The translations under genes were made by a program, and so were the position numbers. Source: a virus. Taken from it: a stretch of 44,774 nt of DNA. This document shows positions 1 through 44,774 of the stretch, piece after piece; position 1 is the first letter of the stretch, and each line of letters begins with the position of its first letter. Below the pieces are notes generated by a model, which was not told the DNA's origin, searched no databases, and worked only from the letters and a program-made list of their open reading frames with translations. The DNA lies in the IMG/VR virus record IMGVR_UViG_3300038421_000061, positions 1 to 44,774 of that record; one strand, written 5' to 3'.

Positions 1-41
1 GTGAATTACCCAGCCCCTCCAAAAAAATGGGTAGCCGCTGG

Positions 42-368
42 TCAGACCGATCTAGGATCGACGCTCAGCGATGCACGCGTGGGACGTGAGCGGCGATTGC
101 GTTCCTGGTTGCAGCACCGCGGCCGTCCCGTCGTCCGGCTCACGCACACCGGACACGGATAGTTGCTGCCGTGCGCCGGCCGGATGTTGTGCGGGTCGTA
201 CGGATCCCCACCGTCGGCCAGCCGGACCAGATGATCGCCCTCGTAGCCGCCAGGGTGGCCACACCACCAGCAGTCGGTACCCCAGAGCCGGAACGCCACA
301 GCCTTCGCTTCTCGCCAGCGTGCGCCGCGTCTGCCCACATTGGCAGGGTCAGGGACACGCCGCGCCAT
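42..368 (-). CDS. HNH endonuclease (terminase-associated type)
   Basis: The 108-residue product has the HNH layout: paired cysteines C33-x2-C36, the DH pair at 45-46 (GYEGDHLVRL), N61 and H66 in HNIRPAHG, then a second cysteine set (C72, C75, C85, C86) that would complete a structural zinc site. The family nicks or cuts DNA with one metal ion. Small HNH proteins next to the terminase genes assist cos cleavage in many siphoviruses. Here the small terminase gene is at the other edge of the window, reading the same way, so the two would be neighbours if the ends join. The ATG at 368 is used. The gene is last in the leftward early direction and is separated from the rightward gene at 492 by a 123-bp divergent region. 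Confidence 0.93.
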   Translation of the reverse strand: MARRVPDPANVGRRGARWREAKAVAFRLWGTDCWWCGHPGGYEGDHLVRLADGGDPYDPHNIRPAHGSNYPCPVCVSRTTGRPRCCNQERNRRSRPTRASLSVDPRSV

Positions 369-382
369 GGCTACACTGCGCC

Positions 383-410
383 GCTACGCGGCAGCGTAGC
401 AGATATCTGC
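383..410. promoter_or_regulatory. inverted repeat plus palindrome upstream of the HNH gene
   Basis: A perfect 7-bp inverted repeat GCTACGC-GGCA-GCGTAGC (383-400) is followed at once by a 12-bp perfect palindrome GCAGATATCTGC (399-410). Both lie in the short region between the divergent HNH gene and the gene at 492, so operator function is likely, but no protein can be assigned. The HNH promoter itself is not clear to me. Confidence 0.45.
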
Positions 411-430
411 GCGAATAGGCATAACGGACA

Positions 431-458
431 TTGGTGCGGCGTGTTGCGCCGCTGTGAT
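431..458 (+). promoter_or_regulatory. possible promoter and operator for the membrane-protein gene at 492
   Basis: TTGGTG (431-436) and TGTGAT (453-458) are spaced 16 bp apart. The spacer is almost entirely an inverted repeat, GCGGCG-tgttg-CGCCGC (436-452), which touches the -10-like box. This matches the operator-next-to-minus-10 layout at 3570-3640. The hexamers are weak, so this is a suggestion only. Alternatively the repeat is a small hairpin. Confidence 0.3.
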
Positions 459-491
459 CCCATCGACGGGACGACATCGAGGAGGGGCGGC

Positions 492-905
492 ATGAGCAAG
501 CGGACAAGTGTGTGGCCGTGGATCTCAGCACCCGTGCTGCTGGTAGCCGGCACCGTCGTGGTAGCGGCGGCGTTCATGGGCGGCAACGACAAGGGAGACG
601 ACGCCATCGAATCGCCCACCGCGCCGGCCGTCACCACCGCGGTTGTGCCGCGGGTCGCCGACCTGATGAAGCGCGCCGGGTGCAAGGGCAAGACGATCGG
701 GACGCAGCTGTACGCGGCCGAGACCGGACGGTGCACCCTGGCCAACGGAGAGGTCACCGTGGCAACCTTCGAGACCGCGCAGCTTCGGTCGAAGTGGGTA
801 CGGGCAGCGCGGGACCTCGGCGGCACCACCCACTTCGGAGACGGATGGGCCATCTGGTCACCATCCCGCACCGCAGCCTCAACCTTCGCCGCAGCCATCA
901 GGTAG
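492..905 (+). CDS. membrane-anchored protein of unknown function, lone rightward gene
   Basis: The 137-residue protein has a basic N-terminus, one hydrophobic segment at about residues 9-30 (a signal anchor or uncleaved signal peptide), an acidic/Pro-Thr linker to about residue 55, and an extracytoplasmic domain of about 80 residues with two cysteines (in AGCKGK and GRCTLA) that could form a disulfide. A strong GAGGAGG lies 6-7 nt before the ATG at 492. The reading frame stays open further upstream, but only this start has a ribosome site. It is the only gene on this strand outside the two switch regions and it converges on the early operon, overlapping the last 8 nt of the gene at 898. This position is typical of lysogenically expressed phage genes such as exclusion proteins; that role is inference. 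Confidence 0.85.
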   Translation: MSKRTSVWPWISAPVLLVAGTVVVAAAFMGGNDKGDDAIESPTAPAVTTAVVPRVADLMKRAGCKGKTIGTQLYAAETGRCTLANGEVTVATFETAQLRSKWVRAARDLGGTTHFGDGWAIWSPSRTAASTFAAAIR

Positions 906-1383
906 GTCTCCACTCGTCCCGGTAGCCCGGACGGTCGGAGTAGGGCAGGGCCAGTAGACGGACGGTCGAGCAATCCCCGTCGAGCACATAGCCGCAGGAG
1001 TCGATCTCGCCCGGCCGGTAATCGCTGTAGATGCTGCATTCATGGTCCCGCGCGTGCAGATCGAGGATGCGCCGCTTGGCTTCTACCTCGCGCAGCACCC
1101 GGGCGGGGTCGTGGCGGACGATGTGCCGGGCCTCGGCCCTCCACCCACGGGCCGCTTCCGGGCACCCGTCCATCTCGTCATCGCAGTGCCACATCTGGTA
1201 GTTGACTTCCCGGGACCACTCCGGGCCGGGGTTGTCGATATCCTCGGAGCCGACGCGCACCTCCGGGCCAGACGCGGCCCGATCGGTGATCGCTTCCCAG
1301 CGCTGACCGGTATCAGCGAGGCGCGCGTCCCGCTCGTCTTCGTCGAGCTGGGAGCGCAGCCACCCGGTCAGGTCATCAGTCAT
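898..1383 (-). CDS. DUF6221 family protein
   Basis: The 161-residue protein has the recognisable arrangement of DUF6221, a family common in actinomycetes and their phages: an N-terminal LRSQLDEDERDARLAD-type helix, a central HIVRHDPARVLREVEAKRR segment, and a C-terminal LLALPYSDRPGYRDEW motif. No biochemical function is known to me for the family. The start is set at the ATG at 1383, which overlaps the upstream stop by 8 nt (ATGACTGA); longer in-frame starts would run into the upstream gene. It is the last gene of the early block before the convergent gene at 492. Confidence 0.9.
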   Translation of the reverse strand: MTDDLTGWLRSQLDEDERDARLADTGQRWEAITDRAASGPEVRVGSEDIDNPGPEWSREVNYQMWHCDDEMDGCPEAARGWRAEARHIVRHDPARVLREVEAKRRILDLHARDHECSIYSDYRPGEIDSCGYVLDGDCSTVRLLALPYSDRPGYRDEWRPT

Positions 1384-1648
1384 CGGGATCACCAACCCAC
1401 ACCTCGACCCGGCCGTGGGCCCGGATCGCATCCCACAGCACCCGGGCGCCATCCACGTTCGCGTCGGCGAGCCCTTCGAGGTATGCGATCAACTCCCGGT
1501 CGTCGGTGCCGATCGTCGTATGGTCCCCGTGCAGCGAGCCGTCATGCCTCCACAGCCGATAAGCAAGGCGCCTCTTCAGTGCGTCGTCGAGATACTCGGC
1601 CGGCGGGATGTCCCTCGGTGCCGGACGCCAGTACATGCTGAAGCTCAC
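1376..1648 (-). CDS. hypothetical protein, 90 aa
   Basis: GTG start at 1648 in a 4-nt GTGA overlap with the upstream stop; an ATG four codons in is possible. The protein begins MSFSMYWRPAPRD and has a helical LDDALKRRLAYRLW segment and an acidic C-terminus. I recognise the style of actinophage early proteins but no function. It is translationally coupled to both neighbours. Confidence 0.82.
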   Translation of the reverse strand: MSFSMYWRPAPRDIPPAEYLDDALKRRLAYRLWRHDGSLHGDHTTIGTDDRELIAYLEGLADANVDGARVLWDAIRAHGRVEVWVGDPDD

Positions 1649-1941
1649 GATCCGTCACCCCTGTACTCTGCGATCGCCTCGCGCACGGCTCGCTCCGACC
1701 AGTCGCACGAGTCCCACCACTCGACCGCCTTCCACACCTCGCGGAGCCGCTTGGTTCGCACCTCGGCCCGAGTACGCCACTGCCGCAGCATGACGAGGAG
1801 TTCCTCGGTCTCCCGGGCGGCGTCTTCGGCGTAGCCGAGCCCGGCCAGCCGTTCCGCCATGGCCTGTAGGTCCGCTTCGTGCTTCATCAGGTCGTCTAAG
1901 TCATAGACCTGGCACAGGTAGTTGTAGCTGCCGCCGCTCAC
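1645..1941 (-). CDS. hypothetical protein with MSGGSYNYL N-terminus, 98 aa
   Basis: Starts at the GTG at 1941 in a GTGA overlap. The N-terminal MSGGSYNYL is a recurrent start of small unknown proteins in actinomycetes and their phages. The rest is predicted helical (DLDDLMKHEADLQAMAERL, then a long charged helix ending VEWWDSCDWSERAVREAIAEY). No catalytic motif is visible. Confidence 0.82.
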   Translation of the reverse strand: MSGGSYNYLCQVYDLDDLMKHEADLQAMAERLAGLGYAEDAARETEELLVMLRQWRTRAEVRTKRLREVWKAVEWWDSCDWSERAVREAIAEYRGDGS

Positions 1942-2330
1942 GTCAACCCCTCGTCATAGGCGTGGGAGCACTTCGACCAGCCGTCGTAGCTGTCCCCGCA
2001 GGTGCAGTAGGACTGGACGAGGTGCTCGGCGTACTCCTGGGTGAATCCGAGCGCATCAAGGAGGCGGTCCATCGTCAGCGGGTTGCGCACTGCCGCTTGC
2101 CGTTCCTCGGCGCGTTGCTGGGCGGCGATCCGTCGCCGCTCGGCCATCTCTTCGGGTGAGCAGTTGAACAGGCTGGTCACGGCAGCGTTGAAATTCTCCA
2201 TCTCATCTGCAACCTCTCGACTGACCGTCAACCAGGTTCCAGCAAGATGGACAGACACGTCAGGGAGCGCCGCTACCTTGTCCCGGGCGTCCGGGCCGTA
2301 CGGGCCGTACGGGCCATCCATGTTGCTCAC
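1938..2330 (-). CDS. hypothetical protein with Cys/His-rich C-terminus, 130 aa
   Basis: AGGAGG lies 5-6 nt before the GTG at 2330, which also forms a GTGA overlap with the gene upstream; the ATG three codons in is the alternative. Near the N-terminus a 9-bp DNA repeat encodes PYGPYGP. Residues 60-100 are a charged, probably coiled segment (EEMAERRRIAAQQRAEERQ). The C-terminus carries three cysteines and a histidine (YCTCGDS...KCSHAYDEG) that could bind zinc. Function unknown. Confidence 0.83.
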   Translation of the reverse strand: MSNMDGPYGPYGPDARDKVAALPDVSVHLAGTWLTVSREVADEMENFNAAVTSLFNCSPEEMAERRRIAAQQRAEERQAAVRNPLTMDRLLDALGFTQEYAEHLVQSYCTCGDSYDGWSKCSHAYDEGLT

Positions 2331-2887
2331 CGCAACCTCCTCAGCTGCTCCAACGACCACCCACAACGGCGAGCGGCCAGCGCCCACCACGACTCCACAT
2401 CCGCGGCCAGCCAGTCAGCGATAGACGGAGCCAGCGTCGGGGCCTCACCGACCAGGCGGCGCAGCACCGCCTTATGCCAATCCACCTCCGTCAACCCGGC
2501 GCCGGCGCACACCGGGCCGCCGCGCTCCCGCAGCACCAGCACCCGGCACGACGCATGGAGACAGCCGTGCAGGAACCGCGGCGGCGACGGCAGGTCGAGC
2601 TTGGCGTGCCAGAAGCTGATCCCCACGTACACCTCCGCCAGAGCATCAGCTGTGTCCGCCGACCAGCCCACTGGTGGGCGGGAGTCCGGCACCCGGCGTC
2701 GTTCCGGGCCCTGACTGGCTGCCCCTGGCCCGGCCGCCGTGCGTAGCGCGTCCAGCAGCGGCGGGTGGGACACGATCCGCGCTTCGCCCCGGCGCCCGAC
2801 CGCTGCCCGGATCGGCTCGCAGAGCTGCCGCACGTCATCCGCCATCTGGGCCAACGTGTCGTGCGACGCCGCAGTGCTAGCCACCAT
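2327..2887 (-). CDS. hypothetical protein, 186 aa
   Basis: ATG at 2887, overlapping the upstream stop by 11 nt. The protein starts MVASTAASHDTLAQM, continues with a helical region, then a central FLHGCLHASCRVLVLRERG stretch with two cysteines, and ends with Trp-rich helices (DVESWWALAARRCGWSLEQL). The frame is open for another 62 codons upstream, but those codons overlap two other coupled genes. No family recognised. Confidence 0.8.
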   Translation of the reverse strand: MVASTAASHDTLAQMADDVRQLCEPIRAAVGRRGEARIVSHPPLLDALRTAAGPGAASQGPERRRVPDSRPPVGWSADTADALAEVYVGISFWHAKLDLPSPPRFLHGCLHASCRVLVLRERGGPVCAGAGLTEVDWHKAVLRRLVGEAPTLAPSIADWLAADVESWWALAARRCGWSLEQLRRLR

Positions 2888-3116
2888 CGACCCCCTGAAC
2901 CGGGTACGGGCCGGGAGCCCAGCGCATCCCGGACGGCTGAACCGGCGGGGTGGAACGACGCTCGGTCGCGGCAAACCCGATCGCTGCGCCCTGCTGCTGT
3001 GGCCAGCCGCCGGCCTGGCGGAACAGCTCAAGCGCCCGGTCGGCAACCTCGGCGAGCGGATCGTCCGCCTCAACCTCGATTGTGGCCCCAGGGGTGTCGA
3101 TCTTTACGCGGGTCAA
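2877..3116 (-). CDS. hypothetical protein, 79 aa (TTG start)
   Basis: The best start is TTG at 3116: GAGGAGG lies 7 nt upstream and the codon makes a TTGA overlap with the upstream stop. The product begins MTRVKIDTPGATIEVEADDPLAEVADRAL, a beta strand then a helix, which resembles a common unknown actinomycete phage protein. The C-terminal third is Pro/Gly-rich and probably disordered. Confidence 0.8.
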   Translation of the reverse strand: MTRVKIDTPGATIEVEADDPLAEVADRALELFRQAGGWPQQQGAAIGFAATERRSTPPVQPSGMRWAPGPYPVQGVDGG

Positions 3117-3283
3117 CGGTCGGCCTCCTCGGTGCCGAACTGCGCATCCAGCAGCGCCTCCCGCTCGGCCGCGATCAGCGTGTCGTCCCGGACGATCACC
3201 AGCTGCAGACGAAGCTCGTCGAGGAGTGCCCACGCTGGACTCAGTGCGCCGGTGACCCGTAGGTCCACCTCACGGCTAGCCAC
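3113..3283 (-). CDS. small hypothetical protein, 56 aa
   Basis: GTG at 3283 follows GGGGAGG by about 5-6 nt, and the stop overlaps the next start in a TTGA. The product (MASREVDLRVTGALSP... ending FGTEEADR) is mostly helical and amphipathic, with a VIVRDDTLIAAEREALLDAQ segment. It is short but fits the coupling pattern of its neighbours exactly. Function unknown. Confidence 0.75.
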   Translation of the reverse strand: MASREVDLRVTGALSPAWALLDELRLQLVIVRDDTLIAAEREALLDAQFGTEEADR

Positions 3284-3301
3284 GGCCGCCTCCCCGGTGC
3301 C

Positions 3302-3535
3302 TTACCACGCCCGGCTGATCCGGCGGCGGGCCCGCAAGGTGTCCTGGGTCCAGTCCTCCCGGATCCGCGCCCGGCGCCCGGTGGTCCGGATGTCCAGGAC
3401 GGCTTCCTTGCGGCTCTCGGCGAGGGGGAAGAACCGGCCGAACTTGGCCCGGTTCTTGGGGGAGAAGGTGGGCCGCGGGGTGGTGGAGGTGGCGGCGTGC
3501 TGGACCTTGGTCTTGGTTTCCCGCTTCATTGTCAT
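3302..3535 (-). CDS. basic hypothetical protein, 77 aa; first gene of the leftmost leftward transcript
   Basis: ATG at 3535 with a GGAGAGG ribosome site 9-10 nt upstream; an alternative ATG follows two codons later. The protein is very basic (about one residue in four is Arg or Lys) and contains RPTFSPKNRAKFGRFFPL, so a nucleic-acid-binding role is plausible. It is the first gene read leftward from the operator-bearing promoter at 3570-3598, facing the HTH gene at 3648, so the HTH protein probably controls it. Confidence 0.8.
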   Translation of the reverse strand: MTMKRETKTKVQHAATSTTPRPTFSPKNRAKFGRFFPLAESRKEAVLDIRTTGRRARIREDWTQDTLRARRRISRAW

Positions 3536-3569
3536 TGTCCCTGTCCTCTCCCCTTTTCTGTATGCCACT

Positions 3570-3598
3570 AGCATAGCCCAATGTTGGGCCTAACGCAA
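3570..3598 (-). promoter_or_regulatory. leftward promoter with operator in the spacer
   Basis: Reading leftward: TTGCGT (-35, 3593-3598), a 17-bp spacer, TATGCT (-10, 3570-3575). The inverted repeat GCCCAA-tg-TTGGGC (3576-3589) fills the spacer and directly abuts the -10, so a bound regulator should block RNA polymerase. A leader of about 30 nt with GGAGAGG follows before the ATG at 3535. Confidence 0.65.
3576..3589. repeat. operator copy 1, inverted repeat GCCCAA-N2-TTGGGC
   Basis: Identical in sequence to the copy at 3621-3634, 45 bp away centre to centre. With its flanks, this copy is the reverse complement of copy 2 except at the central two bases, so the two sites face opposite promoters in mirror arrangement. 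It is the probable binding site of the HTH protein encoded at 3648. Confidence 0.7.
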
Positions 3599-3620
3599 GG
3601 CAAATTGAGGGAAACACTGG

Positions 3621-3634
3621 GCCCAATGTTGGGC
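3621..3634. repeat. operator copy 2, inverted repeat GCCCAA-N2-TTGGGC
   Basis: The second exact copy of the 14-bp element. It ends one base before the TACAAT -10 box of the rightward promoter, as copy 1 does for the leftward promoter. Confidence 0.7.
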
Positions 3635-3648
3635 TACAATAAGAGACA
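3635..3648 (+). promoter_or_regulatory. -10 of a probable leaderless rightward promoter
   Basis: TACAAT (3635-3640) is followed after 7 nt by the ATG at 3648. That spacing puts the transcription start at or next to the A of the start codon, and no Shine-Dalgarno sequence precedes the ATG. Leaderless mRNAs with this TANNNT-N7-ATG layout are common in actinobacteria. The -35 is poor: TTGAGG at 3605 is 24 bp away. Confidence 0.6.
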
Positions 3649-3896
3649 TGACCACCCACGACACCACCCGACTGCAAGCGCTCGGGAAGCGCCGACAGCG
3701 ACTCGCGGCCCAACTGGCCGAACTCGACAACGAACTCGAACCAGAGATCTACGCGGCGGCCCAGGCCGGAGTTCCTCAGGTCGAAATCATCCGGTGGACC
3801 GGAATGGCCCGGGAAAGCATCCGACTCAAGAGCATGACGCCTGAGGAACGCGAATCCGAGCGCCAGAAGCGCCGGAAGGGGGCCCCTGGTGAATAG
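3648..3896 (+). CDS. small HTH DNA-binding protein, probable autoregulated repressor
   Basis: The 82-residue protein has an N-terminal charged helix (residues about 5-30, RLQALGKRRQRLAAQLAELD) followed by a likely helix-turn-helix (about 31-58, EIYAAAQAGVPQVEIIRWTGMARESIR) of the type seen in small actinomycete plasmid and phage regulators, and a basic acidic-mixed tail. It probably binds as a dimer to the two identical inverted repeats at 3576 and 3621, repressing itself and the leftward genes. The start has no ribosome site, which fits a leaderless mRNA. It is the only rightward gene inside the early block. Confidence 0.82.
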   Translation: MTTHDTTRLQALGKRRQRLAAQLAELDNELEPEIYAAAQAGVPQVEIIRWTGMARESIRLKSMTPEERESERQKRRKGAPGE

Positions 3897-3967
3897 CGCA
3901 AAACCATACATGGCAGTCCCCGCAGTGGTCGAGCAGCGGTGCGCGTGAGCCGCGCGACGAACCCACG

Positions 3968-4585
3968 TCATCGCCCCTCCTCGGTGCTCTCTGAGGAGAC
4001 CGGCCGGGCGCGTGCCCGCTCAGCCATCGCCACACAGTCCCGCCAGCCTTGCTGATACGCAGCGACGATATTGATGTGGCCGAGACTGTCCGGCTTCCGC
4101 TGGAAGCGGGTCACCACGCTGGGTTCGTAGCCGGCCGCCACGGCGCGGTTGACCAGCCGGCGCCACTCCGGGTCATCCATCATCGGCGTGGTGTCCCGGA
4201 TCGCCAGGAAGGCGTCCCGGTGGCGGGCCAGCTCGGCGCGCAGGAATTCGATCTCTTCGCGGGCGTCGGCTGGTAGGAGCCGGCCGGCGTCCTCCAGTGC
4301 GGCGCGTTCGTCCTGCCTGCCCAGCTCGTACCCGGCGTGCGCGGCAAGGTCCACAGCTATGTCTTTCGGTGCGCTCCCGCCCCGGAGGGACTCGGTAACC
4401 TCCACCATGCGGAGCCGGCCGGCCGCAGCCAGAGCATCGAGGATGGCCCGCGCCCACGCCCGGCCCTCGGCCCGTTCCCTGGGACACACCGATTCCCAGT
4501 CGAAGTCCCCATCGGGAAAGCCAAGCTCGTGATACGTCCGGGCTACCAGCTCTACGTCTGCGTCGGTGTACGGACGCTCACCCAT
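3968..4585 (-). CDS. hypothetical protein, 205 aa
   Basis: ATG at 4585 overlaps the upstream stop by 8 nt (ATGGGTGA). The N-terminal region (YTDADVELVARTYHELG...) and the segment WARAILDALAAAGRL occur in other phage early proteins I know only as hypothetical. A helical EEIEFLRAELARHRDAFLAI stretch near residue 120 may be a short coiled coil. The 70 nt between its stop and the convergent gene ending at 3896 show no strong terminator. Confidence 0.83.
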   Translation of the reverse strand: MGERPYTDADVELVARTYHELGFPDGDFDWESVCPRERAEGRAWARAILDALAAAGRLRMVEVTESLRGGSAPKDIAVDLAAHAGYELGRQDERAALEDAGRLLPADAREEIEFLRAELARHRDAFLAIRDTTPMMDDPEWRRLVNRAVAAGYEPSVVTRFQRKPDSLGHINIVAAYQQGWRDCVAMAERARARPVSSESTEEGR

Positions 4586-4991
4586 TTGCGATCTCCAATA
4601 AGACGTCCCCATGACACGGGGAATCGAGCGGGCACCAGCACGCCAGGTCCTTACCGGACAGCTCCCGGCGGGCCATCTTGTAGTCCTCCGGACCCCACTC
4701 GTAAGCCAGCCACGCCCGCAGCAGCTCCACCGCGTGGGCCCGGTCCCGGACCACCGCAATCGTCTCCGTCCACGGCTCCAGATCGGGCGTCATGCGCTGG
4801 CAGGGGCCCGGCATGCGGGGGTCGCCGTCGGGGAGCACCTGCGGTCGACGGTGCGCCCACGTCCGATCCGAGAAGCGGGCACCGACGGCGAATGGATTTC
4901 CCCAGCGCGACGGGCGGCCGACGTACACCGCTCCCTCGGGCATCCGCCAGCCCTTCGTGCGCTGGCGCTGGATACGGCGTGGCTCACCCAT
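4578..4991 (-). CDS. DUF4326 domain protein
   Basis: The 137-residue protein has the DUF4326 signature: VYVGRPSRWGNPF near the N-terminus, a central AVELLRAWLAYE helix, and the C-terminal DLACWCPLDSPCHGDVLLEIAN. The W-C-x4-5-C-H triad is conserved in the family and suggests a metal- or nucleotide-linked role. The domain is frequent in phages; its biochemical role is not known to me. ATG at 4991 overlaps the upstream stop by 8 nt (ATGGGTGA), the same junction as the next gene downstream. Confidence 0.92.
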   Translation of the reverse strand: MGEPRRIQRQRTKGWRMPEGAVYVGRPSRWGNPFAVGARFSDRTWAHRRPQVLPDGDPRMPGPCQRMTPDLEPWTETIAVVRDRAHAVELLRAWLAYEWGPEDYKMARRELSGKDLACWCPLDSPCHGDVLLEIANG

Positions 4992-6081
4992 CGGTACGCC
5001 CCCGAATCCTCAGCTCGTGCTCGATCATCTCCAGCAGCTTGGCCGGATCGGACACCTCGATGTTGAGCACCATGCCCGGCCGGCGTCCGGCCAGGATCCG
5101 CTCGGTGGCATCGATAGCGGCATCCAGGGCGGCGACGATAACCGCCCGGGGAGCCGCATACGCGTTGCGGGCGGTGAGGCGCGCCGCGTCCGCCTCGGCG
5201 TAGATAGCGCGACGATCAGCGTCGGTGATGGCGGGGAAAGCCCTTACCGGTACCTCCCCGCCAGCACCCCGCCGCGCCTCGGCCCGCTCTCGCAGCATCC
5301 GCGCATTCCAGTGCTCACCCGGCCGCTCCCCGCCGGTCGGGCCGACGTAGTCCGGGCGCGCCGGTACCTCCCCGGAGGACTCCCGGACAAGCCGTGCCGC
5401 GTCGGCGATTGCCTCCCGGTAGCCAGCCCACCATGCGGGTGATGCGGGACTCGGGTCGGGACCGGGATGGGCTGCAATCTCCTCGGCCAGCCGCTCAAGG
5501 TCTGGCAGTATCACCCGCCACGGATCGGCCCCGCGCAGCGCCGACCCTAGTCGGGCGATATCGGCCTGGGCCTGCTCCAGCTCGCCCTCCTTGCTGCGCC
5601 AGGCGCCGAGCATGCGCTCCAGTTCGGCGCGGGCCTCGGCCAATTCGGCGAGCGCACCATCCCGCTCCAGCACGGTCTCCCTGACCATTCCTGGCAGCGA
5701 GTCCATCAACTCGGCGACGGGTGAGAGAGCCCTGGATATCTCATCGAGGACCAGTTGGGCCGCGTCCAATTCGGCGCGCGTGTTCGCCAGTACTCCGGCG
5801 AGCCGGGACGATTCGGCTTGCTCGCGCTGTAGCGCGGCGCGGGCCTCGGCCAGCTCCGCGCTCAGCTTGACTGGTCGGCGACCGGGCTCGACCGGCAGGC
5901 CGAGCGGTACCTGATCCAACCGATCGTCGGGCTGCTCCTCGGTGTTGACCGCGCCGCGCGGGGCGAAGCTAGTCAGCACCGCATCGGCAAGCCGCTCGAT
6001 CGCGGCGGGATGGGCGGCCGGACCGTACTGCTTGACGTAGCGGGCATCGGCGTAGATCTCTGCCAGATTCGGCGTGCTCAC
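4984..6081 (-). CDS. coiled-coil protein, 365 aa
   Basis: GTG at 6081 in a GTGA overlap. The N-terminal about 60 residues (NLAEIYADARYVKQYGPAAH) are followed by a long coiled coil (about 70-195, with LAEARAALQREQAESSRL and ALAELAEARAELERML heptads), a WWAGYREAIADAARL helix, and a C-terminal Ala/Arg-rich helical region ending in NIEVSDPAKLLEMIEHELRI. It is the largest unassigned early protein. A scaffold or DNA-structuring role is possible, but no catalytic motif is visible. Confidence 0.85.
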   Translation of the reverse strand: MSTPNLAEIYADARYVKQYGPAAHPAAIERLADAVLTSFAPRGAVNTEEQPDDRLDQVPLGLPVEPGRRPVKLSAELAEARAALQREQAESSRLAGVLANTRAELDAAQLVLDEISRALSPVAELMDSLPGMVRETVLERDGALAELAEARAELERMLGAWRSKEGELEQAQADIARLGSALRGADPWRVILPDLERLAEEIAAHPGPDPSPASPAWWAGYREAIADAARLVRESSGEVPARPDYVGPTGGERPGEHWNARMLRERAEARRGAGGEVPVRAFPAITDADRRAIYAEADAARLTARNAYAAPRAVIVAALDAAIDATERILAGRRPGMVLNIEVSDPAKLLEMIEHELRIRGRTDG

Positions 6082-6503
6082 TCCTGCCTCCCGGCGGGTT
6101 CGGCCAGCCGGGCGATCGCGAGGTTCTTCTCGACCTCGGCGCGCACCCGCTCCGACGCGGACGCCCACGACGGCAGCTCGACCACCTCGAACGGCCCGGA
6201 CAACCCCCGCAGGGCGTGACGGGACGTGGTTGACTGCGCGATCACATCCCTGCGGGACAGGCCACGCTCCCGGCGCCACGCTTCGATCTCCGGCACGTTG
6301 CCGCACACCACGTAGCGGGTTTTCCTCACCCCTGGGCTCCAGTCCTTGACCGTCAACACCCGGGTGCCATTGGCGTGCCGCTGCTCACCGGCGAGCCAAC
6401 ATGGGTAGAAGGTGAGCAGGATGTAGTCGCCCGCCTGCACCTCCCTGGTCGTCGACACGCCCATCTCAAGGTCCTCGACGGTGACTCTGTATCCCGCGCT
6501 CAC
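6078..6503 (-). CDS. hypothetical protein, 141 aa
   Basis: GTG at 6503 in a GTGA overlap. The first half is beta-rich (YRVTVEDLEMGVSTTREVQAGDYILLTFYPCW, then GTRVLTVKDW); the second half is helical and basic. No family recognised. It is coupled to both neighbours. Confidence 0.8.
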   Translation of the reverse strand: MSAGYRVTVEDLEMGVSTTREVQAGDYILLTFYPCWLAGEQRHANGTRVLTVKDWSPGVRKTRYVVCGNVPEIEAWRRERGLSRRDVIAQSTTSRHALRGLSGPFEVVELPSWASASERVRAEVEKNLAIARLAEPAGRQE

Positions 6504-6760
6504 TCGCCCTGCCTCCCTACGGGCTCCGGATGATGCACGCCGTCAGCGCGGGACACCATCACGTCCACCAGCATCGGGTCACCGCGCCGCGCGCTGACGG
6601 AGTCGGGGTGCGTGGTGAACACCTGGACCCGCTCGACCCGCCATCCGCCGCCATCGTGAATGACGATCAGGCCCGGCTGTGGCAGGGCCGGGAACGACAC
6701 GGGCTCTCCGACGAACGTGTCGTCGGCGTCGTCGTAGAAACGGACCCGGAACGCGCTCAC
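6500..6760 (-). CDS. hypothetical beta-rich protein, 86 aa
   Basis: GTG at 6760 in a GTGA overlap, with a purine-rich GGGAGAGGAGAGCAG stretch just upstream acting as ribosome site. The sequence SAFRVRFYDDADDTFVGEPV... LIVIHDGGGWRVERVQVFT suggests a small all-beta fold. Function unknown. Confidence 0.8.
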   Translation of the reverse strand: MSAFRVRFYDDADDTFVGEPVSFPALPQPGLIVIHDGGGWRVERVQVFTTHPDSVSARRGDPMLVDVMVSRADGVHHPEPVGRQGE

Positions 6761-6966
6761 TGGTTCTGCTCTCCTCTCCCAGCACCCGCCGAGCAGGTCC
6801 GGCACTCGCCGCGCACATCGGTCAACGGAAGGCCAGCGATGCCGCGCTCGATCTCCTCCTCGGTGACATCACCCAGGAGCTGTCCGCAGCCGTTGCACGC
6901 GCGTTTGACGGTAATGACGGTGCCGGTCTCGGTCTTCCGGTCCGGGGTCCATGGCCGGTCGCTCAC
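6757..6966 (-). CDS. small zinc-ribbon protein, 69 aa
   Basis: GTG at 6966 in a GTGA overlap. Two CxxC pairs (CNGCGQ near residue 24 and CRTCSA near residue 56) flank a short acidic helix, which is a zinc-ribbon pattern. The last residues (GRGEQNQ) are encoded by the purine-rich junction sequence that also serves as ribosome site of the next gene. Confidence 0.83.
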   Translation of the reverse strand: MSDRPWTPDRKTETGTVITVKRACNGCGQLLGDVTEEEIERGIAGLPLTDVRGECRTCSAGAGRGEQNQ

Positions 6967-6983
6967 TGCTCTTGTCCTCTCCC
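6963..6983 (-). repeat. repeated gene-junction element, copy A
   Basis: 21 bp identical to 7556-7576. Read leftward it is GGGAGAGGACAAGAGCAGTG plus A: ribosome site, the tail codons of one gene (GRGQEQ) and the GTGA stop/start overlap of the next. Confidence 0.8.
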
Positions 6984-7559
6984 AAGCACTGCGTCGTACA
7001 GATCCCGGGCCATCCGGGCGTCGCCCAGTGCGGTGTGCCGGTCGGCTTCGTCGTACTTCAGCCCGTACGCGGCGAGCAGGTCATCGAAGCCCCACGGCGG
7101 CGTCATCCTCAGCGCGCCAGCGGCCAACGTCTCGACGTCGACCAGGTGGTAGTGGTTGGTCGCGGCCTGGGAATGCTTCGCCAGGAAGCGCTGAAGGAAG
7201 CGCTCATCGAACCAGGGCACCGCGCCCACGAGGTACGCGCCGTCGAGCATCGGCGCCAGCTCGGCGGCGACCCGACTAGCGAGCGTCCGCCGCTCGGGAT
7301 CAGTGCGCGGGTAGCCCTCGTAGTCGGGGTGCACGGTCCGGCTTGCCGACTGCTCCATCAGCTTTGCCAATATCGACCGCTGGTAGTACCGGCCGATGCG
7401 CAGCCCGGTCGGCTCGGCGCCCTTCAGGCTCGGACGGAGTTGCCACTCGTACTCCACATCGGGCTGTCCATCCTCGCGGAGGATCGCGCCGATCTCCCAG
7501 ATCTCACAGCGGTCCGGGTTCAGCCCGGTGGTCTCCGTGTCGATGAAAACGATCTTCAC
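6963..7559 (-). CDS. DnaQ-like 3'-5' exonuclease
   Basis: The 198-residue protein is a DEDDh exonuclease. Exo I is FIDTETTGL at residues 5-13, giving the catalytic D7 and E9. An Exo II-like LVGAVPWFDERFLQRF lies near residue 115. Exo III is HTALGDARMARDLYDAV near residue 180, with the H and D of the active site. The family removes 3' nucleotides from DNA or RNA and can proofread or process ends. GTG at 7559 is in a GTGA overlap; the open frame extends further upstream only as a shadow of other genes. No phage DNA polymerase is present, so it may act with host replication or with the recombination genes. Confidence 0.94.
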   Translation of the reverse strand: MKIVFIDTETTGLNPDRCEIWEIGAILREDGQPDVEYEWQLRPSLKGAEPTGLRIGRYYQRSILAKLMEQSASRTVHPDYEGYPRTDPERRTLASRVAAELAPMLDGAYLVGAVPWFDERFLQRFLAKHSQAATNHYHLVDVETLAAGALRMTPPWGFDDLLAAYGLKYDEADRHTALGDARMARDLYDAVLGRGQEQ

Positions 7560-7576
7560 TGCTCTTGTCCTCTCCC
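7556..7576 (-). repeat. repeated gene-junction element, copy B
   Basis: Exact 21-bp match to copy A at 6963. A diverged copy sits at 7822-7845 (core tgctcttgtcctctc on the plus strand), and a shorter match (tgtcctctccc) lies upstream of the start at 3535. Confidence 0.8.
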
Positions 7577-7825
7577 GGCACCCGCAAAGTCGGCTGCGTA
7601 CTCCCGGATCAATGCGGAGTACACCGATGGTGGGAGCGGCACGTCCGGTCCCTTGTCGATGGAATCGGCGAGCACGCCGAGCGCGGCGGCCAGCCCGGCG
7701 CAGAGGGCAACGTCCCGGTCGACGGCGCCGAGGGTGCCCGCGTGCCACGGCAGCAGCGTCTCTTCGACTGCCCGGTCGGTCGCCTCCAGCATGTTGCTGG
7801 CAACGACGGTTGACAGACTGATCAT
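7556..7825 (-). CDS. hypothetical protein, 89 aa
   Basis: ATG at 7825 in an ATGA overlap. The helical sequence MISLSTVVASNMLEATDRAVEE... LCAGLAAALGVLADSIDKG has a hydrophobic central helix that could pack in an oligomer or touch a membrane. It ends in GRGQEQ encoded by the repeated junction. Function unknown. Confidence 0.8.
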   Translation of the reverse strand: MISLSTVVASNMLEATDRAVEETLLPWHAGTLGAVDRDVALCAGLAAALGVLADSIDKGPDVPLPPSVYSALIREYAADFAGAGRGQEQ

Positions 7826-8040
7826 GCTTGCTCTTGTCCTCTCTCGATGCCCCGAAGGGCCGCGCGTACGGCATCCTTGTGGTCCCGGTGCCAGCGCTTC
7901 CGGGCCGCGTCGCTGTCCAGCACCGCCGAGCGCCAACCGCACGAGCAGACGGCAGCGCCGACCTTCCCCCGGTAGCCGAGGACGTCGAAGATTCGGCCCT
8001 CACGCTTCAACTCATGACCGGGCAGGCGGTTGTCTATCAC
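7822..8040 (-). CDS. small C2H2-like zinc protein, 72 aa
   Basis: GTG at 8040 in a GTGA overlap. The segment CSCGWRSAVL...KRWHRDH gives a C-x-C-x15-H-x2-H style cluster, a pattern I recognise in many small actinophage proteins. It ends RGQEQA from the repeated junction sequence. A nucleic-acid or protein-contact role is likely but unproven. Confidence 0.82.
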   Translation of the reverse strand: MIDNRLPGHELKREGRIFDVLGYRGKVGAAVCSCGWRSAVLDSDAARKRWHRDHKDAVRAALRGIERGQEQA

Positions 8041-8303
8041 TCGGTGCTCCTCTCGCCCCGAAGGGCCTCACGCGCCAGGGCAACGCCCCGGCGGAACGTC
8101 TCATCAGGTAGCCGGCGCAGGTCTCGCCACGTCGCCAGGTCCTGTGAATGCCGGCATCGGTGAGGGGTGAGCGCATGGGGATCCCCGCCGCACCGATGCG
8201 GCACGAACGACACCCAACCTCCTCGGCGAGGGCTCCAGAGCCAGACCAGGACGGATCCGCAGGGCGAGCACGCGGCCTGAGTGGGCGGGTCGGGGATCTC
8301 CAC
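8037..8303 (-). CDS. Cys/His-rich hypothetical protein, 88 aa
   Basis: GTG at 8303, 3 nt after the upstream stop. An N-terminal CSPCG and a central HRCGG...HRCRHSQD supply four cysteines and several histidines that could bind zinc. The C-terminal half is an amphipathic helix (RLPDETFRRGVALAREAL). It ends GERSTE; the same ERST tail is found at 21132 and comes from a shared junction sequence. Confidence 0.8.
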   Translation of the reverse strand: MEIPDPPTQAACSPCGSVLVWLWSPRRGGWVSFVPHRCGGDPHALTPHRCRHSQDLATWRDLRRLPDETFRRGVALAREALRGERSTE

Positions 8304-8306
8304 AGC

Positions 8307-8810
8307 TCACCCCGCCTCCACCGCTCGAAGGTGCGTTCGGTGCACGAGGTGCTTCTCGGGGAGGTTGCAGCACATCCCTTCGCCGACGAATGGGTGTGGC
8401 GCGGGCCGCGCCCCTTCCCCCTTCGTAGAAGGGGGGGCAGGGCTGCTGTGACTACCGCCGTGAGTCACGCGTGACTCACCCGTTGGTTTGCCGTGACGGC
8501 GGTCGCGTAGCCGGCGCTGCCGATCCGCCGCGTCCTGCCGCCGCTTGCGCACCTTCTCAGCCGATGGGTTCATCGGGAAGTACCGCAGATCGCGGTACCC
8601 GGTCTCCTCGATCGCCCACAAGCTGACATCCACCAGCCGCGTGATCCACTCCGCGGTGCCGTACATCCGCGCGACCTCCAACGGCACGAGGCCGTCGGTC
8701 AGGTTGCGTGCGATCCACGAGCCGCAACGGGCGTAGAGCCCCGCCGCTGGTGTGCCAGCCCGGACAACCTCAGGCCAGGAATCCCACCCGTCATCGAGCC
8801 AGTACGCCAT
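8307..8810 (-). CDS. replisome-organizer-like protein
   Basis: The 167-residue protein begins MAYWLDDGWDSWPEVVRAGTPAAGLYARCGSWIA and continues through a VSLWAIEETGYRDLRYFPMNPSAEKV segment. This matches the N-terminal winged-helix region of phage replication-initiation / replisome organizer proteins, in which a short basic helix (RKRRQDAADRQRRLRDRR) follows. The C-terminal 60 residues are low complexity and end with a Cys/His segment. ATG at 8810 directly follows the methyltransferase stop. The gene contains the palindrome cluster at 8417-8503, reminiscent of origins placed inside initiator genes (as in lambda O). The function call rests on pattern similarity only. Confidence 0.72.
   Translation of the reverse strand: MAYWLDDGWDSWPEVVRAGTPAAGLYARCGSWIARNLTDGLVPLEVARMYGTAEWITRLVDVSLWAIEETGYRDLRYFPMNPSAEKVRKRRQDAADRQRRLRDRRHGKPTGESRVTHGGSHSSPAPPSTKGEGARPAPHPFVGEGMCCNLPEKHLVHRTHLRAVEAG
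8417..8503. other. palindrome and hairpin cluster inside the replication gene, candidate origin
   Basis: Three nested or adjacent elements occur: an 8-bp stem CCCCCTTC-gta-GAAGGGGG (8417-8435); a perfect 20-bp palindrome GTGAGTCACGCGTGACTCAC (8460-8479); and an outer inverted repeat ACCGCCGT (8454-8461) / ACGGCGGT (8496-8503) that encloses it. The pentamer GTGAC or its complement recurs at 8448, 8464, 8471 and 8493. They fall in the low-complexity linker part of the gene, where sequence can serve DNA binding without harming the protein. Origin function is inference. Confidence 0.5.
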
Positions 8811-9764
8811 TCAGACCTCGGCGAACAGAGTCGGTATCGCCATCTCCTCATCCAGTCGGCGCAGGTTGTCCACCGCGGTACGCCAATACGACGGCTTCAA
8901 CTCGATGCCGATCCCCTTCCTGCCGAACTTCACCGCGGTGTAGACCTCCGACCCGATCCCGGCGAACGGGGTCAGCACCAACTCCCCGGGATTGCTCCAC
9001 AGCCGGATACACCGCTCGATCAGATCCAGCTGCAGCGGGCAGATGTGCCGCTCGTCCGCGTCATCCCGGGCCACCCGGACATTTAGCGTGTTGGTTTCCT
9101 GGATCTCGTACCAGCAGTCCCGGGGGACGATCAGCCCCTCCTTCACCATGGCTTCCCATGGTTCGTCGGTGCCCTGCCAGATCGGCCGGGCCCACTGAAT
9201 CCAGGTGTCGTTGTCCACGTCGCCGCGGATCGGGTCCGGGTTGTCGCCGGGCGCGCGGAACATCAGCAAATAGTCGGCGAGTGCCGGCCGGGTCATCGCC
9301 GAGTCCCGCCGCAGGGTTTGGAACATCAGGGCCTGGGCCTTGGTGCGGATCGCCTGCGCCTGCGGGTCCTTGTCGACGGTCACCTCGCCGTGGAAGATCC
9401 AGCCGGCGTCGGTGAACGCCCGGATCACCTCCCCGCGGAAGTCGGTCATCCCCACCACACCATGGGTCGTCTTGGTGGTGGTGATCTGCTGGACGTGGAC
9501 GCACGCCAGCCGGCCCGGCCGGGTCACCCGCAGTTGCTCGCGGATGATGAACCGATAGTGATCGAAGAACTCGCCCCGACTCCGGGAGTTGGACAGGTCC
9601 CGCGGGCTCGGGGAGTAGTTGTAGAGCTGGGCGAACGGCGGTGAGCACACCGACAGGTCCACCGAGTCGTCGGGGATCTCGGCGAGCCGCTCGCACGAGT
9701 CGCCCAACAGCAGCCGCCAGGACTCACCGGCGGCCTCATCGGTCACGTACATGTCCTCGGTCAC
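8811..9764 (-). CDS. DNA methyltransferase, beta class, probably N4-cytosine
   Basis: The 317-residue protein has catalytic motif IV SPPF at residues 41-44 near the N-terminus and the SAM-binding motif I near the C-terminus (LTPFAGIGSE, about residue 268). This order defines beta-class amino-methyltransferases. SPPF rather than DPPY favours N4-methylcytosine, though N6-adenine cannot be excluded. The central 150 residues would hold the target-recognition domain. GTG at 9764 forms a GTGA overlap with the helicase stop; an ATG at residue 5 is the alternative. No cognate restriction enzyme gene is seen. Confidence 0.93.
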   Translation of the reverse strand: MTEDMYVTDEAAGESWRLLLGDSCERLAEIPDDSVDLSVCSPPFAQLYNYSPSPRDLSNSRSRGEFFDHYRFIIREQLRVTRPGRLACVHVQQITTTKTTHGVVGMTDFRGEVIRAFTDAGWIFHGEVTVDKDPQAQAIRTKAQALMFQTLRRDSAMTRPALADYLLMFRAPGDNPDPIRGDVDNDTWIQWARPIWQGTDEPWEAMVKEGLIVPRDCWYEIQETNTLNVRVARDDADERHICPLQLDLIERCIRLWSNPGELVLTPFAGIGSEVYTAVKFGRKGIGIELKPSYWRTAVDNLRRLDEEMAIPTLFAEV

Positions 9765-11053
9765 GCGGCCAGCCTCCAATGTGTATCGCGCATCTGCTCC
9801 ACGAGTTCGCCCGTGAACCGGGCGGCCTCGCGCTCCTTGCGGCCGACGTTCGCCGCTATCTGTCCCTCCAGCTCGGACAGCACGATGTGCACGTGCACCG
9901 GCCGGGCCTGCCCGTACCGCCAACACCGCCGGATGGCCTGGTAGTACGCCTCATAGCTGTCGTTGAGTCCGACGAACACCATCCGGGCGCAGTGCTGCCA
10001 GTTGAGGCCGAACGCCGCGATTCCTGGCTTGGTCACAAGGGTCTGTACGTCGCCTGCGGCGAACCCCAGTAGCAGTTCCGCCTTCTGCTCCGGGCTCATC
10101 GAGCCGTGAACGTTCACCGCGCCGGGGATCGCTCGAGCGAGTCGGTCCGCTTCGTCGTTGAGCCCGCACCACAACAGCCACGGCTCGCCAGGCTCAGCGG
10201 CCACCAACTGGGCGGCCCGTTCCACCCTGGCAGCGAGGGTCTCCCGGCGCACCTTCGCCCGACCGCCAACACCGCCCAGGTCGGTCGGGAAAAGCTGCCC
10301 CTCGGCGTGCATGTCGACCGGCACCAACTCCGGCCGGATCGACAACTCGGGCAGCACGTACCCGTCGTCGGGAAATCCGATGTCTGACGGCCGGCGAAGT
10401 GCCACAGCCCAGCCGGACATCCACCGGAACATGGGCGCGCGGGCGTGGCCCTTCGGACGCCACCCCTGATCGTCGTGCACGAAGTAGGTCGAGAGCATCT
10501 CCACCCGGCTAGCTCGGCCGAGGAACTCGGCATGGTTCGCCAACTCGGCCACGTCGTTCGGCGCCGGCGTGGCTGAGCACGCCAGTCGCCGCGGCACGTC
10601 CGCGAACTGGGCTATCAGCCGGTTCCGGGTGGCGCTGGCGAAGTCCTTCAGGATGGACGACTCGTCCAGCACCACCGCGTCCAGCGACTCCGGGTCGAAG
10701 CGGTCCACCATCTCGTAGTTGGTGATCCGGATGCCTTCCGGTTCGCCGTCCTCGCGCACGTACCGCACGGTCAAGCCGATCCGCTCGGCCTCCCGCACCG
10801 TCTGCGCGCACACCGCCAGCGGGGCGACAATCAGCGCCCTGGACCCGGACAGCCGTGCCCATTCCAGCTGCATCCGGGTCTTGCCCAGCCCCGTGTCCGC
10901 CCACACCGCACACCGGCCGGTGCGCACCGCCCACGCCACGATCCGGGCCTGCCACGGGTGCAGGCTCGGATGCACCTCGGCCACGTCGACCGGCGTTCCG
11001 GCAGCACCCGCACGGGCCTGCTTCGCGGCCAGAAACTCATGGTACGGCGTCAC
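9761..11053 (-). CDS. SNF2-like superfamily 2 helicase
   Basis: The 430-residue protein has the SF2 motifs in order: Q-like region SLHPWQARIVAWA, Walker A ADTGLGKT (52-59), motif II LDESS (129-133), motif III SATPAPND (160-167), and a C-terminal domain with motif V-like TKPGIAAFGLNWQ and motif VI YYQAIRRCWRYGQ (about 375-387). These identify an ATP-driven DNA translocase of the SNF2/phage helicase group. GTG at 11053 in a GTGA overlap. It is coupled to the methyltransferase downstream; such helicase-methyltransferase pairs recur in actinophages. It may serve replication, recombination or protection of DNA. Confidence 0.95.
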   Translation of the reverse strand: MTPYHEFLAAKQARAGAAGTPVDVAEVHPSLHPWQARIVAWAVRTGRCAVWADTGLGKTRMQLEWARLSGSRALIVAPLAVCAQTVREAERIGLTVRYVREDGEPEGIRITNYEMVDRFDPESLDAVVLDESSILKDFASATRNRLIAQFADVPRRLACSATPAPNDVAELANHAEFLGRASRVEMLSTYFVHDDQGWRPKGHARAPMFRWMSGWAVALRRPSDIGFPDDGYVLPELSIRPELVPVDMHAEGQLFPTDLGGVGGRAKVRRETLAARVERAAQLVAAEPGEPWLLWCGLNDEADRLARAIPGAVNVHGSMSPEQKAELLLGFAAGDVQTLVTKPGIAAFGLNWQHCARMVFVGLNDSYEAYYQAIRRCWRYGQARPVHVHIVLSELEGQIAANVGRKEREAARFTGELVEQMRDTHWRLAA

Positions 11054-11232
11054 GCCGCTGCCTCCTTGTTCTCTCGGTGCTCCCGGACGTAGTGCGCCTC
11101 GAACGCGTCATCGGCAGCCTTCGGCGGGTCCCCGCCCACCGGCACATCAACCACCTGCCATTCGCCCCTCAGCGGGCATCCGGGCAGGGTGCACCGGTAG
11201 CGGGCACGCCAGTCCCCGAGCCGGCGCCTCAC
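11050..11232 (-). CDS. small C2H2-type zinc protein, 60 aa
   Basis: GTG at 11232 in a GTGA overlap. C14 and C19 (YRCTLPGCPLRGEW) and a distal H47-x4-H52 (EAHYVREHR) form a plausible zinc site. The protein is otherwise short and basic. Function unknown. Confidence 0.8.
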   Translation of the reverse strand: MRRRLGDWRARYRCTLPGCPLRGEWQVVDVPVGGDPPKAADDAFEAHYVREHRENKEAAA

Positions 11233-11642
11233 GCCGCCCTCCTTCGCCGCGCGCGGGCGCGCTCAGCAGCCCGGTACGCCAGCACACACCGGGCGTCCGG
11301 CTCCTCGCCGCGGCTCTTGTGCCGCTTGTACGCCGCGACCGTCCCGCACGGCTTCAGTGGTGTGGAGAGCGCCGGATGCGACATGCACAGCGGGCACTCG
11401 TGCGGTTCGATCTGGCGCGGCTCCCGCTTCGACACCCGCGACTTGGACGGGCCGATCCACCGCTGCCCGGCCACCACGCAGTCAACCCACGTCGTGCCAC
11501 CGGTCAGCTCCCGGCACCGGTCCAGCATCACGCAGTGATGCAGACACACATGCACCCCGAGGTCGCCGGGGCTGGTGGACGGCGGGAAGAAGACATCATC
11601 GTCGACCTTCCGGCATGCGGCGCGCGCGAACGGGTCAATCAT
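11229..11642 (-). CDS. WhiB-like regulator fused to a C-terminal Cys/His domain
   Basis: The 137-residue protein starts MIDPFARAACRKVDDDVFFP, the standard N-terminus of WhiB iron-sulfur regulators, with the first cluster cysteine at C10, then VCLHHCVMLDRC. The spacing there is C-x3-C-x5-C instead of the usual C-x2-C-x5-C, and the GVWGG turn typical of WhiB is replaced by VDCVVAGQRW. A second module follows (HECPLCMSHP... CGTVAAYKRHKSRGEEPDARC), a Cys/His motif common in actinophage proteins. Phage WhiB proteins can compete with host WhiB, as reported for TM4. ATG at 11642 overlaps the upstream stop by 8 nt. Confidence 0.88.
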   Translation of the reverse strand: MIDPFARAACRKVDDDVFFPPSTSPGDLGVHVCLHHCVMLDRCRELTGGTTWVDCVVAGQRWIGPSKSRVSKREPRQIEPHECPLCMSHPALSTPLKPCGTVAAYKRHKSRGEEPDARCVLAYRAAERARARRRRAA

Positions 11643-12000
11643 CAGTGGCCGCCCGGCGCGCACGTTCCCGCCTCGCCCGCTTCTGACACCGGGTAGAGCA
11701 GAACTGCTGATTCGATGCGACCTTCGTGTAGATCTTGTGACACGATCCGCAGTCGGCCTGCCCGAAATCGCGGACACGCAACGGGTCCGCAGGCTCAGGC
11801 TTCGGCACCGGCTTCAATTCTGGCGGCGGGGCCGGTGCGGGCACGACCAGCCCGAGCACTTCCAACAGGTCGGCGTTTCCGGTACGCCGCAGATACCGTC
11901 CCGCCGCGGCGCACGTGGCCGCGTGTAGCCGAGCCTCTTCACCCTGCCGCACCCGGATCCGGGTTGTGCCCATCCCCCCGCGCAGCGCGTCAACCGCCAT
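11635..12000 (-). CDS. hypothetical protein with C-terminal zinc ribbon, 121 aa
   Basis: ATG at 12000 (another at residue 10), overlapping the upstream stop by 11 nt. A helical N-terminus leads to a Pro-rich linker (PAPAPPPELKPVPKPEP), then ADCGSCHKIYTKVASNQQFCSTRCQKRARRERARR: four cysteines in two CxxC or CxxxC pairs followed by a very basic tail, the profile of a nucleic-acid-binding zinc ribbon. Confidence 0.83.
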   Translation of the reverse strand: MAVDALRGGMGTTRIRVRQGEEARLHAATCAAAGRYLRRTGNADLLEVLGLVVPAPAPPPELKPVPKPEPADPLRVRDFGQADCGSCHKIYTKVASNQQFCSTRCQKRARRERARRAATDD

Positions 12001-12172
12001 GCTGCACCTTCCTCTCGCACCGCTTGCACCGCGCCGGAGGGGCGCCGATCAGATGCACCGACGAAGACACCCAGAAGCCGCACAACGCTGGGCCCACCGT
12101 CTCGCCCAATTTCCATGCGGTCGCGTGCATCCGGGTTATGTCGTTGTTCGGACGCCACACCACGTCAGGCAC
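11990..12172 (-). CDS. small Cys/His protein, 60 aa
   Basis: The GTG at 12172 overlaps the upstream stop by 8 nt (GTGCCTGA) and gives MPDVVWRPNNDITRMHATAWKLG. An ATG ten codons further upstream is possible but would overlap more. The motif pattern MHATAWKLG...ALCGFW...RCKRCERKV is seen in other unknown actinomycete phage proteins and could bind zinc with H16, C36, C53 and C56 (approximate positions). Confidence 0.78.
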   Translation of the reverse strand: MPDVVWRPNNDITRMHATAWKLGETVGPALCGFWVSSSVHLIGAPPARCKRCERKVQHGG

Positions 12173-12368
12173 CGCACACCTCCCGATCCAGCAGTGCGTC
12201 ATCCTCGGGCGGCTCGAGGGCGGGGATTCGTACGGTCACCACGCGCGGCACCCTCTTCGGTGACGGGTTGGTCTTGCGCCAGCACACCGGCCCCCACCCA
12301 CGCGCGATGGATTCCGGGGTGCGGAGCTTGCGCTCACACCAGCGGCACCGGGGGATCGGCTCATCCAC
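12165..12368 (-). CDS. DUF6011-type small zinc protein, 67 aa
   Basis: The sequence CRWCERKLRTPESIARGWGPVCWRK matches the DUF6011 pattern (C-x2-C-x-R/K-x-L ... S-x2-R-G-x-G-P-x-C-x3-K), a short treble-clef-like zinc motif found in many phages. GTG at 12368, overlapping the upstream stop by 8 nt. Function unknown. Confidence 0.87.
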   Translation of the reverse strand: MDEPIPRCRWCERKLRTPESIARGWGPVCWRKTNPSPKRVPRVVTVRIPALEPPEDDALLDREVCGA

Positions 12369-12600
12369 CGGGTGCCCCGATCTTCCGCAGGCACCGCCGG
12401 CACTTCGGCAGCGCCGCCGCGGTCTCGTACTCCAGCTGAGACCCGGTGCCGCGCCACTGGTCGTACGTCCACGGACCGATCCCGCACTCGCTGACGCATT
12501 CCCGCGGGCTGGTCAGCGCGTGCGTTACCTTCCCGTCGACGGTGTAGCGCCACTCGTACCGGTCCACCACGCGTGTCGGCTCATCCGCCATCGCGGTCAT
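12361..12600 (-). CDS. hypothetical protein with CxxC pair, 79 aa
   Basis: ATG at 12600 in an ATGA overlap with the PAPS-reductase-like gene. The protein contains YEWRYTVDGKVTHALTSPRECVSECG, then a C-terminal KCRRCLRKIG that could bind metal with the earlier cysteines. An ATG in-frame three codons later is possible. Function unknown. Confidence 0.8.
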   Translation of the reverse strand: MTAMADEPTRVVDRYEWRYTVDGKVTHALTSPRECVSECGIGPWTYDQWRGTGSQLEYETAAALPKCRRCLRKIGAPGG

Positions 12601-13439
12601 GTGAAGCACATCCCGTTGTCGCACCCGGTGTCGTCGTGCTCGCTGATGTCGAAGATGGGCAGCATCGCGCCCGCCTCCGGGATCGCGTCCGCGAGCGGCC
12701 GGTTGAACCGGGTCAGGTAAACCGGGTCCTTCTCCAATGTGGTCCGGCGCTCGTTGAGCAGGTCCTCCAAGTCGCACGCCCGACGGAACAGGTCCGGTTC
12801 GTCGCGACGCATCTCCGCCCACACCTGCGGCCGGTGGAACGGGCAGAACCAGCACGCCGACTTGCCCGGCACCGGCAGCCCGGCCGCGCTGATGACACGT
12901 TCGCAGTCCTGCCGCCGCAACGGCGGATTCTGGTCGAGCAGCGGATACACCGGATGCTCGTATGGCATCGCGCGCCGCTTGTTGACGCGCTCGATCTCAT
13001 CCAGGCTGATCCCGATACCGACCGTGGCCGGATTGTCCTCGGTGGCGCCGTGCGCCTTCAGCCACGCGCCGATGACCTCGATCTTGTACGTGGCGGTACA
13101 CGAGCGGGTACCCGGCGCCCCGTTGGACATACGCACCGGGATCGGCAGCGACCGCGACCCCTCCCGGGTCAGGCGGCCATACAGCGTCTCGACCTGGCCA
13201 GCAGCAACCCCGCGCTGGCGCACCTTGTGCAACTCGTGCAACTCGATGCCGTGCCGCTCGGCGTACGGGCCCGCCACCTCACGGACGTACGTCAGCGTTC
13301 CCGGGTGTTCCGAGTCGTCGCCGACGTTGGCGAACAGGAACACCGGGAAGTCGATGCGACCGGTCGCGGCCAGCACGAGCGCGGCCGTCGACTGGACACC
13401 CCCGCCGTAGCTGAACGCCCGCAGCGTTGTCGCGCTCAT
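12597..13439 (-). CDS. PAPS-reductase-like PP-loop ATPase
   Basis: The 280-residue protein has a PP-loop variant FSYGGGVQSTAAL (residues 8-20), which binds ATP or an adenylylated substrate in the N-type ATP pyrophosphatase superfamily. Four cysteines (RSCTATYKI, QDCERVI, and ACWFCPFH) resemble iron-sulfur-bearing relatives such as DndC. The family includes phage proteins annotated as PAPS reductases whose substrate is unknown. No DndA, DndB, DndD or DndE homologue is seen here, so phosphorothioation is not supported by context. ATG at 13439 in an ATGA overlap with the small gene at 13436. Confidence 0.9.
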   Translation of the reverse strand: MSATTLRAFSYGGGVQSTAALVLAATGRIDFPVFLFANVGDDSEHPGTLTYVREVAGPYAERHGIELHELHKVRQRGVAAGQVETLYGRLTREGSRSLPIPVRMSNGAPGTRSCTATYKIEVIGAWLKAHGATEDNPATVGIGISLDEIERVNKRRAMPYEHPVYPLLDQNPPLRRQDCERVISAAGLPVPGKSACWFCPFHRPQVWAEMRRDEPDLFRRACDLEDLLNERRTTLEKDPVYLTRFNRPLADAIPEAGAMLPIFDISEHDDTGCDNGMCFT

Positions 13440-13615
13440 TGCAGCGTGATCGAGTAGACGGACCAGCCACCGACGGCCGGATATCGATGCTGGTTCAGGT
13501 CGCGCGCCTTCTTCGCCGCGCCAACCATCGACTTGGCGACGATCAATTCCTCCTCGACAACCGTGCTCCAGCGGAACACGACCCGATACGTATTCAGGTT
13601 CGGCTCACCCGCCAT
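13436..13615 (-). CDS. small hypothetical protein, 59 aa
   Basis: ATG at 13615 follows CGGAGGTACCG, the same ribosome sequence found before the next gene upstream, and the stop overlaps the PAPS-like start (ATGA). The product MAGEPNLNTYRVVFRWSTVVEE... is a beta strand pair followed by a helix (LIVAKSMVGAAKKARDL). Small but well coupled. Function unknown. Confidence 0.78.
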   Translation of the reverse strand: MAGEPNLNTYRVVFRWSTVVEEELIVAKSMVGAAKKARDLNQHRYPAVGGWSVYSITLQ

Positions 13616-13784
13616 CGGTACCTCCGGTGCGAGCCAGATAGATGGTCGATCCCACAGCGACCGCGGTAGGGAGACGCACCCACCACGTCGGCGACGCGCC
13701 GATTACCTGATCGGCAACGCCGAGGAACGCGACCACGGCGGCGGAGACGCCGAGGGCGGCGGCGAGCGCACGATCCCTACGCAT
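13605..13784 (-). CDS. small membrane protein, 59 aa
   Basis: ATG at 13784 with GGAGG 5 nt upstream. Two hydrophobic segments (about residues 6-24, LAAALGVSAAVVAFLGVAD, and 34-48) suggest two membrane helices. It ends GGTDGG, encoded by the ribosome-site repeat that serves the next gene. Function unknown. Confidence 0.8.
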   Translation of the reverse strand: MRRDRALAAALGVSAAVVAFLGVADQVIGASPTWWVRLPTAVAVGSTIYLARTGGTDGG

Positions 13785-14217
13785 CGGTACCTCCGGGAGG
13801 ATCGGCGGCGTACCGCGCATCGGCGCCGAGATAGACCCACCGGTCCCGCTGCACCAGCACCGCCACCCGCTCCGGATCGTCCGTCTGCGTCAGCAACCAG
13901 CCCATCGACTGCGCCACCGCCCGATGCGACTCCACCTCGCGGTGACACTGAGGACAGAGCAGAAGCAAGTTCGCAGGGGAGTTCGTGTCCTCCCGCTTGG
14001 TCCCGCCCAGCGCCCTCGGCCGCCGGTGGTGGACGTGGTGGTCGGTGCCGCGATGGTCCCCGACCGCCTCGGTGCAGATTTCGCAGGCGTAGCCGGCGCG
14101 CTCATACACGGCGTCCACGACGTCGCGATCCGGGCCGGTTGCCCGGAGCCGACGCTTCATCAGGACCCGCTTGAGCGCCTTCTTGCGGCTCGGTGGGAGG
14201 CTGCGGCGCAGCATCAC
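13777..14217 (-). CDS. HNH endonuclease
   Basis: The 146-residue protein has a canonical HNH core: YACEICTEAVGDHRGTDHHVHHRRPRALGG with C-x2-C and the HH pair, then SPANLLLLCPQCHREVESH with the Asn, a second CxxC and the final His. An N-terminal basic segment (RKKALKRVLMKRRLR) could bind DNA. The GTG at 14217 makes a GTGA overlap; the ATG one codon later (TGATG overlap) is equally plausible. Its place among recombination genes suggests a role in DNA processing, but homing or packaging help is possible. Confidence 0.92.
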   Translation of the reverse strand: MMLRRSLPPSRKKALKRVLMKRRLRATGPDRDVVDAVYERAGYACEICTEAVGDHRGTDHHVHHRRPRALGGTKREDTNSPANLLLLCPQCHREVESHRAVAQSMGWLLTQTDDPERVAVLVQRDRWVYLGADARYAADPPGGTDA

Positions 14218-14414
14218 GGCACCTGCCGTTCAGCCCAGTCGGCCATCTGCTCCGACGTCGGCTCGATGTAGAACACCGTCCCGTGTGGGCACTCGAACGC
14301 GTTCACGTCGTACGGCGACTCGATCAGCGGCGGAGCCGTAGAAACCACGACGTCCGCGCCCAGCTTGGCAGCGGAAGACTTGATGAACTCCCGGCACGCT
14401 TCTTCGTCAATCAT
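14214..14414 (-). CDS. hypothetical protein, 66 aa
   Basis: ATG at 14414 in an ATGA overlap. MIDEEACREFIKSSAAKLGADVVVST is followed by a beta-rich part (FECPHGTVFYIEPTSEQMADW). No family recognised. The frame stays open upstream only as a shadow. Confidence 0.8.
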   Translation of the reverse strand: MIDEEACREFIKSSAAKLGADVVVSTAPPLIESPYDVNAFECPHGTVFYIEPTSEQMADWAERQVP

Positions 14415-14911
14415 TGGCGGGGCTCCGCCAGCGTGATCGGCCCGTCCAACTGAAGCCGGTCGACCAGCACCGTGGCGGCGTCGGCGAGCACCGCTTGCGC
14501 GTCGGGGGCGGCGCGTAGGGACAGCGACTTCGGCTGTCCGCCCACGCGCACGGCCAATCCGGGAATCTCCGTGCCATCGGCGTCGATGACCCGGCCCCCG
14601 TCTATGCGAAGCGACGCCATGAGCGCCATTTGGAACGCCGGGTTGACCGTGGGCACGATCTCCTCCGGCCGGACCCGCTGTACCCACGCGGTGAACTCGG
14701 CACCGTCCCGCACCGTGATGGTGTCCTTCGATACCGGCAGCGTGACGGTGGCCAGGTCGGGCAGGCGCCACGTCGGCGCGGTGCCGTGCTTCTCGAACTC
14801 TGCGCGGGCGTCCGCAGCCAACAGGTCCCGGTCGGCCCTCGCGCGCTTCGCCAGTTCGGCAGCCATGGCCTCTTGGAGCATCACCCGGCGGATCAGGTCT
14901 TGACGGTTCAC
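14411..14911 (-). CDS. hypothetical protein downstream of ERF, 166 aa
   Basis: GTG at 14911 in a GTGA overlap with the ERF gene. The N-terminal helix NRQDLIRRVMLQEAMAAELAKRARADR is followed by LPDLATVTLPVSKDTITVRDGAEFTAWVQRVRPEEI. I know similar sequences as unknown proteins next to recombination genes in actinophages. Coupling to the annealing protein suggests a recombination accessory role; this is inference. Confidence 0.83.
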   Translation of the reverse strand: MNRQDLIRRVMLQEAMAAELAKRARADRDLLAADARAEFEKHGTAPTWRLPDLATVTLPVSKDTITVRDGAEFTAWVQRVRPEEIVPTVNPAFQMALMASLRIDGGRVIDADGTEIPGLAVRVGGQPKSLSLRAAPDAQAVLADAATVLVDRLQLDGPITLAEPRQ

Positions 14912-15564
14912 TCCGCGCTCCCGTTCTGCCCTCGCATGTGGGCCAGGTATTCGCCCAGCAGGCGGGCATCGTTGCAGGTCTGGATCTCGACGCCCTGTGA
15001 CCAGGCGGTGAAGTCGGCGGCGATCGTCGCTAGGCCGAGCCCGCGACCCTGGCCCTCCCGGGCGATCTCGGCACGGATCGCGGCGGGTTCTGCCGGGCGG
15101 GGCCGGGCCGCGTCCCACTCGCCTCTGCCGGCGCGCTCGTAGCTCTGCGCGTCCGGCTCCGGCTCATCCGTTGGGATGCACAGGGCCTGCAACAGCGCGA
15201 TCCGATACGCCACGCTCATGGCTTTCGCGGCGCCCTTGTCGCCGAAGTCCATCGACTCCCCGGGCACCACCGCGTCGACATGGTCCCCCGCCGGTCCGTA
15301 GAACCGGTACCGCACCTGGACGGTGCATTCGCGGGAGCGCTTCTCTCGGACCGTCAGCACGTCCCGATACGACGCGGATTCGAGCATCGGCAGCACCAGC
15401 ACGCCGTGTGCCCTCAGCGCCGGGCCGACCGCGTTCACGGTTGCGTCGATTCCCCGGAAGCTGTAGCCCTGCTCGGTGTTGCGGTCCCTCTTGCCGATCG
15501 ATTGCACGTCGCTCATCACCCGCAACAGCAGCTCGACCACGGTCGGTTTCTGCTCGCCGCTCAC
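14908..15564 (-). CDS. ERF-family single-strand annealing protein
   Basis: The 218-residue protein carries the ERF superfamily core: LLLRVMSDVQSIGKRDRN, YSFRGIDATVNAVGPALRAHGVLVLPML, and the strand-helix segment VQVRYRFYGPAGD...GESMDFGDKGAAKAMSVAYRIALLQAL. ERF proteins anneal complementary single strands and circularise or recombine phage DNA. The C-terminal 70 residues are variable, with a possible host-interaction tail. GTG at 15564 forms a GTGA overlap; the open frame extends 17 codons further without a ribosome site. Confidence 0.94.
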   Translation of the reverse strand: MSGEQKPTVVELLLRVMSDVQSIGKRDRNTEQGYSFRGIDATVNAVGPALRAHGVLVLPMLESASYRDVLTVREKRSRECTVQVRYRFYGPAGDHVDAVVPGESMDFGDKGAAKAMSVAYRIALLQALCIPTDEPEPDAQSYERAGRGEWDAARPRPAEPAAIRAEIAREGQGRGLGLATIAADFTAWSQGVEIQTCNDARLLGEYLAHMRGQNGSAE

Positions 15565-15740
15565 TCGTCCACCTCCCGTAGTTGCCTCTCGGCGGACAGC
15601 GCGCGTGCCTGCCACCGATTCCGCTCCCGCTTCGCCTCGACCAGCGAGTAATAGAGATGGCTAGCGAAGCGCCGCGATGTGTCGAGCCGGGAGGTGAGCC
15701 GGCGCACCTCCCGGGACACCAGCCAAGCCAGGACCCTCAC
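15561..15740 (-). CDS. small basic helical protein, 59 aa
   Basis: GTG at 15740 with AGGAGGG 5 nt upstream and a GTGA overlap. MRVLAWLVSREVRRLTSRLDTSRRF... is highly basic and helical throughout, ending with a likely coiled coil (AKRERNRWQARALSAERQL). Function unknown. Confidence 0.78.
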   Translation of the reverse strand: MRVLAWLVSREVRRLTSRLDTSRRFASHLYYSLVEAKRERNRWQARALSAERQLREVDE

Positions 15741-16012
15741 GACGCCCTCCTCTGGTGTTCCTCCCACAGCCGATCCCGGTCCGGGGTGTACGACACGAGG
15801 TGCACTCCGGCGCGTCGCTGCGCTTCCCACGCCTCCCGGGCCTGCCGCCGGTCGCGGATCTCGAACGCGGCGAGTTCGCCGACGGCGTGGGCGAGCACGA
15901 TCAGAAACGCGGCGATCCCCAGCGCAATGGCGCCTTCGGCGAAGCACCGATAAGCGACGGCGCCGAACACAATCCACACCGTCAGGGCGGCAACAGCACG
16001 AGCAGTCCTCAC
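15737..16012 (-). CDS. small membrane protein, 91 aa
   Basis: GTG at 16012 in a GTGA overlap. Two hydrophobic segments (about 6-22 and 27-45; AVAALTVWIVFGAVAY and AIALGIAAFLIVLAHAV) with a short loop suggest a hairpin membrane protein, followed by a charged cytoplasmic tail of about 45 residues. Function unknown. Confidence 0.82.
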   Translation of the reverse strand: MRTARAVAALTVWIVFGAVAYRCFAEGAIALGIAAFLIVLAHAVGELAAFEIRDRRQAREAWEAQRRAGVHLVSYTPDRDRLWEEHQRRAS

Positions 16013-16338
16013 ACCACGCCGTCCCGGTAGATGCCATCAGCCGGAACCTCGCGCCTGATCAGGTCCCAGTCCGGAGCATCCAGACCGAGCGATCCGGCTA
16101 TTGCGCTGGCCGCTTGCCTGTACGCTTCAGCCCGGCCGTTGCATGTCTGGTAATAGTGGCCGTCCATCGTCGCGCGGGCCGCGACGATGCATCGGCGGTA
16201 CTCCTCGCCGATGCTGGCGAGCCACAGAACGACATCGGCGCGTAGCCGCTCCGCCTCGGCCCTCGCCTGGTCCCGCTGCTCGACCAGCGTGCGCACTGGA
16301 ATCCGCTCCCGCGCGGCCTCGTCCCAGTAGTGCGTCAC
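16009..16338 (-). CDS. hypothetical protein, 109 aa
   Basis: GTG at 16338 in a GTGA overlap gives MTHYWDEAARERIPVRTLVEQRDQARAEAERLRADV, a probable coiled coil, then a helical region with two cysteines and GSLGLDAPDWDLIRREVPADG. No family recognised. Confidence 0.8.
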   Translation of the reverse strand: MTHYWDEAARERIPVRTLVEQRDQARAEAERLRADVVLWLASIGEEYRRCIVAARATMDGHYYQTCNGRAEAYRQAASAIAGSLGLDAPDWDLIRREVPADGIYRDGVV

Positions 16339-16814
16339 ACCACACCGTCCAACGTGCACACGAGGTCATCCACGGACACGTACGCCTCGACGACCACCCG
16401 GGGTCGGTCCTGCGGCGGCTCATCGTGGCCGAGCGCCTCGGCGTACGACACGCAGTCGACGGGGGTGTCCCGGCCGACGGGCTCCCACATTCCGTCCGGC
16501 CCGCAGCCATCGACGTCCACGCGCAGGTAAGCGCGTTCCCGGCGGTCGCTGGACACCACCACGAGCACGCCCTCAGCCGGTGCGTGGTGGCTCGGGTCGG
16601 CGGCCTCAGCCAGTGCCCGCACCCGGGCAACCGTGGCGGTCGCCGCGTCCGCCTGGGCGCGTAGCCGCTCTACCTCAGCCACCAGCGCATCCCCGTACCG
16701 ACCGACAAGGCGGCATCCGGAGCAGCACTGGCGTTCCCAACTGATCGGCGCGTGTCCCGCATGGAACTTCCGCAGCTCCCGGCGGATCGCTTCCAGGTCC
16801 AGCGGCTCAGCCAT
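16335..16814 (-). CDS. hypothetical protein, 159 aa
   Basis: ATG at 16814 overlaps the upstream stop by 8 nt (ATGGCTGA), the same junction as the next gene upstream. N-terminal LDLEAIRRELRKFHAGH, a CCSGCRLVGRYGD cysteine cluster near residue 32, a coiled coil (LVAEVERLRAQADAATATVARVRAL), and a C-terminal beta-rich half (VLVVVSSDRRERAYLRVDVDG). Function unknown. Confidence 0.8.
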   Translation of the reverse strand: MAEPLDLEAIRRELRKFHAGHAPISWERQCCSGCRLVGRYGDALVAEVERLRAQADAATATVARVRALAEAADPSHHAPAEGVLVVVSSDRRERAYLRVDVDGCGPDGMWEPVGRDTPVDCVSYAEALGHDEPPQDRPRVVVEAYVSVDDLVCTLDGVV

Positions 16815-17256
16815 GGCGGGCTCCAATCTGCGCGCTGACTGCGGCGAGGACCCCGGCCGGCGGACGCCACAGCCCTTGTCTCCCGACGCATGGCACCGGA
16901 TCGGGCAGCGGGTTGATCCACGTCAGCCGCCAGTGGCACTGGCCCGGCATAGCCCACTCCCCGCACGAGCAGTCGATGCCGTCGATCCAGCGGGAGGTGG
17001 CGCAGGTGCGCGCCACCCGGGCCACGGCAACGACCGCCGACGGTTGAACCGCGGTGAGGTCGGCGCGGGCCAGTCGCTGCCAGCCAACCTCATCCCATGC
17101 CTTGCCAGCGTGGATCAATAGCGCGTCCACGTGCTCCGGCGGCATCCACTTCCGGTTCTCGACGTTCTTCCCGTGGTGGGCGATCAGGTGCGCCCACGGG
17201 TTCTTCAGCGTGATGGCCCGCGCGTCGACCAACAGCGGGTGCAGTGGCTCAGCCAT
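16807..17256 (-). CDS. ASCH-domain protein
   Basis: The 149-residue protein has the ASCH fold pattern: ARAITLKNPWAHLIAHHGKNVENRKW near the N-terminus, LLIHAGKAWDE, and AVVAVARV. ASCH/PUA-like domains bind RNA or nucleotides and occur in phages. A later segment has C-x-C and further cysteines (DCSCGEW, GQCHW), a possible metal site inserted into the fold. ATG at 17256, 8-nt overlap (ATGGCTGA). The RNA target, if any, is unknown. Confidence 0.9.
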   Translation of the reverse strand: MAEPLHPLLVDARAITLKNPWAHLIAHHGKNVENRKWMPPEHVDALLIHAGKAWDEVGWQRLARADLTAVQPSAVVAVARVARTCATSRWIDGIDCSCGEWAMPGQCHWRLTWINPLPDPVPCVGRQGLWRPPAGVLAAVSAQIGARHG

Positions 17257-17494
17257 GGCTCCGCTCCCCGGAATCCTGCCCAGCCACGGCGGCCAGGTAC
17301 GCACGGATGCCGATGCGCAACCCGTCACGGGTACCGAGCCGCATGATGATGCTCGGCGTACCGTCGCGCTCGTTGACGACGAATCCGTTCGCCCGGAAGA
17401 GCACCCCGATTCGGGCGTCGCGCATCTTGATCAGCACATCCTCGACGGCGAGATGCGCGGCGGCGAGGGCGTCTTCGTTCAGTTCGTCGGCCAC
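17249..17494 (-). CDS. hypothetical protein, 81 aa
   Basis: GTG at 17494 with GGGAGG 5 nt upstream; it overlaps the upstream gene by 16 nt. ADELNEDALAAAHLAVEDVLIKMRDARIGVLFRANGFVVNERDG is a helix-strand-strand arrangement. Function unknown. Confidence 0.8.
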   Translation of the reverse strand: MADELNEDALAAAHLAVEDVLIKMRDARIGVLFRANGFVVNERDGTPSIIMRLGTRDGLRIGIRAYLAAVAGQDSGERSHG

Positions 17495-17982
17495 GGCAAC
17501 CTCCCGGTGCGCTCGTACTGCTCCCACTCGCGCTGAGCGCGGGATATCTGGGACAGCCACTCCGCATCCGTCCCGGCGATGGTCGTCCAGCTGTCGCGGG
17601 AATAGATGGTCTCGCCCGGGATCGCGGGCACGGCCAGGCCGAGCCGATCGGCGTCGACCAGCAGCACGCCGCCGATGTCCAGCTGGACCTCGTAGCGGCA
17701 CCGGCCGGCGTGCCAGACCTGGCCAACCACCGCGCCCGGCCATTGGTCGGCACCGACAAAGACGCGCGCGCCAATCGGAAATGGCACGTCTCCGCCTGGG
17801 TGGATATCTGCCGGACCGGGTGTCGGCGCTTCGGCCACCTCGCCCCGGGTCGCCAGTGTCCGGCCGGCGCGTCGAATCCTGTGCGCCAGCGACCCCCACA
17901 TCACCAGTGCCACCAGCACGATCGCCGAGGCAACCGTCAACAGGCCGATCGTGGCCAGCACTCCCACAACTTCTGCGCTCAC
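17479..17982 (-). CDS. single-pass membrane protein, 167 aa
   Basis: GTG at 17982 in a GTGA overlap (another GTG sits one codon upstream). A long hydrophobic segment at about residues 4-30 (VGVLATIGLLTVASAIVLVALVMWG) is followed by a basic stretch, a Pro-rich linker, and a beta-rich domain (GARVFVGADQWPGAVVGQVWHAGRCRYEVQLD) that resembles small SH3-like folds. Function unknown. Confidence 0.83.
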   Translation of the reverse strand: MSAEVVGVLATIGLLTVASAIVLVALVMWGSLAHRIRRAGRTLATRGEVAEAPTPGPADIHPGGDVPFPIGARVFVGADQWPGAVVGQVWHAGRCRYEVQLDIGGVLLVDADRLGLAVPAIPGETIYSRDSWTTIAGTDAEWLSQISRAQREWEQYERTGRLPWPTN

Positions 17983-18206
17983 CACACATCCCCTCTCTGT
18001 CCGATCTCGATGACGAGCAGCACCAGCGCGAAGCCCAGGGCGACAACGAACGCGACCGCCCCGGCGATCAGCGCGCCGATCCGCCACGGGGAGCGCCGGG
18101 GCTCATCCCGGCGCCATTCCCCGCTGTCCTCGTCCAGCACCCACGGGGGGAAGACCCGCTCCGTGCGGGCTTCGAAAGCCTGGGTGTCGTCGCTCACGGC
18201 GATCAC
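17979..18206 (-). CDS. tail-anchored membrane protein, 75 aa
   Basis: GTG at 18206 in a GTGA overlap. The hydrophilic N-terminal half (DDTQAFEARTERVFPPWVLDED) precedes one hydrophobic segment near the C-terminus (IGALIAGAVAFVVALGFALV). It lies next to another membrane protein gene, so the two may work together. Function unknown. Confidence 0.8.
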   Translation of the reverse strand: MIAVSDDTQAFEARTERVFPPWVLDEDSGEWRRDEPRRSPWRIGALIAGAVAFVVALGFALVLLVIEIGQRGDVW

Positions 18207-18949
18207 CAGACCGCAAAGCCGTCGTGGTCGATCGCGCTACGCAGGTACGCGATCCACTGTGCCCAGTAGTCCGTCCAGCCGTTCTCGGCCGTCATCCCAG
18301 CCGCAGAAAAGGCCTCGGTGCGCCGGTCCTCAGTGGTCGACTCGTAAGCCGCGAGCGCGGCCTTGCACTCCTCGGGCGTGACGATCCATCCGTCATTGCT
18401 GCCGAACTTATGAAGTGGGATGGTGTCCCCGCCGGCGGGGTGATGGCGGCGGCAGGCCCGTACCTGCTCGACGTGCTCTCGTGCGGCGGACAAGACTTCG
18501 TCCGGGATGCCGTCCGGGAGTTCCTCGCCGTGCTCGAAGTGGCCTCGGGCCACTTCGAACTGCTCCTGCCTGGCCTCATCGTTGGCGAAGCGGTTCCACG
18601 GCGGCCACGACATTTCGCTGCCGGAGCCGTAACACATGTCGAGCCGCAACATCACATCCCGGACGCGGCCCATCCCCCAGATGTTCAGGCGGAAATACGA
18701 GATCTCCTCGGCGTCGATCAGGTCACTGATCGCCATGACTCCACACTGAGCCGCCTTGTATCGGGGCGTGGCATTTGCCGGTGGCGCGCCGAGTCGGCCC
18801 GTGCGGAACTCCTCCTCAGTGTGTCGGCCCCGTTCCTCGCGCGGCAGCGCGTCACGGTACGCGATGATGGAATCCCAAATCTCGCGGGCACGCTGGACGC
18901 GCTCCCGCTCGCCAGTCGGCTCGGTCAGAAAACGCATGTCGTAGCCCAT
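18203..18949 (-). CDS. hypothetical protein MGYDMRF-type, 248 aa
   Basis: The chosen ATG at 18949 is preceded by GGAGAG at 6 nt and begins MGYDMRFLTEPTG, a recurrent start of an unknown phage protein. A GTG at 19039 in the same frame, in a GTGA overlap with the upstream gene, would add 30 Pro/Arg-rich residues. The protein is helical with many aromatic residues (EEISYFRLNIWGMGRV, MSWPPWNRF) and a C-terminal WTDYWAQWIAYLRSAIDHDGF. No catalytic motif recognised. Confidence 0.83.
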   Translation of the reverse strand: MGYDMRFLTEPTGERERVQRAREIWDSIIAYRDALPREERGRHTEEEFRTGRLGAPPANATPRYKAAQCGVMAISDLIDAEEISYFRLNIWGMGRVRDVMLRLDMCYGSGSEMSWPPWNRFANDEARQEQFEVARGHFEHGEELPDGIPDEVLSAAREHVEQVRACRRHHPAGGDTIPLHKFGSNDGWIVTPEECKAALAAYESTTEDRRTEAFSAAGMTAENGWTDYWAQWIAYLRSAIDHDGFAVW

Positions 18950-19035
18950 GTCAGGCTCTCCAGTTCTCGATGGAACGCGACGGCGTCCGGAGCGGGGTCT
19001 TTGATGGGGCGGAGGGGGCTTGGGTGCCATGGGGG

Positions 19036-19344
19036 TCACGCACCGGACCCACCCCCGTACCGCTCCACCGCGGCCTCGAGCTGATCGACCGGAACCCGGC
19101 CGGGCCGGTAGTCCTTGGCGTAGCCGCGCGGCGCCTCGGTGATGAGTCCCTGGTCGTCGATGTAGAAGTACTCGTACCGGTCGGTGACGTAGCCACCCCG
19201 GCGGCGCGAAGTCACCAGCACGCGCACGTACCAGCCGTTGCCGTCGGAGCGCCGCCCGATCGGCGGATGGTCGCCCATCGCAACCACGTGGAATGTCTCG
19301 CTGATCTCGGTCAGAGTGACCGTGCGCGGCTCACGCTTCGCCAT
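19036..19344 (-). CDS. hypothetical protein, 102 aa
   Basis: ATG at 19344 with AGGAGGG 6 nt upstream; a GTG one codon earlier is possible. Beta-rich N-terminal half (EPRTVTLTEISETFHVVAMG, GWYVRVLVTSRRRGGYVTDRYEYFYID) and a Gly/Ser C-terminus. Function unknown. Confidence 0.8.
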   Translation of the reverse strand: MAKREPRTVTLTEISETFHVVAMGDHPPIGRRSDGNGWYVRVLVTSRRRGGYVTDRYEYFYIDDQGLITEAPRGYAKDYRPGRVPVDQLEAAVERYGGGSGA

Positions 19345-19356
19345 CACGCACCCTCC

Positions 19357-20442
19357 TCAGATGTGGCAGTCCAGGACCACCAGCACGGTGGCCGGGTCCA
19401 ACTGGTCGAGATAGGCGTTCACCGCGACGTGGTATCCGGCGCGCTCCCCGGGGCCGTCCGAGGACATGCCGAACCAGCCCATGCGGCCAGGCGCGATCCA
19501 TTCCCGCCCCAGCGTCACCAGCGCGTATCCGGGCACCGCGCCGCGCCGGGCATTAGCCAGGTACTCCTCCCGAGGTGGCAGGAACTCCTCCACCAGGCAC
19601 CCCATGGACCACTTGAACTCGTCATACCTGGCCGCCTGCCGGATGCGCGGTTGCTCGCGGTACTGCCCACGGGCGTCGTCCCACGAGATCTCGCCCAACT
19701 CGGCAAGAGAGCGAAAGTGCGCCCACTCCTTGGCTGACGGCGTCTTGGCGCAGATGGCCTCCCACCGGTCGTACCGCTCGCCGGCCTTGCGCCCCGCCGC
19801 GTCGCGCATCGCCTCGAAGTCCAACAGGGCGATCGGCCCTCCGTCGCAATGCAACCCGCTCTGGTCTTCCGGTGAGTCCCAGTTGCGCTCCGCGAATAAC
19901 AGGCCCGGCTTCAGCTCCTTGGCCAGGAAGTAACCGCGCCACCGGCCGCCAATCCGCCAGTAGTCCCATTTGGACTCCGGGTTGTAGGTGCTCCAAGTGA
20001 ACGCGCGGTTCGTCTCGGCGTCGTAGTTCAGCCGGCTCGAGTCGTCCGTGTCGCCAACGAGCGCGACCGCGTTGGCCGGGTGGTACTTCTCGTTGTAGAG
20101 CCGGACGACCGTCTCCCACGTGGTCGGCGACTCACCGAGCCGCTCGACCCACCGCGCGTCATCGGCGTACTCCTCGCGCAGCTCCGCATCAGTCTTGTCT
20201 GGCCGGCCGAACACCACGCTGCGGCGGTGGTGCCCGGCGATCGTGCCGGTGCGGTGGTGCTCGGCGCCCCGGCGGACCGCGCCGACCCACCAGTAGTCCT
20301 CTGGTCCGCCATCCTCGTAGTTGCGGTACGGCTCGACGTCGAGGCCCTCGTTCCAGGGCTCCATGACGTCGCCCAGCAGGTCTTCGGTCTTCGCCGGATC
20401 GGTGTCGGCCGGCAGGCAGACCAGGACAGAGAAGTGGCTCAT
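19357..20442 (-). CDS. MSHF-type conserved phage protein, 361 aa
   Basis: ATG at 20442 begins MSHFSVLVCLPADTDPAKTEDLLGDVMEPWNEGLDVEPY, which matches the start of a widespread phage protein of unknown function (the MSHFTVLV group). Later parts are rich in Trp and acidic residues (YWWVGAVRRG, WDYWRIGGRWRGYFLAKEL). It is the second-largest early protein of unknown function. The stop is 12 nt before the next start; the start overlaps a 34-codon gene (ATGA). Confidence 0.87.
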   Translation of the reverse strand: MSHFSVLVCLPADTDPAKTEDLLGDVMEPWNEGLDVEPYRNYEDGGPEDYWWVGAVRRGAEHHRTGTIAGHHRRSVVFGRPDKTDAELREEYADDARWVERLGESPTTWETVVRLYNEKYHPANAVALVGDTDDSSRLNYDAETNRAFTWSTYNPESKWDYWRIGGRWRGYFLAKELKPGLLFAERNWDSPEDQSGLHCDGGPIALLDFEAMRDAAGRKAGERYDRWEAICAKTPSAKEWAHFRSLAELGEISWDDARGQYREQPRIRQAARYDEFKWSMGCLVEEFLPPREEYLANARRGAVPGYALVTLGREWIAPGRMGWFGMSSDGPGERAGYHVAVNAYLDQLDPATVLVVLDCHI

Positions 20443-20543
20443 CGGGCAGGCTCCGGGTGTGCGAAGGGAACAGGGGTTGATGCCATCTCGGCGCGGTGCC
20501 GTCCACGGTGGAGCCGGCGGCGGATGGCGCGCAGGATGGCCAT
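20439..20543 (-). CDS. micro-gene, 34 aa
   Basis: ATG at 20543 sits in a TGATG overlap with the upstream stop, and its own TGA overlaps the next start as ATGA, so it exactly bridges an otherwise empty 100-nt gap. The product MAILRAIRRRLHRGRHRAEM... is strongly basic in its first half. No ribosome site of its own is needed if translation is coupled. It could be a nucleic-acid-binding or membrane-touching peptide, or only a coupling element. Confidence 0.6.
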   Translation of the reverse strand: MAILRAIRRRLHRGRHRAEMASTPVPFAHPEPAR

Positions 20544-20731
20544 CACTGAACACCGCCCTTCGGCTCAGCGACGGTCAACGGCAGTCCACCGATCAGGCAC
20601 GGCTCGCAGCAGTGGTCACCCTCTGCCGCGCAGTAGAAGTCCTGCCACGGGGTGCACACGTACTCAGCCCCGCACCGGTCGCACTTCACCTGCTTGCCCG
20701 CGTTGTCGCAGTCGGGATGGGTGGCCGTCAC
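20543..20731 (-). CDS. small multi-cysteine zinc protein, 62 aa
   Basis: GTG at 20731 in a GTGA overlap. It has seven cysteines: HPDCDNAGKQVKCDRCGAEYVCTPWQDFYC... CCEPC. This suggests two zinc sites. The arrangement resembles phage zinc-finger proteins. Function unknown. Confidence 0.82.
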   Translation of the reverse strand: MTATHPDCDNAGKQVKCDRCGAEYVCTPWQDFYCAAEGDHCCEPCLIGGLPLTVAEPKGGVQ

Positions 20732-21135
20732 TGGGCACCATCCGCGAGCTTCGCCTTGAGCGCGGCCACCTCGGCGCGCAGCTCATCCGCCTCGGACCGG
20801 GGGGCCGGCACTGTGCCGTGGATCGACACCAAGACCCGGCCGACCTGCCCGTCCGCCCGGTAGCAGATCCCGTCATCGTTGCGGTGGGAGTTGCCGCCAG
20901 GCTTGCCCAGCAGGGCCATCCCGACCGCGTCGATAATTCCTGCGGTTTCGGGGGCGCCGCCGATGGGCCCGGGGAGGATGCTGATCGTGATGAACGGGTC
21001 CTTGCCGCAATTAGCGGCCGGGACGTCGGCGAGCGTCGCGCACCGGTCGGACAGATCCCGCAGCGCAGCGGCGGCCACAATCCACGCGTTGGCCTTCTCG
21101 GTCGGCTCGATGGTGTCGATCGTCTCTGGGTTCAC
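20728..21135 (-). CDS. hypothetical protein, 135 aa
   Basis: GTG at 21135 in a GTGA overlap, after the ribosome-site junction GAGAGGAGCACC shared with the gene start at 8040. Helical N-terminus (KANAWIVAAAALRDLSDRC), a Gly/Pro-rich middle, a beta part (GQVGRVLVSIHGTVP) and a C-terminal coiled coil (SEADELRAEVAALKAKLAD). Function unknown. Confidence 0.8.
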   Translation of the reverse strand: MNPETIDTIEPTEKANAWIVAAAALRDLSDRCATLADVPAANCGKDPFITISILPGPIGGAPETAGIIDAVGMALLGKPGGNSHRNDDGICYRADGQVGRVLVSIHGTVPAPRSEADELRAEVAALKAKLADGAQ

Positions 21136-21530
21136 CGGGTGCTCCTCTCTTGCTTGATCGCCCAGCAGCCGGCGCGGTGCTCGGTCCGCTCCGTCTCCGG
21201 ACACGGGTCGCATTCGGCACCGGGGAGGTCGATGGCGGTGATCGGGCAGCCGCACCCGTCGGCGCCGATCTCGTACCGGTCGCTGCACGTCTCGGGCAGC
21301 CGGCAGTGGTCGTCACCGACCATCAGCAGCCGGTATCCCGCCAGGTAGCGGGCCGGGTCGGCGTGAATGCGCTCGATCATCTGGTCCCAAGCCATGTGGA
21401 CGTCCTGCGGACCGCCGAGGGTGTGTCCGGTCACCTCGTGGTAGCGCTCCATCAGCACCATGGGACCGCGGACCGGAATGTCGGCGGGTGTGGCCGGGGG
21501 GAGTTGCCCGGTACCCTGCGAGATGGACAT
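21132..21530 (-). CDS. hypothetical protein with Cys-rich C-terminus, 132 aa
   Basis: ATG at 21530 with GAGGAGG 8 nt upstream. It follows a structured 118-nt gap and so may begin a separate transcript. It contains MVLMERYHEVTGHTLGGPQDVHMAWDQMIERIHADP and a C-terminus with seven cysteines (DHCRLPETCSDRYEIGADGC). It ends QERSTR, encoded by the shared junction sequence. Function unknown. Confidence 0.8.
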   Translation of the reverse strand: MSISQGTGQLPPATPADIPVRGPMVLMERYHEVTGHTLGGPQDVHMAWDQMIERIHADPARYLAGYRLLMVGDDHCRLPETCSDRYEIGADGCGCPITAIDLPGAECDPCPETERTEHRAGCWAIKQERSTR

Positions 21531-21553
21531 GAGGACTTACCTCCTCGTCTGGG

Positions 21554-21646
21554 CGGGTCATTCGTTGGTGGCGGATGACCCGCGTTTCGTTGGGGGTCCG
21601 GGCCCGGCGGAGCAGCGAGGGCACGCACGACGTGCCGGGCCCGGAC
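21554..21646. terminator. two strong inverted repeats in an intergenic gap
   Basis: The gap between the gene starting at 21530 and the stop at 21649 holds a perfect 13-bp inverted repeat GTCCGGGCCCGGC (21596-21608) / GCCGGGCCCGGAC (21634-21646) whose loop contains an inner GGCACG/CGTGCC stem, and a second 8-bp pair CGGGTCAT (21554-21561) / ATGACCCG (21575-21582). There is no T run, but GC-rich hairpins without T runs can terminate in high-GC actinomycetes. An attenuator or mRNA-stability element is equally possible. Confidence 0.5.
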
Positions 21647-21648
21647 GT

Positions 21649-22041
21649 CTATGGGGACAGCGCTTTGCGCAGGGTGGCGAGGGACTTCTCCGCCTTCACC
21701 GCGCGGGCCTTCCATTCGTCGCGCTCGCCCGACAGGCGCTCGATCGCGGCGAGCAGACCGGCGTGACGCTGCTCGATGACCTCGCGGAGGTTGTCCATGA
21801 CGTCATCGACGGTGCCCACCCGCACCGGGGCCGATTCGGCATGCACCCGCAGGTGAGGCCGGACGCGCACCATGTGCGGGGTGGTGAAGTCGCAGTGCGC
21901 GCAGCCGAACATGACGCTGCCGTCGCCGAGAAGCAGTTGGCGGATCTGCTTGTAGTAGATCGGTTTCTCGGGTGTCGACAAGGGACTCAGGGCCGGATCG
22001 TCGGCCACAACCTCATGGCCATTGACCGTGGTGGCGGTCAC
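21649..22041 (-). CDS. C2H2 zinc-finger and coiled-coil protein, 130 aa
   Basis: GTG at 22041 in a GTGA overlap. Residues 47-67 read CAHCDFTTPHMVRVRPHLRVH, spaced C-x2-C-x12-H-x3-H, the exact classical C2H2 finger spacing, rare in bacteria. It is followed by a helical C-terminal part (VMDNLREVIEQRHAGLLAAIERLSGERDEWKARAVKAEKSL) likely to form a coiled coil. The layout suggests a dimeric DNA-binding regulator. It is the third gene of the early transcript. Confidence 0.85.
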   Translation of the reverse strand: MTATTVNGHEVVADDPALSPLSTPEKPIYYKQIRQLLLGDGSVMFGCAHCDFTTPHMVRVRPHLRVHAESAPVRVGTVDDVMDNLREVIEQRHAGLLAAIERLSGERDEWKARAVKAEKSLATLRKALSP

Positions 22042-22964
22042 AGATCTCCTCCAATGGATTCGGCGTACCGGTGCAGCGAAGATCCGACGGCATACGCCGC
22101 GTCGGCCAACTCGGGGCCGACGTCAACCGGACCCGCCTGGTGAAGAGCGGCGACCAGCCAGCCCACGGCGGCGATGAGGTCGGGCACGTGCCCGCTCAGG
22201 TCCTCGCCGGTGGCGAGCAGCGCCTCAGCGCCCTGCCGGACCGCGGACACGAGGGGGGTTACACCCGGGCCGGCCGGCGCCGGCCCGGGTGCTGCGCCGG
22301 CTACAGGCGCGGGGTGATTGGGGTCCCCGCTCGTCGGCGCATCCGCCACTCGACTGGCGGCCGTCTCGCCTGCCCCGACCGGCCCGATCACGCTCGGACC
22401 GGTCGTGGCTTCGGTCCCCGATGTAGCCGCATCGGGCTCAAGCTGGGCGACAGCCTCACCCGCGGGGGCAGGTGGCTGGATCCCCGGCCGGGCGGGTGCA
22501 GTCTCATCAGCACTCGACAAGTCCGATCCGGCCGGGGAGTCTGGGGCCGGCGCCGGAAGGGGTTCGGCGCCGGCCGGCTTGTGGGCGGGCTTGGCGGCGT
22601 ACCGCTTCCCATCAGCACCGATGACCTCCGCAGGTGGCTCTCCCGGAGCCACCTGGGCCTCGTGCCCGGCGACGGTGTTGCGGCTCACGCCGAGCGTGGT
22701 CGCGATGGCGCGGTTGCTCAGCCCGCCGAGCCGCAACTCCTCGATCGCCTTCGCGCGGTGCTCCGGGGTCAGCTTGAGCCGCTGCTCCGAGAACTCCTCA
22801 TCGACGTACGCCTGCCACGAGTCGAAGCCGAGGACCTTCCAGTCCTGATCCCGGTACGCATCGGCGATGTCCGCCAGCGTGGCGAAGTAGCCAGCGATCC
22901 CCGCGCGGATCCGCCCGGCACGGGCACGGGCCACCTTCACCGCGGTCTTCTCGACGAACTTCAT
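22038..22964 (-). CDS. ParB-like helix-turn-helix protein
   Basis: The 308-residue protein has a helical N-terminal region (DWKVLGFDSWQAYVDEEF), a helix-turn-helix at about 82-101 (LSNRAIATTLGVSRNTVAGH), then GADGKRYAAKP, a pattern I recognise in actinophage ParB-like or replication-control proteins. Residues about 115-250 are a Pro/Ala-rich linker, and the C-terminal helices (LIAAVGWLVAALHQAG) may mediate oligomer contacts. ATG at 22964 in an ATGA overlap. It may regulate early transcription or DNA organisation. Confidence 0.87.
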   Translation of the reverse strand: MKFVEKTAVKVARARAGRIRAGIAGYFATLADIADAYRDQDWKVLGFDSWQAYVDEEFSEQRLKLTPEHRAKAIEELRLGGLSNRAIATTLGVSRNTVAGHEAQVAPGEPPAEVIGADGKRYAAKPAHKPAGAEPLPAPAPDSPAGSDLSSADETAPARPGIQPPAPAGEAVAQLEPDAATSGTEATTGPSVIGPVGAGETAASRVADAPTSGDPNHPAPVAGAAPGPAPAGPGVTPLVSAVRQGAEALLATGEDLSGHVPDLIAAVGWLVAALHQAGPVDVGPELADAAYAVGSSLHRYAESIGGDL

Positions 22965-23431
22965 CGGGTCACCCCCGCGCCCCGGCTGGCCCTCACACCA
23001 GCCGGGGACACCACACCGAGCGCAGCGGAGATCCAGTCATCACCACGTCCGGGCGTCAGGGTGGGCCCGGCCGCCGCCTCACCAACAGCGGCCGGGCCCG
23101 GGGTGGAGACGAGCACCGACCGCCGAACGGCGCTCATCTCCGGAGAGGGGGCGTACGAGGGGCCGCTCGGGGGAGGAGTCAGCGGCCGGGGCGGGGGGAG
23201 AGGAAGAGGAGGGGCTGGGGGACGCGGAGGGGTGGCGCACAGCCGGCCGACGACCAGCAGGACCGCCAGCCCGGCACCAACCGCGGCGCCGACCAGACCG
23301 TGGAACTCCAGCCACGGGTACGCGCCGGCGATCAGCAGAGCTATTCCGACGCCGGTGAGCAGACGGGCCAACAGGGACAGGACCGCTGGGAGCGCCTTCG
23401 CCGGGACCGGTCCGGTGGTCAGAGTGGTCAT
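22961..23431 (-). CDS. two-pass membrane protein with Pro-rich tail, 156 aa
   Basis: ATG at 23431 in an ATGA overlap with the Cro-like gene. Hydrophobic segments at about 15-38 (LSLLARLLTGVGIALLIAG) and 45-65 (HGLVGAAVGAGLAVLLVVG) flank a short loop; the rest is a Pro-rich repeat-like tail (PPRPPAPPLPLPPPRPLTPPP) and a low-complexity end. Function unknown. Confidence 0.82.
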   Translation of the reverse strand: MTTLTTGPVPAKALPAVLSLLARLLTGVGIALLIAGAYPWLEFHGLVGAAVGAGLAVLLVVGRLCATPPRPPAPPLPLPPPRPLTPPPSGPSYAPSPEMSAVRRSVLVSTPGPAAVGEAAAGPTLTPGRGDDWISAALGVVSPAGVRASRGAGVTR

Positions 23432-23658
23432 GCCGCACTCCGAGTGTCCGCCGGAAGCATGTCGCGGATGTTCATGCCGAGCACCTCGGCCAGGAGCGCC
23501 AAGTCGTCGACGTCGCACGCGGTCTTCGCGGTGAATCGGTCGCTCACCCAGGCGTCAGACCGGCCGCAACGACGGGCGACCTCCTTCTGCGCCAGACGCT
23601 GCCGCGCCGTCTCGGCGCGCAGCACCCCCGCCACGTAGTCGCGTACGGTGTGTGTCAT
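23428..23658 (-). CDS. Cro/excise-like HTH protein, first early gene
   Basis: The 76-residue protein has an XRE-type helix-turn-helix at about 20-44 (RLAQKEVARRCGRSDAWVSDRF) and a following helical pair (DDLALLAEVLGMNIRDML). It is divergent from the repressor at 23759 and is the first gene of the leftward early operon, the position of Cro or an excisionase-like controller. ATG at 23658; GGAG touches the start, but the promoter spacing predicts a leaderless mRNA. A perfect operator lies in its promoter. Confidence 0.88.
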   Translation of the reverse strand: MTHTVRDYVAGVLRAETARQRLAQKEVARRCGRSDAWVSDRFTAKTACDVDDLALLAEVLGMNIRDMLPADTRSAA

Positions 23659-23664
23659 GGCTCC

Positions 23665-23693
23665 ATGATGTGAGGCAAAGCCTCACACGTCAA
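23665..23693 (-). promoter_or_regulatory. leftward early promoter, leaderless type
   Basis: Read leftward: TTGACG (23688-23693), 17-bp spacer, CATCAT (23665-23670), 6 nt, then ATG at 23658. This spacing places transcription at or next to the start codon. The operator GTGAGGC-aaa-GCCTCAC occupies the spacer. Confidence 0.7.
23670..23686. promoter_or_regulatory. operator of the immunity switch, 17-bp inverted repeat
   Basis: A perfect GTGAGGC-aaa-GCCTCAC, centred between -35 and -10 of the leftward promoter. It is the likely binding site for the repressor encoded at 23759. A shorter related palindrome CTGAG-t-CTCAG lies at 23699-23709 and may be a second, weaker site. Confidence 0.68.
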
Positions 23694-23722
23694 GTGCGCT
23701 GAGTCTCAGATCGGCCGAAAGG

Positions 23723-23752
23723 TTGACTAGGTTTGGCTATACCGGTCATCCT
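23723..23752 (+). promoter_or_regulatory. rightward repressor promoter, leaderless type
   Basis: TTGACT (23723-23728), 18-bp spacer, CATCCT (23747-23752), 6 nt, then ATG at 23759 with no ribosome site. The layout mirrors the leftward promoter (TTGACG-N17-CATCAT-N6-ATG). Confidence 0.6.
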
Positions 23753-23758
23753 TAGGCT

Positions 23759-24271
23759 ATGGCGAACAACGACACGAGTAGAGCCAGCGGCCTATCCACA
23801 CATGTGGTCGCCGAGATCAGGGCCGACCTCGGGCGGCAGGGCATGTCTCAGCGCAAACTCGCGGAGCAGATGGGCGTATCACCGAACTGGGTCAGTGGCC
23901 GGCTGTCCGGGGACATCGCGACGACACTCGACGACCTGACCGCGATCGCCTCGGCGTTGGGGAGACCGGTCGCGTTCTTCCTGCCGCAGGACGTCGGCGA
24001 GGTGATCCCCTTCGATCCCGAGGTGATCCGCTCCCATCCACTTCGGTCGAAACCAGCCCGCCACGCTCCGGGCGATAAGAGAATTACATCCGGGTATTCC
24101 GCGCGCCGTCCGGGTGACCACCGACGGGCCGACCGGCCCTCGCGCCGGCCGATCATCCGGCCGAGGAGGCGCCACGCGGACCGTAACCCCCGGAAAAGAG
24201 CCCGCCTCACATTCCACCATGGATTGTCTGGTTCCCCGATCTCGCCCGGACCCCGGGTAGGGGGAGTGTGA
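23759..24271 (+). CDS. immunity repressor (XRE-family HTH)
   Basis: The 170-residue protein has an XRE helix-turn-helix at about 28-62 (MSQRKLAEQMGVSPNWVSGRLSGD) and a conserved follow-on (LDDLTAIASALGRPVAFFLP). The C-terminal 75 residues are Arg/Pro-rich and look disordered, unlike a typical oligomerisation or RecA-cleavage domain. No LexA-type Ala-Gly and Ser-Lys signature is seen, so induction is probably not by self-cleavage. It precedes the integrase by 4 nt on the same strand, so both would be on one transcript. It probably binds the operator at 23670. Confidence 0.88.
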   Translation: MANNDTSRASGLSTHVVAEIRADLGRQGMSQRKLAEQMGVSPNWVSGRLSGDIATTLDDLTAIASALGRPVAFFLPQDVGEVIPFDPEVIRSHPLRSKPARHAPGDKRITSGYSARRPGDHRRADRPSRRPIIRPRRRHADRNPRKRARLTFHHGLSGSPISPGPRVGGV

Positions 24272-24275
24272 CTGA

Positions 24276-25088
24276 ATGACTCCAGAAATCGGGGACTACC
24301 TGGATCACCTCCGGCAATGCGGCCGGTCCCCCCGCACCATCACCCTCCGCCGGATGGTCCTCACCAGGATCGACGGCGATCTCCCGTCCGGACTTCCCCG
24401 GGCCACCCCGGACCAACTCCGGGCATGGATCTACCGGGACGACTGGTCGAAGTCGACCCGGGCGGCGTACTACGGGTGCGCCGCGGCGTTCTTCGTCTGG
24501 GCCACCGACCCCTGGGAACCTCGCCTTCCAGCGAATCCGATGCGGTCACTCCCCCGGCCGCAGATGCCGCGGGGACTCCCCCGGCCGATCACCGATGTCC
24601 AACTGCGGGATCTGCTGGGCGGGGTGGAGGGCCGGATCCGGACATGGTCGCTGCTCGCCGCGTATGAGGGGCTCCGATGCTGCGAGATCGCCGGCCTACG
24701 CCGGGAGGACGTTGGCCCGGACTCGCTCAGAATCGTGGGCAAGGGTGACAAGGAGGCGGTCCTCCCCACTCACCCACTGGTGTGGGATGCGGTTCGTAGA
24801 CTGCCGGACGGGCCGGTCGCCCGGTCCCGGGCCGGGGACCCGGTCGACGCACACTACGTCAGCCACACGGCCATCGTGCACTTCGCCGTCGCCGGCGCCC
24901 GGGGCGTCACCCTGCACCGACTCCGGCACTGGTTCGGCACGACCGTCTACCGCCAGACCCGCGACCTGAGGCGGACGCAGGAGCTCCTCCGCCACGCCTC
25001 ACCCACCACCACGGCGGTATACACCCTGGTCAGTGATGAGGAGCGCGAGATGGCCATCCGCGCGCTCCCCACCTTCACCGCGCCCTAG
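24276..25088 (+). CDS. int: tyrosine integrase
   Basis: The 270-residue protein is a tyrosine recombinase with an N-terminal SAM-like core-binding domain (about 1-95) and a catalytic domain containing R134 (EGLRCCEIAGL), K156 or K159 (GKGDKE), H214-x2-R217 (LHRLRH), H240 (LLRHASPTTTAVY) and the nucleophile Y249. It is short for a phage integrase: it has no separate arm-binding domain of the lambda type. GGGGAG lies about 10 nt before the ATG. It integrates the genome at an attachment site; I could not identify attP, which is expected near either end of this gene. It converges on the late block across three hairpins. Confidence 0.95.
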   Translation: MTPEIGDYLDHLRQCGRSPRTITLRRMVLTRIDGDLPSGLPRATPDQLRAWIYRDDWSKSTRAAYYGCAAAFFVWATDPWEPRLPANPMRSLPRPQMPRGLPRPITDVQLRDLLGGVEGRIRTWSLLAAYEGLRCCEIAGLRREDVGPDSLRIVGKGDKEAVLPTHPLVWDAVRRLPDGPVARSRAGDPVDAHYVSHTAIVHFAVAGARGVTLHRLRHWFGTTVYRQTRDLRRTQELLRHASPTTTAVYTLVSDEEREMAIRALPTFTAP

Positions 25089-25115
25089 CAGAGCGATCGG
25101 TTCGCAGCACGATAC

Positions 25116-25145
25116 CGCGCCCCTCGGACAATTTCGAGGGGCGCG
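25116..25145 (+). terminator. integrase terminator hairpin 1
   Basis: CGCGCCCCTCG (25116-25126), 8-nt loop, CGAGGGGCGCG (25135-25145): a perfect 11-bp GC-rich stem 28 nt after the integrase stop, with no T run. Confidence 0.7.
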
Positions 25146-25158
25146 GACATGAATGAGC

Positions 25159-25182
25159 CCCCCACCTCTGTAGAGGTGGGGG
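25159..25182. terminator. hairpin 2 between convergent genes
   Basis: CCCCCACCTCT (25159-25169) / AGAGGTGGGGG (25172-25182): perfect 11-bp arms with a 2-nt centre. Usable on either strand. Confidence 0.65.
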
Positions 25183-25200
25183 CCGGGGAAGACGGCAAAG

Positions 25201-25235
25201 AGCCGCCCCGCTCTCCCGAAGGAGGCGGGGCGGCT
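25201..25235. terminator. hairpin 3, end of the late block
   Basis: AGCCGCCCCGC (25201-25211) / GCGGGGCGGCT (25225-25235), extended inside by CTCC-cgaa-GGAG, giving about 15 bp with one bulge. It lies 36 nt past the holin stop and would end the leftward late transcript. Confidence 0.7.
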
Positions 25236-25271
25236 CAGTCCCAGCGACGTGTGGTCAGCCGTCTTCCACGA

Positions 25272-25436
25272 TCATTGCTGCCGGTTCGGCACGGCGTAGA
25301 CCACGCCGAGCCCGGCCAGCGTGGCCAGCGCGATGGCGATCCACTCCTTGCCACTCACCCCGCCGTCGAGCGCGGGGGCGAGCGCGGTCAGGCCGGCGAT
25401 CAGCCCGGCAACGATGGCCTTGGCGTACTTACCCAT
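25272..25436 (-). CDS. small holin
   Basis: The 54-residue protein MGKYAKAIVAGLIAGLTALAPA... has two hydrophobic segments (about 6-21 and 33-49) separated by a polar DGGVSGKEW turn, and ends YAVPNRQQ. This is the profile of small class II-like holins in actinomycete phages. AGGAGA lies 5-6 nt before the ATG at 25436. It is the last gene of the late block, downstream of the lysin gene, so lysis timing is its probable role. Short membrane proteins of other functions look similar. Confidence 0.8.
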   Translation of the reverse strand: MGKYAKAIVAGLIAGLTALAPALDGGVSGKEWIAIALATLAGLGVVYAVPNRQQ

Positions 25437-25445
25437 GGTGGTCTC

Positions 25446-25709
25446 CTAGACCCTCGGCGGCCAGTAGGCCGCGATGCTGGATTCGTACGGCAAGTGCTCC
25501 CGCGCGGTCTGCTCGTCCTCGTACAGCACGGCGGACGACGCGAGCACCGGCTGTCCGAAGTCGGGCAGGACGGTGAGGTTGACCGTCCACCCGCCGGCCG
25601 GGTGCTCGGACCAGACGCGGGTGATGATGGCCGGCGCGACGTCGGCGCCGTTGCTGCGGGCAGATCCGCCGACGGCGAGCACGATCCGACCCAGGCTTGG
25701 CTTCTGCAT
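25446..25709 (-). CDS. conserved small late protein, 87 aa
   Basis: ATG at 25709. The sequence MQKPSLGRIVLAVGG... PAIITRVWSEHPAGGWTVNLTVLPD... AREHLPY... YWPPRV matches a common unknown actinophage protein of the lysis region, beta-rich and probably cytoplasmic. It lies between the DUF2746-like gene and the holin. Function unknown. Confidence 0.85.
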   Translation of the reverse strand: MQKPSLGRIVLAVGGSARSNGADVAPAIITRVWSEHPAGGWTVNLTVLPDFGQPVLASSAVLYEDEQTAREHLPYESSIAAYWPPRV

Positions 25710-25737
25710 CGATGATCCCTTCAGGGTGTGGGGTGGT

Positions 25738-25770
25738 CCCGGCCGGCTCCACCCCAGAAAGCCGGCCGGG
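25738..25770. terminator. 10-bp inverted repeat between late genes
   Basis: CCCGGCCGGC (25738-25747) / GCCGGCCGGG (25761-25770) with a 13-nt loop, in the 64-nt gap before the gene at 25709. It may reduce read-through into the lysis genes or stabilise the mRNA. Confidence 0.5.
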
Positions 25771-25773
25771 AGA

Positions 25774-26106
25774 TCAGGGCTGGGGTTCCGCGCCAGTCGC
25801 TACGGCTACGGCTTCGACCCGGTCCCGCATCGACCTGCCGCCGTCCGGGCTCAACTCCCGCTCGACCTTGGACAGTCGGAGGCCGTGGTCGGCCTGGGTT
25901 TCCTGGATCTCGGCGAGGCGCACCATCACCCCGGGTCGGGCGGGCACGCCGTCCCGGGCCGGCTCGCCACGCCAGTCGGCGAGGAAGTCCGCGACGGCCG
26001 CGGCGAGCCGGCGCATGGGGCGGGTCAGGTACACCAGCCCGGCCGTGCCTGCAGCGAGTACCGCGATGCCTCCGCAGACCCCGGCGACGATGGCCCAGGC
26101 GGACAT
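25774..26106 (-). CDS. DUF2746-like membrane protein
   Basis: The 110-residue protein has an N-terminal membrane segment (about 3-27, AWAIVAGVCGGIAVLAAGTAGLVYL), then RRLAAAVADFLADWRGEPARDGVPARPGVMVRLAEIQE, a pattern typical of DUF2746 proteins in actinophage lysis regions, and a short coiled coil. ATG at 26106 overlaps the lysin stop by 1 nt (TGATG). It could be an additional lysis membrane protein. Confidence 0.85.
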   Translation of the reverse strand: MSAWAIVAGVCGGIAVLAAGTAGLVYLTRPMRRLAAAVADFLADWRGEPARDGVPARPGVMVRLAEIQETQADHGLRLSKVERELSPDGGRSMRDRVEAVAVATGAEPQP

Positions 26107-27053
26107 CAGTCCCGGACCTGCGCCGCGCCACCCTCGCCGAGGTCCGCCACGGCGTCACGGAAGTCGGCCCGCACCACGGCGAGGCGCTCGTCCACCCCGG
26201 CGAGGATCGCCGCCGTGTCGACCGAGCCGCCACCGGCCGCGATGGTCGCGGCGAGCTGCTCGACAATGCCGCGCAGCGCGGTGACTTCCGCGAGCACCGG
26301 GGCGACCGCAGCCGTGGTGTGTGCGCGGGTGTTGATGTGGTGGACGTCCGTCCACCGAATGAAATCGGCGAGCCGGGTGGTGGTTGGGGCTTTGGCGGCG
26401 TTGACTTCCCGCCGGGCCCATACCGCCTCGGCGGATGCCTGGGCAATTCTGGTGATGTCCTCGGGGGTCACATCATCCTCCTGTCCCCATTGGCCGAAGT
26501 CGGCCTGCCTGCTGCGGCACAGGTCGACGATGCCGCCTGCCAGTGCTATGTGGTTGCGGTACTGCTCGATGTGGTTTCCGGCGTGCCAGTTCCCGCCCGA
26601 CCAGGCGTAGGTCTGCCAGAACCACCGCGCCACTCCATCGCGAGCGGCCCACCGGACACAGTCGTACGACCCGTACACCCCGACCCGCTCTGGGCCGAGG
26701 ACATCCGCGGCGCCGCGCAGAGATGCCGCCACCGCCGGCCACTGGCCTGCGCTGACGTCGAAGTCGACGCTCAGGTAGATCGGCCGGTCGGCCGGCATGC
26801 CGAGCGCGCGGAAGTGCGCCTCCGCCAGCCTCGCCCACTCCTTCCCGGCGTCGAACCCGCCGAGAAGCCCTGACGCGGAACCCTCCACATTGGCCACCAG
26901 CCACAACCCGGCCGACCGCAACGCATCAGCCTCAGCCCGGTTGATGTGCTTCCACGATCCGCCGGCCCCGCCGTAGCGGACCACGAACCGTTTCCCCGCG
27001 GCGAACAGCCCTGAGGGGGATGGATGGTCGGCGGCGTAGTCGACGCCCTCCAT
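26106..27053 (-). CDS. endolysin with DUF1906 glycoside-hydrolase-like domain
   Basis: The 315-residue protein starts MEGVDYAADHPSPSGLFAAGKRFVVRYGGAGG and continues through EADALRSAGLWLVANVEGS, PIYLSVDFDVSAGQWP and VGVYGSYDCVRWA to WFWQTYAWSGGNW, the strand order of the DUF1906 (Rv2525c-like) TIM-barrel family thought to attack peptidoglycan sugars. Residues about 205-315 are helical and coiled-coil-like rather than a known cell-wall-binding repeat. ATG at 27053 overlaps the upstream stop by 1 nt. The frame is open for 370 codons further upstream but only as a shadow of tail genes. Confidence 0.92.
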   Translation of the reverse strand: MEGVDYAADHPSPSGLFAAGKRFVVRYGGAGGSWKHINRAEADALRSAGLWLVANVEGSASGLLGGFDAGKEWARLAEAHFRALGMPADRPIYLSVDFDVSAGQWPAVAASLRGAADVLGPERVGVYGSYDCVRWAARDGVARWFWQTYAWSGGNWHAGNHIEQYRNHIALAGGIVDLCRSRQADFGQWGQEDDVTPEDITRIAQASAEAVWARREVNAAKAPTTTRLADFIRWTDVHHINTRAHTTAAVAPVLAEVTALRGIVEQLAATIAAGGGSVDTAAILAGVDERLAVVRADFRDAVADLGEGGAAQVRD

Positions 27054-27376
27054 CAGGCCAGTACCTCCGCCAGCGCCTCGAACTCCGGCCACGTCGGATG
27101 GTTGGACAACCGGCAGCCGCCGATGTCCCACCAGGGGACCGCGTACTTGTTGGTCTCGTCCGGCATTAGGTCGGTGAACGTGTCGGCGTCCGGGCCGTCC
27201 TTGCCGTACTCGCGGCTGTAGCCGACCGCCGGCCAGGCGGCCAGCATCGACGCGGTGGTGGATGGGCTCGCGGTCGCCCCGAACAGCGTCGCGTAGTCCG
27301 CGGTCAGCGTGCCGGACAACATGACCGGTCGGCCCGCGAGTTGGGCTGGGGCGCGGTCGAGTCTGAGCTGAGGCAT
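27053..27376 (-). CDS. hypothetical late protein, 107 aa
   Basis: ATG at 27376; a weak ribosome site (GAAAGGCATCACCCC) precedes it. It contains SREYGKDGPDADTFTDLMPDETNKYAVPWWDIGGCRLSNHPTWPEFEALAE. The position between a tail appendage protein and the lysin suggests a virion or lysis accessory role. No family recognised. Confidence 0.8.
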   Translation of the reverse strand: MPQLRLDRAPAQLAGRPVMLSGTLTADYATLFGATASPSTTASMLAAWPAVGYSREYGKDGPDADTFTDLMPDETNKYAVPWWDIGGCRLSNHPTWPEFEALAEVLA

Positions 27377-27390
27377 GGGGTGATGCCTTT

Positions 27391-27834
27391 CTATCCGGAG
27401 ATGTAGTCGACGAACGCGAAGGTTGGCCGGGTGCTGGCGGCCTCGCGGCGAATGTTGCCGGTGCCCGCGTTACGCACCAGGCCGATGATGAAGGTCTTCG
27501 CCGCGGTCGACACCGCGACATATTCGTAATACAACAGGTACGGATGACCCACCGAAGACGACGTAGGAATGTGCAGGTTGTCCCCACCGACCTCAGTGCC
27601 TGCGATGGTGTCTTCCCGCAGCCGGATGATGGCCGTGTCGCCGGCGACGGACGACCCGACCCGCACCATGACCGAGATGCCATACGTGCGGCCGGACACC
27701 AGGCTCGCGGTGACCGAGGCGATCTCGGTTTCGGTGGTGGTGATGGACGCGGAGTCGCTTGTCTGTTTGGTGCCGGTCGCGATCCGCTCGCCCGGAAGCC
27801 GGCCGGCGACAAGCTCTTGCCCAGCACTCGACAT
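27391..27834 (-). CDS. tail appendage-like beta-structured protein, 147 aa
   Basis: ATG at 27834, one nt after the stop of the large tail protein. The product is Ser/Thr-rich and all-beta in appearance: SASITTTETEIASVTASLVSGRTYGISVMVRV, TAIIRLREDTIAGTEVGG, and RPTFAFVDYISG. It resembles the small jelly-roll appendage proteins at tail tips of actinophages. A receptor or carbohydrate-binding role is inference. Confidence 0.78.
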   Translation of the reverse strand: MSSAGQELVAGRLPGERIATGTKQTSDSASITTTETEIASVTASLVSGRTYGISVMVRVGSSVAGDTAIIRLREDTIAGTEVGGDNLHIPTSSSVGHPYLLYYEYVAVSTAAKTFIIGLVRNAGTGNIRREAASTRPTFAFVDYISG

Positions 27835-27835
27835 G

Positions 27836-30541
27836 TCACAGTCCTATGTAGGCTCGCGTGGCCAGACGTACCGTCTCGCCGGAGGGGATCGTTTTGGCAA
27901 CGTTGACCGTCGTGCCGACCGTGAAGGTCTGCGGGCTGCTCGCCCCGGAGATGTTGCTGACGCTCAACACGACACCGGCTACCTGGATGTCGAAGTCGAC
28001 AGTGCCGGTCTCCCACAGCGGATAGCCGGCCGCGACCGCCACGGACAGGGACGTCCCGGTCCCCGCGACAAAACTGGATGCTGTGGTGGAGCCGTCCGAC
28101 CCGATCCGGCCATACGTGGCGTGGTCCAACTCGCCAACGATGTACGGCGAGCCGGGCGCGCACACGTAGGTGATCAGCCGGCGGTGCGTGCCGAACGTCT
28201 CACCGATCCCCAGCACCAGCATCGACAGGGTCGGCTGGTTGTCGAGGTTCGCCACGGTGATGACGTCGCCGACGTCGACCAGGGAGGCTGCCTGCGCCAT
28301 GGATGGCACGGCGTCGAGGTCGACGGTGATCTGCGGGTAGCGGGCCTCGTCCACTGTGCCTAGATGCCGGCGCCACTGCGCCCACCCGGGGAGGTCCCCG
28401 TCGGCGGCCACTGCTGCCTCGTGCTCGACGGCGTTGAGGCCCACCCCGTCCGGCGGGTCCTGGATCGACATGCGACCGGTTTCGAGGACGGACCGGGCCT
28501 CCGAGCCACGGGGCCGTTTCGCGGTCACGTCGTTTTCTGTGGGAAGGTCATCGATGAGCGGGTACAGCGGCGGGGAGATACCCTCGGTGGTCATGTCGAG
28601 CGCCAGCACCGGGGTTTGGTCGTAGAGGCTCCGCGTGGTGCGCAGCGCGAACCCCAGATATGAGCGGGGCTCGTAAAGGATGCCCTGATCGGCAAACGCC
28701 GCTTCAGTCAACAGGCTGACGAGCGTTTTCACAGCCTGGCCGGACATCGGTGGCGTGTCCCCGGCAGTGCCGTCCAACGTGAACGTGATGCCCTGCTCGG
28801 TGCACAGCCGCGACATGCGCGTCTCAGCCAGTTCATCCGCCCACCCGACGGCGAGGTTGGCCACTTCGGTGATGTCCAGCCCGTTGCCCGAAGACACTGC
28901 AACGGAAGCCATCTGCGGCTCGGCGCCGCCCGTACCACGGATCAGCACCGGCTTAGTCAGGGTGTCGGCGAAAGACTGCACACCGGACCAGTAGAAGGTC
29001 CCGGTGCCGACCGGGTTCCACTTCACTTCCCAGTTGATGTTCCCGCCGGACTGCACCGCGTGCAGCTGGATAGCCAGCCAGTTGGGGGGTTCGGCTCCCG
29101 CCCCGTAGGCGGAGGTGAATGTATCCAGCAGGGAGCCCGAGGCGTTGTCGTACACCTCGAAGGTGAATGAGGTGCCGTCGATATCCAGGAACCACTCCTG
29201 ATCGACGGTTTCCACCCGGGCGAAGTTGGAATATCCGCCCGGGGTTGTTGGGAATCGGACCTCGAACGTCACAGCCCATTCCGACAACGATGAGCGGACG
29301 GGAAGAGTCATCAGCCCGGTCGACGAGAACGACGCCACCGACGCGGCGCCCACCAGGTCACCCGCATCGGCGCCCAGAGTGACGCTGGAGAATTTCCCCG
29401 CGCTGCCGCCGCCGCGCACCTCCGCCAGGGTCGTGGCAGAGGCACCCTCCTCCAGCGGCCAGTACGCCACCACGTCCGCATCGACCGACAGCCCCCGGTA
29501 CAGCGCCGATCTCAACGGGGAGGCTCGTTGGGACAGCCGCCGCATGATCCCGGCCGCCTCGATGTCACACCACCGGTCACCCCTGCCCGGCGTCACCAAC
29601 GGGTCGATGACGCTGCGGCCGGGCTTCCACGACGCGACCTCGCCGACGAACCGGGCCACGTTCACCGTCAGCTCGTAATCGTCCAATGTGAACTGCGGGT
29701 CGGTGGTGTTGGTGTTTCCGGACGCCCGCCCGCACCGGATCCCAACATGCCCCGGGATGGGCAACGCTGGGTCCACGACATGCAACTGCCAGTCAGGCTC
29801 CGACCCAGCCAGGTCCCAGCACTTGACCCAGATGTCCCTGGCGGTCACCCGGGCCTTCAGCCGCATCGTCTTGCCGTCATACGTCACGCCGGCGGCGTTC
29901 GCCGAACCCAGGGAGGCGCCGGCGGAAGAGTACACGAACAGCCCGATCGAGTTGCTTGTGGTGGCGCCCGCCCGAACCAGCACGTAGGAACTGGAACTTG
30001 TGCCGCGGAACGTCAGGTTGGCCGGCTCCAGGTTGGCGCCCGACGCGAGCGGACAGGTGAAGGTGACCGCCTGCTCGCAGTCCTCGATCTCCAGATCGTC
30101 CAGGTAGCTGAACCGGTACCCGGCATCCACCGGAACGTACATCCGGCCCTGCCCGCCGCTCTGCGACCAGTCCGAGGCCTGCACCGTTCCACCGACGCCA
30201 ACAAGCGTCCACGCCCCCCCTACGTCCGCTGCCGCCCAACCGGAGGCGACCGTGGCCGCGAACGCGGCACGCGCGTCCGCCCACGATCCCGTTGTGGCCT
30301 GCGGCTCCCACCCGATCCGGATCGGCGTGTTCCTGCCGACCAGGCCGTACACGGCCGAGGCCGGGTCGTACGGGTTGTATGAGTCTTCTCGCGCGTCCAA
30401 AGACAACGAACATGACGACGGCACCGGGCCGCCCGCCTCGTTCCGCAACCCCCGGACCGGGGTGATCGACGACCGTGCGGATACCGGAACCGCGTTCCAC
30501 TGGTCGGAGTGGAACAGTTCGACGGTGAAGTTCTGTTTCAC
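27836..30541 (-). CDS. large tail protein with LamG-like domains, 901 aa
   Basis: GTG at 30541 in a GTGA overlap with the tape measure stop. The N-terminal 80 residues (FTVELFHSDQWNAVPV...) resemble distal tail proteins. Two beta-sandwich regions follow: about 115-295 and a clearer LamG/concanavalin-like domain at about 355-545 (VVAYWPLEEG...VASFSSTGLMTLPVRSS...WAVTFEVRF). The C-terminal 300 residues contain a baseplate-like region and an Ig-like end (GVVLSVSNISGASSPQTFTVG). It probably combines distal tail and receptor-contact functions, as only one large tail protein follows the tape measure. Confidence 0.9.
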   Translation of the reverse strand: MKQNFTVELFHSDQWNAVPVSARSSITPVRGLRNEAGGPVPSSCSLSLDAREDSYNPYDPASAVYGLVGRNTPIRIGWEPQATTGSWADARAAFAATVASGWAAADVGGAWTLVGVGGTVQASDWSQSGGQGRMYVPVDAGYRFSYLDDLEIEDCEQAVTFTCPLASGANLEPANLTFRGTSSSSYVLVRAGATTSNSIGLFVYSSAGASLGSANAAGVTYDGKTMRLKARVTARDIWVKCWDLAGSEPDWQLHVVDPALPIPGHVGIRCGRASGNTNTTDPQFTLDDYELTVNVARFVGEVASWKPGRSVIDPLVTPGRGDRWCDIEAAGIMRRLSQRASPLRSALYRGLSVDADVVAYWPLEEGASATTLAEVRGGGSAGKFSSVTLGADAGDLVGAASVASFSSTGLMTLPVRSSLSEWAVTFEVRFPTTPGGYSNFARVETVDQEWFLDIDGTSFTFEVYDNASGSLLDTFTSAYGAGAEPPNWLAIQLHAVQSGGNINWEVKWNPVGTGTFYWSGVQSFADTLTKPVLIRGTGGAEPQMASVAVSSGNGLDITEVANLAVGWADELAETRMSRLCTEQGITFTLDGTAGDTPPMSGQAVKTLVSLLTEAAFADQGILYEPRSYLGFALRTTRSLYDQTPVLALDMTTEGISPPLYPLIDDLPTENDVTAKRPRGSEARSVLETGRMSIQDPPDGVGLNAVEHEAAVAADGDLPGWAQWRRHLGTVDEARYPQITVDLDAVPSMAQAASLVDVGDVITVANLDNQPTLSMLVLGIGETFGTHRRLITYVCAPGSPYIVGELDHATYGRIGSDGSTTASSFVAGTGTSLSVAVAAGYPLWETGTVDFDIQVAGVVLSVSNISGASSPQTFTVGTTVNVAKTIPSGETVRLATRAYIGL

Positions 30542-32055
30542 CGCGTTCCCCCGAGGGCGAGGTCACCGCGGCCGCGGATCGCGCCTTCCAACAGCTCGAC
30601 CAGGGCCTCTGCCAGGCGGGAGCCGTCGCCGCGGATCTCGATGACGATCGGTTCCCGGGACTGCCCGGCCGGGGTGACCCGTTCGCCGGCCTGCAGCAGG
30701 GCGAGCATTTCCTGACCCGGGGCGCCGGGCACGATCCCACCACCGTGGAAGGTGGGCAGCCGCGGTGCGGAGATCGAGGCGCCGCCGATGCCCGGCACCC
30801 AGCCGGGCACCGACCAGTGGAGCCGGCCAACCGTGTTGTTCCAGGCCCGGCTGATGAAGTTGAACGCCGCCCGCCACGGCGCGGTGATGATGTTGAACAG
30901 GCCTGAGAACGCGGATCGCAGCCGCCGGGGAATGGCGCCCAATTGGTTCCCGAGCCAGGAGAACGCGCCACCCAACCAATCCCAGACAGCCTGTGCCGCG
31001 CTCCGTATCCCGCGCCACGCCACCCGCCACGCCGTTTGAAACCACGTCGTCTTCGTCGCTATGAGGATGATGATGGCCACGAGCGCGGCTATCGCAACGA
31101 TGATGATGCCGATCGGGTTCGCGGTCAGGGCCACGTTCCACAACCACTGCGCCGCGGTGGCGATCCCGGTGGCGACCGATTGCGCTATCGTGACGGCGCG
31201 GGCGGCTACTGATGCAGCAGTCGACTTGATTGTGGCCAGACTGAGCGCGCTGTGCGCCATGGCCAGAAGGTTGGTCGCACCCACCACGCCCAGCAGGAGC
31301 GGGGTGACGGAGTCGATGGCGGCGCCCCATTTTGACATCGGCCCTGAGTCCAGCGCGTGTTGCGCCTCGGCCAGGTCGAGGGCGGCGTCCTTCCCGTCCC
31401 GGGTGGCCTGGGTGGCGTCCAGTGTCGCCTGTCGGCCGTCTTCCAGCGCCTGCGCAGCATCTGCTCTGGCCTGCTCGGCGTCCACGTCGGCCTGAGTGAC
31501 ATCGGCCGTTGCCTGCTTAAGATCGATCAGGGCCTGTTTCGCCTCTGTCGAGTTCTTGCCGTGTTCCTTGACCGCCTTGGCGTATTCCTTGTCGGCCTCG
31601 GAGGCGTCGAGGGCCGCCTGCTCCAGATCGATCTGCGCCTGCTCCATGTCAACGTCGGCTTGCTTCCCGTCGATCATCGACTGTGTCAGGTCGAGCTGGG
31701 CCTGCTTCAGGTCCCGCATGGCTTGCTTCGCGTCGATGCCCGCCTGCTCGACGTCCGCGAGCGCGCGGGCCTTTTCCGCAGCCACGCGCCGGCCGCGGTC
31801 CATGAAGTCAGCCAGCCCGGTAACCGCACCCCCGGCGTCGCCGATCGCGGCGGACATGCCGGCGGCGGCGGCGCCGAGCCGACCGATCCCCGACTCCAGC
31901 GTGGACGCGGGGCGGTCGGCCTCCTGCATCTTGCTGCCGGTCTTCGCCGCTTCGTCGCCGACCGTCTTGACGGCGCCTTCGGCTTTCTTGGCTGCTGCGG
32001 TGAGCTTGTCGGCGTCTCCAGCGAAGGTGAGTTTGACCTCGTTCTTCGACGCCAT
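30538..32055 (-). CDS. tail tape measure protein
   Basis: The 505-residue protein has an N-terminal region, a long coiled coil (about 85-240) built of repeats such as DLKQAQLDLTQ, VDMEQAQIDLEQAALDAS and ADVTQADVDAEQARADA, hydrophobic helices (about 265-350) including the hallmark LTANPIGIIIVAIAALVAIIILIA, and a Gly-rich C-terminus (FHGGGIVPGAPGQEM). Tape measure length sets tail length; at about 0.15 nm per residue this predicts a short tail near 75 nm. ATG at 32055 overlaps the upstream stop by 1 nt. Confidence 0.93.
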   Translation of the reverse strand: MASKNEVKLTFAGDADKLTAAAKKAEGAVKTVGDEAAKTGSKMQEADRPASTLESGIGRLGAAAAGMSAAIGDAGGAVTGLADFMDRGRRVAAEKARALADVEQAGIDAKQAMRDLKQAQLDLTQSMIDGKQADVDMEQAQIDLEQAALDASEADKEYAKAVKEHGKNSTEAKQALIDLKQATADVTQADVDAEQARADAAQALEDGRQATLDATQATRDGKDAALDLAEAQHALDSGPMSKWGAAIDSVTPLLLGVVGATNLLAMAHSALSLATIKSTAASVAARAVTIAQSVATGIATAAQWLWNVALTANPIGIIIVAIAALVAIIILIATKTTWFQTAWRVAWRGIRSAAQAVWDWLGGAFSWLGNQLGAIPRRLRSAFSGLFNIITAPWRAAFNFISRAWNNTVGRLHWSVPGWVPGIGGASISAPRLPTFHGGGIVPGAPGQEMLALLQAGERVTPAGQSREPIVIEIRGDGSRLAEALVELLEGAIRGRGDLALGGTR

Positions 32056-32468
32056 CAGCTCACCTCCAGCCCAGCCTCAGCGGCCACGTCCCGCAGCGCC
32101 TTACCCAGCACGTCACCGAACGCGCCGGACTGGCTCAGCTCGTAGTACGACGCGTAGATATACCGGCCGTCCTTGAGGAATGGGCGCTTGACGGACTTCT
32201 TGCGGCCCACCCGCCCACCGAAGTCCAGCCACGGATAGTGCTGCGCCCGGGTCCCGCCGGCCTTGACCTGCACGGCGCCCCGGGTCGACGCGGCCCGCAG
32301 AGACCGTTGCGCCTTCCCGGTCCGACGGGGGATGCGCGGCCGGGCCCGGGTGATGACCAGGTTCGCGGCTTCGTTGTTGGCGATCCGCACCCGCTTGACC
32401 GAGGCTGGGTCGATGGCCTTCAGCCGCCGGGCCAACTCGGCGAGCCCTTCGACCTTGACCTGATCCAT
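32055..32468 (-). CDS. HK97 gp10-like tail-completion protein
   Basis: The 137-residue protein (VEGLAELARRLKAI... LVITRARPRIPRRTGKAQRSLRAAS... HYPWLDFGGRVG... RPFLKDGRYIYASYYELSQSG) shows the R-P-R-T-G-x-L/A-x-x-S pattern and the F-G motif of the HK97 gp10 / tail-completion family. In HK97 itself the gene lies before the tail tube; here it lies between the tail chaperones and the tape measure, an order found in some actinophages. ATG at 32468 in a TAATG overlap. Confidence 0.82.
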   Translation of the reverse strand: MDQVKVEGLAELARRLKAIDPASVKRVRIANNEAANLVITRARPRIPRRTGKAQRSLRAASTRGAVQVKAGGTRAQHYPWLDFGGRVGRKKSVKRPFLKDGRYIYASYYELSQSGAFGDVLGKALRDVAAEAGLEVS

Positions 32469-32635
32469 TACCGCCCCCGCTTGGATGCCAGTTCTTCGCG
32501 CTGCGCCTTACGCGCGTAGTAGACGGACCACTGCACGAATTCCATGTTGGACAGTGACTCGCGGAGTTCCGCGACGGTGCGGCCGAGCTTCTGAGCGAGG
32601 AAGAATTCGAACTCAAGCCCCGGGGTCGTCTCCAT
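32468..32635 (-). CDS. tail assembly chaperone, C-terminal (T-like) frame, 55 aa
   Basis: The frame encodes METTPGLEFEFFLAQKLGRTVAELRESLSN followed by MEFVQWSVYYARKAQREEL, matching the T part of G/T tail assembly chaperones (L-G-x-T-V-x-E-L-x-x-x-x-S-x-x-E-x-x-x-W). It overlaps the upstream gene by 23 nt in the +1 frame. It may be made as a G-T fusion through frameshifting at CCCCGGGG (32618-32625), or start independently at the ATG at 32635, where AAGGAGG lies 12 nt upstream. Confidence 0.82.
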   Translation of the reverse strand: METTPGLEFEFFLAQKLGRTVAELRESLSNMEFVQWSVYYARKAQREELASKRGR

Positions 32636-32945
32636 CGCTTTTGTACGCCTCCTTGGAGGCGTTCTTACTGATGCCGGACAGCTCGTTGACCTTCATCGCC
32701 ACGTCGTTTATTTCTGTGGCGGGTGAGCCGGCCTGCCATGCCGCGATGTCGCCTTCGGTCATCGGCGGGTCCACCATGCACAGGGCGAGCGTCTTCCGCT
32801 CCCACACCATGTGATCCTTGCCCTGCCACTCCTCAAGGTCCTTCATCTCCTGCCGAGACAGGCCCCTGACCGTGATGGTCCCAACGCCCGGGATATCGAC
32901 GGTTCCCTCCGGCACCCGGTTCGCGAGAAGCTTGCTTTTGTCCAT
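32613..32945 (-). CDS. tail assembly chaperone, N-terminal (G-like) frame, 110 aa
   Basis: ATG at 32945 gives MDKSKLLANRVPEGTVDIPGVGTITVRGLSRQEMKDLEEW, a fold typical of G-like tail chaperones (beta N-terminus, then helices). It contains KTLALCMVDPPMTEGDIAAWQAGSPATEINDVAMKVNELSG and ends just after a GGGG run. These proteins coat the tape measure before the tube polymerises. Location between tail tube and tape measure fits. Confidence 0.85.
   Translation of the reverse strand: MDKSKLLANRVPEGTVDIPGVGTITVRGLSRQEMKDLEEWQGKDHMVWERKTLALCMVDPPMTEGDIAAWQAGSPATEINDVAMKVNELSGISKNASKEAYKSDGDDPGA
32615..32627 (-). promoter_or_regulatory. candidate +1 frameshift site
   Basis: Frame 0 ends GAC-CCC-GGG-GCT-TGA. 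A slip of one base forward on GGG re-pairs the same tRNA with GGG and continues CTT-GAG in the T frame. The T frame is +1 (equal to -2), so the common -1 shift would not reach it. An AAGGAGG lies about 25 nt upstream. Confidence 0.45.
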
Positions 32946-32962
32946 TGTGGGGTGTGTCCTGT

Positions 32963-33361
32963 CTACTGGTTGGTGGAAGTGACGTCGTCGGACAGCTGCA
33001 AGTCGCAGGACCACTTGACCATGTCCGCCACGGGGGATGTCTCGGTGTACTTCATGACCAGCGCGTTCACCGTGTCCTGGGGGAGACCGGAGCCGGTTCC
33101 CTCCGGCCGGCGAACCAGCGTGACGTTCGTGCCGATCAACGGCTCGATGATGTCGCGGGGCCCGGAAGTCGTGTTGTCGTACACCCCTTCAACGCCGCAC
33201 TGTCCATTGAGGAGACCGCCTTGAAAGACGTGCGCGTCCTTGCCGTACGTGGTCACGTCATGGCTGTCGGCGGACCGCTCGAAGTTGGAGTTGGTGCAGT
33301 ACGCCGAGATGTCGTTCGACGCGAGGCTGATGTACGTGTCCCTGCCGTGCACGAATCCCAT
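32963..33361 (-). CDS. major tail tube protein, 132 aa
   Basis: ATG at 33361 (GGAG 9 nt upstream) gives MGFVHGRDTYISLASNDISAYCTNSNFERSADSHDVTTYGKDAHVFQGGLLNGQ, a typical small actinophage tail tube N-terminus, with later VTLVRRPEGTGSGLP and MVKWSCDLQLS segments. Position between terminator-like and chaperone genes supports the call. It is at the small end of the family. Confidence 0.88.
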   Translation of the reverse strand: MGFVHGRDTYISLASNDISAYCTNSNFERSADSHDVTTYGKDAHVFQGGLLNGQCGVEGVYDNTTSGPRDIIEPLIGTNVTLVRRPEGTGSGLPQDTVNALVMKYTETSPVADMVKWSCDLQLSDDVTSTNQ

Positions 33362-33366
33362 GTGGC

Positions 33367-33771
33367 TCAGCTCCCTTGACCGAAGATGTCGAGTTCGAAA
33401 ATCGCAGCGTGGTAGTCGGTGTTCTGCCAGTTCAGGACGTCGAACTCGACCCGGGTCACCCGCAGCGAATCGAACGCCGTGTAGGTGCCGGCTTCCACGA
33501 CGGCCTTGACTGATCTGGCGCCGGACCCATCGCAGTACGCCCCGATTCGGGTCATCACCGTGCGATCCGACACCCGCCCAACGACCACGAGCAGCGGCCA
33601 CGTAATCCGGTCCGAGCCGCGCCCATACGTCTGGTCGAAGTCGATGGAGTCGGGGAGCACGAGGATTCCGGCCGGCGGGGTGATGGAGTCTGGCGGGCCC
33701 TTGTGGCACCGCAGGCCGTCGATGGTTTCCAGTTGGGTGACGATCTCGCCGGCAACGTCGTCCACGTTCAC
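33367..33771 (-). CDS. tail terminator-like protein, 134 aa
   Basis: GTG at 33771 in a GTGA overlap. The helix-strand order (DDVAGEIVTQLETIDGLRCHKGPPDSITPPAGILVLPDSIDFDQTYGRG... ITWPLLVVVGRVSDRTVMTRIGAYCDG... YHAAIFELDIFG) matches the tail terminator/tail tube-capping group (gpU-like) found just before the tail tube gene. Identity is by pattern and position. Confidence 0.75.
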   Translation of the reverse strand: MNVDDVAGEIVTQLETIDGLRCHKGPPDSITPPAGILVLPDSIDFDQTYGRGSDRITWPLLVVVGRVSDRTVMTRIGAYCDGSGARSVKAVVEAGTYTAFDSLRVTRVEFDVLNWQNTDYHAAIFELDIFGQGS

Positions 33772-34655
33772 GCGAGACCGTCCAGAACGTACGGGCCCAG
33801 CAGGTCCTCAATGTCACTGTCGAACCTGGATACCCGGATCGGGCCCTGGTCGGACCAGCCGGCAACACCCTCTGGCGAGTCCCGGCGCATGAACCGGCGG
33901 TTGGCCAGCAGCCAGGTTGCCTCAGACACGTTCGCCGGGACGGTTGGCCACCCCCATGGCGCGGTTATCCGAACCCGCGTGTTGGTGCACCAGCAGCCGT
34001 AATCCCGGCGCAACGCGGTGATCGCGTGCCCGCGCGCGAGGGCATTCTCCGGCTCGGTGAAGTAGTCGGTGACCGCCGTCCATGTCGTTCCGTCGCCGAC
34101 CTCGACAACGAGTCCGGTGGTGGAGCCGATGTCGTCGACCAGGAGCAGTTCACCGTCCCGGTCGCGGGTGACCCGTCCGCGGGTGCGGTAGGTGCGGGCA
34201 GTTGCGGAGGAGTCGCGGTAGAAGTGCCCACCCTCACCCCTGCATCGGACGTCGATAGCGCGGGACGCGCGCCACAGCCGGGTGAGGAACGCGGCGTCAT
34301 CCACGGTGTCCGTGACGCGTCGAGCGTCCTTCAGCTCCTCCAGCCCGGCGTAGATGCGGGAGAGGTCGGTGGTGAAGACCTGCCAGGTGCCGGCGACCAC
34401 ATCGGACGCGGTGCCGGTGCCGGTCCATACGTAGATCCATAGCCCGTTCTCAGAACAGGCAACGTCCTTGGTGTAGACCCCGGTAGCTGACTTGGTGATC
34501 TGCCCGGCGGCGTATGTGTAGGTGGTGGCAGTCCCGGACGGCGTGGTGATAGTCAGGGACACGGTCGTCGGATCGGTCGGCGTCCCGTTGACGCTGAAGG
34601 TGTTCGTCAGCGTGGCCAGTTCGGACGCGGACTCGTAGAAGACGGTGGCGGTCAT
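33768..34655 (-). CDS. head-tail connector protein with N-terminal Ig-like domain, 295 aa
   Basis: ATG at 34655, directly following the repeat-protein stop. Residues 1-95 are a beta-sandwich-like Thr-rich domain (FSVNGTPTDPTTVSLTITTPSGTATTYTYAAG); residues about 100-295 are helical with ELKDARRVTDTVDDAAFLTRLWRASRAIDVRC, like head-tail adaptor proteins (gp6-like), interrupted by a beta insert around TTGLVVEVGDGTTWTAV. The fusion of an Ig-like decoration to a connector is unusual. Call by position and partial pattern. Confidence 0.7.
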   Translation of the reverse strand: MTATVFYESASELATLTNTFSVNGTPTDPTTVSLTITTPSGTATTYTYAAGQITKSATGVYTKDVACSENGLWIYVWTGTGTASDVVAGTWQVFTTDLSRIYAGLEELKDARRVTDTVDDAAFLTRLWRASRAIDVRCRGEGGHFYRDSSATARTYRTRGRVTRDRDGELLLVDDIGSTTGLVVEVGDGTTWTAVTDYFTEPENALARGHAITALRRDYGCWCTNTRVRITAPWGWPTVPANVSEATWLLANRRFMRRDSPEGVAGWSDQGPIRVSRFDSDIEDLLGPYVLDGLA

Positions 34656-36116
34656 TCAGCCTCCTACGGTCGGTGTGGACGTGGCCGGCGTGGTCACGGC
34701 GGCGGCAGAGGTGCGCCCGGCCGTCACCGACGGGACGGATGTGCGCCCCGCGGTCACCGCGGGTGTGGAGGTGGCGCGGGCGGTTACGGCCCGGGGAAGG
34801 GCGGTGTCCGTCTCGGTCGCGAGCCCGGCAAGGGCCCGCTTGTGCGCGGATGCGGCGAGCGCCGCGGCGGTTTGGGTCGCAAGCCCACCGGTGGCGACCT
34901 TGCGCGCCGTACCGCCTATGGCGGCGTCGGTTTCGACGGCCAGACCGCCGGAAACGACTGTGGTTCCGCCGACCGACCCCATCAGCGCCGTGTCGGTTTC
35001 CGACGCAAGCCCGCCCGTCGCGGTCTTGCGCGCAGAGCCGGCCAGCCCGCTATCCGCCTCGGCGGCGAGCCCGCCGGCCACCGTCTTGGATGCCGCGCCG
35101 GCCAGTCCACTGTCGGTCTCAGTGGCCAGCCCACCGGCCGCGGTCTTGGTGGCCGCGCCGGCTAGAGCCGTCTCGGTCGAGGTGGCCAGACCACCGGACA
35201 CCGTCTTGACGACAGCGCCCGGGAGAGCCGTCTCGGTTGAAGATGCCAGCCCGCCGGCGGCCGTCTTCCGCGCGGTGCCGGCGAGAGCTGTCTCAGTCGA
35301 CGCGGCGAGCCCACCCGCGGCCTGCTTGGCGGCCGTCCCGGTGAGTGCCGTGTCGGTGGTGGTAGCTAGGTCCCCCGCGGCCGTCTTGCGGGCGGAGCCG
35401 GTGAGTGCCGTGTCGGTTTCGGTGGATAGCCCGCCGTTGACGGTGGTTCCACCGGCGGGGAGCAGGAGGATCGAGCCACCGTTGAGTCGGTCCGACACCG
35501 ACACGCTGAAGGTCTTGTTTCCGGTTGCCGACGCGTCCGGCAGGGCCCGGACGCTACACGCCGCGGCGGCGTTCGCGTTCGTGCCGTGTGTCGACTGTGG
35601 CTCGCTGACCCCGCCGTCGTAGGTCAGTTCGGTGTAGTCGGTCGGGGCCGTGAATGTCTGCGTCGAGCCCGCAGCTATCCGCGAAAATTCGAAGATCAGA
35701 TGCACGCCGCCGGTCGCCGCCGGGTCAACCCCGGTGACGGCCAGAGATGAGGCACCCGACGCGGTGGTCTGGGTGGGCGCCTCTTCGACGATGTCCGTCG
35801 AGTCCCCGCCGGAGTAGCACACCGCGATGATCGCCCATCGTCGGGTGGTCCCGGTGGAGATGGTGTACGGGCCGGCCTCGCTCGCGCCGCACTTCTTCTT
35901 CCACGTCGAGGTGGTAATCGTGCTGCCGGTGTTCAGGTCGTTGTGGACCCGAACCAGGTCACCGGCGGTGTTGGAGTGGGTGTCGCCACCACCGGCCGAT
36001 ATGACCCCGAACAGAAGCCAGTCGTTTTCCTCCATCCCGGTTGGGGAGATGGATATGGATGTGGCGCCATTGGATGTGGCCGTGTCGCTGGACAGCGTCC
36101 GGCGAGCGAGGGCCAT
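34656..36116 (-). CDS. tandem-repeat structural protein, 486 aa
   Basis: ATG at 36116. Residues 1-225 form a Ser/Thr/Gly-rich beta domain (TSISISPTGMEENDWLLFGVIS, WAIIAVCYSGGDS, GGSILLLPAGG). Residues 229-442 are eleven tandem units of 20 residues, consensus GLATETDTALTGSARKTAAG, with one 21-residue unit. A tail of about 40 residues has a further 10-residue repeat (VTAGRTSVPSVTAGRTS). ETDTAL-type repeats occur in phage head or tail fibre proteins; an extended rod is likely. It is read after two glycosyltransferases and a methyltransferase and before the connector. Thr/Ser-rich repeats could carry sugar. Function is inference. Confidence 0.85.
   Translation of the reverse strand: MALARRTLSSDTATSNGATSISISPTGMEENDWLLFGVISAGGGDTHSNTAGDLVRVHNDLNTGSTITTSTWKKKCGASEAGPYTISTGTTRRWAIIAVCYSGGDSTDIVEEAPTQTTASGASSLAVTGVDPAATGGVHLIFEFSRIAAGSTQTFTAPTDYTELTYDGGVSEPQSTHGTNANAAAACSVRALPDASATGNKTFSVSVSDRLNGGSILLLPAGGTTVNGGLSTETDTALTGSARKTAAGDLATTTDTALTGTAAKQAAGGLAASTETALAGTARKTAAGGLASSTETALPGAVVKTVSGGLATSTETALAGAATKTAAGGLATETDSGLAGAASKTVAGGLAAEADSGLAGSARKTATGGLASETDTALMGSVGGTTVVSGGLAVETDAAIGGTARKVATGGLATQTAAALAASAHKRALAGLATETDTALPRAVTARATSTPAVTAGRTSVPSVTAGRTSAAAVTTPATSTPTVGG
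34791..35432 (-). repeat. eleven 60-bp tandem coding repeats
   Basis: In-frame degenerate repeats with a 60-bp period (one of 63 bp) encoding the ETDTAL units of the gene at 34656. Substitutions are mostly silent or conservative, which suggests expansion followed by purifying selection. Copy number may vary between related phages. Confidence 0.9.
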
Positions 36117-36119
36117 GGG

Positions 36120-36563
36120 TCAGCTCGCGCGGTAGAAGCCGGCAGAGTTGAAGCTGAAGACCAAGTCGTTGCCGTCGGGAGTGGCGACGAAGTCCAGCTT
36201 CACCAGCGGGATCAGGTCGGCGTCGGTGCCGCCCGTGGTGTCCGGGTCGTAGCAGATCACGAGTCCCGACACGGCATTGCCGGACGCGGCGGTCCAGGTG
36301 ATGTCCGCGGCGTCCACGTCGGTGCGGTTGTTGGTGTCGTCCACCGTGACGGTGACGGACCCCAGGGTCTTCCTGCCCATTGTGGACTGCTCGTTGTTCG
36401 CGGCGGCCAGCAATGCCGACAGCGTGTCGTAGTCCTGCAAGGTGGCATCAGCCTCGATGCCGGACGTCTCGATCGGTACCGCGATCAAGGCATCATCCGA
36501 CGCCGGAAGCCCCGCGTAGTAGGCGGCTTTACCCTTGGCGATGTTGAAAACGATGTCACCCAC
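36120..36563 (-). CDS. conserved structural-region protein, 147 aa
   Basis: GTG at 36563 with AAGGAG 7 nt upstream and an 8-nt overlap (GTGGGTGA). MGDIVFNIAKGKAAYYAGLPASDDALIAVPIETSG, NNEQSTMGRKTLGSVTVTVDD and ITWTAASGNAVSGLVICYDPD define a protein common in actinophage head regions. Beta-rich, probably a virion decoration or tail-adjacent protein; function unknown. Confidence 0.88.
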   Translation of the reverse strand: MGDIVFNIAKGKAAYYAGLPASDDALIAVPIETSGIEADATLQDYDTLSALLAAANNEQSTMGRKTLGSVTVTVDDTNNRTDVDAADITWTAASGNAVSGLVICYDPDTTGGTDADLIPLVKLDFVATPDGNDLVFSFNSAGFYRAS

Positions 36564-37287
36564 GGGCCATCTCCTTCTCTCTGAGCGTCCGCACGATCCC
36601 TGCGTCCATGGCCAACTGGGTGGACCGCCACCGGAGATAGGCCCGCTGGTCCCGCTCGTACTGCGCCGCCTGGTTGACCCTGCGGTATCCGTCGTCGAGC
36701 TTTCCCTTGCCGGCGAAGGGATGCATGTGTTCGACCAGCACATCGGGCAGGTACCGCAGACAGCCGGCCGCCCGGCCCAGATCCATGACGGAGTTGTCGC
36801 AGTACATGTGCTCCACGTCGGCCGGCACCATCCGGCCCAGCGCCCGGACGATGTCCGCGGTCATCGCCCACTGCGTGGGGAGCTTGGCGCCCTGGAATCC
36901 GTCGTTGCCGTACACGATTCCCGTGCGCATCTCGCGCAGCTCTGTGAGGTACCGCCCGACCCATCCGCGGGTGCGGGGCAGGTGATCGTCGCCCATGAAG
37001 GCGAGCGCGTAGTGGTGGTGTGACGCGAGCCTCGCCGCTCGCCGATTGAGCTTCGGCACCAGCGGCAGCCAGGACGGAGCGAAATGCATCGACGCCTGGG
37101 CATCCGGAGAGCCGGCGAACAGATCGAAGGCGTTGAGGTACTCGTCTTCGGCCGGGTCGTCGGCATCTACGACAAACTGCAACTCGGCGCCCTGCTCGAA
37201 TGCCCCGGTCGCACGCCAAGCGTTTACCACCGTGGGCACCGATTCAGGCCTACCCCGGGACGGGACGATGACCAGAAGCTCAGCCAC
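36556..37287 (-). CDS. glycosyltransferase-like protein, 243 aa
   Basis: GTG at 37287 with an 8-nt overlap. ELLVIVPSRGRPESVPTVVNAW and ELQFVVDADDPAEDEYLNAF give a GT-A-like nucleotide-sugar-binding half; LAFMGDDHLPRTRGWVGRYL supplies a DDH metal motif of the DxD type. It follows a methyltransferase and a second glycosyltransferase. The cassette probably modifies a virion protein. Cell-surface or DNA targets are alternatives. Confidence 0.87.
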   Translation of the reverse strand: MAELLVIVPSRGRPESVPTVVNAWRATGAFEQGAELQFVVDADDPAEDEYLNAFDLFAGSPDAQASMHFAPSWLPLVPKLNRRAARLASHHHYALAFMGDDHLPRTRGWVGRYLTELREMRTGIVYGNDGFQGAKLPTQWAMTADIVRALGRMVPADVEHMYCDNSVMDLGRAAGCLRYLPDVLVEHMHPFAGKGKLDDGYRRVNQAAQYERDQRAYLRWRSTQLAMDAGIVRTLREKEMARG

Positions 37288-37918
37288 GGCGCCACCATCC
37301 GAACGGCGAGTGCGAGATCGGGTTCATGCCCTCGACGTCGAGGTCCCGGATCCATCCCTGAGCGCCGATCAGTTCGGCTTCGATCGCGGGCAGCGGCCCA
37401 CCCTCTTCGGGGATGCGTGCGCCGAACCGGCGTGCTTCCTCTGGCTGGACTAGGTCGGCGAGCGCGTCCTCAACAACGAGGTAGCAGCCGGGGGTGACGA
37501 GGGGCGCGTACGCCTGGATTTCGGCCCGGACGTGCGCGAAGTGGTGATCTGAGTCCAGGGTCACCATGCAGCGCCGTCCGCCGGCCAGCGCGCGGACCTG
37601 CCCGACGGCGGCCGGCGAGATGGAGTCCCCGGTGACGACGGTGACCCGCGGCCACTGCTGCGCTGTCGGTGACGGAGCGGTGATGTCCACAGTCACCACG
37701 TCGACGCCGAACGTGTCGGCGAACCATGCCGCGGTGCCGCCCCACCTCGTTCCCGTCTCCACGATGACTTCGGGGCTGGTGGTTTCGATGATGTGCCGGT
37801 ATCGGTCCAGGTCTCCGGCGGATTTCCACATCCTCAGCCCGGAGTGGAACTGGGTGTAGCCGTGCCGGTGGCCGAAGCTGCCGATGCTCTTCCCGATGTC
37901 GATGGGGGTGTCAGCCAT
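37280..37918 (-). CDS. SAM-dependent methyltransferase (CmcI-like)
   Basis: The 212-residue protein has PEVIVETGTRWGGTAAWFADTFG (motif I), VDVVTVDITA, RVTVVTGDSISP and CMVTLDSDHHFAHVRAEI...LVVEDALAD, which match class I methyltransferases of the CmcI/cephalosporin hydroxylase-like group often found in sugar-modification clusters. ATG at 37918 overlaps the upstream stop by 8 nt (ATGGCTGA). It probably methylates a sugar added by the flanking glycosyltransferases. Confidence 0.86.
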   Translation of the reverse strand: MADTPIDIGKSIGSFGHRHGYTQFHSGLRMWKSAGDLDRYRHIIETTSPEVIVETGTRWGGTAAWFADTFGVDVVTVDITAPSPTAQQWPRVTVVTGDSISPAAVGQVRALAGGRRCMVTLDSDHHFAHVRAEIQAYAPLVTPGCYLVVEDALADLVQPEEARRFGARIPEEGGPLPAIEAELIGAQGWIRDLDVEGMNPISHSPFGWWRRG

Positions 37919-38672
37919 CGGCGCGTCCCGCCACCGCGGCTGCCGCTTCTGACAGCAGCCTGTGTTCGAGGAATTGGGGCTCGCCGACCCACACCTGTTT
38001 CGCGTGGGTTGTTTTCACTGCGGTATCGACGTGGATGGGGATGCCGACGGAGCCGAGCCGGTAACAGAACGACAGGTCTTCGGACACGAACCGGCCGTCG
38101 GGGTAGCGGACCGGGTCGAACCAGGAATCCCCGTGCTCGGCGCGGACCTTCTCCGCGGCGGTGCGGTGGATCAGCAGGCACGCCGCTCCGGTGCCGGCGA
38201 CGCGGATCACTTCGCCGCGGGTGTAGTCGGCGGCGACCCGGAAGCCCATCTTCCCGGACGGGTCCTGCGACCAGCCGTAGATGGTGGGAAATGGCGTGGC
38301 TCGATACCCGCCGTACCCGTCCGGGTCGCCCAACTTCAGCCCGAAACACAGCGCGCCGACCACGGGCCGCTCCACCGGGTCGGCGGAGTCCACGAGCAGG
38401 TCGACGGTGTTCGCAGCAAAGCCCATGTCGGTGTCGACCGTCCACAGCCAGTCCTCTGACGCCTGGTCGAGGAAATGGGCCATGGTCTTGTTCCGTGCTT
38501 CGACCAGCCCACCGGTGCCGCAGCGCATCATCAGCGGCCCCGCGGAGGCGAACAGCCGCTGATTGTGGGCCGCGTCGTAGTTCACCAGCGACATGAGCGA
38601 CTGGTGAAAGCTGTGTTCGATGTGGGTCGCCGGGTGCAGGTAGGCGACCAGCACTTTCCCGGGTTCAGTCAC
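37911..38672 (-). CDS. glycosyltransferase, 253 aa
   Basis: GTG at 38672, 8-nt overlap (GTGACTGA). It has LVAYLHPATHIEHSFHQSLMSLV, GGLVEARNKTMAHFLDQASEDWLWTVDTDMGF with a DTD metal motif, and TGAACLLIHRTAAEKVRAEHG...VSEDLSFCYRLGSVGIPIHVD with the ED acid pair of GT-A enzymes. It is the first gene of the three-gene modification cassette after the capsid region. Confidence 0.9.
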   Translation of the reverse strand: MTEPGKVLVAYLHPATHIEHSFHQSLMSLVNYDAAHNQRLFASAGPLMMRCGTGGLVEARNKTMAHFLDQASEDWLWTVDTDMGFAANTVDLLVDSADPVERPVVGALCFGLKLGDPDGYGGYRATPFPTIYGWSQDPSGKMGFRVAADYTRGEVIRVAGTGAACLLIHRTAAEKVRAEHGDSWFDPVRYPDGRFVSEDLSFCYRLGSVGIPIHVDTAVKTTHAKQVWVGEPQFLEHRLLSEAAAAVAGRADG

Positions 38673-38931
38673 GGATGATGTTGCCGTCGGCGTCGCGGGG
38701 CAGCTTGGGCCGTCCGGGTCCTCTCACGTCGCGCATCTCGCCGGGGGCGCGGGTGGCGCGCTCCACCGGCCGGTACTGGCGGCCGGCGACCTTCTCTGGT
38801 TCGTCAGTGAACAGGTCGGGCCGCTCCCGCACGAGGCCGGAGTCGGCGTCCCACGCCTGGTCTTTCTTGAGCAGGGTCTTTCCGCCGGACCACGACACGG
38901 ACGCGGTTTGGTTGGCGTACACGACAGCCAT
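38665..38931 (-). CDS. small conserved capsid-region protein, 88 aa
   Basis: ATG at 38931 with an AAGAAGG ribosome site 6 nt upstream gives MAVVYANQTASVSWSGGKTLLKKDQAWDADSGLVRERPDLF and a Pro/Arg-rich tail. I know near-identical patterns as unknown proteins directly downstream of actinophage capsid genes. It may be a head-completion or decoration protein. Confidence 0.86.
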   Translation of the reverse strand: MAVVYANQTASVSWSGGKTLLKKDQAWDADSGLVRERPDLFTDEPEKVAGRQYRPVERATRAPGEMRDVRGPGRPKLPRDADGNIIRD

Positions 38932-38974
38932 CGGTTGCCTTCTTTCCACTTGGATGCCAGGTGCCAGGTGTGGG

Positions 38975-39008
38975 CGTGCCCCGGGTCACCTGGCGGACCC
39001 GGGGCACG
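38975..39008 (-). terminator. hairpin after the capsid gene
   Basis: CGTGCCCCGGGTC (38975-38987), 8-nt loop, GACCCGGGGCACG (38996-39008): a perfect 13-bp stem 11 nt beyond the capsid stop, without a T run. It could partially end transcription so that capsid mRNA exceeds downstream mRNA, or protect its 3' end. Confidence 0.65.
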
Positions 39009-39019
39009 TCACCGTCCGA

Positions 39020-40495
39020 TTAGGACGTCTTGTTTTGCAGCATCCGGAAGCCGAGGTCATTCACGGAATCCGACCCGACCCGGGCCCACGCGTACCAGGC
39101 CCGCTCACCGGTCGGCCGGTTGTTCGTCACGTCGAAGACGTGCGGCACCAACTCGATGTTCATGCCGGCGCGCTGCGCGACGACGAAGTTGAACCAGTCG
39201 CCGACGATGAGCAGGTTCGCCGCGGTGGTACCGGCCGGCAGATCGTCCAGGTAGTCGTTTTCGAACATCCGCCGGCCCTTCAATCTCACCACGCCCTCTT
39301 CGGTGAAGTTCACCGTGAACGCGGAGCCGGCGTCGGTGCCGAGCTGCTGAATGTCGCCGTTGACGCCGGTGTGCGACATCCACGCGGTGCGCTGTGCGAT
39401 GGCCGGGTTCCGATAGCGGATCGGCAGCGCCGCCCACAGACCGTTGATGTCGCCGGCGCCGATGGTGCCCGCCGTGGTGGTGGCCACTTCGACGTTGGTG
39501 TTGGCGTCCAACGCGGTTTCGATACCGGTGGGTTCGTCCGAGCCGGAGCCGTGGGTGAGCTTGTCCACCAGCAGCTCGACGTAGCCGGAGCCGAGGAGCC
39601 GTTCCATCTCCATCGCGAAGCCGGGGTAGTCCATCCCGACCTCGATCGAGTAGGGGATGTACCCGTCCGCCTTGTACGTGGTGACGCTGGGCTGCGCGAG
39701 GGTCGGCGATCCGTCGGTGGTGGCTGTTGCTTCCGCCCGGAACTTCCACGTCACACCCGCGCTGGAGACGCCCTTCCACACGTCGGTGGTGATGGTCTCC
39801 ACCCTCGCGAGGCCGAGGATGTCGTTGGGGTGGCCCTGCGCGGTCAGGATGATCGTCGGGTCGATCAGGACCGGCACGCCGTAGCCGCCGGCCCCGTCCG
39901 TGCCGATGCTCATGGCCCGGAACTCCTCGAACGCCTGAAGCGCCCGCCCCTCTTCAGGGGTGAGCACCGGTGTCGGGGATGTGACGAGCTTCATGAACGC
40001 TGACCGGTAGTTCTTGTTCTCGGTCAGCAGGAGCCGCGTCGCGATGATCGCCCCGTTGGTGTCCCGGTTCGAGGACCGGATCAGGTCCGCCGCGCGCTTC
40101 TTCGCGTCGTCGCGCAGATGCGCCGTCGACTCCTCATCGTCGAGCACGGTTAGCGCCCGCGACCGCACTTCCTGCGGCGACAGCCCGCGCACGTTCGCGG
40201 TGTCGAAAGGCTTGATTTCCTTGCCGATCCTGGTGGACTGCCACCGGGCCCGGGACTCCTGGAGTCGGATCTGCCGCTCGGCGACCTGCAGCCGCTCCAC
40301 GGTGCGCTGGTGCTCGGCGTCCAGCTCTTCCCAACGCGCCTGCTGCTCCTCGGTGAGCGGCTTGTCTCCGGCCGCGTCGTTGAGCGCCTTCAGTGCTCCC
40401 TCGATCCCACCCCGCAGGGACTCCAGGTTTTCGATGTTCGGTTCGGTCTCGGTGGCGAGCCGCAGCTCGTCCAGTGTGGTCTGGTCCACGGTCAT
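39020..40495 (-). CDS. major capsid protein, HK97 fold
   Basis: The 491-residue protein has an N-terminal scaffold-like delta region (about 1-105, helical: LESLRGGIEGALKALNDAAGD... WEELDAEHQRTVERLQVAERQ) followed by the HK97 capsid domain (about 175-491) with GAGGYGVPVLIDPTIILTAQ, KFRAEATATTDGSPTLAQPSVTTYKADGYIPYS, GMDYPGFAMEMERLL, and a C-terminal NFVVAQRAGMNIELVPHV. ATG at 40495 in an ATGA overlap with the protease. The delta region should be removed by the protease during maturation. Confidence 0.97.
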   Translation of the reverse strand: MTVDQTTLDELRLATETEPNIENLESLRGGIEGALKALNDAAGDKPLTEEQQARWEELDAEHQRTVERLQVAERQIRLQESRARWQSTRIGKEIKPFDTANVRGLSPQEVRSRALTVLDDEESTAHLRDDAKKRAADLIRSSNRDTNGAIIATRLLLTENKNYRSAFMKLVTSPTPVLTPEEGRALQAFEEFRAMSIGTDGAGGYGVPVLIDPTIILTAQGHPNDILGLARVETITTDVWKGVSSAGVTWKFRAEATATTDGSPTLAQPSVTTYKADGYIPYSIEVGMDYPGFAMEMERLLGSGYVELLVDKLTHGSGSDEPTGIETALDANTNVEVATTTAGTIGAGDINGLWAALPIRYRNPAIAQRTAWMSHTGVNGDIQQLGTDAGSAFTVNFTEEGVVRLKGRRMFENDYLDDLPAGTTAANLLIVGDWFNFVVAQRAGMNIELVPHVFDVTNNRPTGERAWYAWARVGSDSVNDLGFRMLQNKTS

Positions 40496-41334
40496 CTCCG
40501 CATCAGATCGATGAGTGCGAGACGCCGACGGCGAGCGTCGGGCGTCAGGCCGATCGAGCGGCTTGGAGCCGAGTCGTTCGGTTCGGGGGTCGCGAGTGCG
40601 GGATCCGGTCGAGCGCCCGGGGCGAGTCGGCCGGCGTTGCGCAGCGCGGTGATTCGGTCGCGCATCCGCTCGACCCGTTGCGGGTCGCGGCGCGCGAGAT
40701 GCTCGTAGTAGGCATCCGTCGCCGAGGCGCACCTCATGCCAGCGGACGCGGTCGGCGAGGCCGGCCAGGTGACCGGGCCGGCTTCCATCGTGGAGGTTTC
40801 CTTGATGGTGCGCTCCGGAAGCCCTTCCGGATTGTGGTCGGACTGTCCGGGGTCGTTGTCCCATGATTCCTTCGTGACCCGGAACATGAAGCTTGATCCA
40901 TAACTGCCGCGCTTCAGGCCTGGCAACAGGTCACGGTTGTAGGAGGTATCCCACAGATTCACTGTGGACACCGGGCTGTCGGCCTCCTCGCGGAGGTCCG
41001 CGATGTCGCCCAGCAACTTGTCCCCGATGTGCAAGTCCATCCCATGGTTGAACAGCGTCTTCATGTTGTGGCTGCTGTTCGGATCGTTGTGCTGGTTGAT
41101 GGTGCGCTTGAACGCGCCGGGCACGGTGCGCTCCAGGAACCGCCCCTCCCAGAACGAATCGATCTCGTACCAGGTGTTGAACGGGCTGAACCGCACGTCC
41201 ATCACCCCGAGCACGTCCGCCTCGGATGCCGCGGTGTCCTCCGGTGCGGCATCACGCCAGGAGACGCTGACCAGCGTGGTTCGGACGATGTCCAGTTCCG
41301 GCACCGTCAGTGTGTCCATGACTTCGTCCTTCAC
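40492..41334 (-). CDS. prohead protease, HK97 family
   Basis: The 280-residue protein contains the HK97 prohead protease layout: VMDVRFSPFNTWYEIDSFWEGRFLERTVPGAF, the histidine region NHGMDLHIGDKLLGD, SYNRDLLPGLKRGSYGSSFMFRV, and ERTIKETSTMEAGPVTWPAS with the serine segment. The C-terminal 90 residues are Arg/Pro-rich. GTG at 41334 makes a GTGA overlap with the portal stop; an ATG five codons later is the alternative. It lies between portal and capsid as expected. Confidence 0.94.
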   Translation of the reverse strand: MKDEVMDTLTVPELDIVRTTLVSVSWRDAAPEDTAASEADVLGVMDVRFSPFNTWYEIDSFWEGRFLERTVPGAFKRTINQHNDPNSSHNMKTLFNHGMDLHIGDKLLGDIADLREEADSPVSTVNLWDTSYNRDLLPGLKRGSYGSSFMFRVTKESWDNDPGQSDHNPEGLPERTIKETSTMEAGPVTWPASPTASAGMRCASATDAYYEHLARRDPQRVERMRDRITALRNAGRLAPGARPDPALATPEPNDSAPSRSIGLTPDARRRRLALIDLMRR

Positions 41335-42509
41335 TGGTTCGGGTCCATCGGGTCGGCCGGGTCGGCGCTGGGCTCGTTCGTGGCGGAGGGATCGCCGTTT
41401 CCCCACGACACGGGCTGCAAGTTCTCGATGTCGCGGATCTCGTTGACGACCTTCCACGGCTTCCCGCCGAGGGCCGACGAATACGCCTGGTACCGGGCGA
41501 CGGTGTTGGTTTGCAGCAACGCGTCCCGGTTGAACTCCACCCACTGTGGACGGGGAAGGAACTGGAACAGCAGACGTTCCAGCCGGCGCAGCCACCGGTT
41601 GATGGTGTACTTCAGCAGTTGAATGTCGCGGTCCTGAACGTTGGCGTACGTCATGGACCCGCCGGTTTCGTAGCCGAGGATCTCCGCGAGCCCCGGCCCG
41701 AAGATGCGAGCACACTGCGCCTCGGTGAACCCCATCGTTCCGAGAAACTGGGATTCCTCCGGGGCGATGGTGAGCTGCTTCCACTCCCACGCCTTGCCGA
41801 CCACGACCGGTTCCCGCACGCCCCGCAGGGCGGCCATGAACCGGTCCTTGATGGTCTTCGCCTGATCGGGGGTGACGTTCGCCTCGGTGTTGCGGAAGAT
41901 GCCGGACGGGTTGGCGCCGTCGTCGAAGTACTGCTTGCCGAACCGGGATGTCGCGAGGGTGACGCCGATGGTGGTGGCGTGCAGGCTGATCGGCGACAGG
42001 CCGAGGATCTGTCCGGGCATCGGGTTGATGCGCTCGTGCTTGAAGCCGGGCCCCTCGTACCGCTTACCGTTCACATACCAGGCCGGCGCTCCTTCTTTCA
42101 TCTGCCCGGTGACCGTGTCCGGGTGGAACAGCTCCATCTGCCGGATGAACCCGCCACGCGGATCCCGCTCCAGCACTTCACCGAAGAGGTTGCCGCGGTA
42201 CGCCTCGGACACGACAACGCGATAGATCCAGTCAGGTAGTCCGTAGCCGTCGCCGGCCGGGTCTTCGAGGTAGCCGGGCATCGGCCGTTCGGCCCGGTTC
42301 GGTCCCTTGCCGGAGTAGATGTCGATCGGCAGCTCAGAACAGAGGGAGGCGATCAGGTCAACGGAGGCGCGAACGGCAACGGACTGCATCGCTGCGTCCA
42401 TCCTGGATCCGTCCACGTCGGCGTAGGAGGAGGTGGCGATCCACGGCGCGGTCAGCGACGCCCACAGCGGCGTGGAGCGCTTCTCCGGCTTGCGCCACCA
42501 GATGCTCAT
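41331..42509 (-). CDS. portal protein, HK97 family
   Basis: The 392-residue protein has the HK97-type portal signature: SVAVRASVDLIASLCSELPIDIYSG, WIYRVVVSEAYRGNLFGEVLERD, LGLSPISLHATTIGVTLATSRFGKQYFDDGANPSGIF, and CARIFGPGLAEILG...MTYANVQDRDIQLLKYTI. It forms the dodecameric vertex through which DNA enters. ATG at 42509 overlaps the upstream stop by 1 nt (TGATG). Position next to terminase and protease is standard. Confidence 0.97.
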   Translation of the reverse strand: MSIWWRKPEKRSTPLWASLTAPWIATSSYADVDGSRMDAAMQSVAVRASVDLIASLCSELPIDIYSGKGPNRAERPMPGYLEDPAGDGYGLPDWIYRVVVSEAYRGNLFGEVLERDPRGGFIRQMELFHPDTVTGQMKEGAPAWYVNGKRYEGPGFKHERINPMPGQILGLSPISLHATTIGVTLATSRFGKQYFDDGANPSGIFRNTEANVTPDQAKTIKDRFMAALRGVREPVVVGKAWEWKQLTIAPEESQFLGTMGFTEAQCARIFGPGLAEILGYETGGSMTYANVQDRDIQLLKYTINRWLRRLERLLFQFLPRPQWVEFNRDALLQTNTVARYQAYSSALGGKPWKVVNEIRDIENLQPVSWGNGDPSATNEPSADPADPMDPNQ

Positions 42510-42721
42510 CAGACGCGCCGGTCCAGGGCCCACAACACCGCGCCGGCGAAGATGAGGCCGAGGGGTTTCCACGCCATCCACAGCCCGGCGGAGACGAGCA
42601 GCGGTCCGCCGATACCGGGCAGCCCGCGGCCGACCTTCCCGAGCGCGACACCGGCGAGGACGGCGGCCCGCGCGGTCGCCATGGTCCAGTGGGGGCGGAG
42701 TCGTGCTACGAGCGCGGTCAC
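42509..42721 (-). CDS. small membrane-like protein between terminase and portal, 70 aa
   Basis: GTG at 42721 with GGGGAG 4-5 nt upstream. It has hydrophobic segments near residues 13-30 (MATARAAVLAGVALGKVG) and 38-63 (GGPLLVSAGLWMAWKPLGLIFAGAVLWAL). A small protein at this place is common in actinophages; function unknown. Confidence 0.8.
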   Translation of the reverse strand: MTALVARLRPHWTMATARAAVLAGVALGKVGRGLPGIGGPLLVSAGLWMAWKPLGLIFAGAVLWALDRRV

Positions 42722-42732
42722 ACCGTCTCCCC

Positions 42733-44331
42733 TCACCAGATGTCTTCGGTCGGGTCGTAGTCGGGGGTCTGCACGGCATCGACGCGGGCGTAGTGCGTCC
42801 ACCGGGCCTCGGTGATGGTCACCAGCGGTCCAACGCGAACGTCGGTGCTCTTGCGGGACCAGGCGATCGTGTCCCCGACTGTCCGCGTCCGGGCCCCGCC
42901 CACCGCGTCGTCGAGCGGCTTGGAGGGGACGTGCCGGAAGGTGCCTTGCCGGACGGCGTCGATGATCTGCCCACAGCCGGCGGCCATGTCCGGCCCGGTC
43001 ATGACGCACAGGTCACCGCGCTGCGGCGGGTGGGCGTTGTCGCCCTTGACCGCGGGCCGGTCTTCCGGGCGTACGAACCCGGCCGCCTTCAGCTTTTCCT
43101 TCAGGCTCGCGTGCGTGCCCCGGGCCATCCCGACCGCCACCGGGTCGAGCACCTCCCGCAGTTCGACCAGGCGGGGCACGATCCAGTCGACGCCTTCCCG
43201 CCAGTCGATGATCTGCGCGTGGCCGATCCCGTCCGCGCGGTGCCCGTAGAGCCCGATGGCGGCCCAGTCGCGCTCCACCTCGATGTCCACGGCGAGCGTG
43301 ACGTCCCCGGCCCGGCGGGAGTCTGCGTCGCCGAGGTCCTCCCACTTGGTGAGGTCGATGATCCGCCCGGACAGGTCCGGCACCCGAACGCAGCAGCACT
43401 CGGTCAGGAAGATCTCGTCTGGGTCGGTGTTGGCCGCAGAGATGAGCGCTGACCAGGACACGCCGCCGGGGTGGCCGACGGATGGGTTTGCCATGGCTAG
43501 CAGCCGGGGATCGATGAGGGCGCACCCGTCGGCGTGCGGCTGGCCTTCGTACCGTTTGCAGGTGCACCGCGTGTCGTCCGGCATTGACCACTCGAAGTGG
43601 CCAAGGGAAGGATCCGAGGAGGTCGGGTTAGCCGCGGCGGCGCGACCACGCTTCTGCAAGTCGTTGAGCACCACGCTGGCGTCATCTCCGGCGTTGGAGA
43701 ATGCCCATATCTGCGCCTCTTCGCGGGCCATCGTGGTTTTCGTGACGGCACCCCACGCCCGCCAGTTCTGGTGCTCGCGCAGTTCGTCGAGGTTGACGTC
43801 ATCGCCGGCCAATCCACGGGCACGGCGGGACGCTGCGGTGATCTTCCACCGGGCACCGGACGCCAGCCGGAGGAACTTCTTCCCGTTGACCTTGTTGACC
43901 GTCACCAGTTCGGCCGCGAGTTCCGGCGTACCCTCGATGATCTCGACTGCCTTGTCCCAGGACTCTTCAGCAATGTCCAGGGTCTGCGCGGTGCCGATCA
44001 CTAACGGCACCTTGAGGATGTATAGCTTCCACAGATTCTTGACCTCGACGGCGCTGGTCTTGCCGTTCTGCCGCGCCACCAGCACGAGCACGGTGCGGTA
44101 GCGGAGCCGGCCGCCAACGGTCTCCAGTGCATGGATGTACAGCCAGCGCTGCCAGGCGAACGGGTTGATCAGGATCGGGTCCTTGGCAAAGTCGACGACA
44201 CTGAAGCCCTTCGACGTCGCCGGAGTCAACGCACACCCGCAGCCACACGGACCGGGCGGCCCGACCGCCAACGGCGGAGTCCAGATTCTAGGAGTCGTGC
44301 TCCCCAGCAGCGGCGGCGCGGAGCTGCGCAA
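42733..44331 (-). CDS. terL: large terminase subunit
   Basis: The protein (about 530 residues) has the ATPase Walker A VARQNGKT (about 86-93), Walker B with catalytic acid DDVNLDEL (about 185), and a C-terminal RNase H-like nuclease with VTLAVDIEVERDWAAIGLYG and later acidic residues. It cuts and pumps DNA into proheads. The start is uncertain: no ATG or GTG lies in a good position, and TTG at 44331 (overlapping the small terminase by 44 nt, purine-rich GGTGGGGGG upstream) is my best guess. Conserved sequence begins at TPRIWTPPL. The 13-nt gap to the next start holds a ribosome site. Confidence 0.95.
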   Translation of the reverse strand: MRSSAPPLLGSTTPRIWTPPLAVGPPGPCGCGCALTPATSKGFSVVDFAKDPILINPFAWQRWLYIHALETVGGRLRYRTVLVLVARQNGKTSAVEVKNLWKLYILKVPLVIGTAQTLDIAEESWDKAVEIIEGTPELAAELVTVNKVNGKKFLRLASGARWKITAASRRARGLAGDDVNLDELREHQNWRAWGAVTKTTMAREEAQIWAFSNAGDDASVVLNDLQKRGRAAAANPTSSDPSLGHFEWSMPDDTRCTCKRYEGQPHADGCALIDPRLLAMANPSVGHPGGVSWSALISAANTDPDEIFLTECCCVRVPDLSGRIIDLTKWEDLGDADSRRAGDVTLAVDIEVERDWAAIGLYGHRADGIGHAQIIDWREGVDWIVPRLVELREVLDPVAVGMARGTHASLKEKLKAAGFVRPEDRPAVKGDNAHPPQRGDLCVMTGPDMAAGCGQIIDAVRQGTFRHVPSKPLDDAVGGARTRTVGDTIAWSRKSTDVRVGPLVTITEARWTHYARVDAVQTPDYDPTEDIW

Positions 44332-44713
44332 GACGGCCCCCCACCTGCTTGTCCTTGGTGATGTCCTTCCGCGCGCCCGGCGCGCCGCCGAGGTCGCGGA
44401 GCACGCCCTGTAGCTGCGGGCCCAACCAGCCAACGGCCTTCGTGGCGTCGCACTGTGCCGCCAGCGCCTGCAACCGCCGATAGACGTCCATGTCGCCGGC
44501 AGCCTCGCGGCGGATGGCGGCGAACTCCTCGGCCCGGTCGACCGCGGTCTCTATCTCGTGCGCCAGGCGCAGCGCCAGGGCCTGCATCGCCTCATCGGCC
44601 GGCGTGCACCAGGTCATCTGCCCAAGCGTGGCCTTGACGGCGTCGCGGAGGTCCGGGGCGCGGTCCCTCGGCGCCTCGGCGGGCACCGCAGCGAGCCGGC
44701 GGCGAGGGGCCAT
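44288..44713 (-). CDS. terS: small terminase subunit
   Basis: The 141-residue protein has an Arg-rich N-terminus, then a helical body (APDLRDAVKATLGQMTWCTPADEAMQALALRLAHEIETAVDRAEEFAAI) and a C-terminal DLGGAPGARKDITKDKQVGGRLAQLRAAAAG typical of phage terminase small subunits that recognise the packaging site. ATG at 44713. It is the first gene of the late operon, directly before the large terminase. Confidence 0.9.
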   Translation of the reverse strand: MAPRRRLAAVPAEAPRDRAPDLRDAVKATLGQMTWCTPADEAMQALALRLAHEIETAVDRAEEFAAIRREAAGDMDVYRRLQALAAQCDATKAVGWLGPQLQGVLRDLGGAPGARKDITKDKQVGGRLAQLRAAAAGEHDS

Positions 44714-44774
44714 CGGGGGGTACCCCCTCTCGCGGGACCGGTACGGGGGGCTCGGGGGGGGAAAAAAAGTTCAG
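44714..44774. other. right end of the window, candidate packaging-end region
   Basis: Sixty-one non-coding bases follow the small terminase start: GGGGGGTACCCCCT palindromic sequence (about 44715-44728), a GGACCGGTACGGGGGG stretch and a terminal G-run/A-run. The left edge (1-41) is also non-coding and contains CCCCTCCAAAAAAATGG. Small terminase at one end and HNH nuclease at the other suggests the cut lies here. No repeat shared by both ends is evident to me. Confidence 0.4.

Follow-up and report, generated by a model that had tools for sequence, protein, structure and literature searches.

The operator of KorA is a short palindrome near the -10 box of the promoter. The Aca autorepressors have their inverted repeats, one or two in number, within the core promoter, and according to PMC9410906 and PMC8434428 their autorepression extends to a small partner gene. 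Rco of the Bacillus plasmid pLS20 is described in PMC4207663 as acting at the divergent promoters Pc and Pr through two operators, with a tetramer, DNA looping, and activation of its own promoter at low level. The locus described here resembles Aca1 and Aca2 in three respects: a small helix-turn-helix (HTH) protein found on mobile elements, a core promoter with inverted repeats, and a small partner that varies. It resembles Rco in that one regulator sits between divergent promoters and would control both itself and the opposite operon.

The locus is part of a stretch of 44,774 bases from one virus record with a G+C content of 68%, which was analysed as a whole and is called the window. Judged by its gene content (terminase, portal, head and tail genes, integrase, and a CI/Cro-like pair at 23428-24271), the window is a temperate tailed phage, and the relatives of the gene for the 82-residue HTH protein point to a host among the Micromonosporaceae. 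Elsewhere in the window, a phosphoadenosine phosphosulfate reductase-like gene (phrog_424, 12597-13439) lies within the leftward gene run, and the reading frames of a DNA methyltransferase-like (8811-9926) and a helicase-like protein (9761-11053) overlap as listed; their start codons probably need revision.

Putative operators between two divergent genes

The features of the locus and of the main immunity region are as follows.

898 to 3233, minus strand: probable remainder of the left transcript (genes at 2877-3233, 2327-2887, 1938-2390, 1645-1941, 1376-1648 and 898-1452)
3302 to 3535, minus strand: first left gene, 77 residues, basic, no family match, alternative start at 3529
3570 to 3575, minus strand: left -10 box TATGCT of a predicted promoter, adjoining OL1
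3576 to 3589: putative operator OL1, GCCCAATGTTGGGC, a 14-bp 6-2-6 inverted repeat found by repeat search and kept in the orthologues
3588 to 3601: putative third, degenerate operator OL2, GCCTAACGCAAGGC, sharing 2 bp with OL1 in a 12-bp register, with counterparts in the orthologues
3617 to 3622: tentative inner half-site CTGGGC beside OR, lacking a matching partner half
3621 to 3634: putative operator OR, GCCCAATGTTGGGC, 14 bp, found by repeat search and kept in the orthologues
3635 to 3640, plus strand: right -10 box TACAAT of a predicted promoter, adjoining OR
3648 to 3896, plus strand: gene of the 82-residue HTH protein, from the open reading frame, the phrog_686 profile match, the AlphaFold2 model and the heptad leucines
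23428 to 23658: Cro-like gene, main immunity region
23759 to 24271: HTH_3 repressor gene, main immunity region
24276 to 25088: integrase gene, main immunity region

An earlier note on this DNA had described two identical inverted repeats 45 bp apart, each touching the -10 box of one of two divergent promoters, with flanks that are reverse complements except for two central bases, and a rightward gene for an 82-residue HTH protein. All of this is borne out. The repeats are exact copies of GCCCAATGTTGGGC with 45 bp from start to start, and the left (read from 3575 to 3570) and right -10 boxes directly abut one repeat each. The extended arms at 3574-3590 and 3620-3636, of 17 nt each, are complementary at 15 of 17 positions (88%) and fail only at the two central bases. 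From left to right, 3570-3648 holds the left -10 box, OL1, OL2, OR, the right -10 box, and the ATG of the HTH gene at 3648. The third, degenerate site at 3588-3601 had been overlooked in the note.

Both -10 boxes fit the pattern TANNNT, which occurs in the window at 0.0006 per position, and they face outward at a distance of about 60 bp. A full sigma-70 promoter with both hexamers was not found within positions 1-8000 of the window, the -10 boxes alone being recognisable. In Mycobacterium tuberculosis, an actinobacterium, leaderless starts are common, TANNNT is the -10 motif, and a -35 consensus was not found, according to PMC3898074. The right -10 box is 7 nt ahead of the start codon in the window, and the corresponding distance is 6 nt in one orthologue and 7 nt in the other. 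With this geometry the right promoter fits a leaderless mRNA.

The two repeats are the only sites in the whole window within one mismatch of the operator; with up to three mismatches there are 8 matches compared to 5.3 expected. The window contains 42 perfect 6-2-6 palindromes (shuffle mean 23.6), among which OL1 and OR are the sole pair with common half-sites within 100 bp, and any such pair appeared in just 1 of 300 dinucleotide shuffles. A chance origin of the repeats was rejected because the operators are kept in two orthologues, and a role in RNA structure because the repeats are located upstream of the expected start sites. The note had also set the locus apart from the main immunity region, and this separation stands: the Cro-like, HTH_3 repressor and integrase genes at 23428-25088 are devoid of the GCCCAA site and have a palindrome of their own. 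This different palindrome, TGTGAGGCAAAGCCTCACA at 23669-23687, is placed between the Cro-like and the HTH_3 repressor genes, its core is single-copy in the window, and it is the probable operator of the main immunity switch.

Translation of the left gene starts at 3535 or 3529, downstream of a Shine-Dalgarno-like stretch; the ATG at 3574 given in the list of reading frames falls within the left -10 box. Judged by the gene spacing, the left transcript probably extends through seven small genes to 898. These include members of DUF7341, phrog_6724, and DUF6221, which are family assignments that do not imply a function, and the left gene itself has no match to any regulator family in Pfam or the phrog profiles. 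On the other side, no terminator was recognised between the HTH gene and the oppositely directed leftward gene run (3968 and up), and for the stretch downstream of the HTH gene the predicted folding is not stronger than that of shuffles (z 1.08). In Actinoplanes italicus, a strong hairpin is found at the position 3' of the HTH gene (z -9.2), as expected for a self-contained cassette. It is tempting to speculate that lytic readthrough from the leftward run could oppose expression of the HTH gene and also express the left genes.

The phrog_686 profile ('HTH DNA binding protein') matches the 82-residue protein at residues 8-55 with an E-value of 5.6e-5, and it also matches 9 of the 10 members of the alignment at E<=0.01. 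The AlphaFold2 model, built on 3 sequences, consists of helices at residues 3-39, 44-62, and 65-76 with a mean pLDDT of 87. Leucines at residues 9, 12, 19, 23, 26, and 30 occupy heptad a/d positions together with an arginine at 16, and the N-terminal heptad helix is thus a plausible dimerisation helix preceding the HTH. Pfam gave no HTH domain for the protein, and family scans with Pfam and NCBIfam no convincing model. PDB searches by sequence and by fold did not give a convincing match either; the fold search contained lambda CII at a Z-score of 2.9, amid unrelated rows. The search for phage and plasmid relatives gave no match at E<=0.01, and the genome-contig search resulted in one locus.

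Orthologous modules and the wider family

Outside the window, only two orthologues of the 82-residue protein were found, one in the viral contig L003 (80% identical) and the other in a prophage region of Actinoplanes italicus DSM 43146 (76% identical). In both, the repeats are located between divergent genes. Both repeats and both TANNNT boxes are kept in all three modules including the window, so that in each of them conserved inverted repeats overlap or abut core elements of both divergent promoters. The counterpart of OL1 is GCCTAACGTTGGGC in L003 and GCCCAACGTTGGGC in A. italicus, and that of OR is GCCCAACGTTGGGC in both. OL2 is represented by GCCTAGCGCAAGGC in L003 and GCCCAACGCTAGGC in A. 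italicus in the same 12-bp register after OL1, and its arms are complementary at 4 of 6 (window), 5 of 6 (L003) and 4 of 6 positions (A. italicus). The inner half-site near OR reads TTAGGC and CTAGGC in the orthologues versus CTGGGC in the window. The left -10 boxes (TATACT in L003, TAAGCT in A. italicus) are one base away from OL1, and the right ones (TACCGT, followed by the ATG after 6 nt, in L003; TAACGT, with 7 nt, in A. italicus) touch OR as in the window. OL1 and OR are 45 bp apart in the window and 57 and 58 bp in the orthologues. This variation gives no evidence of helical phasing between the two sites, and the three spacings by themselves would neither prove nor exclude a looping tetramer of the Rco type.

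Within the 11.2 Mb genome of A. italicus, GCCCAAnnTTGGGC is confined to this intergenic region, and the exact site GCCCAANNTTGGGC is present at two places, both in the same region. Because the backward control pattern also has two occurrences there, it is the position and not the count that serves as evidence. Similarly, the spaced pair of two GCCYARNNYTRGGC sites was found in 1 of 354 Micromonosporaceae genomes, upstream of the orthologue, compared to 5 of 354 for the backward control. The pair counts alone do not beat the backward control, and the argument depends on the location of the hits. A wider regulon was rejected since neither the window nor the A. italicus genome contains additional sites. 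In viral contigs a looser operator pair was detected in 8 stretches (6 for the backward control); two of the 8 are the orthologue contigs, and the other six do not contain a family gene. One of these six stretches is in the unrelated viral contig L005, where several TGCCCAAYRTTGGGCA-like palindromes lie within or next to small genes (552-567, 995-1045, 1240-1255) and look like scattered operators of a different regulator.

The left genes of the window, L003, A. italicus, and the element pMLP1 do not show any mutual similarity at E<=1. Because the sites are kept although the left gene is unrelated in each module, the sites should belong with the HTH gene, and by this comparison the operators move with the HTH gene and independently of the left gene. 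The gene comparison covered 9.5 kb of the L003 contig, 16 kb of A. italicus, and 4 kb of pMLP1. There, the HTH gene is the only one of the 36 window genes with a match of about 80% identity (in the L003 contig and in A. italicus), the other matches being at about 30%. A gene shared alone at this level between otherwise diverged stretches gives the HTH gene and its operators the look of a mobile regulatory cassette.

More distant relatives are present in 13 of 354 Micromonosporaceae genomes with a three-row profile at E<=1e-3, in 53 of 354 with a ten-row profile at E<=1e-6, and in 5 of 394 genomes sampled from the class at E<=1e-4; loci were taken from part of the weaker profile matches only. 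The upstream regions of 39 non-redundant family members, including the three orthologues, were read. Several of the distant relatives have 14-15-bp inverted repeats with different half-sites at similar positions upstream of their own genes. Thus, GTAAAG..CTTTGC is found twice at 58 bp distance upstream of L014, GCCTAG..CTAGGC upstream of L011 and L013 with a second copy 12 bp further, and GCCACC..GTGGC twice at 46 bp distance upstream of L020, whose sequence is identical to pMLP1. A paired-repeat score matched by at most 1 of 60 shuffles was obtained for 11 of the 39 members, among them L015 with an unrelated GC-rich repeat; for the other 28 no pair stood out clearly from shuffles in the simple 14-16-bp test. 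Upstream of the 39 family genes, the mean number of GCCNA/TNGGC half-sites is 4.54 per 150 bp, compared to 1.38 in shuffles, 1.05 for the backward motif, and 0.74 upstream of 106 control genes from the same loci (maximum 3), which were unmatched in base composition and intergenic status. In 8 of 11 sequence clusters the average is at least 3.

By eye, at least three GCC half-sites accompany an acidic residue after the conserved arginine of the recognition helix in 29 of 36 members compared to none of the 3 non-acidic ones (p 0.013). A script assigned such half-sites to 25 of 32 members with an acidic residue and to 4 of 7 without one (p 0.24), and missed or misread the rows L022, L033, L050, and L053. 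Because two of the three non-acidic members are related to each other, the link between acidic residue and GCC half-sites is only suggestive. For a 12-bp register across the whole family the spacing statistics by cluster are too few for a claim. The divergent partner genes vary widely across the family except for one group of related chromosomal pairs.

Several loci of the family deserve separate mention. On the minus strand of L011, from 1448, the distant relative has GCCTAGTACTAGGC, GCCTAGTGCAAGGC, and GCCTAGTTATGTGC in successive 12-bp steps, which are overlapping tandem operators sharing GC. In the Micromonosporaceae chromosomes of L042 and L043-L054, TTGGCC(A/T)A repeats, often 24-25 bp apart, precede related small HTH genes, and the divergent partner genes of L043-L047, L049, L050, and L053 are related to each other. 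The pMLP1 locus (L069; CP058906.1, 5567-9716), a Micromonospora phage record without annotated features, encodes a family member whose 15-bp repeats form a pair at 46 bp distance.

Repression of both promoters and the rival readings

We propose, with a probability of roughly three in four, that the 82-residue protein acts locally and represses both divergent promoters, and with them its own gene. The comparison of the orthologues strengthens the earlier suggestion that the repeats are operators and the HTH protein their probable ligand and autoregulator. The protein would dimerise via its N-terminal coiled-coil-like helix, and each dimer would insert two recognition helices, one into each half of the 14-bp repeat. 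A dimer on OR would cover the DNA immediately 5' of the right -10 box and turn off the protein's own, probably leaderless, mRNA. Another dimer on OL1, aided by the overlapping weak OL2, would turn off the left promoter and with it the small phage genes behind. Because the right promoter has one operator and the left one a full and a degenerate operator, repression of the left promoter is expected to be no weaker than that of the protein's own. The outcome would be a low steady level of the 82-residue protein and silent left genes. Binding, dimerisation, repression and its relative strength, left genes that stay silent in the prophage, and a relief of repression are all inferred. The proposed mechanism is of a known kind, and the observation itself is real, conserved, and coherent.

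The protein could also be a dual regulator that represses one promoter and activates the other, either its own at low level as in Rco or in a MerR-like manner via the spacer. The operators fill the spacer and a -35 box is not recognisable, so that help from the bound protein is conceivable, and Rco of pLS20 both activates and represses its own promoter (PMC4207663). However, the operator touches the -10 box in all three right promoters, as repression predicts, the missing -35 box is the usual case in an actinobacterium (PMC3898074), and the protein has no MerR match in Pfam at E<=1. Activation is thus unlikely compared to repression of both promoters. Even less probable is the 'bistable-looking' circuit of the earlier note, in which the two promoters would drive mutually antagonistic products and lock alternative states. 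Divergent promoters with mirror-image operators might indeed suggest such a switch, but the same operator at both promoters predicts one protein repressing both. In addition, there is no candidate partner for mutual repression, because the left gene does not match a regulator family, and the modules of L003, A. italicus, and pMLP1 have unrelated genes in its place. We therefore rejected bistability.

Operators can be common to several regions of a phage, and the repeats could accordingly be sites of another factor, such as the main phage repressor or a host protein. This is very improbable given that the window has only the two sites within one mismatch and none at the immunity region, that in the A. 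italicus genome the site occurs nowhere but in this intergenic region, and that it travels with the HTH gene and not with the phage backbone. Finally, small DNA-binding proteins with adjacent repeats are found in plasmid partition, but it is hard to imagine that the repeats serve partition or replication instead of transcription, given the few sites, the integrase-type temperate phage, and the register of the repeats with the -10 boxes.

Comparison with known regulatory systems

Repression of both promoters by the 82-residue protein would provide a concrete operator and promoter geometry for a regulator family that has neither a Pfam nor an NCBIfam model, and the modules present what appears to be a regulatory cassette moving between otherwise diverged phages with the partner gene swapped. 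The literature searched did not contain a description of this regulator/operator system, and neither exact operator was among the matches listed. It could be imagined that the modules represent a divergent Aca-like mobile cassette of Micromonosporaceae phages and elements, which holds a changing set of small partners, some of them for anti-defence or host takeover, silent in the prophage. Together with overlapping operators in a 12-bp register and half-sites that change with the recognition helix, this would constitute a regulator family that the literature searched does not describe, a proposal that we consider unlikely. Should the partners have accessory or anti-defence functions, the HTH gene with its operators could be used as bait to search for such genes in actinobacteria; to our knowledge, few are known in this bacterial group. 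If they are not, the protein would be an ordinary autorepressor with good comparative support.

Like the CI/Cro switch, the locus has divergent promoters with shared operators in a temperate phage. However, it has only one regulator, the phage's own CI/Cro-like pair being at 23428-24271, and in place of two mutually antagonistic regulators there is a left gene that has no family match and is not conserved. The phrog_686 profile matches the window protein, and its library entry gives no operator, partner, or function. The plasmid repressor KorA/TrfB is similar in being small, of the HTH type and autorepressing, with a short palindrome close to the -10 box, and two of the ten alignment members, both distant relatives, match PF16509 (KorA/TrfB) weakly (best E-value 0.0067), whereas the window protein has no PF16509 match at E<=1. 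Compared to Rco, the -10 boxes are only about 60 bp apart here, without evidence of looping or activation. In the Aca systems the regulator belongs to the same operon as acr, whereas here the partner gene is divergent and there are two promoters; the partner is on the opposite strand in all four modules compared (window, L003, A. italicus, and pMLP1). Because of this divergent partner, and since no anti-CRISPR is known here, we do not file the protein as an Aca, the likeness drawn here being one of regulatory logic. What the locus has in common with Aca is that the gene of a small HTH protein has a core promoter, inferred from the -10 box, with an inverted repeat.

What the first reader, a model, noticed from the sequence alone, without database searches (positions are those of the whole stretch)
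36120..38672. Glycosyltransferase-methyltransferase-glycosyltransferase cassette next to a Thr/Ser-rich repeat protein inside the head operon
Seen: two GT-A-like enzymes (37911, 36556) flank a CmcI-like methyltransferase (37280), all overlapping by 8 nt, inserted between the capsid region and the connector. The next-but-one gene encodes eleven T/S-rich ETDTAL repeats. Known: actinophage glycosyltransferases near structural genes have been shown to glycosylate capsid or tail proteins. Inference: the virion carries an O-methylated glycan, with the repeat protein as a possible acceptor.
Basis: partly seen in the sequence, partly recalled or inferred. Interest (0 to 1): 0.75.

Follow-up and report, generated by a model that had tools for sequence, protein, structure and literature searches.

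The report
Phage cassette that sugar-coats the capsid
This uncultured phage of actinobacteria carries, welded to its capsid gene, two sugar-adding enzymes and a sugar-methylating enzyme that most likely coat the virus shell with a methylated glycan, and the same block sits beside the capsid gene in dozens of related uncultured phages.

Summary
Two GT-A glycosyltransferases (GT1 37911-38672, GT2 36556-37287) flank a CmcI-type O-methyltransferase (37280-37918) on the minus strand, between capsid and head-tail adaptor genes. All joints, including those to the flanking head genes, overlap by 8 nt; catalytic residues are intact.

The virion-glycan reading is supported by inference. A capsid-based search blind to the cassette found GT1 directly after the capsid gene in 55 of 60 usable loci. 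GT2 (38/60) occurs only with GT1, and the methyltransferase (14/60) only with GT2. GT1-MT and GT1-GT2 fusions occur. GT1 shares the capsid's evolutionary history; GT2 much less. I infer GT1 primes the capsid, GT2 extends, the methyltransferase caps. Composition matches mycobacteriophage cassettes (Che8, Corndog) reported to glycosylate capsid and tail tube, but the families differ; phage phiAsp2 links the two.

The repeat protein as acceptor is not supported: no other cassette locus among about 200 has it, and its relatives lack the cassette.

Beyond the finding: the slot after GT1 is variable, holding nucleotide-sugar epimerases, other methyltransferases, further glycosyltransferases and oxygenases. 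Acceptor residue, sugar and activity remain untested. New variant of a known kind.

The parts
37911..38672 (-). GT1: soluble GT-A glycosyltransferase, 253 aa; proposed to put the first sugar on the capsid
   Evidence: phrog_34859 glycosyltransferase E 9e-16; AF2 pLDDT 92.1; VIA Z 19.1 to STIV A197 (2.4 A over 175 residues), about 18 to lysyl hydroxylase LH3, 15.8 to COLGALT1; D80, D82, E198, D199 invariant and H223 at least 90% conserved in 26 sequences; no TM segment
37280..37918 (-). MT: RMNT_CmcI-type SAM-dependent O-methyltransferase, 212 aa; proposed to methylate the glycan
   Evidence: PF04989 105 bits; profile matches CmcI 2bm8 at E 7e-8; SAM motif E54-G56-G60 and acidic residues D122, E150, D151, aligned with the CmcI metal-site region, invariant in 25 sequences
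36556..37287 (-). GT2: second GT-A glycosyltransferase, 243 aa; proposed to extend the glycan
   Evidence: phrog_2675 235 bits over that profile's N-terminal part; AF2 pLDDT 96.0; VIA Z 17.5 to WrtF fucosyltransferase, 17.1 to ppGalNAc-T2; D100, D101, H102, D129, H187 invariant in A5, H189 at least 90%
38665..38931 (-). SM: small (88 aa) conserved head protein between capsid gene and GT1
   Evidence: phrog_9538 head-tail connector, weak; next to the capsid gene with or without the cassette; SD-like GAAAGAAGG before the ATG
39020..40495 (-). Major capsid protein, HK97 type; most likely acceptor
   Evidence: PF05065 E 2e-20, phrog_10; distance correlation with GT1 rho 0.85
36120..36563 (-). P4: virion-associated protein (phrog_26662), overlaps GT2 by 8 nt; independent of the cassette
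   Evidence: phrog_26662 E 9e-59; 61 viral relatives, GT1 in only one
34656..36116 (-). Repeat protein with eleven 20-aa ETDTAL-type repeats; probably a head or neck fibre, not specifically linked to the cassette
33768..34655 (-). Head-tail adaptor; far border of the cassette slot
   Evidence: phrog_442 E 2e-22

Best explanation
The three genes form a late-expressed virion-glycosylation unit. GT1 transfers the first sugar from a host nucleotide-sugar onto the capsid (the major capsid protein or its small partner SM). GT2 adds a further sugar to it. The CmcI-type enzyme O-methylates a hydroxyl of that glycan, using SAM and probably Mg2+. Shown here: enzyme families, folds, intact catalytic residues, translational overlaps, conserved capsid linkage, nested occurrence, fusions, and joint inheritance of GT1 with the capsid gene. 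Inferred: that the enzymes are active, that the acceptor is the capsid, the order of steps, and that the methyl goes on the sugar rather than on protein.
For: Composition: two GT-A enzymes plus a CmcI/rhamnosyl-O-methyltransferase-type MT. Coupling: 8-nt overlaps running from the SM gene through GT1, MT and GT2 into P4; 4/8-nt overlaps recur in relatives. Linkage in both directions: capsid-profile search gives GT1 in 55/60 usable loci; GT1-profile search of bacterial genomes gives this capsid family just upstream in 14/19 loci with enough upstream DNA. Nesting: GT2 only with GT1, MT only with GT2. Fusions: GT1-MT in 26 loci, GT1-GT2 in 11, and GT2 with a Methyltransf_24 domain in phiAsp2 pas34. 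Shared history: MCP-GT1 rho 0.85, partial 0.68 after portal, SM and TerL, while GT2, often adjacent to GT1, gives 0.13 with MCP and 0.09 with GT1. Precedent: Corndog has an O-MT and GTs between portal and protease, and its authors proposed methyl and glycan modification of the capsid (PMC4351075); Che8 gp110 and Corndog gp38 are described as essential for capsid glycosylation (PMC12363180); glycans sit at capsid and tail-tube C-termini (PMC12619734). Che8 gp108 itself is a GT + TylF-type MT fusion. phiAsp2 carries this GT2 family in one cassette with a Che8 gp110 homologue.
Against: No biochemistry. None of the three enzymes is detectably homologous to the Che8 or Corndog enzymes in my sequence searches. 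Ser/Thr at the capsid C-terminus does not differ between GT1-positive and GT1-negative loci. SM correlates with MCP about as well as GT1 does once length is equalised (0.70 v 0.74), so block inheritance by linkage could explain part of the signal. In Streptomyces phages Evy and Comrade, GT2 relatives lie away from head genes beside a nucleotidyltransferase.
Confidence: 0.72

Rival explanations
1. The acceptor is the repeat protein (34656-36116) or P4: a glycosylated head fibre.
For: Same operon, 11 repeats, 28% Ser+Thr; P4 overlaps GT2 by 8 nt; other large fibre-like proteins sit at this spot in some cassette phages.
Against: No other cassette or capsid locus among about 200 has the repeat protein; the closest relative L005 goes from GT2 straight to the adaptor; P4 relatives have GT1 in 1 of 61 loci and repeat relatives in 0 of 10; L271 has capsid-P4-repeat-adaptor without the cassette.
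Confidence: 0.1
2. The enzymes modify a host surface polymer or receptor (serotype conversion or superinfection exclusion).
For: Many temperate phages do this; the window has a phage integrase; CmcI-type MTs share a Pfam family with rhamnosyl O-methyltransferases (family name).
Against: No TM segments and no flippase or lipid-carrier GT seen beside the cassette; the genes are embedded in the late head operon with translational overlaps; GT1 shares its history with the capsid gene.
Confidence: 0.1
3. The enzymes glycosylate and methylate phage DNA bases.
For: PHROG 2675 is labelled DNA methyltransferase; phage GTs can hypermodify DNA (mentioned in PMC12619734).
Against: That label is carried by a GT + O-MT fusion in phiAsp2; the window MT is CmcI-type, not a DNA methylase; Pfam scans of 20 larger window ORFs showed no hydroxymethyl-pyrimidine pathway (not exhaustive).
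Confidence: 0.04
4. The glycan sits on the tail tube or another virion protein rather than on the capsid shell.
For: Tail-tube C-termini are glycosylated in mycobacteriophages; the putative tail-tube protein here ends in VTSTNQ, and several relatives end in Thr/Ser.
Against: GT1 is linked to and co-inherited with the capsid gene; tail-tube genes are several genes away.
Confidence: 0.12

Closest known systems
Virion-glycosylation cassettes of mycobacteriophages Che8 (gp108-110) and Corndog/Cluster O (gp35-38)
   Same: GTs plus O-methyltransferase encoded together in actinophages, in Corndog inside the head operon; reported to modify capsid and tail tube. Che8 gp108 shows the same GT + MT fusion logic.
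   Different: MT is RMNT_CmcI here and TylF/Methyltransf_24 there; the window GTs do not match theirs. Here the cassette follows the capsid gene; in Corndog it lies between portal and protease, in Che8 near the far genome end.
Actinoplanes phage phiAsp2 pas33-pas35
   Same: pas34 N-half is the window GT2 family (47.7% identity); the cassette includes an MT domain and further GTs.
   Different: MT domain is Methyltransf_24; pas35 is a Che8 gp110 relative; no GT1 family found; lies after tail genes.
STIV A197 (GT-A glycosyltransferase of an archaeal virus)
   Same: Best structural match to GT1, Z 19.1; STIV's capsid protein is glycosylated and A197 is an essential candidate enzyme (PMC10551542).
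   Different: 15% identity, unrelated virus; fold similarity shows no function.
CmcI / rhamnosyl O-methyltransferase family (PF04989)
   Same: MT is a clear member.
   Different: Known members (own knowledge) act in cephamycin or glycolipid synthesis; this branch is phage-encoded beside capsid genes.

Membership tests
Actinophage virion-glycosylation cassette (Che8/Corndog kind) | GT(s) and O-methyltransferase encoded together in one phage | tested here: met
Actinophage virion-glycosylation cassette (Che8/Corndog kind) | Homologue of the capsid GT Che8 gp110 / Corndog gp38 | tested here: not met
   BLAST and HMM comparison found no match with the window enzymes; the homologue is present in phiAsp2
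Actinophage virion-glycosylation cassette (Che8/Corndog kind) | Glycan present on capsid or tail-tube protein | not testable with these tools
   needs virion mass spectrometry
RMNT_CmcI methyltransferases (PF04989) | Score above Pfam gathering threshold | tested here: met
   105.2 v 23.2 bits
RMNT_CmcI methyltransferases (PF04989) | SAM motif and acidic metal-site residues | tested here: met
   D122, E150, D151 invariant and aligned with the CmcI region ending E186-D187
RMNT_CmcI methyltransferases (PF04989) | Sugar O-methyltransferase activity | not testable with these tools
   needs enzyme assay
GT-A fold glycosyltransferases | GT-A fold | tested here: met
   high-confidence models; Z 13-19 to many GT-A enzymes
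GT-A fold glycosyltransferases | DxD-type motif and C-terminal His | tested here: met
   GT1 D80/D82, E198/D199, H223; GT2 D100/D101, H187
Pfam Glycos_transf_2 (PF00535) | Sequence match to the Pfam model | tested here: not met
   no Pfam hit for GT1; none relevant for GT2
Serotype-conversion (Gtr) systems | Membrane-bound GT with flippase and lipid-carrier GT | tested here: not met
   no TM segment in the three enzymes; cassette neighbours are head genes

The most novel reading that the evidence does not exclude
A capsid lineage spread through uncultured actinophages carries a built-in priming glycosyltransferase whose history follows the capsid gene, followed by an exchangeable slot of extending and tailoring enzymes (GT2, CmcI- or TylF-type methyltransferases, nucleotide-sugar epimerases, GT-B enzymes, oxygenases). 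The phages would thus switch capsid sugar 'serotypes' by swapping genes, as bacteria do with O-antigens.
Probability: 0.35. Interest if true: 0.78.

Novelty: new variant of a known kind. Interest (0 to 1): 0.62.

Why it matters
Virion glycosylation in phages is known from a few mycobacteriophages, where it shields particles from antibodies. In soil that cannot be the original purpose. Here a different set of enzyme families is attached to one capsid lineage in dozens of uncultured phages and in prophages of Spongiactinospora, Streptomyces and Amycolatopsis genomes, which makes it testable. It would suggest that capsid glycosylation arose more than once and is ordered as priming, extension and capping, and it gives a set of natural variants for asking what a phage capsid glycan is for. 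The GT1 family has almost no relative among isolated phages, so annotation pipelines are likely to miss it.

Tried and rejected
Megablast of the head region against isolated phages: no match. GT1 tblastn against isolated phages: only two ct2KA10 records; MT: none; repeat protein: none. Capsid C-terminal Ser/Thr as the acceptor signature: no difference between 105 GT1-positive and 13 GT1-negative capsids; some of the 13 are contigs that end soon after the capsid gene, so their GT1 status is not firm. Closer correlation of GT1 than SM with the capsid: nearly vanishes when columns are equalised, so I claim only block inheritance. Random sample of 396 actinobacterial genomes for GT1: only the seed genome hit, so the family is rare in sequenced hosts. 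Streptomyces phage Hiyaa gp10-gp11, between capsid and a P4 homologue, gave no Pfam hits and no GT or CmcI-type match in PHROGs. PDB sequence searches with GT1 and GT2 profiles gave nothing meaningful. Freeman et al. 2023 is not held, so its results are cited through papers that describe it.

Full report
What is there. The window is a whole 44,774-base IMG/VR virus record, GC-rich, with a phage integrase. On the minus strand the late operon reads TerL, portal, protease, capsid protein (MCP), a small 88-aa protein (SM), GT1, MT, GT2, P4, repeat protein, head-tail adaptor, then tail genes. Four joints in a row, SM/GT1, GT1/MT, MT/GT2 and GT2/P4, each overlap by 8 nt, so the cassette is probably coupled in translation to head genes on both sides.

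Enzymes. MT is a Pfam RMNT_CmcI member (105 bits). Its profile finds the CmcI crystal structures (E 7e-8), and its acidic residues D122, E150 and D151 are invariant in 25 sequences. GT1 and GT2 have no Pfam glycosyltransferase hit but match PHROG glycosyltransferases and fold as GT-A enzymes with high confidence. GT1's nearest structures are STIV A197 (Z 19.1), lysyl hydroxylase LH3 and COLGALT1; GT2's are WrtF fucosyltransferase and ppGalNAc-transferases. DxD-type and metal-site residues are conserved in both. None has a membrane segment.

Conservation of the arrangement. Searches of uncultured viral contigs with MT, GT2 and GT1 returned about 100 loci, in many of which the order TerL-portal-MCP-SM-GT1-MT-GT2-adaptor recurs. 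To avoid circularity I searched with the capsid profile alone. Of 79 capsid loci, 60 had enough downstream sequence: GT1 follows in 55, GT2 in 38 and MT in 14. GT2 never occurs without GT1, and MT never without GT2. Five loci are empty sites where no GT1 lies between SM and the adaptor. Isolated relatives (Gordonia phage ThankyouJordi, M. abscessus prophiGD02-2) also lack the cassette between capsid and adaptor. Caveats: the capsid profile was seeded from cassette-bearing phages and only the 80 best hits were kept, so these fractions describe this capsid clade; the loci share ancestry, so the Fisher values overstate significance. In the other direction, a GT1-profile search of GTDB genomes found 21 loci, mostly in actinobacteria; this capsid family lies just upstream in 14 of the 19 with room.

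Fusions. GT1-MT fusions occur in 26 loci and GT1-GT2 fusions in 11. In phiAsp2, pas34 joins the GT2 family to a Methyltransf_24 domain, a different MT family. The parts therefore probably act in one pathway.

Shared history. In 47 loci dereplicated at 90% capsid identity, pairwise distances of MCP and GT1 correlate at rho 0.85 (bootstrap 0.75-0.90) against 0.58 for portal and 0.29 for TerL; the partial correlation given portal, SM and TerL is 0.68. GT2, which often adjoins GT1 and has similar length and divergence, gives 0.13 with MCP and 0.09 with GT1 in 32 loci. In the 28 loci that have all four proteins MCP-GT1 is 0.88, and GT2 correlates more (0.41 with MCP, 0.47 with GT1). With equal column numbers SM (0.70) is about as tied to MCP as GT1 (0.74). 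So MCP, SM and GT1 form one inheritance block, while GT2 and MT are more loosely attached. This fits GT1 touching the capsid protein and GT2/MT acting on sugar; linkage alone remains possible.

Tailoring slot. In relatives the space between GT1 and the adaptor holds other genes. Among 73 unassigned ORFs there, 16 match nucleotide-sugar epimerases, 6 a Methyltransf_23-type MT, 5 a GT-B-like glycosyltransferase, 4 a 2OG-Fe(II) oxygenase, and 2 a TylF MT of the type seen in Corndog and Che8 (members listed). The slot looks like a glycan-diversifying locus. The ORFs were chosen by a mechanical rule, so some are not real genes.

Acceptor. The repeat protein is an unlikely specific acceptor. None of the other roughly 200 cassette or capsid loci has it; the closest relative L005 has GT2 abutting the adaptor; its ten relatives elsewhere have no detectable cassette in the DNA held; P4 relatives have GT1 in 1 of 61. 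L271 has capsid-P4-repeat-adaptor without the cassette. Many of these contigs are short, so absence there is not proof. A direct test for the capsid C-terminus was inconclusive.

Known biology. Corndog-type phages encode an O-MT and GTs between portal and protease, and in 2015 their authors suggested methyl and glycan modification of the capsid (PMC4351075). Later papers report glycosylated Che8, Corndog and Myrna virions, with Che8 gp110 and Corndog gp38 described as essential for capsid glycosylation, and a glycan shield against antibodies (PMC12363180, PMC12619734, PMC11256854). Che8 gp108 is itself a GT fused to a TylF-type MT. The window cassette works like these but is not a homologous member by my tests. 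phiAsp2, with the window's GT2 family and a gp110 relative in one cassette, is the bridge.

Verdict. A capsid-linked virion-glycosylation cassette with a methyl cap, 0.72 likely; acceptor most likely the MCP/SM block; repeat protein not supported. New variant of a known kind.

Noticed in passing
PHROG 2675; phiAsp2 pas34 (L002:8995-10785): Labelled DNA methyltransferase, but the protein is a GT-A glycosyltransferase-family domain fused to a Methyltransf_24 domain and was noted as a putative O-methyltransferase by its depositors; the label misleads annotation of GT2 relatives.
   Followed up: yes
L109, L110, L137, L138, L140, L146, L167, L183, L184, L187, L199 downstream of GT1: Nucleotide-sugar epimerase/dehydratase-like genes in the slot after GT1, suggesting the phage also controls sugar identity.
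   Followed up: partly
L114:9316-9993, L136:11176-11829, L174:5204-5860: ORFs that look like the 2OG-Fe(II) oxygenases counted (assigned to these loci by eye) next to GT1, whose nearest folds include the hydroxylysine-glycosylating enzymes LH3 and COLGALT1; hydroxylation before glycosylation is a speculative possibility.
   Followed up: no
L271:8001-13388; L211:1-1601: P4 + long repeat protein + adaptor module next to the capsid gene, or repeat protein + adaptor, without the cassette: an independent head or neck appendage module.
   Followed up: partly
L003:8357-10069, L004:8372-10090 (Streptomyces phages Evy, Comrade): GT2-family gene in a GT-GT-HldE-like nucleotidyltransferase triad away from head genes.
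   Followed up: partly
L128:5876-7376 (Nocardioides prophage): Corndog-type O-methyltransferase and GT genes together with a GT1-family gene in one prophage.
   Followed up: partly
window 26106-28163: Tail-region protein with an Rv2525c-like glycoside hydrolase domain (PF08924).
   Followed up: no
window 8811-9926: N6/N4 DNA methylase (PF01555) in the early region.
   Followed up: no
window 31555-31713: 21-bp repeats inside a long coiled-coil-looking ORF (30538-32055), possibly a short tape-measure protein.
   Followed up: no
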